Shown piece after piece: positions 1-64,000 of a DNA stretch of 64,000 bases. How positions within the stretch are numbered: position 1 is the first letter of the stretch; the number at the start of each line of letters is the position of its first letter. The translations under genes and the position numbers were made by a program. Under the pieces are notes generated by a model. The model made no database searches, was not told where the DNA came from, and worked only from the letters and a program-made list of their open reading frames with translations. Where the stretch lies: assembly GCA_002205965.3 (NCBI GenBank), contig NADL03000765.1, forward strand, positions 310,001 to 374,000, in the 5' to 3' direction. The DNA comes from Kappaphycus alvarezii. Taxonomy: Eukaryota > Rhodophyta > Florideophyceae > Gigartinales > Solieriaceae.

Positions 1-129
1 CCAAAGTTGGATCTTTAGAACTACTTGAGCTCAAAGCGCCTTATCAAACCAAATGAACAGCCCAAAAGCATCACAATATTTCCGAGTCCGATCACTGCCG
101 TCTTCTGTGCATCGCCGAGATTTTGAAGA

Positions 130-900
130 GCAGCGCGTGAGAGCTTTGGTATCAGATTAAACTAAACGTTAGCTACCAGACGCGTACAACAGGTTTTATC
201 CGAATGAGACAACTTGAATTATCAACGCACTGAAGCGGAGCCATACATGATGAAACATTACAAAATTGCGCGTCTCTCATACGCAGAAATTCATCTTACT
301 TGGGACACGTGCGAAAGAAAATTTCTAGTACTAAGCGATGAAAAAAGTTTAATTTGGACGGCCCGGATGGTTTCACGAGCTACACGCACAATAATGGAAA
401 GGAAAAGAAAATATTATCGTGGCGAAAGATAGATGGTGGATCATTTATGCTATGGGGGGCTATTCATTACTTTGGACTCTCTGATTTGTGTGTTATTAGT
501 GGGCATGTGAGCTCTGAAATCTAATTTAATGTTTTAATAGAAGGAATTAAAGCCATTTGCGGCTATCAATTTAGGGAGAGATTGGATCTAACAGCAAGAC
601 AATGCTGCTGTGCATACCTCACAACACACCATGAAATGGATGGGACATAATGATGTCTCGATTTTACCTTTTCAAGCCAAAAGAACGGGGTAAATATCAT
701 TGAGAATCTCTGAGTAATTCTCGTGCAGCGCGTTTATGGAGCTTTTACGCAATTTAGGTCTCTACAAGAGCTTCTCTTTTCCGTCTATGAGGCATGGGCT
801 TCCATTGACATATAGGCATTCAAACGTCTCCATAAATCTGTCACTTGGCGCTCGGCTGCAGTTATAGAAAGAGTATTAAAGTTTGCGATGCATATTTGCT
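130..900 (+). pseudogene. Tc1/mariner-like transposase relic
   Basis: This is a decayed transposase of the Tc1/mariner superfamily, the DDE-type enzyme that cuts and pastes its own transposon. Around 325-400 the reading frame gives DEKKFNLDGPDG, the block holding the first catalytic Asp, but it is reached only by changing frame. Around 430-480 it gives a GGSFMLWGAI-like block. Near 598-630 it gives QDNAAVHTSQH, the second Asp block. A NIIENL-like third catalytic block follows near 692-710. Several stops and frame changes lie between these blocks, so it cannot make a functional enzyme. I did not identify terminal inverted repeats, and the left end may lie outside the window. It is more diverged than the Tc1-like copy at 48725-50251 and is not a duplicate of it. 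Confidence 0.8.
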
Positions 901-1218
901 GAAGTTAAAGTACTTGGTTCATATCCTATTTCGCGTACTTATTGTGTTGCGCTTCATAATGTCCAATTTTTTGGAATCCGTCAGGATATTTGAATGGAAT
1001 GGGGGTCAAAATACAACTAGAGTTAGTGAGTGCAAAAAAAGTAATCAAATTTGAATATATTCCCAAATTTCATTTAAATTTTACAGGTTCAAATTGATTT
1101 TATCACTTTCTTTATTGTTATATTCAGCAACTGATATTATCATTAAGTTCAACAAGAACAACTTTTACGATCACCTCGATCAATTCTTGCAAAGAAATTA
1201 ACCTGTGCATACCATCCA

Positions 1219-1623
1219 CTATTCCAAACCACTCATCTCGAGGGTTTGAAATTGTTTTGCTTCTGCCTCCGACATTTCTTGAGTCTCTCTGAAATGATTG
1301 ACAACGTATCGATGGAACTTGCTGGTGAGGGGGATCACGATAGGAGAGTCGGAACCTGCAAATATTCCCACTTCTTTATTCACATCTGCGCCCCACGAAA
1401 TGGCTCTGTCAACATTCCCGAAGATCCTTTTCATGCGCTCAATACCTGAACTGCTAATTTTGCGGATGCATGTTAGAGGAATGCAAGAAGCTGGCTCCAC
1501 AGTTGTGTTCAGAGATCCTTCCATGACATCAACAAACATAGTTTTTACCAACTCATCTCCGTTACGAGATTTCCCATGCCGAAAGGAGCTCTCAAAAACT
1601 TTGTTTTTCTTAGGCATGGTCAT
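1219..1623 (-). CDS. Unrecognised 134-codon ORF
   Basis: This is an open frame of 134 codons starting at an ATG and ending in TAA/TAG-rich surroundings. I do not recognise the family. The N-terminus is basic (MPKKNK). The middle has two Cys residues spaced like CIPLTC. The C-terminal half contains SPIVIPLTSKF followed by an alternating polar stretch, which is vaguely like the segment before an integrase zinc-binding domain, but without the His and Cys ligands. No signal peptide or membrane helix is obvious. It sits alone between a Tc1 relic and a long AT-rich stretch. It could be an exon, a retroelement fragment or chance. Confidence 0.25.
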   Translation of the reverse strand: MTMPKKNKVFESSFRHGKSRNGDELVKTMFVDVMEGSLNTTVEPASCIPLTCIRKISSSGIERMKRIFGNVDRAISWGADVNKEVGIFAGSDSPIVIPLTSKFHRYVVNHFRETQEMSEAEAKQFQTLEMSGLE

Positions 1624-1639
1624 GTACTGGGAGTGAAAA

Positions 1640-3430
1640 GCGATGCTTTTTTCGGTCGATGTACGAAGGGAAAATGATTTTTGAAGGTGGAGGTTATACA
1701 GTTTCCTTGCCGCTCAATAAACTCTATATGTTTTCACTTCCTTTTCAGAACGAACGCTGACTCACTATTTCCAACATGAAATTGGTAGAAATTGTGCAAC
1801 GGAGAAAAATGTCTTAGTCATGGACTCTTTGAGATCATGAAGGTTACGTTCGGAAATCATTATTCGTTTGGTTCGAGTACTATGTTTTTACAATTAGCCG
1901 GACAACAGCTGTCAATTCTTGTAAACCCATACAACCCAATCAGTATGTGTGAACAGTAAGACCAACTTTTAGGTGAAAATCTGTTTTGTTGGATTTACCC
2001 AGGCGAACGAATCATTTAGTATCATACGTCGTAAAATAAATCATTTAAATGTAATAAGAATCCTTGATGTTTTGTAAAGAAGAACAATAAGCTAACTTTC
2101 AGTATTGTAGCCGAAGAATAGATTGAAATATTTTCCTACCCGCAGGACTACACTCTCTCCTCGTGTTCAGTGTTTTTTGCCTTTAAGAGCAATTGTTATC
2201 AATAAGAGGCTATGATGAAAATATTAAACTGTTACAGACGTACGTCTTTTGAATTTTTTTCAGTGATCCCGCATCACAGACTGCCTGCGTAATGAAATTA
2301 CTCTCGTGTTATTGGCACTTCGGCACTTACATATGCAAGCATGACAGTAAGGTAGTGCAACGCAAAATAAAGAACCACAATCCATTTTGGAGACACGTCT
2401 CAACTCTTTATGCTATCTTTTTAGATTAATTTTTCCATTAGTGACTTTTTTAAGAAAGAAGCTTACTTCATATCTATGATGTTACAATGCCAGTACCTAT
2501 GTAGCTATTATCTAACTTCTGAATCACTTTGGTCATCGAAGTGCAACTATTATATGTAAAGGAAGAAGGAAGAATGACCCTTTATTATATGTAAGAAGTT
2601 CCATGATTGTAACAATACAATCTATCGTATGATTTACAGTATCACTAGATTCAACGTTTTATTCACTCAAGCAGAAAAGAAATAATCGAAATTAATAATT
2701 GAGTGCAAATCTTTTTTTAAATACCAATATCAGTAAACATTTCCGCCGCTATTTGAAATTAGACATCTAGAGGAATATCATTATTACATTACAGATCGCC
2801 CAAATCAAAGTAGTTTTAGGCATCTTTGTATTTCCCGGATGTGTTTGATGGGTTTCAAGGTCGACCTAACTACTGCTTCATAACCAATCAGAATATTCAC
2901 AGTACAGAAAGTTTCATTATCACAATTCCCTGTACGCAAGGACCCTGTAATGTGTTGCTAGAATATCAATATCGCTGAACAGGTTCTCAAGGGCTTTTGA
3001 ATGTAGTATCTATCCATATTTACGCCACTATTTTCTCCCGCAGAAGTAAAAAATCAGATGTGAATCGCTTGAACTGTTGTTTGATGTTCATTCCTTGTTT
3101 AAATATTAAAGCTCGCCGATACATATAAATATTCAGTCTTGATATATCTGCAACTTTTCTTCGTATTAAAATTCTAGCATTTACCTTTACCTCATTGCCA
3201 GCATGCAGAGGAATTGATAAAACACTTCCTAGCTATAATTTTGGAGGCATCTTTGCAACAGTCCGCTTTCAGCTTTAATTCACGGACACATGAGTGGCAA
3301 GCCAGAGAAAACATCGAACTCCGATCTGGATGCTTAAAATTCTTCCGGAAAGCAATTTGAGGATTGTCTCGATGATAGTCACTCCTTATCTACATCGACA
3401 GGGTTTTTTGGTTCAGTTTCAGGCCGGCAG
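1640..3430. other. AT-rich stretch without a recognisable gene
   Basis: I see no convincing coding frame, tRNA or transposon end here. A short direct repeat of TTATATGTAA occurs near 2551 and 2584, separated by a purine-rich GGAAGAAGGAAGAATG stretch. An open frame at 3294-3545 has no recognised motif, but it overlaps the possible upstream part of the gene that follows. Confidence 0.4.
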
Positions 3431-4048
3431 TCACAGCGAATCAATGTATATCAAGGAATTGGTCTGTCGCAGCGTCCGTATCGCTACAAGTCCCGACCAA
3501 GGAGGAAGAATGAGGAAAAACGTTTACGAAAGAAGAGGAAGTTGAATTTAGCGGATATTCCTACCAAAAAGTTGCGGTCGATGAAATGTTGTGATAGGTT
3601 GAAGTGTTTTGAAAACACCGACATAAGATTCTTAAAAGCAGAGGTTTCGCATGTGTTTCTCTCTAATCAATCATGTCGTCGCACGTATTTGAGTGGATTG
3701 CTAGAACCAAACTCGAAATTTTATCACTTCAACGGAAAAGCAGTATTCTACAGCTTCTTGGAGCAGACGTTCTGATTTTCACGGGACATGCAGGCATTAG
3801 TGAAGCAGACAACGCACGCAAAAATTTTGAATGATTCAAAGGGACTAAGTAGGCGGCATTCAGTAGTCCAAAAAGATGAAATTATCTGCTACTTCGAAAG
3901 ACTCGGAGAGAGTACCGCAGATAGCATGCCCAATAGAGATGAATTTCATCTTCCGTACTTTCAGAAAGTGAGAGTATACGAGATGTTTATTGAAGAGCAT
4001 AAATAACTTTGCAATCGCCCGGCACCGTCAGAAAGCTATTTCTTTGAT

Positions 4049-4053
4049 ATCTG
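4049..4053 (+). repeat. Target-site duplication ATCTG, left copy
   Basis: ATCTG precedes the LTR at 4054. An identical ATCTG at 5511-5515 follows it. A 5-bp duplication is typical of gypsy integrase. Confidence 0.85.
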
Positions 4054-5510
4054 TGATAGGGGTAAATCGGCGGGGGAAGAGATCCTCAGAACCAATTACC
4101 CTGAGAAGGAGATGTTGCGGGCGACAAAAGCGCTACCGTGGTATTGTCGAACGAACAAAAGGGAATGTATATAGAAGAGAGTTGAGGAAGCTACAAGCAA
4201 GTATAAAAGGGGCAGGGTCTACCACCGACGCTCTGCGACTAGCGTAATGAAAAGTTTTCTTGGGTCTGAAGTTGACTCTCAACATCCTACTACTCGGGAC
4301 TTGGCTTGAAGTTGTCTGCCAACTTGCTTGACCTCTCCATGAGGAAGCAGTTTACTCAGCTTATATAGACTTTTGGCTACCCCTAAAGTCCGAACAAAAC
4401 TACAGAAGATACCAAGAAATGCATAAAAATACTTTGCGTGGACAATATACTCTAAGCAAAAGATACTTAAGAAACTAACAATTAATTTGGTCCTCTTATT
4501 TCCCATTCTCTAAATCAGATCCAAACAACTCCTCTAAAATATCCATGCTGTCCAAGCAGTCCCCACAAATATCTGCGAATGGCTCAGAGCTCTCTATTTC
4601 CCCCTGGGAGATATCTAGACTACTAAAGATATCTCCATCCGGTTCCATCGTGGGCACAACTTGATCCATACTCTCCATTCCAGGCCCCACCAGTCCAACA
4701 CTTTCCATCCCCCTGTTCCCTCATCCTCCTCCTCCTCCTCCTCCTCTTCCCCATCCTCCTCCTCCTCTTCCTCCTCTTCCTCCTCCTCTTCCTCCTCTTC
4801 CTCCTCCTTCTCCCGAGCCTCGTGCACTAGCTCAGGGGCTAACCATTCCTCGAAGGACTCCCCGCTCTCCTCCTCGACCTTCTCCGCCTCTCCCTCACTT
4901 ACCTCCCTCGCTTCTTCTTCTATGAAGAGGCGGCGAACGAACTCGATGATTTGCTTCTTTGTTTGCCGCCGGATGTAGTCGTCGGCATCGGTTGTCCCGT
5001 AGGCGGCGAGACGAAGGCCATTGATGGGACGGGAAGGGCGGTTTTTGGAAATAGGGACAGAGGGGCGAAGTTTGTTCATTTTGATAGACGTTGGGGAACG
5101 GGAGGCAATGTAGGGTGTTTTGGGTGTGTGGGGGGAGAGAGGTGATGAGTAAAATGATCGGGGGCATTTGGAACCTAGAATAAAGGGGTTTAAATAGGCT
5201 CCCGGGGCAGGTTGTATAGATTAGGAATAGGTAAAATAAATCTGCAAGGGATTTTGCAGTAGTGCATTTGCGCCCTTCTTCTCAAAAAAGGCGAATTTGG
5301 AGGAGGAGGTAAGCTAAAAGGGAAAAGGGACTTGATTCGGGGTCGATTCAGAGGGTTAAATACAGTATAAAAATATCTAGATAAAATGGAAGTAAATTTG
5401 GAAATGACGGTGGGAGAAGTTAGGGGCGGGATCGTTGTAGGTTGCTGGATTACATGAAGGGACGACCATTTCCTGTATTAAATGAGGGGAGGACCATTTT
5501 TTGTATTGCA
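4054..5510 (-). repeat. Solo long-type gypsy LTR carrying a U3 gene
   Basis: This is a 1457-bp solo LTR on the minus strand, bounded by ATCTG duplications. Read on the minus strand it begins TGCAATACAAAAAATGG and ends CCCTATCA. It matches the 3' LTR of element 2 (24901-26352) along its length. Its U3 starts with two copies of a 28-bp repeat holding AATGGTCCTCCC; element 2 has three. A protein-coding region follows, then the core promoter, then R-U5. It interrupts the gene at 3440-7085. It is solo because no internal region or second LTR accompanies it, which is the usual product of LTR-LTR recombination. Confidence 0.93.
4496..5079 (-). pseudogene. LTR-encoded acidic protein, copy a (frameshifted)
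   Basis: The ATG at 5079 opens a frame with a conserved N-terminus (NGLRLAAYG, then TDADDYIRRQTKKQIIEFV). A Glu-rich region with more than 20 consecutive Glu codons (GAG/GAA, about 4718-4806) follows. The frame then departs from the family. The family C-terminus is present in another frame (4496-4708: MESMDQVVPTMEPDGDIFS, then DICGDCLDSMDILEELFG), so one frameshift in or just after the trinucleotide tract separates the halves. The Asp/Glu plus Leu/Ile/Phe pattern of the last 15 residues looks like an acidic activation motif, but this is inference. The gene lies wholly in U3, upstream of the LTR core promoter and in the same orientation. The homologue at 28534-29076 shows the two halves belong to one protein. 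Confidence 0.75.
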
Positions 5511-7089
5511 ATCTGGAACAAATTTTGTCCCTCGATAAAAGTTCGAAAGGTACATTGCTTTACGAAGTGCGAAGAATGTGAAACAGTCCGTGAAGCTTTG
5601 GCCAGGGCCGGAACTGATAAGAGATCATCAATTCAGCTGAAACAGAGAAGGCGGTTACACATCTCTATGGTGGAGCAAGAAAGGCGTGAATATCAAAAGA
5701 AATGTCAAAGAGCTGCACTTTATCCCCGAAACTTTTGCTCTCTCATTGCAGATGGAGCTGATCAGTCAGCTTTTGGATTGCCACACTTTACTTTCCACAC
5801 AAAAGCCACTACTGGCCACAGTCTCAAGGCGAAACTCGTCTGCGTCTTAGAAAATGGCCCATTTAAGTCTCTCTCTATATACACAATGACTGAACAGTTT
5901 GAAACTGGGGCTAACCATGTAATCGAGGCCCTCCACAGAACTCTTTTTGTGAGAAGTGTCAAATCCGCTCTTCCGGATGTTCTACTTCTTAGTTAGATAA
6001 CTGCACCAGGGAGAATAAGAATCGGTATATGTTCTTCTACCTCGAGTCTCTAGCTGCTTGGGCTGTTTTCTGTCAGGTTTTTGCATCCTTCCTGCCATTT
6101 GGTCATACTCATGCTGATATTTATCAGACTTTCAGCTGCACTTCTCGTCTTCTACGCACTAATGATTCAATCACGATGTCAGAGCTAATGGAGCATCTAC
6201 GGAAGTCCTACACCCGCAACCATCTGTCGCCCGAATGCTTCATATCGCAAACGTTTCTGGGATCTGCGTTCAACAAAAGTATATCGCAAAAGTTGCTTGT
6301 TTCTCTAAATACCGATACTTTCGTTTTCACAGGATAAATGGGAAACCTAGATGTGAAAGAGATTCATACAGAACGAGATGCTCGGTGTGGCCCGGCTGCA
6401 ATGATGACTGGATATCTATTAATGGATTCTTTGTTTAGACACAGTCCGGCTTTCTTCTGGGTACACCTGATCTTCGAAGTACACCACCCACCAAGCTCGT
6501 CAGTCCTACAGGAAAAAAAAAGTTAATGAAGAGCCTCCTTTCAGAGGAGACACGCATAAACAGCGTAAAGAATATGGCTGAACTTCAAGCTCTCGTCAAT
6601 GAAGTTTACAAGAATCAACAGGATCAGCTACATTAGAATCTGACAGAGACGTTGAGTTGAATGGAAAGCACTCCAACCATGTACTTACGGATTCAATATG
6701 CATTGATTTTGAAAAAGATAATATTCACATACGTCAGGATGAAGAAACACGAAATGATCTGGAGTATATTTTCAATGAATTTGTAGCGGTCCGTGGGGAA
6801 GGTTGTACAAGTCACTCGCCGTTCTGGATTGGTAAGGTCCAAGATGTGCTGAAGAACCAAGACGGAGTTGCCTTTAAGTTAAGGGTTCACTGGTTTGAGA
6901 TATACAATGGAACGTATGCATTCAGTGGCATGTACGCACCTTCGCGTTTACATCAATCCAAAGAGGCGTGGATACAAGACATACATGTAGATACTGTGTT
7001 CGCTACATTCAGTAGACTTACCCAAAGAAGAAAGATTGGTGAAAGAGCTGGAGCGAGGATAAGGAGAGCACTAGGTCTCCACTGAAAAA

Positions 7090-8290
7090 AGTAAAGAAAT
7101 ACATCTATAATTACTATTTGTCACAATGAACCTAGTAAATGATTAATTTATAATGGCATAACCAACCGCAATAAGCGCTTCATCGCATGAAAAAGACAAT
7201 GGAGGGAGGAATTTTTTATGTTTGTTAAATGCGTGAAGGAACAATTAGTTGGAGACGGAAGGCGTCCGGGGGTTATACCTCAGCCGTAGGGGAAGCTGGC
7301 TCATTCTCAGACGCCCGGCGGCTTCAATCATTGCCGTTGGCTTGCGGAGTGGATATGAACGAGATTTGAGGAAGAAAGGGGCTGACCTGAGAGGCAAACG
7401 CAAGATGTCGGGCCGTTATAGCCGAGATAGAGAACAACAGCCACTCGATAAAGTAGTTTTTCGGCTTCCCTGCACATGGGCGGTTTGAGAGGCGGGCGAA
7501 TTTGGGTTCAAGGGTGGGGAAGAGGGCTTCAGCAGCGGCAGGGGAATGGCAGTGAGAGATGATGAGGAAGGGCAGACTCAGAGTGATGGGTGTGGTAACA
7601 GAAAGCTTCATATGTGGATTGAGCGTGTTGCAGCTCTTCAGCAGCGGCGCAGAAGAAGGTGGCGTAAGGGTCAGCTATGGGAACGACGGGGACGGGGCCC
7701 CGGTAAAAACCGGGAACGACGGGGATGGGGCCCTGTAAAAACCTCTCGAAGGGACAAGACGTTCCGTGTTGGGCGAGGGTTTCGGGAGGTGTAGTCGAGG
7801 GCAAATTCCTCTGGGCCATTGCTGACGGGCCCATCCGAAATGTAGTTGATACTACGTTTGAACTTCAATCGGATCGGGGATCAGTGTGCTAGCTGTGGTT
7901 GTGATGCGATATAGGACCGGGGGCTCTTGGCCGAACAGAGATGTCAGCGGCAAGGTATGAGAATGGGGCTTTCTACGGTGTGGCAGGTGCGAGGAAAGGT
8001 GTGCTGGAATCTGGAGCGACGAGGGCGAGGACTTTTGCGACATCAGTGACTGCAGAAGTGCCTCGAAGAAAGCCAAATGCAGTGAATAGGGATGGATCGT
8101 AGTGTTGGAGAGGAAGGAGCTTGGAGGAAGCCTCAGAAGGGTAGAGATCGGTAATTGAGGACAGGCGATACACCAGTTCGAGGGAAGCATGAGCTGCCAG
8201 TCGCATGGGTTCGTGTCACCGAGGAAATAGTGACCTTTTATTGCTAAAATGAATTACGAGGGGACTGTGCGGTCCCGGCTGAACCTATAG
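7090..8290. other. GC-richer intergenic segment, no recognised gene
   Basis: Several overlapping frames are open on both strands because the segment is GC-richer than its surroundings. None shows a motif I recognise. The longest minus-strand frames (7529-7868, 7852-8206) are rich in Ser, Pro and Leu. The segment may belong to the LINE copy that follows, but I cannot show it. Confidence 0.35.
7679..7743 (+). repeat. Two-copy tandem repeat with GGGGCCC core
   Basis: There are two adjacent units of 33 and 32 bp, each starting GGGAACGACGGGGA and ending GTAAAAACC. They differ by a few bases, and each contains a GGGGCCC palindromic core. Confidence 0.8.
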
Positions 8291-8349
8291 GGGTTTAACC
8301 GAGCAGAATCTGCGCTGGTTGATCATGACTGCAGTATACCGCTGCACGA

Positions 8350-9066
8350 ATGCTGACATCATCGTATGAAGCGCCGAAACTCCGTGAATATAGGCTGTTT
8401 CCTCCTAGCAGCGGTGCAGTTGGCAATGTCCTGGAGGAGCTGGAGGCCAGAGATGTCGATGTAGCCATAAACTTCGATTGCCAAGGGGCGCAGTTCGATG
8501 CCCCCGGACCGGCAAGGAGGGCACGGGGGATAAGATACGGCTTTGGGAGGATCTTGGGGATGGATTGCCAGCTCGAGGTTGCACTCCTCGTGCCCGGCAC
8601 CGATCTGCGACCCGCTGATATACTGGTTTACCCACCAGCAGCCCCTGAAGGCACTGCGGCCCGCCCGATCGCCTGCGATGTTACTGTAGTCTCGCCATGC
8701 AAGGACGATGTCAGAACAAGAGCTACAACGGAAGTGGGCGGTGCTGCTGCAATTGCAAACCGCAGCAAAGTGACGGACCTGGAGAGAAAATTGTCGCGTC
8801 GACTCCCCCCCCCCTCCAATAACCGTACACAGGCCCCCGATTTCGAATTTCAACCGCTGGCCTTTGATTCCTTGGGTTCCCCTTCCCCTGAAAGCGTCCG
8901 CTTCATAGAGGGACTGGTGCCTCGCATTGCTGACAAATTCCACACGTCAGCAGGAGTTATCCGTAATCGGATTTTTAGGCGCATTAGTACCTCAATCAAC
9001 CCACATATCTATCACAGTAAATTAACCCCTCATCAGTTCGTAGAAGAAGAAGAAGAAGAAGTTTAA
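8350..9066 (+). pseudogene. LINE 3' fragment: C-terminal endonuclease-like domain
   Basis: This is an open frame of 238 codons matching the C-terminus of a non-LTR retrotransposon polyprotein. It shares LVPGTxLRPADILV, RPIACDxTxVSP and LAFDSLGxPSP blocks with the copy at 9112-9868. The PAD...CDVTV arrangement resembles the PD-(D/E)XK restriction-like endonuclease of LINEs with a C-terminal nuclease. That assignment is by motif pattern only. The usual Cys/His knuckle before it is degraded here and clear in the other copy. The reverse transcriptase is missing, so this is a 5'-truncated insertion, as is normal for LINEs. The frame runs into a GAA repeat (9043-9062) that is probably the element's 3' tail. 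It could be read as an isolated gene, but the homologous copies argue against that. Confidence 0.7.
9043..9062 (+). repeat. GAA microsatellite tail
   Basis: GAA/AGA units run to the end of the LINE fragment frame. Short tandem repeats at LINE 3' ends are common, and this one marks the tail of the plus-strand LINE. Confidence 0.6.
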
Positions 9067-9111
9067 TGCGTTCAGTATCTACTGTGGACTGCGTACGTCG
9101 TAACTATACGG

Positions 9112-9868
9112 TTAAGATCTAACCGGATGTACTTCGTCGTCCGTGCGCATCGGTGCTCGCGACAGGATAGCTTCAGCGATGGAGGACCACAGGGTGCAAC
9201 TCAGTCGCTGGTAGATACGGCGGCGGACAACGCCAACTGTCGAGTGACACTTGGACGCGATCCGCGGAACTAACTCCTCGATAAATGCAATAGTTCCAGG
9301 GGAAGGGGCACCTAGGGAATCAAACGCCAGAGGTCGAAACGTGAAGTTCGGCGTGTAAGGCGCAGAAGATGGGCCAGTCGATGGAGCGGGGAGGCGTCGG
9401 GCGATGTTGCGTTCCAGGGTTGTAACCTTGTCGCGGGCCGCCAGTTCAGCAGCGCCTCCAGCAACCTGAGTCGCCTTGGTGCGAACTGCGGCCTTGAACG
9501 GTGAAACGCCGGTGATGTCACAGGCAATGGGGCGCAACGTTGTGCCTTCCGGGGTTGGTGGTGGTTGTACAAGAATCGGCGGGGCGGAGCTCAGTGCCCG
9601 GGACGAGGAACGGAACCTCTTGCCGAGTATCCAGATTCGCGGCGCGGGTAACGTGCGTCGCAATCGCATTACATAGCGAGTTGTGGCGGTGACGACGGCC
9701 GAAACCAGGGCAGCAGAGGTCGGCGACGTGATCCCCGAGGGTGTCCAAGGGGTGGTCACAGTGGTGGCAGTTGAGGGCCATGGAGTCATCATACACTGGC
9801 AGTCCGAGGTGACGGCGGAGCATGGTCTGCCAGTGTGTAGTGTGGACCTTCGTAGCTGCCGTGGGGTG
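9112..9868 (-). pseudogene. LINE C-terminus, downstream half, split by element 1
   Basis: On the minus strand this is the end of a LINE polyprotein. A zinc-knuckle-like CHHCDHPLDTLGDHVADLCC block with a following RHRHN (about 9670-9780) comes first. Next are the endonuclease-like LVPGTELRPAD (about 9575) and RPIACDITGVSP (about 9510) blocks, then FRPLAFDSLGAPSP (about 9320). One frame change lies near 9560. The upstream continuation is at 17398-17520, on the far side of element 1. The two halves share one frame through ...AAFLFAHP|TAATKVH once the gypsy element is discounted. The convergent LINE at 8350-9066 ends 45 bp away. Confidence 0.75.
9864..9868 (+). repeat. Target-site duplication GGGTG, left copy
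   Basis: GGGTG precedes the 5' LTR of element 1 and is repeated directly after its 3' LTR at 17393-17397. Confidence 0.9.
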
Positions 9869-10108
9869 TGATGTGCGCAAATTCGCGCACGAAAAAATCT
9901 AGATGAGGACCATGATTGTATACAGTATCGGAATTGGGAAGATATTTTTACAGTTTTTGAATTTGCAAGATATTTTTAATTTGGGTGAGTGTGGCAAATT
10001 CGTCGGCTGATTTTTTCATTTTAGGACACGCTGTCATAGTAGATGTCAGTACAGTTCCAGGTTGTGGGTGATACGACAAGTAGCTCTGAAAGGTCTATAT
10101 AATGGCCA

Positions 10109-10180
10109 CATCAATTCCCACCCCTGGCCGATGGATGGCTGGCATGGGTATGGCACCTAGATATTTACGTTGAGGAAATA
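10109..10180 (+). CDS. LTR mini-ORF, about 23 codons
   Basis: A small frame begins at the ATG in TATAATGGCCACATC and ends at TGA after MATSIPTPGRW...APRYLR. The same frame is open in the other two short LTRs (near 16921 and 18347) with few changes. It occupies the position of the U3 gene of the long LTRs and shares its ATGGCCA start with the copy at 29785-30360. I infer it is a remnant left by deletion of most of that gene. Whether it is translated is unknown. Confidence 0.35.
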
Positions 10181-10260
10181 TCTTCTAATAGTCTCTCTGG
10201 TTCACACGATTCCCGTGAATGCACTTTATGGTTATTATGGTTATTAGTATGTTTTTTTGA

Positions 10261-10290
10261 GACTTTTGGGGTAGCCAAAAGTCTATATAA
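10261..10290 (+). promoter_or_regulatory. LTR core promoter: inverted repeat plus TATA box
   Basis: GACTTTTGG and its reverse complement CCAAAAGTC flank a 5-bp spacer (10261-10283). TATATAA follows directly (10284-10290). The same arrangement occurs in every related LTR here, with small changes, including the long types whose upstream U3 is unrelated. TATA position and conservation suggest the genomic RNA promoter. The inverted repeat could bind a dimeric factor. Confidence 0.65.
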
Positions 10291-10325
10291 GCCGAGTAAA
10301 CTGCTTCCTGTAGTGGAGGTGAAGC

Positions 10326-10384
10326 AAGTTGGCAGACAACTTCAAGCCCAGTCCCAAATAGCTAGGAAGTTGAGAGTCAACTTC
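10326..10384 (+). other. Two conserved hairpins in the LTR R region
   Basis: AAGTTGGCAGACAACTT (10326-10342) and GAAGTTGAGAGTCAACTTC (10366-10384) are inverted repeats with 5- and 3-base loops. Both recur in the other LTRs of the family. They lie about 40-95 bases after the TATA box, so they would be near the 5' end of the transcript. Confidence 0.6.
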
Positions 10385-10601
10385 AGACCCAAGAAGAATT
10401 TATTTTACGCTAGTCGCTAAGCATAGGTTGTAGACCCTGCCCCTTCCATACTTGCTTGTAGCCCATTCAACTTTCTTCCCTATCCACTCCTTTTTGGTTC
10501 GTTTTACTATACCACGGTAGCACTTTTGTCGCTTGCAACACCTCCTTCTTGGGGTAATTGGTTCTGAGGATCTCTTCCCCTGCTGATTTATCCCTAACAT
10601 T

Positions 10602-10617
10602 TGGTACTCTTGTGGAG
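10602..10617 (+). other. Primer-binding site of element 1
   Basis: TGGTACTCTTGTGGAG starts 2 bp after the LTR end and is identical in element 2. TGG pairs with the CCA end of a tRNA. I could not name the tRNA. Confidence 0.75.
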
Positions 10618-10687
10618 GGGGTTGCACCCGAGGTATTCGAGTTGAGCAGTAGTAAGGAACACTTCGGGGGAATTTTTTTCTGTAATC

Positions 10688-13600
10688 ATGGATCTCAAAG
10701 CTGCTCGTATAACGTTCCCAGGGGGCAAGACTGAAGACGTTGAGGAGTTTTCTTTACACATATGTCAACGTTGTGATGCGTGAGAAGAGCGATGAAGAGA
10801 AGGCCGCAAGTATCTTCGCCTATCTTCATGGTGATGCAAAGCACAAATATAAGTCCAAGTTTATCGACGGGTGGTCTCTTAACGGGAATGGGCGTAACTT
10901 CGGTGAGGTATGTGAGTGGCTTGTGAAAGAGTATGCTAAGGAGGTAGAACCAGATGAGATGATTCGTACCGCCATAGAGGCCCGGCTCAACTTCGACGAT
11001 TTGTTAAGCTCATTGGTATACCTGTGTGATCCCTATGAAAAGGCCGGGTTCAACGCCCAAGCCAAGTAAGGAATGCTGCGTAAGGCGGCGACAGGAGATA
11101 AGCGGCTCTGCGATTTCATCCTCATCAAGGTCCCTCACACTTTTAATGAACTGAAGGATACCATGGTAGAATTTGTCAAAAATTCGGAGACGTTTCAGTC
11201 ACTGAGTGAGGCATCGACGGAAAAACTTACATCGATCTCCATTGTACATCCCGAAAAGAACTATTAAAGGCCGGCTACTAGTGCAGCGGCATTATAATCT
11301 GTCAGGAGCGATGTCAAAAACTTGGAAGAAAGGTTGGAAACACGATTCGATAATCGACTTGACATGATAACCTCGCAGTGGGAAAGCCTTACTCTTACCA
11401 TTAAGAAGAACCAGTCTGGGGTTCCTAAGGCCGCAGAAGTCTGTTCTTACTGTCACAAGCCTGGACACTTTGCAAACAGGTGTCCTGATAATCCACACAG
11501 AAACACTCGTTGTGGAAAGTGCGGACGTTACAGGCATCATGAAAGTAACTGCTGGTCTAAAGACAACAGAAGAGAAAATTTATCGGATGCGAGGAGTGAG
11601 TCAGGGCCAGAGATGAAAATCTTACCAAACAGAAAGGATGAAAGGTTGACGGATGCCGGTAATGTATCCATCATTCAAGAAATTAGTCAAGTCAAAGTTA
11701 CAAAAAGGGATGGGGAAGGGAACATTTTATCGAAAAAAACTAGTCTAAATTATGGAATGCTGGAGCACATCCCAGCACCCGTACCTCCTCGAACCAAGAG
11801 GGCTGATCAAGTTGTTCCAGGAGTGGGAGTCACTCCGGCCAAGAAGACGAAAAAGAGTAAGAAAGTTAAGAGTATCTCTAAAGACGTACTAGAGTATGTG
11901 AAGAGGTACAATTTGGTGGCTGAGCTTGCATCGGCCCCAACTGGGATAACGTTTGGTCAACTTTTGAGGGGCGACGCAGAGGATGCGAGAAAAGAACTCA
12001 AAAAAATTATCAGGTCTAATAAGTCCGCTAAGGGTAAGAAACTGTTTCTTCAATCGGCCTCGACAGCACCAAGACGTCTTAAGCTGGTACCAGTCAAAGT
12101 ATTGGGTATGAAAACCCAAGCTCTCTTCGATTCGGGTGCTGTTCCAAACCTCATTTCAGAAACTTTGGGTGACAGATCTAGGTCTCGAAATTATTCCAAC
12201 GACTCGAAAAATAACTGTAGCGGATGGAACCGTCTCAAAATGCATGGGCACTGTTGACAAGGTTTCCGTGTTCTTTGGGGACTCTAAAGTTGATGTAGAC
12301 TTTCTTGTCATGCCGGATCTCCCTTTCGATGCAATCATTGGCTGCCCCACAATGGAAAGACTAGGAACATGCATTGACTTGGGCAACCAAATCGTTTCAG
12401 TTAATCTTGACGGCAGAACCGTGAAGATGCCCCTGGATTTCGACAAAAGCACGCATCCTGAAGATTTAAAAGAATCGGACAGTGAAAATTTCACTTCTAG
12501 CTATGAAAGCGAAGATTCGGAACCAACTAACATTTTCGGAAGTGGAAAAGGGTACCCCCGAGGGGTAATGAACATGGCATGGGACGATTATGATTCTGGG
12601 TTTGAAACAGATGACGACTGGAATTCTAGGATAAGTTTGAAACCCGAATGTGTTTCTTTTTGCGATGATATCGAATCAAAGGAGAGAATTCGGAGCATGA
12701 AAGTAGATTACCTTTGCAAAGAAAATAAGAATACGTCGAATTCCATATATGAAGATGTTAGCACGACGGAAGAGGTCCTTCAAAATATTGAGGTTGAGGA
12801 TCAAGAAGAAAAAGGGCGCCAAATGGCAGAAATCCAAGGAAAAGTGCAGCACCTTCCCGCGCCCGCCTCACTGAAAATATCCGACATGTTAACATCTTCC
12901 GAAGTAATTGCATGGAGCGTTTCAGATTTAAGACAAGCAAGTGTACCAGTTACTCACTCGTTCGACCTTACCGACACTCAACCGATTTACCACAAGCCTA
13001 GACGTCAACCGCCAAAATATGACCAATTTATCTCAGAAAATGTTACAAGTATGCTGAAAATGATATTATTCGACCAGTTTCATCCCCATGGTCGTTTCCA
13101 GTTGTGGTCGCACCAAAGAAGGATGGAAAGCTGCGTTTTTGCGTCGATTACCGACAACTGAACCAGAGAATGATACCCGATCGATTTCCGATTCCGAACA
13201 TGGAGGAGATCCTCGAGGACCTGAAGGACGGGAGATATTTCACCTCAATTGACCTTTACACTGGCTATTGGCAGATTCCATTGGATGAAAAATGTAAGGA
13301 AAAAAAACCTTTACCAGCAAAGCCGGTACGTTCAGGTTCGAAGTGATGCCTTTTGGTCTCATGAATGCACCAGCTACATTCCAAAGAATGATGAACGAGG
13401 TTTTGAAAGGACTTCCATTCGCAAGAGTCTATATCGATGATGTCGTCATATTCTCAGAAACATTGGATCAGCACATCTCGCACGTCAAGACAGTTGTGGA
13501 GAGGATATCGGAGTATAGCTTGAAAATTAAGTTGAGCAAATGCTTCTTTGCGAAAACTTCTATCCAATTACTCGGTCATATCGTCGACCAAGAGGGAATT

Positions 13601-16600
13601 AGAGTGGATCCAGAGAAAACGAAAAAAATAAAGTTGGCACCAAGGCCCGCTTCAAAGACGGAGGTCCGAAGCTTCTTAGGACTGGCCTCATATTACAGAA
13701 GATTTATCAAAGATTTCGCCAAGACTGCAGCACCGTTACATGCCAGCACTACGAAGAACGGAAAATTTTACTGGAACAAGGAAATGGAAACTGCATTTCA
13801 GGAGCTTAAAGATAAGCTATGTGTCCCCCCAGTTCTCATGTACCCAGATTTCAAGAGACCATTCGTTGTGGAGACAGATGCCTCAGAACGGTCTTTGGGT
13901 GCCGTTTTGTCCCAAAAAGATGAAAACGGAAGACTACACCCTGTTCAATTCGCAAGCCGAACTCTGAATGACGCGGAAAAGAGATACTCAGTCTGCGAGA
14001 AAGAAGCGCTAGCTGTCGTCTTCGCGCTGAAAAAGTTTCGCGTATACCTTTTATCACTCGAGAAATTTGTCTTGATAACTGATCACCAGGCACTTAAAAC
14101 AGCATTCCAAAAGAAGGATGTACATCACCGCTTGGCCCGATGGCTCGACATTTTCGCAGAATATCGGTTTGAAATTGTGTATAGACCCGGACGCAATAAT
14201 CAGCCTGCCGATTACCTATCCCGCTTGAGGGACGCACTGATTCCAAATGAAAAAGCTTCGGAGGACATCGTCGGAGTCGCCGAGTTGCAGTTGCCGAACG
14301 ATAACGAGTACGAAGCTAATATTCACGGACTGATCAAATTCCTCGATGGACTAGAAATGAGAAAGGTTGATCTTGAACACCGAAATTGGGTACGCAGGAA
14401 TCAAAAGGCTTTTACATTGTGGAATGGGAAACTCTTCCGGCACACTAAAGCCGGTCCCCGACTAGTGGCCCCTTTGAAAGAAAGAATGAAGATCTTGAGG
14501 ACTTTCCATGATGAGCTAGGGCATTGGGATCTCGAAACAACCAAAAAATTCGTAACTGAGAGATTCTGGTGGCCCGGTATCCATAAGGACGTCTATAATT
14601 CGTGAAAAGCTGCGACAACTGCCAAAAATTCACTCCAATACGGAAGTATAAGACAACTCTAAGTTTTCCAGTTTCCGGTCTCTTTGAAACCTTCTCAATT
14701 GACTTCGCGGGCCCGTTCAAGGAAACTTCTTCCGGAAACAAATATCTCCTTATAGGGGTGGAACATCTTACTGGATGGCCAATAGCAGTTGCAGTCGAGG
14801 AGGCAAATGCTGAGGTGGTACTGAGATTCATCGAAAAAGAAATAATTGAACCGTTTGGTCTTCCAAAAAGGATCATCTCGGATAACGCCCTTTGTTTTAC
14901 TGCAACTTCACTGCTTCGTTTTTTGGAAGAGAAAGGGATTCAGCTGAAGACCGTTCTCGCATACGCTCCTATGTCCAACGGGAAAGCGGAGAGGATGGTT
15001 GGAACCATCAAACGAGCAATATCGAAAACTATGTTGGAGAATGAAATCCAGTGGGAAGATGCCTTACCAAAAGTGTTATACGGCTACCGTCGAAGAAGAG
15101 GAAGAAATGGACGCTCACCATTCGAGCTAATGTACGGAAGGGCTCCTAGAATGTTACAGAGAGACATGGAAACAAATATTATCGATGAAGAGAGTAGGGA
15201 AGTTGAACTACTGGCCACCGAAGGCTGGAGATCACACCGCGCGCTAACACAGACAAGAAATAAGGATGCAGAACCTGCAGTCAGAACCTTTTCAGTTGGC
15301 TCTAAAGTACTTGTAGTACATGGAAAAGCAATGCAGCAGGCTGTGAAGTGGCCGGCCTTCCAAACCAAGTACTCGAACCCTTGCATCGTCACGGAGGAAA
15401 GACACCCGCACTATCAGCTCTGTTCAAGCTCAGGGAAGAGATCAAGGAGGGCCATCCATGCACGTCGTCTGGTCCCTTACCATCAGAGGCCTGAAGAATT
15501 CCTTCTCACACAGGACTATGCGCAACCACGGGGCATACTCATCTTTAACTATAGAATGATTCCTATGGGAGGAAAAAGGGCCTGGGAATGGATCATCTCG
15601 GTTACGCGGGACTACTACGAACTCCACGTAATCATCCATTTCTACATTAATATATGCCTATGTTTTCGTACGTTGAACGGACCATTGCTACCTGAAGAAG
15701 ATTTCCGACTATTAATAAGAGTTCTATTTTCATTCCAAAACGGAAGGTTCACGGAAGCAGGTCCAGAGTTTGTGGAGGTAATATATCATTACTCTATAGG
15801 AAGATATGGAATGGTAGCTGCTGGAGACTTGTCGCAAACGTATCTGAATATTATCCGTCCAATTTACGTATTTCTCAAGAACAACCAAGACGTGCGACTG
15901 AGAGGTTACGCCTTACCCCCGGATATGGAATACAGGCTGGTCCCGTATCCTCTATGGGAACCTTACGTTTCTCCGCCACAAATTGGGAACGTTGGAGGCG
16001 GCGAGGATCCTCCTGAAGCAGTGATGATGACCAGAGGAGGACCTTCAGGAGACAACAACCCGCCCAGAAGAGGTTCCGGTCGTCCCCCGAGAGGACCTCG
16101 TGCAGGTCCCAGTACGTCAGGAGCTGGTCGCGGCCATTCATCGGGACCGTCCACCACAACTTCATCTCTAGCTCTCCTTCACAACCATGCACAGCATACA
16201 GTCGGAAGAAGAAGATTATCTTTTTGGCTGCGCAATATCTCCGAGGATGCGAACGATGCGCAGGTCATTTCTTATTTCATGATAAGCATCTGTTTATGTT
16301 TTAGGGCGCTACATGGACCGCACTTATCTTACGAAGATTCGTTCTTGATGATGCGCGTCTTCTTTTCTTATCGACATCCATTCCTCCGGCATCTTCCAGA
16401 AGAGTTTGCATATCACATATATTTTTTCACTCTTGGAAGATTCGGAAGAGTCACGGAAGAAGAATGTATTCAACCCCACCTCGATGTGATCAAACCAATA
16501 TATGAGGCTATGCTACAAAGTGAGGTACCAGTAATGCGAACCTACTTTTTAGAGCATCATATTGGTAATCAGTTGCATCCGTACCCGTTTGAGAGACCAT

Positions 16601-16674
16601 ACATTTTATCAATAAGACAGCGAACACTAACGAAGAGAAGAAGAGCAGTGAACGAGTCGGGACGTTCGTCTTGA
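10688..16674 (+). pseudogene. gag-pol: Gag-pol polyprotein of gypsy element 1, interrupted
   Basis: It starts at the ATG of MDLKAARITF. Domains in order are: Gag with two CX2CX4HX4C zinc knuckles (about 11440-11555); a Lys-rich linker; aspartic protease with FDSGA (about 12126); reverse transcriptase with DYRQLN and YIDD (13431-13442); RNase H with ETDASERSLGAV (about 13870); an integrase HHCC zinc domain; and a DDE core. In the last frame (from 14602) the catalytic residues are D34, D94 and E130, a DD35E spacing. A GPY/F-like segment and an extension of about 400 residues follow. Compared with element 2 there are breaks near 10750 (extra T), 11067 and 11265 (stops), 11296 (stop), 12167 (extra G), 13058, 13310 and 14599 (single-base losses). 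Most breaks are single-base indels. One continuous reading frame seems to be the ancestral state, with no separate pro or env frame. Confidence 0.9.
15583..16605 (+). other. Duplicated domain of unknown function after the integrase
   Basis: After the GPY/F end (RRLVPYH, about 15475) the frame continues with two related blocks of about 125 residues (15583-15969 and 16216-16605). Both share ICLCFRxLxGPxL, an ED pair, RVxFS, PEF/EEF, GRxGxV, a PIY and a PYPxxxPY end. I estimate about 35 percent identity by eye. The linker between them (15970-16215) is rich in Gly, Pro, Arg and Ser (for example PRRGSGRPPRGPRAG). No chromodomain is present. I do not recognise the domain. The internal duplication and its retention in both elements suggest a structural or binding role. 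Confidence 0.7.
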
Positions 16675-16685
16675 GCGAGAGGGCG
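16675..16685 (+). other. Polypurine tract of element 1
   Basis: GCGAGAGGGCG directly precedes the 3' LTR and overlaps the end of pol by a few bases. It is short and interrupted by C, so it is a weak tract. Confidence 0.55.
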
Positions 16686-17392
16686 TGATGTGCGCAAATT
16701 TCGCACACGAAAAAATCTAGATGAGGACCATGATTGTATACAGTATCGGAATTGGGAAGATATTTTTACAGTTTTTGAATTTGCAAGATATTTTTAATTT
16801 GGGTGAGTGTGGCAAATTCGTCGGTTGATTTTTTCATTTTAGGACACGCTGTCATAGTAGATGTCAGTACAGTTCCAGGTTGTGGGTGATACGACAAGTA
16901 GCTCTGAAAGGTCTATATAATGGCCACATCAATTCCCACCCCTGGCCGATGGATGGCTGGCATGGGTATGGCACCTAGATATTTACCTTGAGGAAATATC
17001 TTCTAATAGTCTCTCTGGTTCACACGATTACCGTGAATACTTTTTGGTTATTAGTATGTTTTTTGAGACTTTTGGGGTAGCCAAAAGTCTAAATAAGCCG
17101 AGTAAACTGCTTCCTGTAGTGGAGGTGAAGCAAGTTGGCAGACAACTTCAAGCCAAGTCCCGAGTAGTAGGAAGTTGAGAGTCAACTTCAGACCCAAGAA
17201 AATTTTTTTACGCTAGTCGCAGAGCGTGGTAGACCCTGCCCCTTTTATACTTGCTTGTAGCTCAACTCTCTTCTATATACACTCCCTTTTGTTCGTTCAA
17301 CAATACCACGGGGCACTTTTGTCGCTTGCAACACCTCCTTCTTGGGGTAATTGGTTCTGAGGATCTCTTCCCCTGCTGATTTATCCCTAACA
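16686..17392 (+). repeat. 3' LTR of element 1 (short type)
   Basis: It runs from TGATGTGCGC to CCCTAACA and is slightly shorter than the 5' LTR, mostly by small indels. The core promoter inverted repeat and both R hairpins are intact. Confidence 0.93.
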
Positions 17393-17520
17393 GGGTGAGC
17401 GAAGAGAAACGCCGCAGCAGGGCTGCGGCGGAACGCTAAGCTACGGATGCGATGTCGAATGTCGGCGTACCTCAATCTGGTCGTCGAGTTCACAATCTAT
17501 TGAGTCGCGTATGTCGCTGC
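17393..17520 (-). pseudogene. LINE fragment, upstream half beyond element 1
   Basis: On the minus strand the frame NSTTRLRYADIRHRIRS...FRRSPAAAFLFAH runs into the GGGTG duplication and continues at 9868 on the other side of element 1. It includes the second target duplication (17393-17397). Upstream of about 17510 a stop interrupts the frame. Confidence 0.7.
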
Positions 17521-17800
17521 ACGTGGCCAACGTGGACCACCCGGTTAGCACTTAGCTCTAGCAGTATAGTCGGATCCTGCAGCAGACACCCGTTTTACTG
17601 ATACCATAAAGTTATGCGGGGGCGGTCATGAGTTCGACCCTCAGGACATGATCATTTCGGTTGTTTTACAGTACAGTGTACAGCACAGTGGTTTATCTTT
17701 ACAGTAAACCTAAATACCCGACGCGCCTCGACTTATGAATTACTTTACCACTGACATGTGCAGGTGCAACATGCATAGGCTTGAATACCCTACTGTAACA
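17521..17800. other. Spacer with a tRNA-like T-arm motif
   Basis: No gene is recognised. ATGAGTTCGACCCTCAG (about 17630) forms a T-arm-like hairpin with a 7-base TTCGACC loop, matching a Pol III B box. TAGCTCTAGCAG about 75 bp upstream is a loose A box. No acceptor stem can be drawn, so this is at most a tRNA-derived SINE relic. A TACAGTACAGTGTACAGCACAG cluster lies at 17668-17690. Confidence 0.3.
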
Positions 17801-18111
17801 AACCTAAAACAATTAGGTTTGAATAGGGTGGCTAAACTCTGCATGTTGTGGGGCGCGACATAATACAGACGCCGCACACGTGGACCAAATTGCATAACTA
17901 AGCTGCTGATAAAGCCGAGTCTTCACTCCTCCCGCCGAGCATGCGCTGCGGGTTGCGACAGCGGCCGCGTATTCGTCGATTACCTTGGACGTCGTCGCAG
18001 ACGGCGATCCAAGTGAGTCGAAGGCTAGCGGCACAAACTTCCATCCCAGTTTTGATCGTCCTGGGATGGCTTCACCGGGGATGGACTCGACTCCTCCACA
18101 CTACAGTACTG
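17800..18111 (-). pseudogene. LINE C-terminal fragment next to element 2
   Basis: The minus-strand frame contains PLAFDSLGSPSATTSKVIDEY and a KTRLYQQLSYAIW end. It is closely related to the fragments at 48168-48598 and 32935-33110, and more distantly to the 8350-9868 copies. It is cut at 18111 by the LTR of element 2. Confidence 0.65.
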
Positions 18112-18833
18112 TGATGTGCGCAAATTCGCACACGAAAAAAATCTAGATGAGGACCATGATTGTATACAGTATCGGAATTGTGAAGATATTTTTACAGTTT
18201 TTGAATTTGCAAGATATTTTTAATTTGGGTGAGTGTGGCAAATTGATCGGTTGATTTTTTCATTTTAGGACACGCTGTCATAGTAGATGTCAGTGTACAG
18301 TTCCAAGTTGTGGGTGATACTACGAGTGACTCTGAAAGGTCTATATAATGGTCACATCAATTCCCACCCCTGGCCGATGGGTGGCTGGCATGGGTTTGGC
18401 ACCTAGATATTTACCTTAAGGAAATATCTCCTAATAGTCTCTCTGGTTCACACGATTACCGTGAATACATTTTATGGTTATTAGTATGTTTGTTTTGGGA
18501 CTTTTGGGGGTAGCCAAAAGTCTATATAAGCTGAGTAAACTGCTTCCTCATGGAGAGGTCAAGCAAGTTGGCAGACAACTTCAAGCCAAGTCCCGAGTAG
18601 TAGGAAGTAGAGAGTCAACTTCAGACCCAAGAAAACTTTTTCTTACGCTAGTCGCAGAGCGTCGGTGGTAGACCCTGCCCCTTTTATACTTGCTTTTAGG
18701 TTTCTCAACTCTCTTCTATATAAACTCGCTTTTGTTCGTTCAACAATACCACGGCACTTTTGTCGCTCGCAACACCTCCTTCTCAGGGTAATTGGTTCTG
18801 AGGATCTCTTCCCCCGCCGATTTACCCCTATCA
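18112..18833 (+). repeat. 5' LTR of element 2 (short type)
   Basis: It runs from TGATGTGCGC to CCCTATCA, 722 bp. It has the same U3 as element 1, with a mini-ORF starting ATGGTCACATC at about 18347. R-U5 is closer to the long-type LTRs than to element 1, for example in the CTCATGGAGAGG segment and the CCCTATCA end. Confidence 0.92.
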
Positions 18834-18835
18834 TT

Positions 18836-18851
18836 TGGTACTCTTGTGGAG
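18836..18851 (+). other. Primer-binding site of element 2
   Basis: TGGTACTCTTGTGGAG begins 2 bp after the LTR, identical to element 1. Confidence 0.75.
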
Positions 18852-18921
18852 GGGGTTGCACCCGAGGTATTCGAGTTGAGCAGTAGTAAGGAACACTTCG
18901 GGGGATTTCTTTTCTGTAATC

Positions 18922-21900
18922 ATGGATCTCAACGCTGCTCGTATAACGTTCACAGGGGCAAGACTGAAGACGTTGAGGAGTTTCTTTACACATATGTCAA
19001 CGTTGTGATGCGAGAGAAGGGCGATGAAGAGAAGGCCGCAAGTATCTTCGCCTATCTTCATGGTGACGCAAAGCACAAATATAAGTCCAAGTTTATCGAC
19101 GGGTGGTCTCTTAACGGGAATGGGCGTAACTTCGGTGAGGTATGTGAGTGGCTTGTGAAAGAGTATGCTAAGGAGGTAGAACCAGATGAGATGATTCGTA
19201 CCGCCATAGAGGCCCGGCTCAACTTCGACGATTTGTTAAGCTCATTGGTGTACTTGTGTGATCTTTATGAAAAGGCTGGGTTCAACGCCCAAGCCAAGTA
19301 CGGAATGCTGCGTAAGGCGGCTATGGGGGATAAGCGGCTCTCCGATTTCCTCCTCATCAAGGGCCCTCACACTTTTGATGAACTGAAGGGTACCATAGTA
19401 GAATTTGTCAAAAATTCGGAGACGTTTCAGTCACTGAGTGAGGTACCGAGGGAAACCCGCACATCGATGTCTATCGTACATCCTGAAAAGAATTATCAAA
19501 GGCCGGCTACTAGTGCAGCGGCATTAGAATCTGTCAGGAGCGATGTCAAAAACTTGGAAGAAAGGTTGGAAACCCGATTCGATAATCGACTTGACATGAT
19601 AACCTCGCAGTTGGAAAGCCTTACTCTTACCATTAAGAAGAACCAGTCTGGGGCCCCTAAGGCCGCAGAAGTCTGTTCTTACTGTCACAAGCCTGGACAC
19701 TTTGCAAACAGGTGTCCTGATAATCCACATAGAAACACTCGTTGTGCAAAGTGCGGTCGATATGGGCATCATGAAAGTAACTGCTGGTCTAAAGACAACA
19801 GAAGAGCAAATTTATCGGAAGAGGAGTGAGTCAGGACCAGAGGTGAAAATCTTACAAAATAGAAGGGATCAAAGGTTGACGGATGCCGGTAACGTATCCA
19901 TCGCTGAAGAGATTAGTCAAGTCAATGTGACAAAAAGGGATGGGGAAGGGAACATTTTATCGAAGAAACCTAGGCTAGAGTATGGAATGCTGGAGCATAT
20001 CCCAGCACCTGTACCTCCTCGAACCAAGAGGTCTGATCAAGTTGTTCCAGGAGTGGGAGTCACTCCGGCCAAGAAGACGAAAAAGAGTAAGAAAGTTAAG
20101 AGTATCTCTAAGGACGTACTAGAGTATGTGAAGAGGTACAATTTGGTGGCTGAGCTTGCATCGGCCCCAACTGGGATAACGTTTGGTCAACTTTTGAGGG
20201 GCGACGCAGAGGATGCGAGAAAAGAACTCAAAAAAATTATCAGGTCTAATAAGTCCGCTAAGGGTAAGAAACTGTTTCTTCAATCGGCCTCGACAGCACC
20301 AAGACGTCTTAAGCTGGTACCAGTCAAAGTATTGGGTATGAAAACCCAAGCTCTCTTCGATTCGGGTGCTGTTCCAAACCTCATTTCAGAAACTTTGGTG
20401 ACAGATCTAGGTCTCGAAATTACTCCAACGACTCGAAAAATAACTGTAGCGGATGGAACCGTCTCAAAATGCATGGGCACTGTTGACAAGGTTTCCGTGT
20501 TCTTTGGGGACTCTAAAGTTGATGTAGACTTTCTTGTCATGCCGGATCTCCCTTTCGATGCAATCATTGGCTGCCCACATGGAAAGACTAGGACATGCAT
20601 TGACTTGGGCAACCAAATGGTTTCAGTTAATATTGACGGCAGAACCGTGAAGATGCCCCTGGATTTCGACAAAAGCACGCATCCTGAAGATTTAAAAGAA
20701 ACGGACAGTGAAGATTTCACTTCTAGCTATGACAGCGAAGATTCGGAACCAACTAACACTTTCGGAAGTGGAAAAGGGTACCCTCGGGGTTAATGAACAT
20801 GGCATGGGACGATTATGATTCCGGGTTTGAAACAGATGACGACTGGGATTCTAGGATAAGTTTGAAACCCGAATGTGTTTCTTTTTGCGATGATATCGAA
20901 TCAAAGGACAGAATTCGGAGCATGAAAGAAGATTACCTTTGCAAAGAAAATAAGAATACGTCGAATTCCATATATGAAGATGTGAGCACGACGGAAGAGG
21001 TCCTTCAAAATATTGAGGTTGAGGATCAAGAAGAAAAAGGGCGCCAAATGGCAGAAATCCAAGGAAAAGTGCAGCACCTTCCCGCCCCCGCCTCACTGAA
21101 AATATCCGACATGTTAACATCTTCCGAAGTAATTGCATGGAGCGTTTCAGATTTAAGACAAGCAAGTGTACCGGTTACTCACTCGTTCGAACTTACCGAC
21201 ACTCAACCGATTTACCACAAGCCTAGACGTCAACCGCCAAAATATGACCAATTTATCTCAGAAAATGTTACAAGTATGCTGAAAAATGATATTATTCGAC
21301 CAGTTTCATCCCCATGGTCGTTTCCAGTTGTGGTCGCACCAAAGAAGGATGGAAAGCTGCGTTTTTGCGTCGATTACCGACAACTGAACCAGAGAATGAT
21401 ACCCGATCGATTTCCGATTCCGAACATGGAGGAGATCCTCGAGGACCTGAAGGACGGGAGATATTTCACCTCAATTGACCTTTACACTGGCTATTGGCAG
21501 ATTCCATTGGATGAAAAATGTAAGGAAAAAACAACCTTTACCAGCAAAGCCGGTACGTTCAGGTTCGAAGTGATGCCTTTTGGTCTCATGAATGCACCAG
21601 CTACATTCCAAAGAATGATGAACGAGGTTTTGAAAGGACTTCCATTCGCAAGAGTCTATATCGATGATGTCGTCATATTCTCAGAAACATTGGATCAGCA
21701 CATCTCGCACGTCAAGACAGTTGTGGAGAGGATATCGGAGTATAGCTTGAAAATTAAGTTGAGCAAATGCTTCTTTGCGAAAACTTCTATCCAATTACTC
21801 GGTCATATCGTCGACCAAGAGGGAATTAGAGTGGATCCAGAGAAAACGAAAAAAATAAAGTTGGCACCAAGGCCCGCTTCAAAGACGGAGGTCCGAAGCT

Positions 21901-24829
21901 TCTTAGGACTGGCCTCATATTACAGAAGATTTATCAAAGATTTCGCCAAGACTGCAGCACCGTTACATGCCAGCACTACGAAGAACGGAAAATTTTACTG
22001 GAACAAGGAAATGGAAACTGCATTTCAGGAGCTTAAAGATAAGCTATGTGTCCCCCCAGTTCTCATGTACCCAGATTTCAAGAGACCATTCGTTGTGGAG
22101 ACAGATGCCTCAGAACGGTCTTTGGGTGCCGTTTTGTCCCAAAAAGATGAAAACGGAAGACTACACCCTGTTCAATTCGCAAGCCGAACTCTGAATGACG
22201 CGGAAAAGAGATACTCAGTCTGCGAGAAAGAAGCGCTAGCTGTCGTCTTCGCGCTGAAAAAGTTTCGCGTATACCTTTTATCACTCGAGAAATTTGTCTT
22301 GATAACTGATCACCAGGCACTTAAAACAGCATTCCAAAAGAAGGATGTACATCACCGCTTGGCCCGATGGCTCGACATTTTCGCAGAATATCGGTTTGAA
22401 ATTGTGTATAGACCCGGACGCAATAATCAGCCTGCCGATTACCTATCCCGCTTGAGGGACGCACTGATTCCAAATGAAAAAGCTTCGGAGGACATCGTCG
22501 GAGTCGCCGAGTTGCAGTTGCCGAACGATAACGAGTACGAAGCTAATATTCACGGACTGATCAAATTCCTCGATGGACTAGAAATGAGAAAGGTTGATCT
22601 TGAACACCGAAATTGGGTACGCAGGAATCAAAAGGCTTTTACATTGTGGAATGGGAAACTTTCCGGCACACTAAAGCCGGTCCCCGACTAGTGGCCCCTT
22701 TGAAAGAAAGAATGAAGATCTTGAGGACTTTCCATGATGAGCTAGGGCATTGGGATCTCGAAACAACCAAAAATTCGTAACTGAGAGATTCTGGTGGCCC
22801 GGTATCCATAAGGACGTCTATAACTTCGTGAAAAGCTGCGACAACTGCCAAAAATTCACTCCAATACGGAAGTATAAGACAACTCTAAGTTTTCCAGTTT
22901 CCGGTCTCTTTGAAACCTTCTCAATTGACTTCGCGGGCCCGTTCAAGGAAACTTCTTCCGGAAACAAATATCTCCTTATAGGGGTGGAACATCTTACTGG
23001 ATGGCCAATAGCAGTTGCAGTCGAGGAGGCAAATGCTGAGGTGGTACTGAGATTCATCGAAAAAGAAATAATTGAACCGTTTGGTCTTCCAAAAAGGATC
23101 ATCTCGGATAACGCCCTTTGTTTTACTGCAACTTCACTGCTTCGTTTTTGGAAGAGAAAGGGATTCAGCTGAAGACCGTTCTCGCATACGCTCCTATGTC
23201 CAACGGGAAAGCGGAGAGGATGGTTGGAACCATCAAACGAGCAATATCGAAAACTATGTTGGAGAATGAAATCCAGTGGGAAGATGCCTTACCAAAAGTG
23301 TTATACGGCTACCGTCGAAGAAGAGGAAGAAATGGACGCTCACCATTCGAGCTAATGTACGGAAGGGCTCCTAGAATGTTACAGAGAGACATGGAAACAA
23401 ATATTATCGATGAAGAGAGTAGGGAAGTTGAACTACTGGCCACCGAAGGCTGGAGATCACACCGCGCGCTAACACAGACAAGAAATAAGGATGCAGAACC
23501 TGCAGTCAGAACCTTTTCAGTTGGCTCTAAAGTACTTGTAGTACATGGAAAAGCAATGCAGCAGGCTGTGAAGTGGCCGGCCTTCCAAACCAAGTACTCG
23601 AACCCTTGCATCGTCACGGAGGAAAGACACCCGCACTATCAGCTCTGTTCAAGCTCAGGGAAGAGATCAAGGAGGGCCATCCATGCACGTCGTCTGGTCC
23701 CTTACCATCAGAGGCCTGAAGAATTCCTTCTCACACAGGACTATGCGCAACCACGGGGCATACTCATCTTTAACTATAGAATGATTCCTATGGGAGGAAA
23801 AAGGGCCTGGGAATGGATCATCTCGGTTACGCGGGACTACTACGAACTCCACGTAATCATCCATTTCTACATTAATATATGCCTATGTTTTCGTACGTTG
23901 AACGGACCATTGCTACCTGAAGAAGATTTCCGACTATTAATAAGAGTTCTATTTTCATTCCAAAACGGAAGGTTCACGGAAGCAGGTCCAGAGTTTGTGG
24001 AGGTAATATATCATTACTCTATAGGAAGATATGGAATGGTAGCTGCTGGAGACTTGTCGCAAACGTATCTGAATATTATCCGTCCAATTTACGTATTTCT
24101 CAAGAACAACCAAGACGTGCGACTGAGAGGTTACGCCTTACCCCCGGATATGGAATACAGGCTGGTCCCGTATCCTCTATGGGAACCTTACGTTTCTCCG
24201 CCACAAATTGGGAACGTTGGAGGCGGCGAGGATCCTCCTGAAGCAGTGATGATGACCAGAGGAGGACCTTCAGGAGACAACAACCCGCCCAGAAGAGGTT
24301 CCGGTCGTCCCCCGAGAGGACCTCGTGCAGGTCCCAGTACGTCAGGAGCTGGTCGCGGCCATTCATCGGGACCGTCCACCACAACTTCATCTCTAGCTCT
24401 TCACAACCATGCACAGCATACAGTCGGAAGAAGAAGATTATCTTTTTGGCTGCGCAATATCTCCGAGGATGCGAACGATGCGCAGGTCATTTCATGATAA
24501 GCATCTGTTTATGTTTTAGGGCGCTACATGGACCGCACTTATCTTACGAAGATTCGTTCTTGATGATGCGCGTCTTCTTTTCTTATCGACATCCATTCCT
24601 CCGGCATCTTCCAGAAGAGTTTGCATATCACATATATTTTTTCACTCTTGGAAGATTCGGAAGAGTCACGGAAGAAGAATGTATTCAACCCCACCTCGAT
24701 GTGATCAAACCAATATATGAGGCTATGCTACAAAGTGAGGTACCAGTAATGCGAACCTACTTTTTAGAGCATCATATTGGTAATCAGTTGCATCCGTACC
24801 CGTTTGAGAGACCATACATTTATCAATAA
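18922..24829 (+). pseudogene. gag-pol: Gag-pol polyprotein of gypsy element 2, interrupted
   Basis: It has the same domain order as element 1: Gag with two zinc knuckles (about 19675-19785), protease FDSGA (about 20356), RT with YIDD (21659-21670), RNase H, integrase and the duplicated C-terminal domain. The RT-RNase H part is intact over 632 codons (20793-22691). Breaks are near 18950 (one G lost), 19815 (two bases lost), 20790 (base lost, then TAATGA), 22659, 22770 and 23146 (single bases lost in T or A runs), 24491 (7 bp lost in the second copy of the duplicated domain) and 24820. Most are single-base losses at sites where element 1 is intact, and vice versa, so the two copies do not share their lesions. 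Pol is nearly identical to element 1, while the first 1 kb of gag is more diverged. Confidence 0.9.
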
Positions 24830-24882
24830 GACAGCGAACACTAACGGAAGCAGAAGAAGAGCAGTGACGACCCGGGACGTTC

Positions 24883-24900
24883 GCCTTGAGAAAGGGGGCG
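24883..24900 (+). other. Polypurine tract of element 2
   Basis: GAGAAAGGGGGCG precedes the long LTR and is a better tract than that of element 1. The 55 bp before it differ from element 1, consistent with a switch to a different parent element near 24840. Confidence 0.6.
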
Positions 24901-24902
24901 TG

Positions 24903-24990
24903 TAATACAAAAAATGGTCCTCCCCTCATTTAATACAGGAAATGGTCCTCCCTTCACGTAATACAGGAAATGGTCCTCCCCTCGTGTAAT
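24903..24990 (+). repeat. Three 28-bp direct repeats at the start of U3
   Basis: Each unit contains TAATACA(G/A)(G/A)AAATGGTCCTCCC. Three copies are present here and two in the solo LTR at 4054-5510. Their place at the outer end of U3 is typical of retroviral-style enhancer repeats, but that function is inferred. Confidence 0.75.
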
Positions 24991-25356
24991 CCAGCAACCT
25001 ACAACGATCCCGCCCCTAACTTCTCCAACCGTCATTTCCAAATTTACTTCCATTTTATCTAGATATTTTTATACTGTATTTAACCCTCTGAATCGACCCC
25101 GAATCAAGTCCCTTTTCCCTTTTAGCTTACCTCCTCCTCCAAATTCGCCTTTTTTGAGAAGAAGGGCGCAAATGCACTATTGCAAAATCCCTTGCAGATT
25201 TATTTTACCTATTCCTAATCTATAGAACCTGCCCCGGGAGCCTATTTAAACCCCTTTATTCTAAGTTCCAAATGCCCCCGATCATTTTACTCATCACCCC
25301 TCTCCCCCCACACACCCAAACACCCACATTGCCTCCGTTCCCCAACTTCTATCACA

Positions 25357-25911
25357 ATGAGCAACCTTCGCCCCTCTGTCCCTATTTCCAAAAACCGCCC
25401 TTCCCGTTCCATCAATGGCCTTCGTCTCGCCGCCTACGGGCCAACCGATGCCGACGACTACATCCGGCGGCAAACAAAGAAGCAAATCATCGAGTTCGTC
25501 GCCGCCTCTTCATAGAAGAAGAAGCGAGGGAGGTAAGTCCGGGAGAGGCTGAGAAGGTCGAGGAGGAGAGCGGGGAGTCCTTCGAGGAATGGTTAGCCCC
25601 TGAGCTAGTGTACGAGGCTGGAGAAGGAGGAGAGAGAGGAAGGAGGAGGAGGAGGATGGGAAGAGGAGGAGGAGGAGGAGGAGGATGAGGAACAGGGGGC
25701 ATGGAAAGTGTTGGACGGTGGGGCCTGGAATAGAGAGTATGGATCAAGTTGTGCCCACGATGGAACCGGATGGAGATATCTTTAGTAGTCTAGATATCTC
25801 CCAGGGGGAAATAGAGATTGTGAGCCATTCGCAGATATTTGTGGGGACTGCTTGGACAGCATGGATATTTTAGAGGAGTTGTTTGGATCTGATTTAGAGA
25901 ATGGGAAATAA
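25357..25911 (+). pseudogene. LTR-encoded acidic protein, copy b (broken)
   Basis: The ATG at 25357 starts MSNLRPSVPISKN. The conserved TDADDYIRRQTKKQIIEFV block follows, and the frame then breaks at about 25500, where one base is missing relative to copy a. The rest is spread over other frames: EEEAREVSPGEAEKVEEESGE, a GAGGA-rich acidic tract (about 25640-25690), then SMDQVVPTMEPDGDIFS and SMDILEELFGSDLEN before TAA at 25909. A further lesion lies near 25730-25840. A TATTTAAA box lies about 110 bp upstream. It is close to copy a at the DNA level. It sits in the 3' LTR of an element whose 5' LTR lacks the gene. Confidence 0.75.
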
Positions 25912-26352
25912 GAGGACCAAATTAATTGTTAGTTTCTTAAGTATCTTTGCTTAGAGTATATTGTCCACACAAAGTATTTTTATGCATTTCTTGGTATCTT
26001 CTGTAGTTTTGTCCGGACTTTAGGGGTAGCCAAAAGTCTATATAAGCTGAGTAAACTGCTTCCTCATGGAGAGGTCAAGCAAGTTGGCAGACAACTTCAA
26101 GCCAAGTCCCGAGTAGTAGGAAGTTGAGAGTCAACTTCAGACCCAAGAAAACTTTTTTTTACGCTAGTCGCAGAGCGTCGGTGGTAGACCCTGCCCCTTT
26201 TATACTTGCTTTTAGGTTTCTCAACTCTCTTCTATATACACTCCCTTTTGTTCGTTCAACAATACTACAGTAGCACTTTTGTCGCTCGCAACACCTCCTT
26301 CTCAGGGTAATTGGTTCTGAAGATCTCTTCCCCCGCCGATTTACCCCTATCA

Positions 26353-26944
26353 CAAGCCCAACAACCAACCCTCTCCCAATACCTTCACATCGTTTTTCCA
26401 ATGGAAGGCCCATCAACCCTCATGCAACTATTTGTTCACGTAGTTATCGGCGCAGACAGCATTGGATATAGTGTTATGAGATTGGGCATTGACAGAGAAA
26501 TGTTAGCCGAGAAGAATTTGCCAGCGTGTCCAGATCAAATAATCGCGGAAAATACTGACAAGAAAATCAAGATTACAACCTGTGCGAAAACCGAGTACAC
26601 GCTAAGCGCCGTCAAAATATCGATCGGTAGGGATTGGCTGGAGAAAACAGCCAGGCTGAACTTTTCACGAAGGAGGTAGACTGTTATCATCTAACGAAGC
26701 AAATTGTTCTTAGCAATGAGTTTTTCGTAGGTCATTCGGGGCATCCGAATACAGTCACCCTTCGAGTTGCGGACAGTATCAAGGCAATTAGCGTTGATCG
26801 AAGATAAGGGCCGTTGATAAACTTTCTGAATCTCTTCAACTAATGTGTCTTTCGCGTCATTCATTGCCGTTATCCAACTCCTGATCGGCTTAAAAAAGAT
26901 CGTTTACGAGTCGATATTTTGCTTCCTTGGAGTTGGCCAAGATT
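26353..26944 (+). other. Flank of element 2 with an unrecognised ORF
   Basis: An open frame (26401-26679 from its internal ATG) encodes MEGPSTLMQLF...KNLPACPDQI...KTEYTLSAVKI. A TNHAETGYTLRMVRRL segment on the opposite strand at about 27150 resembles its C-terminal third, so both may be relics of one repeated gene in inverted arrangement. No function is recognised. Confidence 0.3.
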
Positions 26945-27400
26945 TTACGTTGGCTCATGTTGATAATTAGACACTTTTTTGTCGTGTTTCCTTATCTGTT
27001 TGATGAGTGCTCGATTATTTTCTACCCTCTGCATACCAGCATCTTTCTTGTCTTTTCCATTCTTATGTTGTTTTCGTAAGTCATTCAAACCGTCCATGGA
27101 CACCATAATGGTAGTTTTTGCACGGTTATGGTCTCGCTTGAATAATCTTCGCACCATTCTGAGTGTGTATCCAGTTTCTGCATGGTTTGTGACCTTGAAG
27201 TTCATGGCAGTTTCCATCCTGATTACTTCTTCTAAGCACTGTCCAAAGTTTTTTGTTTGCGAGTTCTTCTTTACGGCTCAATCTGAGAAGATCGCGTGCC
27301 GTGCTCTCGCAGTATATAATAAATTCTAGATCTGTTTGTTCGCAATTGAATTGGACTGCCATTGTGAGGAAAGGAATGTGGAGGCGGTGGAAGTGGTTGG
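26945..27400 (-). pseudogene. Unrecognised minus-strand coding relic
   Basis: Two overlapping minus-strand frames seem to be one protein with a frameshift near 27230-27260. The first encodes MAVQFNCEQTDLEFIIYC and then an RLSRKEELANKK stretch. The second encodes METAMNFKVTNHAETGYTL, a basic region, and ends EP(T) at 26945. The composition is basic with many Lys, Arg and Asn, suggesting nucleic-acid binding, but no motif is recognised. The C-terminal part partly matches 26560-26640 on the other strand. Confidence 0.35.
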
Positions 27401-27489
27401 TTGTTGGGTTTGTTATGGTTTCGGGCGCGGAAGGTCGAGTATTTATGCACAACCGAGCCAAAGCGGTGCTTGTTGTTATGTGCCTCATA

Positions 27490-27640
27490 GTGGCCGGTGT
27501 CCTTTGGCCACAAATAATGGTCCCAAGAGCCATGTATAGTAGTGTAGGTGGCCAAAAATTTGGAATACGAGAGCCATGTACAGTACTGTGCATGGCTTTG
27601 AGCCACGACTGGCATGCATTGCACAACAGTACAGTAGAGG
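27490..27640 (+). repeat. Duplicated segment with TACAGTACTGT palindrome
   Basis: AGAGCCATGTATAGTAGTGT (about 27528) and AGAGCCATGTACAGTACTGT (about 27571) are near copies. The second continues to a near-palindrome centred on AGTACT. A further ACAGTACAGTAGAG lies at about 27624. Confidence 0.5.
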
Positions 27641-27775
27641 TGCCTCAAAACAGGCAAATGGGGGAGTCTAAGGGCTACTTTCTACATTTTGCTAGGGATT
27701 TAGTACCAATTTGTGCGTTTTAGAAATTTGTGAATCTCGATGTAAAGGGTGGTCGACTGGGGTGTGAGCCTCGAC

Positions 27776-27945
27776 CGGCAACCACAACCACAACGCCCTA
27801 ACCCCAAACCCTCAAACAAACCATCCACGCCCAAAACCCAAATCACCAAACAAAACCACCACCAAAACCCTAAATCCCCAAAACCAACAACAATCACCAA
27901 CCCAAACCCAAAACAACCAACACCCCAACACCACAAACACCACCT
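27776..27945 (+). repeat. C/A-only low-complexity tract
   Basis: This is a tract of about 170 bp made almost entirely of C and A, with CCAAACCCTAAA-like pieces and almost no G or T. It translates to Pro/Asn/Lys/Gln/Thr-rich peptide on the plus strand, but coding is doubtful. Confidence 0.7.
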
Positions 27946-27983
27946 TGCCTTTCCCAGTCTTCTGTCCTCAAAGCAGTGGCGTC

Positions 27984-28125
27984 TCTTGTCTCCTTGGACT
28001 TACGGTGTGCATACAGAAGTTAACGGGGGTAATACCCATTATACTGCAGGTGTATCTTGTATATTTGGACTTTCGGTGCTTAGCTCGAAGTTCAAGTGGG
28101 CAATGCCCTCAGTGACTGCTAAAAC
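27984..28125 (+). repeat. Imperfect tandem duplication, about 65 bp
   Basis: CTTGT....TTGGACTT(A/T)CGGTG....AAGTT(A/C)A....CTGC occurs twice in a row (starting about 27986 and 28055), at about 60 percent identity by eye. Confidence 0.45.
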
Positions 28126-28140
28126 AACATAAAACCTGAG

Positions 28141-28262
28141 CTAGAAAAAAGAAAAAGAAAAAGAAAAAAATAGGAAAAGGAAAAAAGGAAAAAAGAAATT
28201 AAAAAGAAAATAAAAACAAATAAAAAAACAAAAGAAACAAAAGAAAAAAGAAAGAAAAAAAT
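28141..28262 (+). repeat. Purine-only AAAGA tract
   Basis: About 120 bp are almost pure A and G, with repeated GAAAAAG units. The C/A tract lies about 200 bp upstream and the LTR-encoded gene copy c about 270 bp downstream. Confidence 0.7.
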
Positions 28263-28533
28263 TGGAAACCCTCAAATAGAGGCGCGGAAAAAACCAGAAT
28301 CACTTCCATTCCCGAACAAAATCCAGCACTATGGTTTATGTTGAGATTTCAAGCAAAGGCGCTACTACAATTTAAATTTTGACTTGTTAGTGCCGACTAC
28401 AATCCGTTTCTAAGGTGTACTTCAAACCATTCCACCCGATTTTTTTGAGATCCACCAACGTTACACACACTATCCTCTTCCTCACACCCTCTATCCTCCA
28501 TCCACTATCACCCCCACTCTATTTACATCTAAA

Positions 28534-29076
28534 ATAAACAGCCTTCACTCCTCCGCCCCAATCACCATAACCAGCCCTTTTCGCCCCTTAAACGGACTTG
28601 CGCTCGCTGTGTATGTCCCGACGGACGCAAACGACAAAATGCGACGCCAGACGAAGAAGAAGATCATAGAGTTCTTCCGCGAACTCTTCGTCGAAGGTGA
28701 GGCAGAAGAATTCAGCAAGTGGGAGACGGAGAAGAAAGAGGATGAGCTCGGCAAGTCGTTTGAGGCGTGGGTGGTCCTGAATTTAGTTTACGAGGGTGAC
28801 GAGGACGATGATGACATGGACGAAGATGGGGATGACGAAGAAGTTGGGGAGGAGAGTAAAGAATATGAGGCAGAAGAAGCCAGTGAGGTGGGGCGTGGGC
28901 TGAATAGGATGGACCAAGTGGATCCGGCACCAGAACCTGATGGGGGCATTTTTAGTGTCTTAGGTATCTCCCAAGAGGGAATAGAGAATCGTAGGCCGTT
29001 CGTGGATATTTGTGGGGACTGTTTTGATAGAATGGATATTTTGCATGATATGTTTAAATCTAGCATGGAGAATTAG
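28534..29076 (+). pseudogene. LTR-encoded acidic protein, copy c (uninterrupted, start codon ATA)
   Basis: This is the only copy whose N- and C-terminal halves are in one open frame of 180 codons. The family's start codon is ATA here (28534), so translation would need GTG (28609) or an internal ATG. Features in order are NGLALAVYVPTDANDKMRRQ, a helix-prone KKKIIEFFRELF segment, an Asp/Glu-rich middle of about 60 residues, MDQVDPAPEPDGGIFS, then DICGDCFDRMDILHDMF at the C-terminus. Two Cys spaced CGDC are kept in copies a and c; copy d keeps only the second (YVDC), and copy b is disrupted nearby. The surrounding U3 is hardly alignable with the other LTRs, while the protein is. That argues the gene was under selection. 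The acidic-hydrophobic C-terminus suggests transcription activation, which is unproven. Confidence 0.65.
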
Positions 29077-29330
29077 ATATAGCATGGAGAATTAGATCTA
29101 GCATGGGGAATTGAAATGGTAACGACTAGACTCATTTCCTTGTCTCTTTAGTATCTTTTACGTATCTTTTAATATCTTCAAAGTATCTTTTATTGGCACT
29201 GAACTCTCGCGCCCACAGAAATTATTTCAATGGGCGTCATGGTATTTAGCATAGTTTTTCCAAAGCTCTAGGAGTTGGAAAAGGTCTTAAAAGCTGATTA
29301 AACTGCTCCTTTCAGGAATGGGAAGGGAAG

Positions 29331-30673
29331 TGATAGGGATAAATCGTTGGGAGAGAAGATACTCAGAACCAACTACCCCAAGAAGGAGGTGTTGCGAGCG
29401 ACAAAAGTGCTACAGTGGTATAGTTGAACGAACAAAAAGGAATGTTTATGGAAGAGAGTTGAGAGAGCTACATGCAAATATGGAAGGGGCAGGGTCTACG
29501 ACGGATGCTCTGGAACCAGCTTAGGAAAAATGTTTCTTGGGTCTGAAGTTGACTCTCAACTCCCTACTGCTCGGAGCTTGACTTGAAGTTGTCTGCCAAC
29601 TTGCTTGACCTACACAAGAGGAAGCAGTTTACTCAGCTTATATAGACTTTCTGGCTAACCCAAAAGTCTCACAAAAGCATACTAAGAACCATAAAATGCA
29701 CCAAATGGAATCTTGTGAACGAGAAAGACTAACAACAGATACTATCAGGATAAATATCTAGATTCTTTCCTTAATATCTTACTCCTATATATCAGAGCCA
29801 AAAAGTTCCCCCAAAATATTCATCCCACCCAGGCAGTCCACATAAATATCCGCGATCCGCCTAGAATTCTCCGTTAACTCCTGCGAAATATCTAGATCAC
29901 TGAAGAAGCCCCCATACGGTTCCAGATTCCGGACCACCTGGTCCATACTTTCTGGCTCCTTTCCCACTAATCCAGCACTTTCCATGTTCCCCTCCCCCTA
30001 ATCCTTCTCATACTCCTCTTCACTCCTCTCTTCATCTTCGTCAGACGAGTCAGAGATCAAAATTACTCCCTCAGTCTCCCCTTCATTCTCCATGGGAGCC
30101 CCCCCACCGTTATACTTTAGTGGCTCCCACGGATCCACGCAGTCCTCCTCTTCTTCCTCCTCTTCCTCCGCTTCCTTCTCTGCATCTTCTGCCTGCTCTA
30201 AGCTGTTACGGCGGACCCAGTCCCGGACGCGTTCCCGGTCCAACCTTCTATAGTAATCATCGTAGTCAGTTGGACCATTTTCCATCAGTGCCAAAGCGTT
30301 GAGTGGACAACGGCCTCGGGATGACTTGGTGATGGTGAGGGGAGGGCGGAGGTTGGCCATGTTAAGGGCCAGAAGAAGGGGTGGGCTGATGAGGTAGTTG
30401 ATGGCAGGGGATTTCCTCAACGACGACGATTCCGAACTTTAAATACTGTGACGTCTTCGAAAAGTGAGACGACCTTGGACATGTACAGTAACGGCACCTA
30501 TTAATGACACAGGGTCTTAAAATAAAAAATCAACCCATGATTTTGTGACACTCATCCAAATTAAAAATATCTTGCAAATTCAGAAACTGTAAAAATATCT
30601 TCCAAATTCCGATACTGTATACAATTTTGGTCCTCTTCTACATTTTTTTTCGAGTGCGAATTTGCGCACATCA
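29331..30673 (-). repeat. Solo LTR with short-type U3 start and full U3 gene
   Basis: This is a 1343-bp solo LTR on the minus strand, flanked by GGAAG duplications (29326-29330 and 30674-30678). Read on the minus strand it starts TGATGTGCGC like the short LTRs and follows them for about 200 bp. The gene comes next (30360 to 29785). It then rejoins the short LTRs at TAGATATTTA...GTTCACA(C/A)GATTCC and the core promoter. It is therefore the gene-bearing counterpart of the short LTRs. Confidence 0.93.
29785..30360 (-). pseudogene. LTR-encoded acidic protein, copy d (one in-frame TAG)
   Basis: From the ATG at 30360 (MANLRPPLTITKSSRGR) the frame runs 192 codons to the stop at 29785, with a single TAG at 29998-30000. 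Before it come TDYDDYYRRLDRERVRDWVRR, a Glu-run, and an acidic ISDSSDEDEE segment. After it come MESMDQ-like PESMDQVVRNLEPYGGFFS and the C-terminal CLGGMNILGELFGSDI. The ISDSSDEDEE stretch resembles a SUMO-interacting or CK2 site, by pattern only. The TAG could be a lesion or a read-through site. A TATTTAA (about 30438) lies about 75 bp upstream as a possible promoter. The protein differs considerably from copies a and b but keeps the ends, which supports a real gene family. Confidence 0.75.
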
Positions 30674-31061
30674 GGAAGTTTGCAGAAAATCTTGAAAGGA
30701 CATACTCCAGTAGTAACGAAGTTAGGAGTCATCTTCAGGCCCAAATTTATAAACGGCTCTCAAACCTCGAAGCAGGGTTGAAGAGTCTGCCCCATTAGGA
30801 TTGTCGGATGACCCACTGAGCCGTGTTCTATTTCCGCTAATTTAATTTGCCTTGCGACGTACACGGAAGCAGATCTGTCGTTCGCGAAGTGAAGGTACAG
30901 CCTGTCCCTTTCGGACAAAGACGGCTGCCATAGATTTCTCGTCCGTATACAGCACTTTTTGTTCCCACAACTAACTTACCATAGCACTTTTGTCGCTCTC
31001 AATACCTCCGCTTTTGGATAGTAGGAGTCGGATATCTCTCTTACGCTAACTTTCTGCTAAT

Positions 31062-31165
31062 AAGAGCCGTGAAGAAAAGCGAAGGCGGCAGCATTGCTGC
31101 TTTTAATTACTTAAGATTATGTTTCCGATATACCTTCATTAGTCTCTGGTACTCAATGTTCTACC
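31062..31165 (-). pseudogene. Probable short LINE relic
   Basis: On the minus strand, SSNAAAFAFLH resembles RSPAAAFLFAH of the LINE at 17398-17460. The next 50 bp align loosely. The join with the LTR falls at the same LINE position as the insertion of element 1. It is short and diverged. Confidence 0.35.
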
Positions 31166-31237
31166 ATGCATTTTTCCACGTTTTCCTTGTTCAGCCTACT
31201 TGATTATTTAATTTTTTGCATCTCTTTAGATGAATCT

Positions 31238-31800
31238 TTAGGTAGGTCTCTTCTTACAGAGGACGATCCAGCGCGAATGGATTCCTTTCCGCGTAGCTTG
31301 GCCAGTCGAAGACATCAACTCGTAGCGTGGGCGGTTCGCATTATTCTTTCTGAATAGATCATAGACGTACAATCCAAAAAAATTCCATTTGCCGGCCTTG
31401 TTGAATGCCAAATCGTGTGCCACCAGAACTTCGTCTCCAACGTCAAACTTCTTCCCTTTCGTCGTACTCTTACTTGCTTCCCCGGACTTAGCGGTCGCAG
31501 CAGCGCGCACATCCGACTTGCCGAGCATCTCGACTAGCCTGTATTGGTGAGGACCGCCACTGCGTCGCTCACTAACATCTTCGGGTTGATGTCGTACGTC
31601 AGAGGGAACGGAGACATGCTAGGGCCGAGATCAGGACGAAGATATCCGTAAATAATTTGAGGAAGTACCTTCGCCCATTCTTCTCAATTTTCCGCAATTT
31701 ACTTCTCAACAGCATGCTTGATCATCTTTGTAATCATCTTTGCCCTCCCGTCCACCATCGGCGCGTCAATATTTTCTGACGACTGTCGTCCACTTCTGTT
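31238..31800 (-). pseudogene. Gypsy integrase C-terminal relic
   Basis: The minus-strand frame at 31238-31528 encodes KKFDVGDEVLVAHDLAFNKAGKW, then PRYELMSSTGQATRKGIHSRW. This corresponds to the GPY/F-like tail of elements 1 and 2 (FSVGSKVLVVHGKA..., YQLCSSSGKRSRRAIHARRL). Upstream, to about 31770, NIDAPMVDGRAKMITKMI and VLPQIIYGY match the third catalytic block region, with the catalytic Glu changed (GRAK in place of GKAE). Stops and frame changes are frequent. It is a different, older gypsy family. The SSGASYVLV-like stretch near 32790 may be its first catalytic block displaced by an insertion, but that is uncertain. Confidence 0.6.
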
Positions 31801-32934
31801 GCCAAATTATCGCGCCATACCTTTCTCGCCCACTGGTAGCTCTGAGACCGTACAAAACTAGCCCGAATGCATTTACCACGACAACCTGACCTGTAGACGG
31901 GGCTCTCCCCCAGTCTCCTACTTGAATCCAGTAAATGAAAGATATTTGGTCTCTGTCGTTTATTAAATGGGGCGGTAGGCGAAACAAATCGAAAATGCGT
32001 TTAGTAATTTGGCTGGACTAGCTCCCATATATCATTACACATAGTCCGTCTTTATCTCAACTACATGGATTCATGAAATATTCCATCAAATACTTCCAGA
32101 TGAAATACACCATCAATGAAAGATCTATATAATGGACGTCTGGGCTACATAAGGTCGAAAAAATACTAGAGCGGCTGAATAAATTGCCATATCTCATACT
32201 ACCGTAGATATAGAAAGTTCCTTCCATCGGTATGCTCTCAGTAAATGGACCAGGCTGGGCTTCATAAGAGATACGAAGCCAGCCATAGATCCTTTCTTAC
32301 TGATCACACCGTTATCGTCGGCAATAGAACCACATCTCAGTCGCAATCCAGAAACTTCAGAACTTTCTCATTATCTCTATCTTCGTTCTTCCTTGCAGAT
32401 ATTGCAAGCTCAAATACACACAAGCCACGATAGTAGTTCGTTTAGGATATAATTGACATTAACCAAGAATGAATGTCATCTTGTTTATATCTTTCAACGA
32501 AATGCGCTGGAACTATGCCTCTTAACGATGATATTCAATCCTCTTTAAAGTATTCCTCATATAGATCGAACACTACATCATGTATTTCAGAAACCCCTGA
32601 CTTGGCACTGCTTTTCATGTCCAATCAATGGCCAGGGAAGGTTGATACAAATTTATCTCACCCTACTTGATAGAATAGAGGTATCACTGATATGAAGCAG
32701 CTGAAGGACTTTGGTCGAGAGAATGTAGGCAGCTGCTTACATTCCGCTTCCTCTTGAAGGGAACAAGCACATATGATGCGCCCGATGAAATAGGGCCGGT
32801 AAAAGGGCCAGTGTCACGTCCCCAGCACAAGACTTGAGCTCCTATTTCAGAAGGACCAGCATCGTAAGAATGGTTTAACTTTTTTTATCACTGTAATATG
32901 TATGTGCAACACTGTGACTGTGAAGTCGCTACAA
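31801..32934. other. Degenerate stretch, no clear gene
   Basis: A 73-codon minus-strand frame (31766-31987) extends from the integrase relic without a clear motif. A GPFTGPISSGASYVLV-like translation around 32770-32815 (minus) recalls the start of a gypsy integrase core. Nothing else is recognised. Confidence 0.3.
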
Positions 32935-33110
32935 AATTAATTTCGAATAGGGTGACTAACTGCTGCGTATTGCGGGGCACGACATATTACTGACGTCATG
33001 CTAGTGGACCAAATAGCGTAGCTTAGTTTCTAGTATAAGCAGGTCTTCATCCCCCCCGTAGAGCATCCGCTGCGCGAAACGTAGTTGTACGTACCATGCT
33101 CTCAAATGCG
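32935..33110 (-). pseudogene. LINE 3' fragment
   Basis: The DNA from TCGAATAGGGTGACTAAC to CCGTAGAGCATCCGCTGCG matches the LINE end at 17818-17945. No open frame remains. The 3' tail points left, so it is on the minus strand like the copies at 17800 and 48168. Confidence 0.6.
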
Positions 33111-33332
33111 GACAAACCTTTTAGGAGCAGAACTATTTTTTGTTCCGCTGTTTAGCTCCCTACGAGTTGTACTTTCGTTTCTTGGAACGGGCGGTCTTGA
33201 AAACATACAGTATCGTGTTCCGGCAGTTTCCAACTGCGTGCACGGTGGCTTATAAAAGTTATAAAGCGATCATGGTTTCGGAACCAAGAGAATACTCTCT
33301 TCATAGGGACAAATATATATCAAAAATTGGAT

Positions 33333-34154
33333 TCACAACAACACACCCGTTTTTAAGCAACTAATTTCTCCATTTCCCTCGGCCTTAAAAGGCCCGAATT
33401 GTGCTCTTGGGGGGTTCCTTTCATCGCTTTCAGATTCTTGTTGTTCATTGGGGAAAATATCGGAGTATGATGATAAGAAATTATGTTTGTCCTGAAAATG
33501 ACTCTTGTCCAAATGATTTGATGTCGACACGGAGGTTTCAATGAAAATTTGAATATCGGTGGAACGAAAAGTGATTGTGGTTGATGGATGTGCCTCAGCT
33601 GACGTTCATGTACTAGTTGGATGTGCAGTTGGAGAAAACGGATCGACATAACTACTCACAGAAGGGTCAGCAGGGGTCTCGCCGGAATCGGTTGAAACAG
33701 AAATCCGACACGGAGAGGCAGCGGTGTTTTTAGCTCTTTTGTGCAAATCCATATCGACGATTTCTGACGTCCTGTCTCGGAAAAAAGGATTGATTGTACC
33801 TTCCTTCACAAAAAGTGGCAATTCACAGCTGTTCGTGCTTCGGCAATATCTTTCGCACAATAAACGGGCAACGCCTCGGGTAGGTAGTTTTGTATGCGTA
33901 GTAGACAAATATGGTCCCGTGTTAATGCAGAAAGCGGCCATGTGTTGCGAGTAGGGCGTGTCCTTGAAGAATGTGAGTAGTACAAAAGAATACCAGTTAC
34001 ATTTGAGCCACCAAACGCAGTGGTGACAAACATCTCTGCTAAATAGCTGAGACGTCAATAGAGGGGAAAAGCAAAGAAGAGTGGGCGTTCGTGCTGAAAA
34101 GAATTGGGCAGGTCGGCAAAGGTGACCGAGGGGTCGTGCGGAGAAGTTTAGCAA
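33333..34154 (-). pseudogene. Unrecognised minus-strand coding relic
   Basis: A 182-codon frame (33606-34154) is followed after frame changes by two more (33353-33649 and 33333-33530). Together they could be one protein of about 270 residues. The middle has TINPFFRDRTSEIVDMDLHKR, and the C-terminal part is Ser/Thr/Pro-rich with acidic QQESESDER. No domain is recognised. It may be a decayed host gene or an unspliced exon set. Confidence 0.25.
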
Positions 34155-35292
34155 GACGGTTTAATTGAGACGTGCAAGAAAAGGTGGCCGGTTGTGCCGA
34201 AGGTAAGTTGAATCAGAAATGATCGGGAAGAGAAGAGTGTTGAATAGGAAGCATTTACGCGAAAATCCGAAAAAATTCAGAACACATGTGTAACTCGAAA
34301 TTTTTCAAAATACAAGCGGACATTGGAAATATGGAAATGAGACGCCCAACATTCCACAACTTAATAAAGAGACTCGAAACTCCCAGCTAATCCAAGTCGG
34401 CATCCCCATTCTTCAACAGTCATCCCTCCTCTACCATCTCCCGCCTTTTTTAAAAGTCACTAATATCTCCAACAGTGAGAGCTAGAGCGGCATCCTCTTC
34501 TTCAATGACGACATTCCCACCATGATGGAGCCTGGCACCCCAAACCCCTCCTATTTGCAGAATAACTCCCTTAGTTACACTTTGGCGCTATACAGATCCC
34601 CGTAGTGTTCTTATCAAAAAGCAAATAAATTCGCAATTCTATAACCAGCTTCGTCACTCGATTCGCTGAGAAAGAAATCCGCCTGGTTGACATGGCTTTA
34701 TGAATGGAACAAAGCCTGGAAATCATCTGCTAGGCGGGCAAAAAAAATCTCCGCAAAATGATTATTCTGGAGAAAATGGATCCCAGAACTTAATGCTTGA
34801 CTTTAGTGTTTTGGAAATAGAAAAATTCGAAGGAAACAAAATTCGTCCAGGAAGGTAGGCAGAAACTATTTGGATGAATACCCTTGCAATGAGCCGTTTC
34901 GTTCTCATTTGTGCCTTGCGCAACATCTTTATATTACCTAAGGCGAATCATAAGGAGCTGGAGCACAAACTGTCCATGAATTGATGCAAAATGTGCAATC
35001 AATAAGCCATGTGGTATCCATTCCCGATTCCTAGTTCGCTAGTCGAGTTAATTCAGCTTCTTTAAAGGGGAAAGTTTTATGACTACCATGAACTTCTGAA
35101 CGTGCCACCGTCGCTAGAAGTATCCCACAGCTTCACGCTTCGCAATCTGGGCCGAAAACAGCTCATTAGAATCATCTTCGACAAAGAAACACTAGAAGCA
35201 AATGGATTTAGAGATAGGAGGTGCAACAAGGCTCCGACTGATTTCTTCAAATCGCAATTTCCTTGAATTTATACGTTTAGAAGTCTTCCTAT
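34155..35292. other. No recognisable gene
   Basis: Only short frames are open. A plus-strand stretch near 35105-35260 reads VSHSFTLRNLGRKQLIRII without stops for about 50 codons, but I do not recognise it. Confidence 0.3.
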
Positions 35293-35961
35293 TTGCCGTG
35301 GGGTTCATTTTTCTCCGTGAATGAAGTGGTAGACTTCTCCGTGCTTCTCATCAACCCTTTAATTTTATCTGGATGTCTCGGCCGATATCGCTCCGCAGTG
35401 CATGGGTCTGATGTCTTTGATTGTTGGTGTAAGTTCATGAAGAAGTTGAAAGTAGACCAAAGAACAACCGAGTTTGACAGGAATAATTTAGCTACGTTCC
35501 AAGAAATCATCTCAGCTCTACCTTCGTTCATCATGCAGTCAGAAATTGGTTAGAGAAAGAACGATAATTCCAAGCTGAAGGAAGTTCCGTCTAAATGGCT
35601 GCAGCCTTCATATTCAACCGTTCCTCAAGGCATTGAGAGGCCTATCACTGAGACTAGGGATGGTTTGCAAAAAATATTTCGCCTTCTTAAAGCGTCTGAG
35701 AGGAGAATCTCCATAAAAGGAACTACTGACATGGTAGAAAAGTCATCGGCACCCACAAAAGCTCATTTCAAAAATACAACTCCAACGAAGAAAATATATC
35801 TCAGGAGAGATGCAAGAATTGGTTCCTACAGCTCTCTCAAAACTAAACGAAGAAAAACGGGTTCATTTTCAAAGCCCAAAGCTCGAAATAAATTCGCATC
35901 TCCGCCGGTTGGGAATTTTACCCCATTAAGTAGTAAAGACATTTTTCGGAAAGAACAATGA
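35293..35961 (+). pseudogene. Unrecognised basic protein ORF with one in-frame TAG
   Basis: The frame from ATG 35293 to the stop at 35959 is open over 222 codons except for TAG at 35551-35553. The first part is hydrophobic to neutral (VVDFSVLLINPLILSGCLG could be a membrane segment or buried helix). The second part is strongly basic (LRRDARIGSYSSLKTKRRKT, SKPKARNKF) and could bind nucleic acid. I do not recognise the family. A real gene interrupted once, or two exons, would both fit. Confidence 0.3.
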
Positions 35962-38674
35962 TGAAAACGAAATCAGGGAGTAAACTAGGTCCATCTAATG
36001 AAAATAGCGATTAATTCTATCCCGAGAGCTCTGAGAGGGATGAAAGTAGTAACACGGACTTTGAAGAAGAAATGGATCGACGATTTGACTAGGAATTATA
36101 CAATCTGTAATTATTAACTACGAAAACAGTTACCTAATTATTTTTCTCTTCATTGGCCGATGTAAATTACTTTTGGAGTTTGATCCACATTGTTTCGTTT
36201 GAGAAATTCCATTCTAGTTTCAGTTCTGTCACTAAAATTATACAAAGAAGTGATAACACTCTGTGCTGGGACTCTCTTTGAATTTGGTAATGACTTTTCT
36301 TCCCAGATGTCTCTTCCATGCAGCGGCTCACCGGATCAAACTGGGCTGCAGAAGGATATTTGTGCAGCTTCTTCCAGGACAAATGCTTCATAGACGTGCG
36401 TTTCATACATGAAACCCCAGTCCAGAAGGCCTCTGCGCTCGTCTCTTGGTGCTTACACCTACAGTTGGGCTACAAACTCGGCTGTTGCACCACTGATTCC
36501 CTCCAGTAATTATATAAGGACATAACTAAAGCCCTATACCTCGCGTAAAGCTAATTTCGCCAGGCCATCCTTCCTATTTTCTTGTACGGAAGGTATGGAT
36601 TAATATAATCCTACCATATGGATATATCTTTGGTCTGAGTCTCGTCGTCTCTCGGCAGTGAGACCTTCTAGCCAAAAAATACTCAAGTCATAAGCTAAGA
36701 AAACGAGGTTTCTCCGACTGATACCACACCCAAACCCTATTTGATATTTTCAAGCTCTTTTCCACTGGCGCCAAAGGAGATTACACTTGTAGGACGGCTC
36801 TTACCACCGCTATTTTCGCAATCTAATTTTGACACGTTCTCACCTCGTCAAATGCTTTCTTCGTAACCGCAGCAGATCCTAAGCTCCGACTTGCTAAAAA
36901 AGCCCTTCCTGTGGAAGGCCAGCCTTTTGCAAAAGATGAACGATATCTTTGGCCTCCTTAAAAACTTTATTTAGAGTAATCCTCCGAACGTCCAGCACGG
37001 TAGTCAATTAGACACATTCCTGGGCTACATCAGTACCTAATCCACCTTTCATAACAAATGGGGGGTTTTGGGGATTACAGGACCCACCATCGTCACTTGG
37101 GGAGAGGTACCTCGTTACCAATGCCTCTCTAGATCAAAATTTACCCTCACAGTATCTGGAAGACGTTGCTGCTGTTCAAATGATCCCGGAGAGTCAGGAC
37201 AGTTGTTGAACAGGATGCAAACTGGAACGGTCTTTGCGGAGTTGGCTCCGCGTAGCTGTAAAAAACATGGCCAAGTTTGGAGGAGTATTTTGGGGAAAGT
37301 TGGTATGAAATCGGACGGTTTCTGATGTAGCGGCTATGTGTTGAGACGGCTCTTCCTTCACCGATACAAAGGATTTTCTCGGAGCCAAAGTATTACCGGA
37401 GAAAGCATATCGAGAAGTCATCGACCGGTACATTTACTCGGATAAGATAATTCCACTGCATGGGTAAACAAAACCATTCTGTTTAAACGAATGCCTTTTT
37501 ACAAAGTTTAATTGGCAAATTCTCAATTTAAACGTGTCAGTATTCTCTGAAAATTAAGCATTCTAACTATTTGGCAGCTGGATTGTTTTTAAGCACCTAC
37601 CCATTCTTTCTGAGTATAGTCTTTTACTTCCAGCTTGATGGCACGCTAAGTGAATGCGTACCTTGTTCCGTAGTCTACTAGTAACTATACCGCACCACAG
37701 ATTGGACATTTTTAACACCTCCTAGACTTCAAAAGCATTCCTAATAGTTTTAGGTACAACATCGGAACAAAAAGATGGTTCTTTGTCATCGCTTTCGTTA
37801 CTTTTGAGTACAGTTCTGTGAGCTGTGAGTGTTCCAGCTGCCGCTCGTAGACAATACAATTGCCATCACTTTTGTGGTTGAATTTCGAAACTAGGCTATC
37901 TTCATAGAAAAAGAGCCAGTGAAGCTTATCTTTTTGCTGCCTACAAACCGAATTCGCAGTTCAAACGGCTATAATTGATGCTTGTGGTCCTTCACACCGC
38001 TCTCTGACTCAACTAAATAAGCCTGCCCAAGGACCAATGGCAAAGGCCTTTTTCCACAGTAGACTATTTTTCTGTCCTGCTCTTTCGAAATGAAAGATCC
38101 ATAATTTACTGTAGTTCCATCGTCTTTGAACCTCTTGTAACAGTCTGCAGCTGATTTAGTAGTGTCATTATCAAGTGTATTCTTACATGTGCCGTTAAAC
38201 AAATTTCAATAATCACTTAATTCGACGTAAGCAACTTAATTGTAAAAGGTACTCAAGCAGATCTATCAAGATTTTGTCTTTCTTCATGGCGGTTGAAATC
38301 ACTTTCATTTTGTTTTCCAAGGACCACATGACCACCAAAATGTAACTTGGTGAGGATAACGTATCTCAAAGCCCCGAAGGCTCCAATCAATATCGATCTC
38401 CGGCCATCAAATACTCATTCCATGAACTTTCGGAAACGGTCGAAGCCGATAAATTCATAACATGGGAATCACCTAATGAATTTGCGAAACTTCAATTTGA
38501 GAAAAGCTTAAAGGTCACCATTCAGCCCCTCGGAGTTGACCGATCGAATAATAAGCGATTTTTGGATCTCCTTGATACTATCTTAAAATAAAAGGTGGCA
38601 GATGCATCACGAAGCGATACTCGAAAAAAAATAATCTAACTCTGGCGAGACGACGATTTTTTGAAAGTAATGTG
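35962..38674. other. No recognisable gene
   Basis: Short frames occur on both strands (36167-36509, 37068-37433, 37969-38202) without recognisable motifs. The GC content is moderate and some stretches look like old coding sequence. No repeats or ends of the identified transposon families were found. Confidence 0.3.
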
Positions 38675-39551
38675 TTAGCTTTCCGTTTGCAAATCACTTC
38701 TCAGGAGACAGTATAGTAGCCGTGTCCAAAATAAAGGCATACTCCATTGTACAGTTTTTAAGAAAACCTCTTCAAGTACCTCAGAGACTTTATTCCAATA
38801 GCATTTATCATAGGACTTGGAAAGATAAATCAATACAGCTCCTTTGTGGAGGTCCTCCTGTCCGATTTCGATAATTCGCTCCTCGTGCTTCGATACGTGG
38901 GCAATCTCGCTTTTTTCTGGATATTTATCAGCCATTTCAAGAAAATTTGAAGCACACGCAATTTTTCTTCGAACATTGGATCAATACTTGCAACTGAAGT
39001 CGATAAATGTGCCAACGGTTGAGGAGTAGACCCATATGGCTATTTTCGCTATAAATTGCTTGATTTGGCCTTCTGCGAACGGACCTGTTAACGTTGCGTC
39101 TTGATCTCATTACTGTGACCGAAGTCGAAGCAGTAACTCCTAGAATGATTCTATTTGCTACTCCGAGTCTCTCTACGACTTAGGTTTCCATCGTCCCTGC
39201 GCTTGCCGGCGCTTGAGTGCATAATCTTAATTGCTCCATCGTCTTCTTCCAGGTATGCAACTTCCTCCTCAGCTTCCAAACGTGCTGAAATATGCAAGTT
39301 ACTTTTTTCTAAATTCCCAGCTTCAGTGAAAAGACAATCCTCCTTTTTTATTTCGCCACCTTCATCATCGCTTTGAAGAATCCTTTACCTCGCCATAACT
39401 TCCCTGACGAAAGGCGCACCACCCTTGCGACCGGGGTGTGCCCCTTGCTGATTTCCGGAATAGGTTGTATTAAGTCGATCTCCGGAGTGGTATCCATGGT
39501 GATGTTGGGTATCGGATTAACAATTTTGTTGGGATTTTTCCCTGGAACCAC
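38675..39551 (-). pseudogene. Degenerate gene-like region
   Basis: On the minus strand, long runs read like coding sequence in changing frames: NPIPNITMDTTPEIDLIQPI (39490), an acidic SDDEGGEIKKEDCLF...EEEVAYLEEDDG block (about 39230-39370), SIDPMFEEKLRVLQ (38980), then MADKYPEKSEIAHVSKHEER and KVSEVLEEVFLK (38675-38935). At least two frame changes are needed. I recognise no family. Confidence 0.25.
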
Positions 39552-41199
39552 ATTTTCGGAGATCGTTTGGGGGGTGTCCCGGCAGCCTGTAGATATGTCT
39601 CGTCAAAATTTACGTCAGGATCCAAAGGAGTTTTGAAGCTAATGTTTTTGCAATGGATGACTTTTCATCTGGCTACTTTGTGCCCTGCTCAACCTTCAAT
39701 CTACGGGCTGGTGGAATAAGACGGGACTGAATGGAATCGAATAGATTTTTTGCTGGTACAAGATCTTCACAAGCAGATTAAAGGGAACCGAAACCCTGTA
39801 ACAGATCGTGAAATGTAGAATGAGCTAGTTACATTTCTAGATCAAATGGGGCAATGGAATAAATCAAATTCACAAAAAGCGCCCAAACATTTTTCCGAGT
39901 ATCCGATAGACTCTTGTTTTCGGCTTCCCATCTCGGCAGTGTATATGTCCTAGCGCTAGTAATGCAGCTGGACATCGATAACTCCCGGAGCACTTAAGGT
40001 TCAGATTTCTTTCTGTGCCTGCCGGTAGATCACAACAATAGCTGCAAACGCAAATTCTTGCATAGTCAACATTAAGGGAGAATGATAATACATAAAAGCT
40101 GCATGCAGGAATAAGCAAAGAGCGCTCTTCCTTCTCCTTCGCATCATCTTCGATACGACGGTAGCAGATTCAAAAGCCTGCAAAAGTCCATAACATTCTA
40201 TTTCCTCTGTCCATGATTTTGGATGGCGAGAAGAGGCCCGAAAAGCGTCAACACTGAATCACTCTATTATTCAGACACTTTTTCGGAACAGCAACATGAT
40301 TATTTGACAACTTCATCTCTCTCTGCACTTTATCATGGTACATTTGGCCTCTCATGAAGATCAACTCCCCAAAAAAAGCGCGGAACTGACGAATTCTCAA
40401 TTCAAGGTGCTTTGTAGGACATAACCAAGGTCTAGTTTGTCGAGTGGTTGAGAAAAACGTCAAAGTACAGATAAGTTTCGAGTATGTCATCCCAATCCGA
40501 GGAGGCCTCAACGATGCTATTTTGTCTGTGACTTCCACCAATGAACGTGGATTTTTTCAGGGCCGACTCCGCGTCTGCTTCTATACTGCATATATGTATG
40601 GTTGTAAAAACTTCTAATTCTCCAGAGTTCAAGTTCTAAGCCATTTACTTAATGCATCCCCTTAATATAGCCAGGCAAGACGCCGCTGAAATGAGCAAAC
40701 AGTGAGGATTTTATTCCCACCACAAATCTTCCTCTCTTCGCTTAGCTAAAACTAAAACTACCCATGTCTTCCGCGATGACCTCGACAGTGGCATTGTCGA
40801 CAGGGCGAAGAACCTTCCCATATACCGCATCGGATATGATGAGCTGCTTGCTGCTTAAACAAGCACCGAATATTCGCGCCATTTAGGATAACGTTGTGTT
40901 TAGAGAAGTGTGCAATAATCGTTGATTCTGATGCGGGTGTAGGGTAAACTTTTTTTGCAGAGAGAGAGGGAGGAGACGGAAGAAAAACGGTGGAGCCTAA
41001 GTACCTAAGCCTAAGTACCTAATTGAATTGCTACCGAAGAGCATACTTTACTGTATAGCAAATGTTAGCTATCCACTAATGATTTTTACACGTGTATTTC
41101 TAGTAGTCGTGATATACACGTAGCAACAGAAATCAAGATGAAAGGCAAACTGCGAAAGGTCAGACAAAACCAATAGTAATTAGGAGACAGCTCTCTCTC
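39552..41199. other. No recognisable gene
   Basis: Overlapping minus-strand frames at 40248-40541 and 40432-40632 may be one relic with a frameshift. A short plus-strand frame ending near 40857 reads DDLDSGIVDRAKNLPIYRIGY. None is identified. A repeat of AAGTACCTAAGCCTAAGTACCTAA lies at about 40999-41022. Confidence 0.3.
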
Positions 41200-41850
41200 A
41201 GCTCTCTCCATTGAAAACTCCAGTCTCCTGGTCTTGTAAGCTAAAATTTATGATCATTTTTTTGCAATTAAGACTGAAATTTGTAAACTATAATTTGCCC
41301 ATGGTATAATCTAAACGTTATGATTATTTGTATGGAAAAAGAACTGGGAATGACGTTCTAATTCTAACGCACGCATGGAGGTCCGAAACCTCTTTCGCAT
41401 GGCAAAAAGATTTCAGTTAGAAACATATCCGGATGACCTTCGCTGTCATTTATTACAAAAACACAATATAAAGGTAATAAATATCGCTCTGAATTCCTTC
41501 ATTGCAACCAATAGTTTCCTGGTAGTGGCAGATAGTCGTCATGATCGTTGCTTCGCAAGTAGAATGAGTAATGGCAATCTTCAATCTCCCCTCCTTATGA
41601 GATAGACATTATGATCATTTTCATGTAAGTAGACCATATAATGACGCTCTAACTCTCAGGGCCTTGTAAAGGTCCAAAATCTCTTTTTCATCGCTACATC
41701 ATGTCATTTAGAAACATGTCCGGATGGCCCTTAATTCCATTTATCCAAAAATTCATATCTTTCTGAAGCTTTTCTTATGAAGCGAGAATTAAGAGTTTCT
41801 CCTTCCAGCCTGACGCTCACTCTTACAGGGCTATAGTATTTGTTAGAATG
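41200..41850 (+). repeat. Degenerate tandem repeats of about 170-300 bp
   Basis: GAATGACGTTCTAATTCT...GAAACATATCCGGATGACC (41348-41440) recurs as TAATGACGCTCTAACTCT...GAAACATGTCCGGATGGCC (41639-41728). A third partial copy (GACGCTCACTCTTACAGGGC) is at about 41811. TTATGATCATTTT also recurs at about 41249 and 41609. Confidence 0.55.
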
Positions 41851-42860
41851 ATGAAAGTTCCCTATCCATGCTCAAAAAGCTCACTTTCGGCGCCCCCAAA
41901 TTTTTTTCTTTTTACGACGGTCTGCTCCAACTGTTTTCAAGGCATGCATGAAAAGAAAGTACTGAATGTTTAAGGCCTACAAATAGAAAATTAAGTTGGT
42001 AATCATTTCGTATCATTTTCAACAAATTTATTAATACAGCTGAAAACTTTTTCATAAAATGGTTTCTACGGTGTCCACTGTAGGATTCCACCATAAGGCT
42101 TTATGCGAAAGAATGCAATTTAAATACTCATTTAATTTAAGTACCACCGCATATGAGCACAATCAATTTATTCGTTAAGGCTTTATTCAATGATTTCTAG
42201 ATTTCCTCTCAAATCATTTAACAATTTGTCAGCCACTTATCGAGACTAAATGTAATGCGATATCTATTTGCAGGTGAAAGAATGAGATTTCGTATGCATA
42301 GTACTGTATATTGCGATTTTCAATAGTACAATATGAGTTACAATTTGTTTGAATAAATATCGTATGTTGTACCTACCTTGGCTACGTTGACGGATTTATC
42401 CAACGCAGCATGCCTTACGGCTGGCCTCCAGCTAGTTCATGATTGAATTATGTTTGACTCCATCTCCACCGCTTAGACCCGCCCACGACAGCCCCGTGAA
42501 GTACCGGGTCTATATTCCTAATCAGTAAATACGGAACCTTCCCTACAGAGATCTAGAAAGAGAAAATTATTGATTATTCCAGAAATTGTCTATACAGCCA
42601 CTTTATGGGTTTTGGCATGGATTTCCAATACAATAATGTACATGAATTCCCCCTTTTCTCTCTATTGGAACTCAATTTACTGATATTACGCCAATCATAT
42701 TGTTGGCTAAAACGAAGGGCCGAAGGTGTTGTACGTTCAAAATGGTTGACTCCTTCGTTACGTTCCAAATTATTGTCCTAGGGGACTCAGAATATGAAAT
42801 TGGCAGTAATGAAACCATCTTAAATTCGGAGTAGTCATTAGAAAAACTACAATGGACTGA
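41851..42860. other. AT-rich stretch without a gene
   Basis: No coding frame, repeat or RNA gene is recognised. Minus-strand frames of 60-64 codons (41912-42094, 42574-42768) show no motif. Confidence 0.35.
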
Positions 42861-42929
42861 AGCTTATTGGGTCCTTGACCATAGTAAGGATGAAACAGTG
42901 GAAGAGAGAAAATAGGTTTAGAGTCCGCG

Positions 42930-43270
42930 GATGTGCTGATGTGGTCACAGGCTCATGGAGGGGCAGATCCGTTTCTGTTTTCGCCTTTCGTTCTATCCAA
43001 ACTCCTTTGAGATTACCACCTCTAGAGGTGCCAGAGAACGAAGTTAACTACCTCCTATTCCCCCTGTTTTAGAAGAAGAATCCATCTACAAAAAAGGCTA
43101 TGCTGGGAACCATTGGGTGAAATTCAGATTGGTACTCAACACTTTCAGGGATTTTTATCGGAACAAGAATTACATTCCCGTTGAGATTATACCCTCTAGT
43201 AGAATTTTCAGATGGTGATGTTAACTATCCCATCATGCTCCTCCCCAATAAGGATTCAGTATTTTAGAAA
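42930..43270 (+). pseudogene. Relic encoding a tandemly repeated peptide
   Basis: Two segments about 190 bp apart encode related peptides: TPLRLPPLEVPENEVNY (about 43001-43050) and TFPLRLYPLVEFSDGDVNY (about 43175-43230). Each is preceded by about 15 weakly similar residues. A stop at 43070 and a frame change separate them. The family is not recognised. A gene made of repeated units of about 60 residues is one reading. Confidence 0.35.
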
Positions 43271-43502
43271 AACTGTGAAGTAATCAGAAGTTTAAACCTT
43301 CTCTATTTCCATTGAAGATGACTTCCTTTTCGATACTATTCCGGAAGTAGCCATTACTACCAGTATCAATAATAAAAATGTGCCAAATTTTTGTATTTTT
43401 CTCCATACTAAAAGTCAAAATGTCAATATATTTCGTGGTATGCTCAAAAAACTTTGCTCTATACTAGATATCAGGTAACTTTGCTGGCAAACGGGACTTC
43501 CC

Positions 43503-43780
43503 TGTTGCACAGAGAGGTAGGGCAGGTCGAAGCCGAGGAGACTGAAAGTCTGTTGAGGAGCTGGGCGAGTCTTTATTACTTTGACGCTACTGTAGTCCCG
43601 TTATATCGGGAATGTTTCGCCCACTGTACATCTCACAGTGGATTTACGCAAACATTTCTACTATTTCAACGTTGGCTAAAATTCTGTTACTACTTGCACC
43701 CAAATATTACATGATTAAAACTACGTAGAAAGATAAGGCAATAGATGTAGGAATTATATAAAGAGCTAATGTTGCCAGCA
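43503..43780 (-). repeat. 3' LTR of the copia element
   Basis: On the minus strand it starts TGCTGGCAACATT and ends GCAACA. It contains TATATAA (about 43755-43763) and AATAAAGA (about 43570-43577), plausible promoter and polyadenylation signals. Confidence 0.88.
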
Positions 43781-43879
43781 CCAAAGTGATATTTACCTCA
43801 TTCCACCAAATCTCTATCCTGCCTTTCATGATTTCAAATACCCATTTTTGCTGTGAATGTTTCTTGCCTGTTCCTTCCA

Positions 43880-46800
43880 AGAATCTTCTTGAAGATATCT
43901 TCGGTCATCGCTTGTGATTGGCAATATGAAATCTTAACCTTGTTTTGATTTACTACGTTTCGAATGTAGTGGAACTTGAACTCGATAATTCTTGCTTGAT
44001 CCTATTATTCATGATTCGATCTTTTATTAGCCAAATAGCCGCTTGGTTATCACAATTGATCATGATGTGTCCATTCAGCTCTTCTCCAAGGTCTTTCGCC
44101 AGCCTTGCAAGCCAGACAGCTTCTTTTGAAGCCCATGCCAGAGAAATTTATTCAGCCTTCTGTGCGGATTGCGCCACGGCACTTTGTTTTTTGCTTCTCC
44201 AAGATACGACGGAGTCACCGTTCATGAACACATAACCACTAGTTGACTTCCTTTCATCATGGTCTCCTGTGTAATCAGCGCCAGAATATCGAACAATTTT
44301 CTTCTCACCGTCTGTCCTGTAGGATATACCATGGCGCTTCAAACCTTGCAGGTAACGTATAATGTGCTTGGCAGCATTCCAATGTTGTTTTGCATATGAA
44401 TGCATGAATCTCGCTAATAAATTAACTGCATACGTTATGTCCGGCCTCACAGTACTGGATAAATGCATCAACACTCCGATTATTTCCTGGTACAGAACGT
44501 CTTCGCAGCTAACATCTCAACTTCTCCTGCTTTCATCAAGATTTTTCCTTCTGATAGTGGGGGTGATGCTAGTCGAACGTCTTGCATATTGAACCTTTTC
44601 AATATTCCTTTGATCTTTGGAGCGTTGTGTAACTTGATCGATCCAGTCGTTTCATTCCTTTCTATTACCATTCCGCGGAACTTGTCAATTATCTTTTCCG
44701 TCCGAATTTCAACTTTCAAATTGTCTTATCTGCGGTATCATCAAACGCTTCTTCGCTTGATCCTACGAGAAGAACGCCATCCACGTAAATCAATGCAACA
44801 ACACGAATTTTTATAATGCCTTTCGTAGTAAACAGTCCTGGATCTGATTCACTCTTGATGAGTCCCAATTTTTCAAAGAGACTAGCAACGGCTTTGATCC
44901 AAACCTTTGAAGCTTGCTTGAATCCATAAATAACCTCGAATGGCCGATAAACTTGATAAACCTCTTGTGAATCATCAAAATTTTCCCGTTGTTCGAGGTA
45001 GATTTCTTCTTCCAATCATCCATTTAGGAATTCTGTCTTGATTTACAACAAGAGAATGTTCCACTTGCTCTGAGCCACGAAAGATAAGATGAATCGGAAC
45101 GTCGCCCGTAGCGTAACAGGAGCGAAAGTCTCATATAAACGAATCCCTGGTCTTAGGGAGTAGCCTTTCGTTACAAGTCTCGCTCTATAACTTGATACTT
45201 CGCCTTCTGAGTTTCTTTTGGTCTTAAAAATCGACTTGCTCTGAATCAGGTTTTGACCAGGTGGAAGTTTTGTCAACTTTCACACCGTCTTTTTATCCAC
45301 TTCTTTCATTTCTTGGTCCATGGCTTCTTTCCATTCCAAGCTTTTAGAACTGGTCAATGCTTCCTGTACGGTGAGAGGATCTTCGAACTCGAGATCTCCT
45401 AGCTTTTTCATCGTGCTTAAAGCAAGGTACATACCTGGGGCGTATCGATCATGTTGGGATCGGGCACGTTTTGACCTTCTCAGTTCCCGTTCATGGATGA
45501 GGTCTTCTGATGTGATGTCTTGATCATGAAAGTCTGTATTTTCAAATTGTTTTTGCTCCTGTTGGGAACTTGGCAGTCCTCGGTCTCCACTTGTTGCTAT
45601 AATCAACGGAGACGCTTCGCTTTCAATCGAAAATATTTCATAATCGGGTTTGTTAATTAACTCTTCAACAGTGGGCTTCTTTCAGCTGTTCTTTGAATCG
45701 GACGTCTATTGAAATCAAGAAATTCTTCTTCTCCGGAATGCATATCTTGTACGAGCTCATTCTTCCGAATCCAACTACTATTACAGATTCTGCTCGTTCC
45801 TTTAATGTAACTTTTCTCTTAAGTTTTGGTATATGAACATACGCAATTGCTCCAAATATCCCCACATGACCTAGGTTCGGCTTCATCTTCATATTTATCT
45901 CATATTTAATCTTCTGCTCGTCATTGAACACACTTGAATATATCTCATTGCGTAAGTAGTTTGCTGTATTGATTGCTTCCGCCCATAGCTTCTGATACTC
46001 ATGAAGATGTGCAACTTACTTCTATAAGCATGTTTCTTGCCATATCCGAAAGTTTTCTATTCATTCATTCGGGTTTTCCGTTTGACTCGGGAGAATGCGG
46101 GTGACTTGGCTCTTTCAGTACTCCTTTCGACTTCAACCAGTTCTTCATTGAATCCGAAACGTACTACCCGCCGTTGTCGAATCTGAATCTCTTCACTTTG
46201 GTGTTGCATACATTCTCAACTTCCGTAATCATTTCTCGGATGTCGCTATCAACTTCTTTCCTACGTTTCAGGATTCGGACCAACGATAGTGCACTGAAGT
46301 CATCACAAAAAGTTGCGAAATACTTTGCTTTACCAAACAATGTTAGTTTGATAGGCCCCTCTACATCAGAACAGATCAAGTCCAATGATTTAGAGTTCCC
46401 AGAATCATTTCGTGACGCGGCAGTCGTGGTTTTCGTAGTAAACCTTCCCATGGGACATCCTTCACATGTTCGGCTGGCTCTCCTTATTACTTCGGGAACT
46501 CCATCCACAATTTGTGTAGCTCCCTTCATTACCAACCGGCTTGAATGTGCAAGTCGGCGATGACATAACTCATCCTTCGATTCTTGACTTATACATGCCT
46601 TTCCTTGTTCTCTGCCATTTTGAATTGTCTTCAGTACTATTTCGTATAGGCCCTCGGCTTTCTCGGTTCCATTGGCCACTGGCTTGTTTGAACTCTTATC
46701 CAGTATCGAGCAATATCTATTAGCATGCTTATCCTCATAGAACAGGATTCTTTTGTTAGTCTTGGGTCATCGACTAGCGGATATAAGATTGCAAGTCAGT

Positions 46801-47895
46801 TCGGCACATATAGCACATCTTTCAACTTGATATTCTGGACCTTTCAGTTCATAACTGTAGTTAGCATGGCATCGCCTTGTCCATAAAGTTTGCTTTGTTC
46901 ACCGTTTTCAACTGAAATGAATCCAAGAGTTTCTGTGTTGGACAAATTTTCGAGCGCATCTTTATTGTTACACATGTGCCTTGAACAGCTTGAATCCAGG
47001 CACCACTTTCTCTGTGCGGTCTCTTGTACTTTCAAAGGAAGGTGCGTAGCCACAAATGAGATGTAAGTAGCTGGCTTCTCTTCAGCTTTGTCTTGCTTTC
47101 CATAATCACCCATTGCGGCTCTCGTCACCCCTGCACTTCTCACTGCCAGGATTTGATCAGCAGTCCTTCTTGTGGTGACCTTTCTTTCCACAGTGGTAAA
47201 ACGCACCTTTCACTTGCACACGCAACGCACACGCGTTGCTTTCATCACTAGTACCTCTCGCAGTTTCCAATGAGCCTTCTTTTAGGACAACAAGTGCAAC
47301 TGCTTCTGTAACAGACTTATCCAATCCAAGGATCAGATCAGCTGTAGTTTGAAATTCTTCGCGAAGATCTCCCAGTAGTGTCCTCTGTTGGTCCAAGTCA
47401 TTTACTTCATGACAGATTCCAGCAAGCTTAATCTCTATGACATTCAACCTGTTCACATAGTTCATTACACTCTCGTTTTGCAGCATTTTTGTAGCCTGAT
47501 AATGATCTAACAAAGTATCAACACTTGCTTTTGAGACATTCTCGTAAAGCTCCCTCAATTTACATCCAAACTTTATACGGATCTGTCAAGTTGATAACAC
47601 TACCGACACAAGCATCATCAACAGTGAGCAAGATGCTTGTTAAAGCCACGTCCTTGAGCTTCTCGAAAGCCAATTCGGCCTTCAGCAATTCTACTTGATT
47701 ACCGGAGCTTCTATCTGGTTCAGCTGGACTTCCATCGCCATCAGACAATGGGTACTTCTCCTGTTCTGTAACGATCTTCTACTAACCCATGGAGCGCAAC
47801 ATACGCTGAGTCTTTTTTGAAAACAGAAAGTAGTTATCGTTCGTCAAAGCTTCAATCTTGAATCAGGTGGTGTCGACGAGTCCATTCGAGTCCAT
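43880..47895 (-). pseudogene. gag-pol: Copia gag-pol, heavily interrupted
   Basis: It begins at an ATG at 47895 with a copia-like FKIEALTNDNYF segment. Gag ends with a zinc knuckle in which the first Cys is Phe (FYHCGKKGHHKKDC, about 47160-47200). The protease motif is changed to LDSSCS (about 47000). The GAG-pre-integrase block has H/H and CEGC ligands (46480-46580), and integrase SLDLICSDVEG and RFDNGG are present. RT shows RARLVTKGY and ETFAPV (45100-45190), but the active site reads YVDG instead of YVDD (about 44785). RNase H shows RPDITYAV, HWNAAKHIIRYLQG, and YSGAD where YSDAD is usual, then DNQAAI (about 44060). At least eight frame changes occur. The changed catalytic residues make it clearly inactive. 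Confidence 0.88.
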
Positions 47896-47967
47896 TTTGA
47901 AAGCAAAAGAGTAGAAGAGCAAGTTATGAGAAGAACGCGGCGATGAGAAGAAGAGACACTCAAAGCT

Positions 47968-47981
47968 CTGGGCCCATAACC
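47968..47981 (-). other. Copia primer-binding site for internal initiator tRNA-Met
   Basis: On the minus strand GGTTATGGGCCCAG directly follows the 5' LTR. It is complementary to the anticodon arm of eukaryotic initiator tRNA-Met (CTGGGCCCATAACC), the half-tRNA primer known from Drosophila copia. Confidence 0.85.
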
Positions 47982-48699
47982 TGTTGCGCAGAACTGCAGG
48001 ACAGGTCGAAGCCGGGGAGGCTGAAAGTCGGTTGAGTAGTTTGGTGTGTCTTTATTACTTTGACGTTACTGTAGTTCCCTTATATATTGAATGTTTGGCC
48101 TGCTGTACATCTCACAGTGGATTTACGCAAACATTTCTACTATTTCTACATTGGCTACAATGCAGTTTTCATCTTTTATCACTGGTGTGCAGTCCAAATG
48201 TGCGAAGTTGCAAAGTACTTAAAACTAAGTTAGAATTGGGTGACTAATCTCTGCGTGTTGCGGTGCGCGACAAATTCGGATGCTGCACATGTTGACCAGG
48301 TTGAGTAGCTAAGTTTCTGAAATAGGCGAGTCTTCACTCCTCCCGTCGAGCATCCGCTACGAGATGCTACGGCTGTCGCGTGTGTCTCCATAACCTTGGA
48401 TGTTCCCAAAGAGGGTGTTCGTAACGAGTCGAAGGCTAGTAGTACAAAATCCCATCCCAGCCTTGATCGTCCCGGCATTGCCTCGCCTGGAATCGCTGCC
48501 ACTTTCGTAGCCAAGTCTCTTCTTACGCTTTCCTGCTGCGTTTGCAACAGCTCGCGCTTCCCGTTCTGCTATTGACTTATAGCTCTCCTGGAACGGGAAA
48601 TGCAGTTACTACTTGCACACAAATATTACATGCTTAAAACCACGCAGAAAGATAAGGCAGTAAATGTGGGGATGAAATAAAACACTAATGTTGTCAGCA
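47982..48699 (-). repeat. 5' LTR of the copia element, split by a LINE
   Basis: The two parts (47982-48167 and 48608-48699) align with the 3' LTR. The AATAAAGA signal is kept. The TATA region is altered (TTTATTTCATC). Confidence 0.88.
48168..48598 (-). mobile_element. 5'-truncated LINE inserted in the copia LTR
   Basis: This is a 431-bp LINE 3' end on the minus strand. The target AATGCAGTT is duplicated at 48159-48167 and 48599-48607. The frame encodes SIAEREARAVANAAGKRKKR, then LAFDSLRTPSLGTSKVMETHA and KTRLFQKLSYSTW, with a frame change between. It corresponds to the C-terminal end of the polyprotein, after the nuclease-like domain. It is closest to the copy at 17800-18111. The 9-bp target duplication and the intact 3' end fit target-primed insertion. 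Confidence 0.85.
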
Positions 48700-48724
48700 C
48701 TCAAGTGCTAATACCATGATACTA

Positions 48725-50251
48725 CAGTGGTGGCCAAAATTATAAGTTTTCTGAGAAAATCCTATGAAAGGGGACGGCACCAATGGAAGTACAAAACAAA
48801 CTTGTGAAATTTTATAGTATTTTTAACGAAAAATACGATGTAGCAAACAGTTTTAACAATCTGACCATACTTTCGAAGATATCAACGATTATATCCTAAG
48901 CGATGGACAAAATTATAAAACTATTTCACGTCAAAACAGAGTACTCCACTTTAATGCCGCTCAGTACTTCGTAGCCTCTCCATTAACACTTCTAACTATA
49001 CGGCACCTCTTTGGCATATAATTAACAAGATTCCGAAGAGTTTCTGAATCAATTCTGTCCCAACAACGCAGCAACGTTTCTTTCAAAGAAGCTTCGTTTT
49101 CGAACTGCCTTTGATTCTCATAGACATACCGGTTCAGAATGCCCCAGAGATTCTCAATAGGATTCAAATCTGGGGAGTAAGCAGGCCAGTCTGATAAACG
49201 TATAGACTCATCGCGAAACCATTTTTTGACGATCCTAGAACGGTGGGCGGGTGCCCCATCTTGCATAAAGGTCCAACCAACCGGCAAATCTTCCGCAAAA
49301 TGTAGCAATGTATCCTTCAACATCTGAAGGTAGGATTCTCCAGTAACTGACTCGTCAAAAAAAATTAGCTGGCTCTTCTTCGCTCCTGCAAATGCTCCCC
49401 ATACCATAACACTACCTCCTCCGCTGTGACGCTTCTTAAAAACAGGGGAACGAGCACGGCTATTTTGCCAACGCATCGCCAAACCATCCGGCCCGTCCAA
49501 ATTAATTTTTTTCTATTCCTACCACACAATTTCAGACCATTGCTGAACACTCCAGTCCCTTCTATCGAATGTCCATTTAACCCTCTCCTTTTTATTCTTC
49601 TTCTTCATAGCCGGAACAGCCCAAACTTTCTTGTACTTCATAAACGGGGCATCAGATAGGTAACGGCGAATAGTGCGGGCACTAAATTCCAACTGCAACG
49701 ACTTCTTGATTGCTGAAGACCCTTTCCCATTGATTTTTGCTTCTCTTAAAATTCGACGAGTGTCCAGATTGCTTAACTTTCGAGCCCTTCCGGATGAATT
49801 TTTGGTCCCATATGATTCACCAAGCTTGAGCAAGTTTCTAACAACCGTCACGCTACGCCCTATTTCATCCGCAATCTCCTTGGGCAACTTTGCTTCATGA
49901 GTGAATGCGATAATTTTGCCTTGTTCTTCATTACTGAGTTTGCTGCCGCGGGCCATTTTTTTGGGAAGTATGTTGGGACTCTGAACGTCCCTTGGATCAC
50001 TCAGTCTCTGATGAAGGTCCATGTGTTCTTTCGGATTGCATATGTTTTTCTATTCATGCATTAATTTTGTCCACTGTTTGAAAACAATTTATTGATATCT
50101 TGAAAAGTAAGTCCGATTTTTAAAAACGGTTTGCTACATCGTATTCAGCGTTAAAAATACTAGAAACCTCATGTGTTTGTTTTATGCTTCCATTGGTGCC
50201 GTCCTCTTTCATAGGATTTTCTCAGAAAACTTATAATTTTGGCCGCCACTG
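48725..50251 (-). mobile_element. Tc1/Tc3-like transposon with IR/DR ends
   Basis: This is a 1527-bp element with TA target duplications (48723-48724 and 50252-50253). The terminal inverted repeats start CAGTGG(T/C)GGCCAAAATTATAA and stay recognisably similar for about 190-215 bp. Inside each, a second copy of the terminal motif occurs (TGGACAAAATTATAA at about 48904; TGGACAAAATTAA on the minus strand at about 50060-50075), giving an IR/DR layout as in Sleeping Beauty. It carries one transposase gene on the minus strand. It lies 25 bp outside the copia LTR. Confidence 0.92.
48961..50022 (-). pseudogene. Tc1-like transposase with two in-frame stops at the first catalytic site
   Basis: The frame runs without shift from about 50022 to 48961, 354 codons, a normal length for a Tc1-type enzyme. 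The likely start is the Met of MARGSKLSNEEQGKII (about 49956). Two helix-turn-helix regions with a basic GRARKLSN hook between them come first, followed by DAPFMKYKKVW. The DDE domain has QDGAPAHRS with the second Asp and DLNPIENLWG with Glu 35 residues later (DD34E). The first catalytic block reads TAG-GAA-TAG-KKINLDGPDG (about 49500-49521) where SDEKK is expected, so Ser and Glu codons are stops and Asp is Glu. The rest is undamaged. Recent inactivation, or sequence error at this one spot, would explain it. Confidence 0.88.
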
Positions 50252-50276
50252 TATATATACGCTCCGGTACAAATTT

Positions 50277-50330
50277 ACTGGGTACCAACCCACATATCTA
50301 CCACAGTAAATTAACCCCCCATTTCCACCA
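50277..50330 (+). repeat. Fragment matching the LINE end at 8997-9035
   Basis: AACCCACATATCTA(C/T)CACAGTAAATTAACCCC is shared with the plus-strand LINE (one mismatch over about 34 bp). It is probably a short LINE 3' relic adjoining the Tc1-like element. Confidence 0.5.
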
Positions 50331-50339
50331 GTGCAAATA

Positions 50340-51125
50340 TGCCAGCACTAATTATTTCCGTGACATTTCGATCACCGGTAACCCTCCAAGATATTCCGGG
50401 CCCCACTTTCATTGGTGTGAGGAATTGTTATTCTAGTCCTTGTCTCAATTGCTTCATTAGAGTGGTGCGGAGGATGGGAGAAGTTAGACTTGGACAATGA
50501 TATGCAATATCTTGCAGATCGCAAATCAGGGCTGCTCATGTCCTTCTCTTGTATCCCACCCTATAGCCCTCCAAAGTCTCGCAGTGAACACACACCAACT
50601 TTCTCCCAGCAACCTGGTACCAGTACCAGGTACGTCATTGTTCCTTCTGCTTTATGGGGGGAAAGGTTTGGGAGTTTTCGCTGTCAGAAGATATATTCGA
50701 TCTATCCTAAAGTTTTCCAGACAGACACAGGCATGGGGGAGGAACTCCACTGTACAGTATGTGACATTTTCATTTAGTATATTTTGAAATTGCTTTGATA
50801 ATTGCCAGTGATGAGCCTTGCAGCAATCACAGAGTACAGGGTAACCGCTGAGAGGTTTAGCCCAAATGACGTTACACCTTGATAGATCGAATATATCTTC
50901 CAAGAATAAAAACGTCCAGACCTTTGGCGGCAAGCCGCACCGCACACGGGCGACCTTGAAATCACTTGAAGGCAAGCTGCTTCAAGCAAATAACAATAGC
51001 AGAGTATCCGACGATATTGCTTTCACAACCGACATCCAATCCTTCGAATCTTCCAAACACCACTACTCCAGTCACCCCGCGTTCAGCACTACCCCGTCAG
51101 CACCTCACCAGCGACTGGTTCTCTC
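50340..51125. other. Intergenic region with an inverted repeat
   Basis: A 20-bp perfect inverted repeat (GAAGATATATTCGATCTATC) lies at 50687-50706 and 50881-50900, with 174 bp between the arms. CCTGGTAC-CA-GTACCAGG at 50613-50630 is a small hairpin, and TGTACAGTA occurs at about 50752. No gene is recognised. Confidence 0.5.
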
Positions 51126-52635
51126 CTATACCTCGTCCAATCCACTGCACTCGAGTGGCGCACTCAACTTTGCCACAGCCTTGACAAACCCGACCGCTGC
51201 TGACAACGAATGCTGCGTACTGTCAATCTGAAACCCCTCCCGTCTCTCCACAAACAAGCCATCCGCCTTTTGAATCGCAACAGCGGCACCAGGCATAGCA
51301 CCCTCCAGCATTTCTCTCCCGCCCTCCCCAACCCTCCATTGCACCTGCGCCATCTTCACCAACATCCTCCCCACAACGCACAACATCTCCGCCGCCATAT
51401 CCTCCTTCCCCTCATCCACCAACAAGGGCGCCATAGCCACCACAGCCTCCAACCCCGTAGCATACCCCGCACCTCTGACCCCCCCCACTGTCCAACCGCT
51501 CCCGATTCAATCCATCACACACTGCCACAACCTTCCTCGCCCACTGCAGAATCCCCTCCCACTCCACGCCCTTCCACCCCACCCTCCTCAACTCAGCCAC
51601 CGCAATCATCCCCCAATGATCACACTTATCCCCCCCCCACGTCCTCCCCATCACAGCCAGACCCTTGGCCGCCGCCGCAATCCAATCCTCCAAGCCCGTA
51701 AACTCCCCCAATCGAATCAATCCCAACGCCGCCTCCCCAGGATAATACCTCATCTCCCTCTCCTCATCCACCCTGCCATCCTTAAAATACGACCAAAACC
51801 CCCCATCCCTCCTCCTCATCAAGCGCGTCATACACCCCCCCAACCCGTCCAACACCGCACGCGACGTAGTCCCCCCTCTCCACCTCCTCCGCAGCCACCA
51901 ACGCCACCAACCCAAGTCCCAATGCCCCGAGCTTCATCTCCGGCGTCTCCCCCTCCTCCGCCACACCCCTCTTCGTCCATTCCGGATGCGTCCACACGCC
52001 ATACAAGCCCGGATGCGCCGGCACCTCACGCACGGTATGATTGAGCAGCCACTGTGCACCGCGGCGTAAGACGGGTGGGACGTGATGGCATGGGTGGAAT
52101 TTAGCGGGGGTTGCGGGAGGATAAGGGGGGGGACAGACTTGTGCGAGGGAGTAGAGTGCGCCGGCGTGACGGAGGGTGTTGTAGTCTGGAGTGTCGGAGA
52201 GGGAGTTTGTGGGGGGGTGGAGGGTGGGACGGTAGAGGAAGGAGGCGGGGCCGTGGTGGCCGAGGTAGGAGGCGCGGATGATGTAGGAAGTGGCGAGGTG
52301 GATGAAGGTTGGGAGGGTGGAGGGGAGGGGGTGGAGGGTTGGGGGGAGGGTTAGGGAGAGGGGGTGTGGGGGAGGGGGTGGGGGGAGGTGAGGAGGGAAG
52401 GGTGAGGAAAGAGGAGGGGGGAGGTTACAAGCAGGGATAGGCGGGCGGGAGGAGGCGGCGTAGACGGCGTAGGAGACGAGGGGGGCGGGGAGGGCGGGGA
52501 GGGCGCTTCGTCATTGCAGGGATTGGTGGGGCTGGGGAGGGCGGGATGGGGCAGGAGGAGGGTGAGGTTTTTGGGGCGGTTTTTCTTTTGCGGAGGTTTG
52601 CTGGGATTGGTGCAGACGCGGGTTTTGAATTGTTG
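51126..52635 (-). CDS. GC-rich exon of a probable host gene (alpha-helical barrel-like protein)
   Basis: On the minus strand a frame runs from about 52650 to 51785 without a stop and without an ATG in its first part. It continues in other frames to the stop at 51126, about 500 residues. The two frame changes fall in G runs: 51871-51876 (six) and 51479-51486 (eight). A 3' splice site TTCTCACAG lies at 52636-52644, so the start may be in an upstream exon. Blocks in order are DYNTLRHAGALYSLAQ (52190), RGAQWLLNH, PGLYGVWT, MKLGALGLGLVAL (51940), GGFWSYF (51790), RYYPGEAALGLIRLGE (51740), CDHWGMIAVAELR (51620) and FQIDSTQHSLSAA (51210). I recall these as a conserved set in helical-toroid proteins but cannot name an enzyme. 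The N-terminal 100 residues are Pro-rich. GC content is far above the surroundings. Confidence 0.6.
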
Positions 52636-52699
52636 CTGTGAGAAGCGTTGGGAGAGCGTTTTGGTTTAAAGTTTATTTAGTGCGAGAACTTTGCATTTG

Positions 52700-55630
52700 T
52701 GATGCCATTTTTTGGTAATCTAGGGGAGTTGATTTTATGCATTTTCTCAGCAGCTCAACGAGTGGCAGGCGGATCAACTGTACAGTACAGTAGTAATCGC
52801 ATCAGGGGATGTCATTACTGTACTATCTAATTCCAGGCCGTTGTAAAGGATCGGTCTCACCCTCGAGAAACGCTCCACTGCCCTCTTCGCAGCAGATTTT
52901 GCCAGCCCTATGCCATTCTCCAAGAATAGATATTTGAATAGGGACAAGGCTGGCCCCATCCTCCGATGGGGCTATGCAGAAACAATACCTGGGTGCCTCG
53001 TCACGACCTATCTGATACACCACGGTGTAATAGAGACTTATTCATTGTCTTTTTCCCAATTCTCCCCTGACACAGGGGGGGATTGGCGTGTTTTGTGGAT
53101 ACAAGACTGCCTTTTCTGAGTACTATGGGGTCAGGTCTGTGTATGAATGAGTCTGAAAATGGGGCAGTCAAGAGGTACAACCTCACAGGCCTGGTGCATG
53201 GCCAGTCGTAAGGCATACTGCGTTGGACGAAACCGTCACCGCAGAATGCCTTTGTGTAAGAACAGATCGTATCTGTCCGAAAGTCTCCGAGACAGTGGTG
53301 GAAAAGAGAAATTGGATTGTTTCGGATGCATCAAGTACTGTAGGACATATTGGCTATTACATTATAGTGAATTTGTCTTTCTCTGTAGCGATTTTGTTTG
53401 GCATGGAGCCCAATGTCATCTGTTTCCTTACTTGGTCATGTTCTAGATAGCACTACTCTCTAATAATTTCTGCTAATTGGCACAAATCTGGAAGTTCTTA
53501 GAGAAAATTTCTAGCATTGTCTATAAAAGAAGGGCTCATCTGAATGCTTTGAAAATCCGTGTACATTCCACTGATCCTTCGCCCTATCTTTCTGTGGGTC
53601 AATGCAACAGTCCCCAGTTCTCATGTAGCTGAGCCCCAGCTGTTTCCCTCTCCGTTGTATACCTTCTGTGCCTGCCGAGTTTTCGTTCTGCCTTACCATC
53701 TGAACTTTTGTCGCAGATTCCTTATATCAAACATTGGAGCAAAAGTTAGCCGATACATTTGAAAATGCATAAATTACCGACCATTTAGCCAGTGTAATCG
53801 GCAAAGATCGTGCTATCTTGGAAAAACTGTCATACATGGGCATGAGTAAAAAATGATGTATTCAACTCTCTAAATGAGTTGAGTTGCGTTGAAAGTGATT
53901 GGCGAGGACTTCAGATAAAAAGAACCTAGTGTTAGGATAGTGCCAACTCCACAGTTGATGGGGAAAGTCACAGACAGATCACGTCATGTTTCGTGATGCA
54001 TCTTCTTGGACTAGACTAATGAAGAATAACACGTATGCTTATGACGTGATATATGATGAATCTACAGTGCAGTATGATCAACTATTTAGAGAGTGCCGAA
54101 ATCCTTAGTAAGGAGACACATGTGTGCTACCAGAGTTGAGGTCACTGACTACCTGAGTTGGTGATATGCTTTAATCTTTACGTAGTACGTTCCTCGTGAC
54201 CACTGAGTATGAAGTAGGAAATACGGAAAACTGAACACGATTTAGTATAAGTAGAACTGTCTCACAATCAATCTGCTAGTTAATTATTCTCATGATGAGT
54301 GAAGAAATAGAGAGCAAACAATCAAACATAACCTGTGCGAATGCATAGTACCCATTTTACTACTTTTTTCCTCAAATGAAGTCTATAAGTAGTGTTTCTC
54401 GCTCCTTTGATACCCATATATCTAACGGCAAGGTTGGATAATCGTGTCAAAACCCGCGACATCTCCTTTGGAACCTGATTATCAGCATTCACGAGCCAGA
54501 ATAACCGATAATTCAAAAAAGTAATATAAACCCGTAACTAGGGGAACGAGAAGCGAAAACGAGAATACTTGAGCGCATTTTTACCAAAAGGGAGTTCTTA
54601 TGGTGATCATGAGGTGGACTCTCTTAATGATTTAGCGTCAAATAAAACTGCGCACAGAAATATTGGTGAAATTTCCGTAATTTAATGATTAAATAAAACT
54701 AAAAATAAAACATTATATGAAAATAAACTAATTCCATTCACGCACAATGGAGATTTATGCGTCGATGATCCAGAACAGTGGGGCGATCTCTGAATGTGAA
54801 CCATACATGGAGTGTGTTACTCTTGACTACGGAAGTCTCCAGGCGATAGCTGGACTATATACTCACTTTGAAAAAGATAATGGGGAACAATAGAAAATTC
54901 CAGCATACATAACGAGCATAGTTATCAAAATTAACCCTTAATTTTTCTTTACCGTCTGTTCCATTTACCTTCGAAGAAAATTTCTTGATCCTCTTGGTGA
55001 AAGTGGTGAGTCGAAGTTATTTACTGCGAACTCAGGAAATTAGGTATTGTGGTGAAATGCATTTTAATGCAATCGAATGTTCTTATACCAGCTCACAGTG
55101 AAAAATTTCTCGTTTGCAGATATCTTTCTCGTCAAATGCCATCAGACCCAAAAAAAATTGCTGGTTCCCTATCTAAATATATTTCAAGTGAACCTTTGCA
55201 AACGAATTCTAGTTCCTCAAATAACTTTCCTCAACCAATTCCTCAAAAACTTAAACTAGGTCATTTAATTTAGCTTCGGCTCTTGAAAGTGCCACATACT
55301 TCTTCGCGGCCTTTTTTATGATAAAGATGTACTCAAAATAAAGAAAAAGTACTCTTCACTTGAAAGACGAGTAGCAATATCACTTTCTAAATCAAAATCG
55401 GTGAATTCGATTTATCTGCGTTATTTGTTACTAGTTTGAGTACTAAAGTTTCTTGATCCTTACATATATATTATCCTCTTTTAGGTCTTGTCCACTCGTG
55501 ATTATTAGGTGTCCCAGACGCTAGAGCCAGTACACCAACGGCAAGAGATTCGTCGTATTTTGTTTTGTATTAAGGTATAGGAGAATTCCTACTGACTTAT
55601 TATATATTTCAGAATAAAAATCGTCACACC
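52700..55630. other. Intergenic region, no recognised gene
   Basis: Short frames of 60-99 codons on both strands (52774-53450, 54322-54516, 55049-55273) show no recognised motif. CAACTGTACAGTACAGTAGTAATC and ATTACTGTACTATC lie at 52775-52825. AT content rises to the right. Confidence 0.4.
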
Positions 55631-55639
55631 CTACATGCA

Positions 55640-56262
55640 CAGGGAATCTTTCTATCATGGGAGTAGGCATAAGGTTGCAATCATTTTTTGAACCTGTGTA
55701 ATATTCTATCTATGCAATGAGACTGGCTAAGTGAAGTGGCTTGATCTATTTTCCAAAATTTTATTCCCATGAATAAGGAAAATGGTTTATGTCCTTCACT
55801 AACAATTTCTTTTACAGCTTTTTATTTACCTCTTGAATCGATCGAATATTTTACTGATCATTATCACATCATCAACATATAAAAAGATCAACTACCATTA
55901 TGGTAGCAAAAATCAGGCAGGATGAATCTTACTAATCCAATCGATGATACCATAGAGGCCCTATTTGTAATCTACAACTTAGACGCTTGCTTAAATCAAT
56001 ACTATTCCTCTTTTAGCATTATATTTTCTCCGGGGTTTGCCCAAATTCACCCTAAGAGTAGGCGATACATAAATTATTTCATGATTTTCCCATGTATAAA
56101 CCCTTGTCTCACATCTATTTGATATGACCCTATATATCTTCCTAGTGAGACTTTCAAAGCGAAGCCAATCGTCATAAAGCTCAGAATGATCAATATACTT
56201 TCCTTCGATTTGGCGTCTAGCTTTTTTCGCTTCCCTTTGCCAAAATCTCTGTTGCCAAACAA
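55640..56262 (-). pseudogene. Ancient copia reverse transcriptase relic
   Basis: On the minus strand YQIDVRQGFIHGKI (about 56100) matches the QMDVxTAFLNGxL block of copia RT. IGFALKVSLGRY precedes it in place of the usual ETFAPV region. Further on, after several frame changes, LIFLYVDDVIMIS (about 55880) is the catalytic YVDD block with both Asp codons kept. Downstream GNKILENRSS-like and HCIDRI-like pieces follow. All frames are short. It is a different, more decayed family than the copia element at 43503-48699. Confidence 0.65.
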
Positions 56263-59200
56263 ATCAACCCCTCAGATTTTAAACATCTGTTTTTAGTTCG
56301 CAGAGAAGCTCTTATGAGGACCGATCTAAATTCTCTGTGAGAAAATAATTTGTAACCGATTCGTCATGCGTGCAAGCGTCTGCTCAGAGGTGCATTGGCA
56401 AAACTGAGTGCAGCATCAATGGATGTTTTTACTAAATTAGCGTTGCGTCCATTCTCCATTTTATTCCATTTTTTGGCTGTACTCAAAAGATCGACACATC
56501 CCAATCCTCTTGAATCGTAAAAAATACACCATATTTCCAGTTCGCATCCATTTTTGCTATGCAACTACTGAATAATCTCTTCATATTTCCTCTAGAACAA
56601 AGTATGATAATATAAATACTTCTGCCGAACTTATGCATTTTCTAAATAGGTGATATCTTAAAATGCCCTGAATATTCATGAACGAAAGTAATTAGTTAAA
56701 GCGACATCACGGCATTTTTATGAAATTAGGCCACATACATCACTGTTAAAATTCTCTACTGGATTTCGTTCTCTACTCTTTCGTATTCAGTCATATCAAT
56801 TTTCCGATCTTCCATGAATGAAACTGGCTGCTAGATCATGAGGTGTAATTCGAAAAGTTTATTTTATTCAAGTTTTGTGGATTTCAGGTTTCATAGAAAT
56901 AAACTTATTTCTATACACCAGTCTGCGATTCCATGCTCTTTATGAGGCCCTCGTATTTTATTTGCTTTCATCAATTGGTGTATCTTTTCCTCTTTTTTAA
57001 TAAAAGGTAATTGTAGAAATTTTGGATATTCCAAAACCTTTTGCCGTCTGAGATTTAAAGTTCCTCGCAAACGTTTACAGTTTCCTTTTTTCGTTTTGCA
57101 TCCATTTGTGAATTATGCCCATGATTTTAACTTTATAATCCATAAATGGCATAACTATTAAAAATCTCAGATGTTCTACAAACTTTATTAGTACGAAAAA
57201 TGTTTTCACTTTCTCCTTGCTCAATTGAGGTCATAGAAACGCAAAAACTGCCTCAATTGCAGTTTTCCTCCAATTATTATTAAAATATGTCTCTATATAG
57301 GTGTAAAATACCATTACTCATCCTTTTTTCGTCATCCGTGAAGTTTTTGCATTAGTTTATTGGTGCATTCACTCAGTATTAAAACTGAGTTGTCCTTTTC
57401 ATTGAATTATTTTCAGAATGATTCAGTAAATTGCGTGAGTATTTCTGTAAAGAGGCTTGAAGAACCGATAAATACTTTAACCTTTATATCTGCTTACTGA
57501 TTTTTTCTGCGAAGGCTTAGAAAACGGGTGATGTTGAGTGCGTTCTATTCTTTAAAGATACATTAGACTGTATCCTGGAACATCCCGGAAAGTCAAAATC
57601 GTCTTAACGGGCATCCCAACAAGACAATAGAGGGGGAGCTATTGTACACTTTTCTTCACGTCTATAGGAAGCAGTTCTTATGGAGCCATGAATTCATGAG
57701 TAGTTTGGAATTTTTTTAGGTGAAATATTTTGTGAAGATACAAAAAGGATGAATTGGGCTGGCTTAATGTGATCTTTACGAAAATTTCTGGTCCTATGAT
57801 TTTTTAATCAGAAAAACTTTAGGGTCTGAAGTACGAATCACTGAATGTTTTATGCAACCACAGGCGGAAAAGACACGAAAATTTCATTTCCTGTAACATA
57901 GCCTCCAGGTGAAACCCATTTAAATTTTACGGTAGTGTACATGCACGTGAAGTGTTGCGGCCGGCGCAAATTTTACACTATAAAATTACTGATAGCTCAG
58001 ACAACAAGGCGCCGCGCTGGAGGATCAGTGCTGCATGTAACTGACGAGGAATATAACAATAACAATATTAAAGATAATTTGAAATGATGTCATTATTGCA
58101 TATTTTTAGAATAAGACATTCAACAAGGCATTAATTTACATAAATAAACAAAGCAGTAGGCAGCGCGGCGTTTGGGTGTTTGTTACAGATTTTATTAATT
58201 TCCAAAACGTAGCTGCCAAGGAAATAAATGAAAATTTCCCATGAGAAAAGCTAATTTAGTTTACCACCAGTTGATTTTGAATAAAGGACTCAATTTCCTG
58301 CATGTTTTCTAGTTAAATTTAAAAGCAGAAAAATATAGCAAGAAACTAAGTTCTGAAGCTGAATTGTATAATATGCTCTATAAAATGCAGAGTAAGCCAA
58401 ACTCTTGTATGTACGTTTGAGAAATACGGAATTTTCATTGATTACTACGAATAAATTTCTTAGAATCAGGTCAGGATCCATCGATTGTTATGATCGAGAA
58501 AATGTTTAAATTTTTGTAAATATGTAGCATTGTTTTCGTATTTCAGCTGGAATCGAATAATTTTCCTCTATTTATTTCCTATTTCCCTGTAGCCATTTTG
58601 AGACTAAACTATCTCCAGAAACTAATTGCGGTGGGGAACATATCCATCTCTTTTCCAATGGTATTTTAAGATTTTTTTAGTTTTTTAGTTTAATATTTGG
58701 AAGGCAAGGACTTCATCAAGAAAGGACTGGTCAATCTTTAATAGCTTGCAACTCGTATTCCAATGCATGTATTTATGTGTTTCTATATTTGATTTGACCA
58801 GTTAGGATTTATCTTTTGCTTTCCTGGGCGCTAATATGTTTCATTTTTCCTGTTTTTCATCGCGAATGTTCTTTTTTTAAACGTGAATCTGTCTAAATCC
58901 TATGTACATGAAACTGAGTTCGAACTTTCTGACCCGTCAAAAAGATCACATGTGTTCCGTTGTAAATGAAAATAGGCTGCTTTCTCTTAATTCACTCTTG
59001 TTCAGCAATATCTTTATCGAAACATCCGTCCTCCTCCCGCTTAATTCCTACCGTTTACCGTCCTCTTGGCTGGCACTTTAAAAGCCCTCCAGAACTGATT
59101 TAAAATTTAATCGAGAACTATTCAAATCTGAAGATGCGGACTTGAAGTGATACCCCAAGAAAATCTTCCTGGTAATGACCCGAATAAGTTTTTTGCATCT

Positions 59201-60740
59201 ATTCAAAGTCTTGGTTTGAAGTTGCAGATCAACGTGAAAATTTATAATTCATGATCTGAACTAATTTTAAAAGAACTTAAATTTTGCATTGACCTCTATT
59301 TAGTTGTGAATTTTGTACTTAAACGAGATTCTCTGTCAGTCATTCTAAATAATTTGAGCTTTTATTACTTCATTAAAATAAGAAGCAGTTCTTCCGAAGC
59401 TTTAAGAAGTTTTGAAGCGTTGATTTTTTGCCGCTAGTATCGACTTTAATTTTCTTTGAAATGTTGTTAAGTATTCAAATGTATCAATTCCTTAATGCTA
59501 TTGAGAAAGGCATTAATTGATCATTTGCAGTGCGTTTCTTTGTTTGCTGCTGAGATACTTCTAATGATATATATAGTGACTAGTCAGCAAATGAAGATTT
59601 TTCGTCGCTTGTAATCTGCGGCAATTTCTCCTTGGTATCCGATCAATGTTATCCTTTAACTTTACGCTCTTCTCCAAGCAATACTGCATCTTTAGAATTT
59701 CTCATTCTTATCTCCCTCCCAGAATTTCTGTCATGATTGAGCCTAACTTAGATTGATTGAAATGAGAACACGACAGATTTCTTAGAATCAACTTAAAGAA
59801 TAAAGCCATAACCATAATTCCAAAATTTTCGGAATAGTGATTTCTTCCTTATGATTTTGAAAGATACCTTCATTATTGGGGCTATAATTGACTCCAGTAG
59901 GGATTTATTTCTACGAGGTAGCTATTATATACTTATTTTATACTTTTATTTTATTATTTATTGAAAAATACATGCAGAATGAATTTTTTTGGCTTGTGCT
60001 AATGGAATATTAAATATCTTACCTCACATTCTGTGTCACTGCATAAGTAAAATATTTTTAGAGTACAGTATGCATTGTTTAATTTTTTGGTCGCGTTTTG
60101 GTGAATTTATATCCCAATTCTAGATATTTTAATATTGAAATCCATTATTTACTTCTCAGTTTTCTATTTTTCACTCTTTCCTTAATAATTTAACTTTCAG
60201 GGTAATTTGAAGAAATTTAAATTCTGTCTCCTTGCATTGTAATTTTATAGTTAGTAAATGGTGGTATTACTGATTCCAAGACTCAAATCCCATTCTGATG
60301 AAAATAAATTAAATATTGTAAAGTTTAGAGCTTTCGGTTCGAGATAAATTTAACCCAGATATTTCAATCTCATTTCAATAGAAAAAAAATTCTGCAAGCT
60401 TATCATGAATTCTGGATAGTATAGATATTATCTCTTCGCATATTCCTGACTCTTCTTTGTGTTAGATTGGCTGAGTTCTCCAAAAAATAAATTCATTACT
60501 TCTTCTTCCAATTATATAGCATTTTAATGTAGTTACATAGTCTTCCCCTTGATTTACTCTCATCAGACACTGCAAATACTATCTTGATACTATTTCTTCT
60601 TTTAAATACGTTCCAGAACTTCTCTTCATTATTAAAAGAGCCCTTTTCTCAATAACTTATCGAATATCTCTATCTATTTATCTATTTATCTACAAGTTGC
60701 TCTATTTATTAATAGTGCGCTATAATTTTCGAGGAAAAAA
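56263..60740. other. AT-rich stretch without a gene
   Basis: No coding frame longer than about 66 codons, no RNA gene and no transposon end were recognised. A TATC(T/A)ATTTATC microsatellite lies at about 60670-60692. Confidence 0.45.
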
Positions 60741-60900
60741 TTCTATATAAGCAGGAGGGCCAGTCTGAGTTATAGACCCGAAAAAGAGGACACACAAACA
60801 ACTAGTGACTCTCACACACCAAAGTGCAACTCTGTTAATAAATCAAATCTCTCTTTACCTCCAGCAACTTTATGTCACCAAAACTACAATATTTCTTTTT
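60741..60900 (+). repeat. Possible unrelated LTR promoter/poly(A) fragment
   Basis: CTATATAAGCAGGAGGGCCAG (about 60744) is followed at about 95 bp by AATAAATC and a CTCTCTTTACCTCCAGCAACTTTATGTCACC stretch. TATA box, short leader and AATAAA in this spacing resemble an LTR R-U5. No second copy is in the window. Confidence 0.3.
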
Positions 60901-61105
60901 TTGGTACAAATCGCCATTATGATTGGATGTATTAGGCCGTAATAACTTCTAAAAAGTCAATCTAAATAATTCTTTAGAGTCCCCTCGCGTTTATTCCTGC
61001 CTTTAGTTGCTGAACGTTTTCATTAAGGAAAAATTCTGGTCGAATGAAATGCGTAGTGTCACATGCAAACTTACTCATCCTTGATATGCTGGTTACCATG
61101 AATTC

Positions 61106-61381
61106 GGATAGGGATAAATCGGCGGGAAAGAGATCCTCAGAACCAATCACCCCCAAGAAGGAGGTGTTACAAGCGACAAAAGTGCTACCGTGGTATAGTT
61201 GAACGAACAAAAAGGAGTGGATAGGGAAGACAGTTAAAAGGGCTACAAGCAAGTATGGAAGGGGCAGGGTCTACCACTGATGCCCTGCGACCAGCGTAGG
61301 AAAAATGTTCCTCGGGTCTGAAGTTGACTCTCAACTTCCTACTACTCGGGACTTGACTTGAAGTTGTCTGCCAACTTGCTT
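61106..61381 (-). repeat. Gypsy LTR fragment (R-U5 only)
   Basis: Read on the minus strand, this 276-bp piece covers R-U5 of the gypsy LTR family, including both hairpin sequences and the U5 end (GATTTATCCCTATCC). It is cut within R at about 61381 and lacks U3. The outer end has GG for TG. Confidence 0.85.
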
Positions 61382-61589
61382 TATGCTTTGTGTGCAACTT
61401 AATTTGTTGAGCACCCCGCTCGGGTATGCTGGCTCACAAGTACCTACCATTTCATGCAAACGGCCCCTTATATAGAGTTTTCAACCCTCACGATTTGTAG
61501 CACCTATGCAGTACCCATATGCCATATCTGCACCGCCACAGTACGATGCAAAGCATCCCTCTAAAAATAATTGAAAATAAAATTTAAGT

Positions 61590-61680
61590 ACAGTGACAGC
61601 GCAGCCAGCGCAGCATGCCAGCGCAGCATGACAGCTCAGCCAGCGCAGCATGCAAGCTCATCCAGTGCAGCACGCCAGAT
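61590..61680 (+). repeat. CAGCGCAGCATG tandem repeat
   Basis: About 90 bp of imperfect 10-12 bp units of the type CAGC(G/T)CAGC(A/C) occur here, GC-rich within AT-rich flanks. Confidence 0.8.
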
Positions 61681-61699
61681 AATATCCAGAATTTTCATT

Positions 61700-63140
61700 T
61701 AATCAAATTCCATGTAAATTACTTAATTCAAAGTGCTGTAGACCCCTTAGACACCGTATTGTATATATCGATATTTGTAGTATCTTTACTACATATTGAT
61801 GTGAAGTACAGCACTACAAGACCTGTGAGAATGGTACTTTGATACAAAAAAAGTAGATGCATCGATATATTCTGTATCAGGGACAGTATTATATCGACAA
61901 ATAATTCTAGACTGTACAGTAGTCCTGTGTTTCTGCTGTAATACTGGTTATGTTTTCATTCCCTCTAGGGTATTCTGGACCACAACCAGTCATATGTATC
62001 AAATATTAAAGCATCGCAAGTTCCCCCACCTGTTTTCATTTGCAACAAATTTTTTTCAGCTTATAATACAAAACAACACATAGTGAATTTTCGACGATGT
62101 ACAAAACTGGATCATGAGTACAGAATGCAGTAAACAGCAGCCAATCAACCACAAGTGATTTTTCCATTGAATCAGAAGAGAAAGTATCCAAGTCACTGTA
62201 GAATACTACTAATTATTTTATGCATTTTGGAACACAATTGAATTTATTTTTCAATCACTAAACCACCTCAAGTTTTCTTTTGTAAAAGGAAAGGTAACTG
62301 CCATGATAAAGGATTTTTAAAAAACTGCTAACTAGGATTGCTAAATTTATGGCAAGGTTCCTCACAAAAACGCAGTGTACTACCCTTTTTTGTATATAGT
62401 GCTAAAATCCCTGCACTCTACACCACCTCAAGAATTATGCTGACATACCAAATGCTAGTGCAGTAAGTTTTTAGAAAAAAATAATTCAAGTTGATTAGCA
62501 AAAAATGACATTAAGATGTAAATCTAAATGAATTTCCCTCAGTAGACAATATAATGGCCAAAAAGTCCAAAAATGGGCGACAAAAGCCTATATCAATCAC
62601 ATCAAATGTGACACTTCAAAATTTTCTGTTTTCTTTGCTCAATCTACCAAGTTCAGAATATTGAGACGAATATAGAAATTTTCAATGCTCAATTGCAAAT
62701 TTCAAAAGTAGCTATAATTTAGAAACTTTTTAATGACGAAATAGTGACTGTTACTGTGCTCATTACGTTAAAATAGCGGTACTTGATGTGGCATTCCATC
62801 GGAAGCTTCCCTAGGGAGGGCTGGCCTCACCCCAAAGTACTGATTCCTTACAAGTTTTATGTCCGACCGCACTACTTCCGGGAGGATGGCGAATCCTTCG
62901 TTCCCTAAACCTACGAGTTTAGAAATTATTAAGAAGAAGAGAAGGATAATCCTCTAGATGTTGCGATTTTTTGGAAGTAGGAAGTTTGAAACGATCAACA
63001 TTCGACTTCACGGAACTTTAGAATTTTATTGAAGCGGATTTGTCATATAATTGTACACTTGTGAAGCGTTTTTGACATTCCTGGTCGAGAGATTTACATA
63101 TTTCCTTTTTTCAACCAAAATTAATTATTCGAACGCCTCT
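61700..63140. other. AT-rich stretch without a gene
   Basis: No coding frame or RNA gene was recognised. CTGTACAGTAG occurs at about 61912. Confidence 0.4.
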
Positions 63141-63185
63141 TTTAGTGAATTTTTTGATTTATTTCCCACTTTGATTCCACTGTCG

Positions 63186-63254
63186 CGGTAAATATCATAA
63201 ACTTATATCCAATAATTGAGATAAATGACATAAACGTATACCCAGTAAATGAGG
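63186..63254 (+). repeat. Two-copy 33-bp tandem repeat
   Basis: TAAATATCATAAACTTATATCC and TAAATGACATAAACGTATACCC begin adjacent units, both ending AATTGAG or AAATGAG. Confidence 0.6.
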
Positions 63255-63491
63255 CACCATTTTTTTCTTCCTCTACACAAGCCTTATCCCACTTACTGAA
63301 AGGTAGGCAATACTTATACATACTCGAGTTTGCACACAAGAAGGAATAGTTGCAATCCAGATTTTCAATCAAAATCCGTAGGTTGGGCATGAATGCATTG
63401 ACCGGACCATAGATTCATATACAAAATAAAAGCGAATTAATCGTGCCAGCTGTATACGTTTCGAATTTTTTATTTCCCAGAATGACTGAAT

Positions 63492-63911
63492 TTACTGGCT
63501 ACAACGATCTGGTTTGTATCTCATGAATAGACCGCGATAGGTGTTTTCGATTTTGAGCCTAACCAATAGATTAGCCGAGTAGCTTTTCTCCCTGTCCGAT
63601 GAAAGATCTACAGTAGCAGTAATTCTGACGGAAGGATTTACGTGCCGTGCGGTGCATCCTCCAGTTTTTGGCATATGGAAATGGAGACTTCGGTACACGG
63701 GTACTTTATAGTCAAAAACTATAAACCCATTTAGATTTTCTTTTGAAAAGGGGAGGTTTGGGTGCTTTACTGATTGGAGAAGTAAAGAATTATTTCTCAA
63801 GACGGTAAGATATATAAAGGTGCATTCACGTTTTGTCGAATTCACTGAGAAATTACAAGTCTGTGCACTCCAAACTTTTTTTGTTTTCAAAAACAATGGA
63901 AGAAGAATCAA
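63492..63911 (-). CDS. Unrecognised ORF
   Basis: This is an open frame of 139 codons whose first codon is TTG. The first in-frame ATG begins MPKTGGCTARHVNPSVR, about 60 codons before the stop at 63492. No motif is recognised and the composition is unremarkable. It overlaps the plus-strand frame at 63896 on the opposite strand, and at most one of the two is likely real. Confidence 0.2.
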   Translation of the reverse strand: MILLPLFLKTKKVWSAQTCNFSVNSTKRECTFIYLTVLRNNSLLLQSVKHPNLPFSKENLNGFIVFDYKVPVYRSLHFHMPKTGGCTARHVNPSVRITATVDLSSDREKSYSANLLVRLKIENTYRGLFMRYKPDRCSQ

Positions 63912-64000
63912 TACCTATTGAACAGAATGCGCATCAGTGCAGAGTACCTCATTGTAATGAAATAGAAGCGTTTTGCTGGGGAGGAAGGTTTGAAATCACA
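63896..64000 (+). CDS. Possible gene start, runs off the window
   Basis: An ATG with A at position -3 (AAACAATGG) opens a frame of at least 35 codons to the window end: MEEESIPIEQNAHQCRVPHC, then an EIEAFCWGG stretch. It has three Cys in the first 30 residues. A TATATAAA (about 63812) lies about 85 bp upstream. The function cannot be judged from this length. Confidence 0.35.
   Translation, partial: MEEESIPIEQNAHQCRVPHCNEIEAFCWGGRFEIT

What the first reader, a model, noticed from the sequence alone, without database searches (positions are those of the whole stretch)
28534..30360. An LTR-encoded gene: acidic, activator-like protein in the U3 of a gypsy family
Seen: four LTRs carry a related ORF of about 180-195 codons in U3 (4496-5079, 25357-25911, 28534-29076, 29785-30360), in LTR orientation and upstream of the LTR core promoter. 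The ends of the protein (TD-D-Y-RR near the N-terminus; MDQV-x-EPxG-x-FS and C-x2-MxIL-x2-xF near the C-terminus) are kept while the U3 DNA around them has diverged beyond alignment. Known: retroviral LTR genes are rare (MMTV sag is the classic case), and acidic-hydrophobic C-termini are typical of transcription activators. Inferred: a self-encoded regulator of the element, perhaps acting on its own LTR.
Basis: partly seen in the sequence, partly recalled or inferred. Interest (0 to 1): 0.9.

Follow-up and report, generated by a model that had tools for sequence, protein, structure and literature searches.

The report
A conserved gene inside retrotransposon LTRs
In what is very probably a red alga, many terminal repeats of a jumping-gene family carry a small gene of their own that natural selection has kept working, so even a leftover single repeat can be a gene; its acidic protein probably controls the element, but its function is untested.

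Summary
The LTR ORF is a real protein-coding gene, though none of the four window copies is intact. In the window's own 336-Mb genome, 14 of 30 fetched loci of the LTR2 type (one is the window copy) are open from ATG to stop. Element L044 has matching target duplications, two LTRs differing at 2 of 1442 sites, and an open ORF in both. dN/dS is 0.12-0.32 in the 27 comparisons of diverged subfamilies, with bootstrap limits below 1; closer pairs are less clear (0.21-0.97). The signal is tied to this frame (5 pairs). The ORF lies between two TATA-type boxes, so a solo LTR could be a whole gene. The protein has no convincing Pfam or PDB relative: a basic N-terminal block, an acidic tract and a conserved acidic-hydrophobic C-terminus. 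LTRs lacking the ORF are also numerous, so the gene is dispensable in cis. I favour a trans-acting regulator of the element, probably a transcription activator (about 0.45); coding status is about 0.95. No transcript or binding evidence exists here. The host is very probably a red alga.

The parts
4054..5510 (-). LTR1, solo LTR of the F1 type (TG..CA, TSD cagat)
4496..5079 (-). LTR1 ORF copy, ATG at 5079, frame changes in the acidic tract
24901..26352 (+). LTR2, long ORF-bearing 3' LTR (F1 type) of hybrid element B
24901..24994 (+). 28-bp direct repeats, 3.4 copies, at the start of LTR2
25061..25071 (+). AGATATTTTTA element shared by U3 families that otherwise hardly align
25243..25250 (+). 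TATTTAAA box upstream of the ORF (putative ORF promoter P1)
25357..25911 (+). LTR2 ORF copy, ATG kept, frame changes after about codon 48 and further on
26039..26046 (+). TATATAAG core box downstream of the ORF (putative genomic-RNA promoter P2)
28534..29076 (+). LTR3 ORF copy (F3 type), open for 180 codons but ATA in place of ATG
29077..29330 (+). LTR3 sequence downstream of its ORF, interrupted by LTR4; resumes after 30673
29331..30673 (-). LTR4, solo LTR of the F4 type, TSD cttcc, inserted in LTR3
29785..30360 (-). LTR4 ORF copy, ATG kept, one in-frame TAA
30562..30619 (-). 28-bp direct repeat pair in LTR4, holding two AGATATTTTTA elements
9869..17392 (+). element A: short ORF-less LTRs (9869-10599, 16686-17392) around a gypsy internal region, TSD gggtg
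18112..26352 (+). element B: short ORF-less 5' LTR, internal region 97% identical to A, long ORF-bearing 3' LTR, no matching TSD (probable recombinant)

Best explanation
The U3 part of the LTRs of a Ty3/gypsy group carries a complete accessory gene of about 180-200 codons. Shown: it is protein-coding and has been under purifying selection in the lineages compared; it is present and open in both LTRs of a recent insertion with matching target duplications; in F1 it sits between an upstream TATTTAAA box and the LTR core TATATAAG box; a numerous LTR subfamily lacks it. Inferred: it is transcribed from its own promoter (P1), most simply from the 3' LTR or from a solo LTR, where P1, the ORF and the LTR's own 3' end would make a short mRNA. 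Its product acts in trans as the element's regulator: the conserved basic N-terminal block would bind LTR DNA or a host DNA-binding protein, the conserved acidic-hydrophobic C-terminus would recruit the transcription machinery, and the target would be the U3 sequence around the AGATATTTTTA element (and the 28-bp repeats where present). ORF-less elements would use the product made by others. My odds: coding gene 0.95; trans-acting regulator of the element in the broad sense 0.6; transcription activator in particular 0.45 (the figure entered below).
For: Twenty distinct ORFs of 177-204 aa, open from ATG to stop, in the fetched loci (its pattern missed L037); 14 of 30 fetched F1 loci, the window copy being one of the 30. 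In two of the 14 (L011, L023) part of the middle is read in another frame. NG86 dN/dS on 11 of 24 sequences, 55 pairs: 21 pairs of F1-like or F2 against F3 give 0.12-0.32 and 6 pairs of F2 against F1-like give 0.17-0.21, all with upper bootstrap limits of at most 0.52. Differences at codon positions 1/2/3 for F1 vs F3 L059: 34/22/74. In 5 pairs the two other sense frames and two antisense frames give ratios of about 0.8 to 2.9; the third antisense frame, which shares third positions, gives about 0.3-0.4. L044: TSD gttcc, LTRs differing at 2 of 1442 sites, both ORFs open. LTR pairs in L041 (tandem array) and L046 (internal deletion) show 0 substitutions and both ORFs open. P1 box kept in F1, F2 and F4 and upstream of I14. 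AGATATTTTTA: 10 matches in the window against 0.14 expected, all ten inside these LTRs. C-terminal tile passes the rule of PMC10550315 (passages) in 19 of 20 open ORFs; 0 of 3457 tiles of nine other window ORFs pass. ORF-less LTRs numerous.
Against: No transcript or binding data. No convincing Pfam or PDB relative, so no DNA-binding fold is shown; the single-sequence model is poor (mean pLDDT 40.5). The activation-domain rule is failed by I18 and by the C-termini of F3 (two tested) and F4 (one tested), and 35-91% of whole-protein shuffles of four proteins hold a passing tile. 28-bp repeats were not found upstream of F2, I14 and F3, one locus each. The F3 flank has no TATTTAAA box at the P1 place. 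AGATATTTTTA between F1 and F4 alone has a BLAST E of only 0.39. Close pairs give dN/dS of 0.21-0.97 with wide limits, and pairs within F3 give 0.44-0.67. None of 8 F4 loci is open. Abundance of ORF-less elements can also mean the gene is optional. Internal ORFs of L041 and L044 are in pieces, so autonomy of the ORF-bearing elements is not shown.
Confidence: 0.45

Rival explanations
1. An anti-silencing or chromatin factor: the acidic protein opens or demethylates LTR chromatin rather than activating a promoter directly, working like the VANC proteins of Arabidopsis VANDAL transposons.
For: Acidic tract; U3 families with their own tandem repeats; VANC targets often form tandem repeats that vary between related TEs (PMC5735166, abstract and section list seen).
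Against: No related Pfam family found; repeats not found in the F2, I14 and F3 flanks examined.
Confidence: 0.2
2. An accessory protein of the replication cycle (particle assembly, nuclear import, integration targeting) rather than of transcription.
For: Purifying selection; basic RRQTKK stretch in the N-terminal block.
Against: A gene with its own upstream TATA-type box inside U3 is an odd place for a structural protein (inference); ORF-less LTR pairs are numerous, though supply in trans would allow this too.
Confidence: 0.2
3. A former host gene, or a suppressor of host defence, captured into an LTR and kept for a benefit unrelated to the element's own transcription.
For: No similarity to known protein families in the libraries searched; present in some LTR families, absent in others.
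Against: No host copy was recognised, but the protein search scored only 150 of 8120 candidates and their surroundings were mostly not read.
Confidence: 0.1
4. A non-coding stretch that is open by chance or conserved as DNA.
For: All four window copies are broken; 48 of the 141 longer matches listed hold stops (counted by eye).
Against: Low, frame-tied dN/dS between diverged subfamilies; open ORFs in both LTRs of a recent insertion.
Confidence: 0.03

Closest known systems
MMTV sag (superantigen gene in the 3' LTR)
   Same: A gene lying in U3 (recalled). MMTV strains are said to be >95% similar except in the sag region, the most variable part (PMC10223558, passage); here U3 with the ORF varies while the internal regions compared stay about 94-99% alike.
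   Different: Different element family and host; no relation to known families was found in the libraries searched, and sag itself was not compared.
Spumavirus tas/bel-1 transactivator with internal promoter
   Same: A small regulator near the 3' end with a second promoter (figure-legend passages of PMC7828637; overlap with the LTR recalled).
   Different: tas lies mainly upstream of the 3' LTR (recalled); here the ORF and its TATA-type box lie wholly inside the LTR, so solo LTRs keep them.
VANC anti-silencing proteins of Arabidopsis VANDAL elements
   Same: TE-encoded proteins acting on sequence-specific targets that often form tandem repeats (PMC5735166, abstract).
   Different: VANDALs are DNA transposons (recalled); no sequence was compared directly; anti-silencing is untested here.
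crapaud LTR subfamilies of Podospora
   Same: Subfamilies that differ mainly in U3 before the TATA box, and full copies whose two LTRs belong to different subfamilies (PMC10787394, section 8 and passages).
   Different: The variable region there is under 200 bp, and the passages seen mention ORFs only for gag and pol.

Membership tests
Ty3/gypsy (Metaviridae) LTR retrotransposon | Domain order protease, RT-RNase H, integrase | tested here: met
   Sub-threshold protease match, then RVT_1/RNase H and H2C2, then rve, in consecutive ORFs 12136-16674
Ty3/gypsy (Metaviridae) LTR retrotransposon | Paired LTRs TG..CA with short TSD | tested here: met
   5-bp TSDs in L040, L043, L044 and in element A
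LTR-encoded accessory gene (MMTV sag-like position) | Open ORF wholly within both LTRs of a full element | tested here: met
   L044: 180 and 193 aa, TSD gttcc; also L043, where the middle of one ORF is read in another frame
LTR-encoded accessory gene (MMTV sag-like position) | Transcribed and translated | not testable with these tools
   no RNA or protein data; purifying selection is indirect support
Acidic transcription activation domain (VP16 H1/CITED2 rule, PMC10550315) | 39-aa tile with charge <= -9, WFYL >= 7 and the diagonal condition, at the C-terminus | tested here: inconclusive
   19 of 20 open ORFs pass; I18, two F3 and one F4 C-termini do not; shuffles often pass
Sequence-specific DNA-binding protein | Known DNA-binding domain | tested here: not met
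   no convincing Pfam or PDB match; the weak hit to 2k9i (E 0.52; ribbon-helix-helix label recalled) was not among the N-block hits
VANC anti-silencing family | Sequence relationship | tested here: inconclusive
   no convincing Pfam family; no VANC sequence was compared directly
VANC anti-silencing family | Loss of methylation at target TEs | not testable with these tools
   needs bisulfite data

The most novel reading that the evidence does not exclude
The LTR itself is a self-contained control unit: promoter, gene for the element's own transcription activator or anti-silencer, and its target sites, all within U3. Every insertion adds two gene copies, solo LTRs remain working regulator genes, and LTRs that dropped the gene but kept the cis elements spread as regulatory parasites of the others.
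Probability: 0.3. Interest if true: 0.9.

Novelty: new variant of a known kind. Interest (0 to 1): 0.74.

Why it matters
Genes wholly inside an LTR are hardly known outside MMTV (recalled), and the paper searches made here listed no report of one in a Ty3/gypsy element (open-licence library only). If the product regulates its own LTR, retrotransposon control in this host works through a gene that solo-LTR formation does not delete, and the ORF-less LTRs would be a natural case of cheating on a shared regulator. The large number of candidate copies in one genome (unscored first-look counts of 8120 and 2958) makes this testable by expression and reporter assays.

Tried and rejected
Chance ORF or DNA-level conservation: rejected by frame-tied dN/dS. 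Known domain: Pfam, PHROGs and PDB searches gave only acidic-tract or sub-threshold matches; a lead to 2k9i (E 0.52) was dropped because the N-block profile did not list it. Fold: one AlphaFold2 job on the window LTR3 protein gave mean pLDDT 40.5, too low for a fold search, and none was run. Relatives in viral contigs: 457 stretches matched a pattern, none confirmed. Rfam at gathering threshold: 0 matches in the window; ARAGORN: 0 tRNA genes. The 28-bp repeat as a universal target site: dropped, since it was not found upstream of F2, I14 and F3. A fungal host, my first guess, was dropped: Chitin_synth_1 gave 0 matches (controls silent too, so weak), chlorophyll a/b-binding gave 22 and phycobilisome linker 17. 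A spliced exon: F1 has a GTAAGT inside the ORF, but low dN/dS continues in the C block (F1 vs F3). Paper searches for ORFs inside Ty3/gypsy LTRs listed no such report; two searches were malformed and not answered. The script stopped with an error after one locus; the question was redone.

Full report
Observation. None is an intact gene in the window: LTR1 changes frame in the acidic tract, LTR2 after about codon 48 and again further on, LTR3 has ATA in place of the ATG, LTR4 has one TAA. LTR1 (4054-5510) and LTR4 (29331-30673) are solo LTRs with TSDs cagat and cttcc; LTR4 lies inside LTR3. LTR2 is the 3' LTR of element B, whose 5' LTR is a short ORF-less LTR. B has no matching TSD, and its internal region is 97% identical to that of element A, which has short LTRs on both sides and TSD gggtg. 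A tandemly repeated hybrid of the same polarity lies on contig C566 with different flanks and no matching TSD. These are probably recombinants; crapaud of Podospora also has full copies with LTRs of two subfamilies (PMC10787394, section 8 read).

Names. F1 is the LTR1/LTR2 type; F2 (I13, I15, I17) has a different N block; F3 is the LTR3 type; F4 is the LTR4 type. I14, I16, I18 and I19 are F1-like in the N block. These labels are mine.

Genome copies. The window lies in a 336-Mb assembly of 884 contigs. A DNA search with the LTR2 copy gave 40 scored matches at 93-100% identity out of 2003 unscored first-look candidates. Thirty were fetched with flanks, the window copy among them; 14 of the 30 hold an ORF of at least 170 aa from ATG. 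These 30 are not independent, since several are the two LTRs of one element, and in L011 and L023 part of the middle is read in another frame. Of eight loci fetched for the LTR4 type, the window copy among them, none holds such an ORF. A protein search with the LTR3 copy scored 150 of 8120 candidates. Of the 141 longer matches listed, 93 show no in-frame stop (counted by eye; the search favours good copies). Of the first 19 rows, the nearest to LTR3 and including it, 3 show none. ORF-bearing LTR pairs lie about 7.5 kb apart in most cases, 6.0 kb on C575.

Insertions. L044 is the clearest: TSD gttcc on both sides, LTRs differing at 2 of 1442 aligned sites (plus length changes), ORFs of 180 and 193 aa open in the two LTRs. 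L043 (TSD ccccc, 8 of 1446 sites) has two open ORFs, one with an out-of-frame middle. L040 (TSD gatgt, 9 of 1437) has the ORF in both LTRs, broken in both. The LTR pairs in L041 and L046 differ at 0 of 1505 and 0 of 1457 sites and all four ORFs are open, but L041 is part of a tandem LTR array and L046 lacks about 1.6 kb of the internal region, so these two are not clean single insertions.

Selection. One search found 20 distinct open ORFs (its pattern missed L037, open). Seven of these, three F3-type copies (L059, L060, window LTR3) and the window LTR4 copy, 11 of the 24 sequences, were compared pairwise without the acidic tract, 55 pairs. F1-like or F2 against F3: 21 pairs, 0.12-0.32. F2 against F1-like: 6 pairs, 0.17-0.21. 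All 27 have upper bootstrap limits of at most 0.52. Among the six F1-like sequences (15 pairs) the ratio is 0.21-0.97 with wide limits; within F3 it is 0.44-0.67, as expected for decay after insertion. With the LTR4 copy (10 pairs) dS could not be computed in 5 and the rest give 0.16-0.50. Synonymous distances above 1 are near saturation, so ratios are rough. In 5 pairs the other two sense frames and two antisense frames give ratios of about 0.8-2.9, and the antisense frame that shares third positions about 0.3-0.4. The two halves have separate histories: I13 and I14 share a C block (dS 0) but differ in the N block (dS 1.85, dN 0.22), so the gene has been reshuffled between lineages while kept in frame.

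Anatomy. In F1 the order is: LTR start with 28-bp direct repeats, AGATATTTTTA about 295 bp before the ATG, TATTTAAA about 114 bp before it, ORF, TATATAAG about 130 bp after the stop, LTR end, then a TTTGGTACTC primer-site candidate. Period-28 repeats were reported in 27 of 28 starts classed as F1 and 5 of 8 classed as F4, one of the eight (L051) being a short LTR. The repeat finder reported none in the three ORF-less window LTRs, but these keep an F4-like pair at lag 28 (0 of 2000 shuffles in each). No such repeat was found in 400-720 bp upstream of F2, I14 and F3, one locus each. AGATATTTTTA occurs 10 times in the window against 0.14 expected, always in these LTRs; related copies inflate that count, and the F1-F4 match alone has E 0.39. 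The F3 flank has no TATTTAAA at the P1 place.

ORF-less LTRs. The short LTR matches the F4 start at about 87%, has a TATA-type box at the P1 place and F4-like sequence after the ORF place, with only some tens of bases in place of the ORF (by eye); I read it as a deletion of the gene. A search across that place gave 2958 unscored candidates; the 40 scored, the window copy included, match at 96-100% without the ORF, with pairs about 6.8 kb apart on C719, C822, C850, C831, C806 and C631. This suggests a fairly recent spread, but their ages were not measured. The gene is therefore not needed in cis.

Protein. A conserved N-terminal block (PTDADDY-RRQTKK-IIEFVR) is followed by a variable acidic tract and a conserved C-terminus (EPDG-IFS-LDIS...DICGDCLDSMDILEELFGSDLE). 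Pfam, PHROGs and PDB searches gave nothing convincing. The C-terminal tile (-12, 7) is close to VP16 H1 (-13, 7) under the published rule (PMC10550315, passages) and passes in 19 of 20 open ORFs, but I18, two F3 proteins and one F4 protein fail there, and 35-91% of shuffles of four proteins hold a passing tile, so the rule is not specific for a protein this acidic.

Host. Chlorophyll a/b-binding (22 matches) and phycobilisome linker (17 matches on many contigs) point to a red alga. The assembly size fits what I recall of Kappaphycus alvarezii; no call shows the species.

Mechanism and limits. Purifying selection, dispensability in cis, an own TATA-type box and the acidic-hydrophobic C-terminus together favour a trans-acting regulator of the element, most likely a transcription activator; anti-silencing and replication-cycle roles remain open. 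Transcription, translation, binding and autonomy were not shown. Internal ORFs of L041 and L044 are in pieces, which may be real or assembly error.

Noticed in passing
window 18112-26352; L047, L050: Hybrid elements with a short ORF-less 5' LTR and a long ORF-bearing 3' LTR at two unrelated places, the one on C566 in a tandem array with about 10.5-kb spacing.
   Followed up: partly
window 5424-6334 (+): Broken ORFs, the second with a DUF7869 match (E 8.1e-25), beside solo LTR1.
   Followed up: no
window 48964-50049 (-): Tc1/mariner-type transposase in two ORFs (DDE_3, HTH_Tnp_Tc3).
   Followed up: no
window 44151-47585 (-): Pieces that look by eye like a Ty1/copia polyprotein; one has a sub-threshold gag_pre-integrase match.
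   Followed up: no
L041 and L044: LTR ORF open in both LTRs while the internal ORFs are in several pieces: assembly indels or elements moved in trans.
   Followed up: no
L049 (C520): Nearly perfect 4.4-kb tandem units, each holding an LTR4-type LTR and a piece of an F1-like N-terminus.
   Followed up: no
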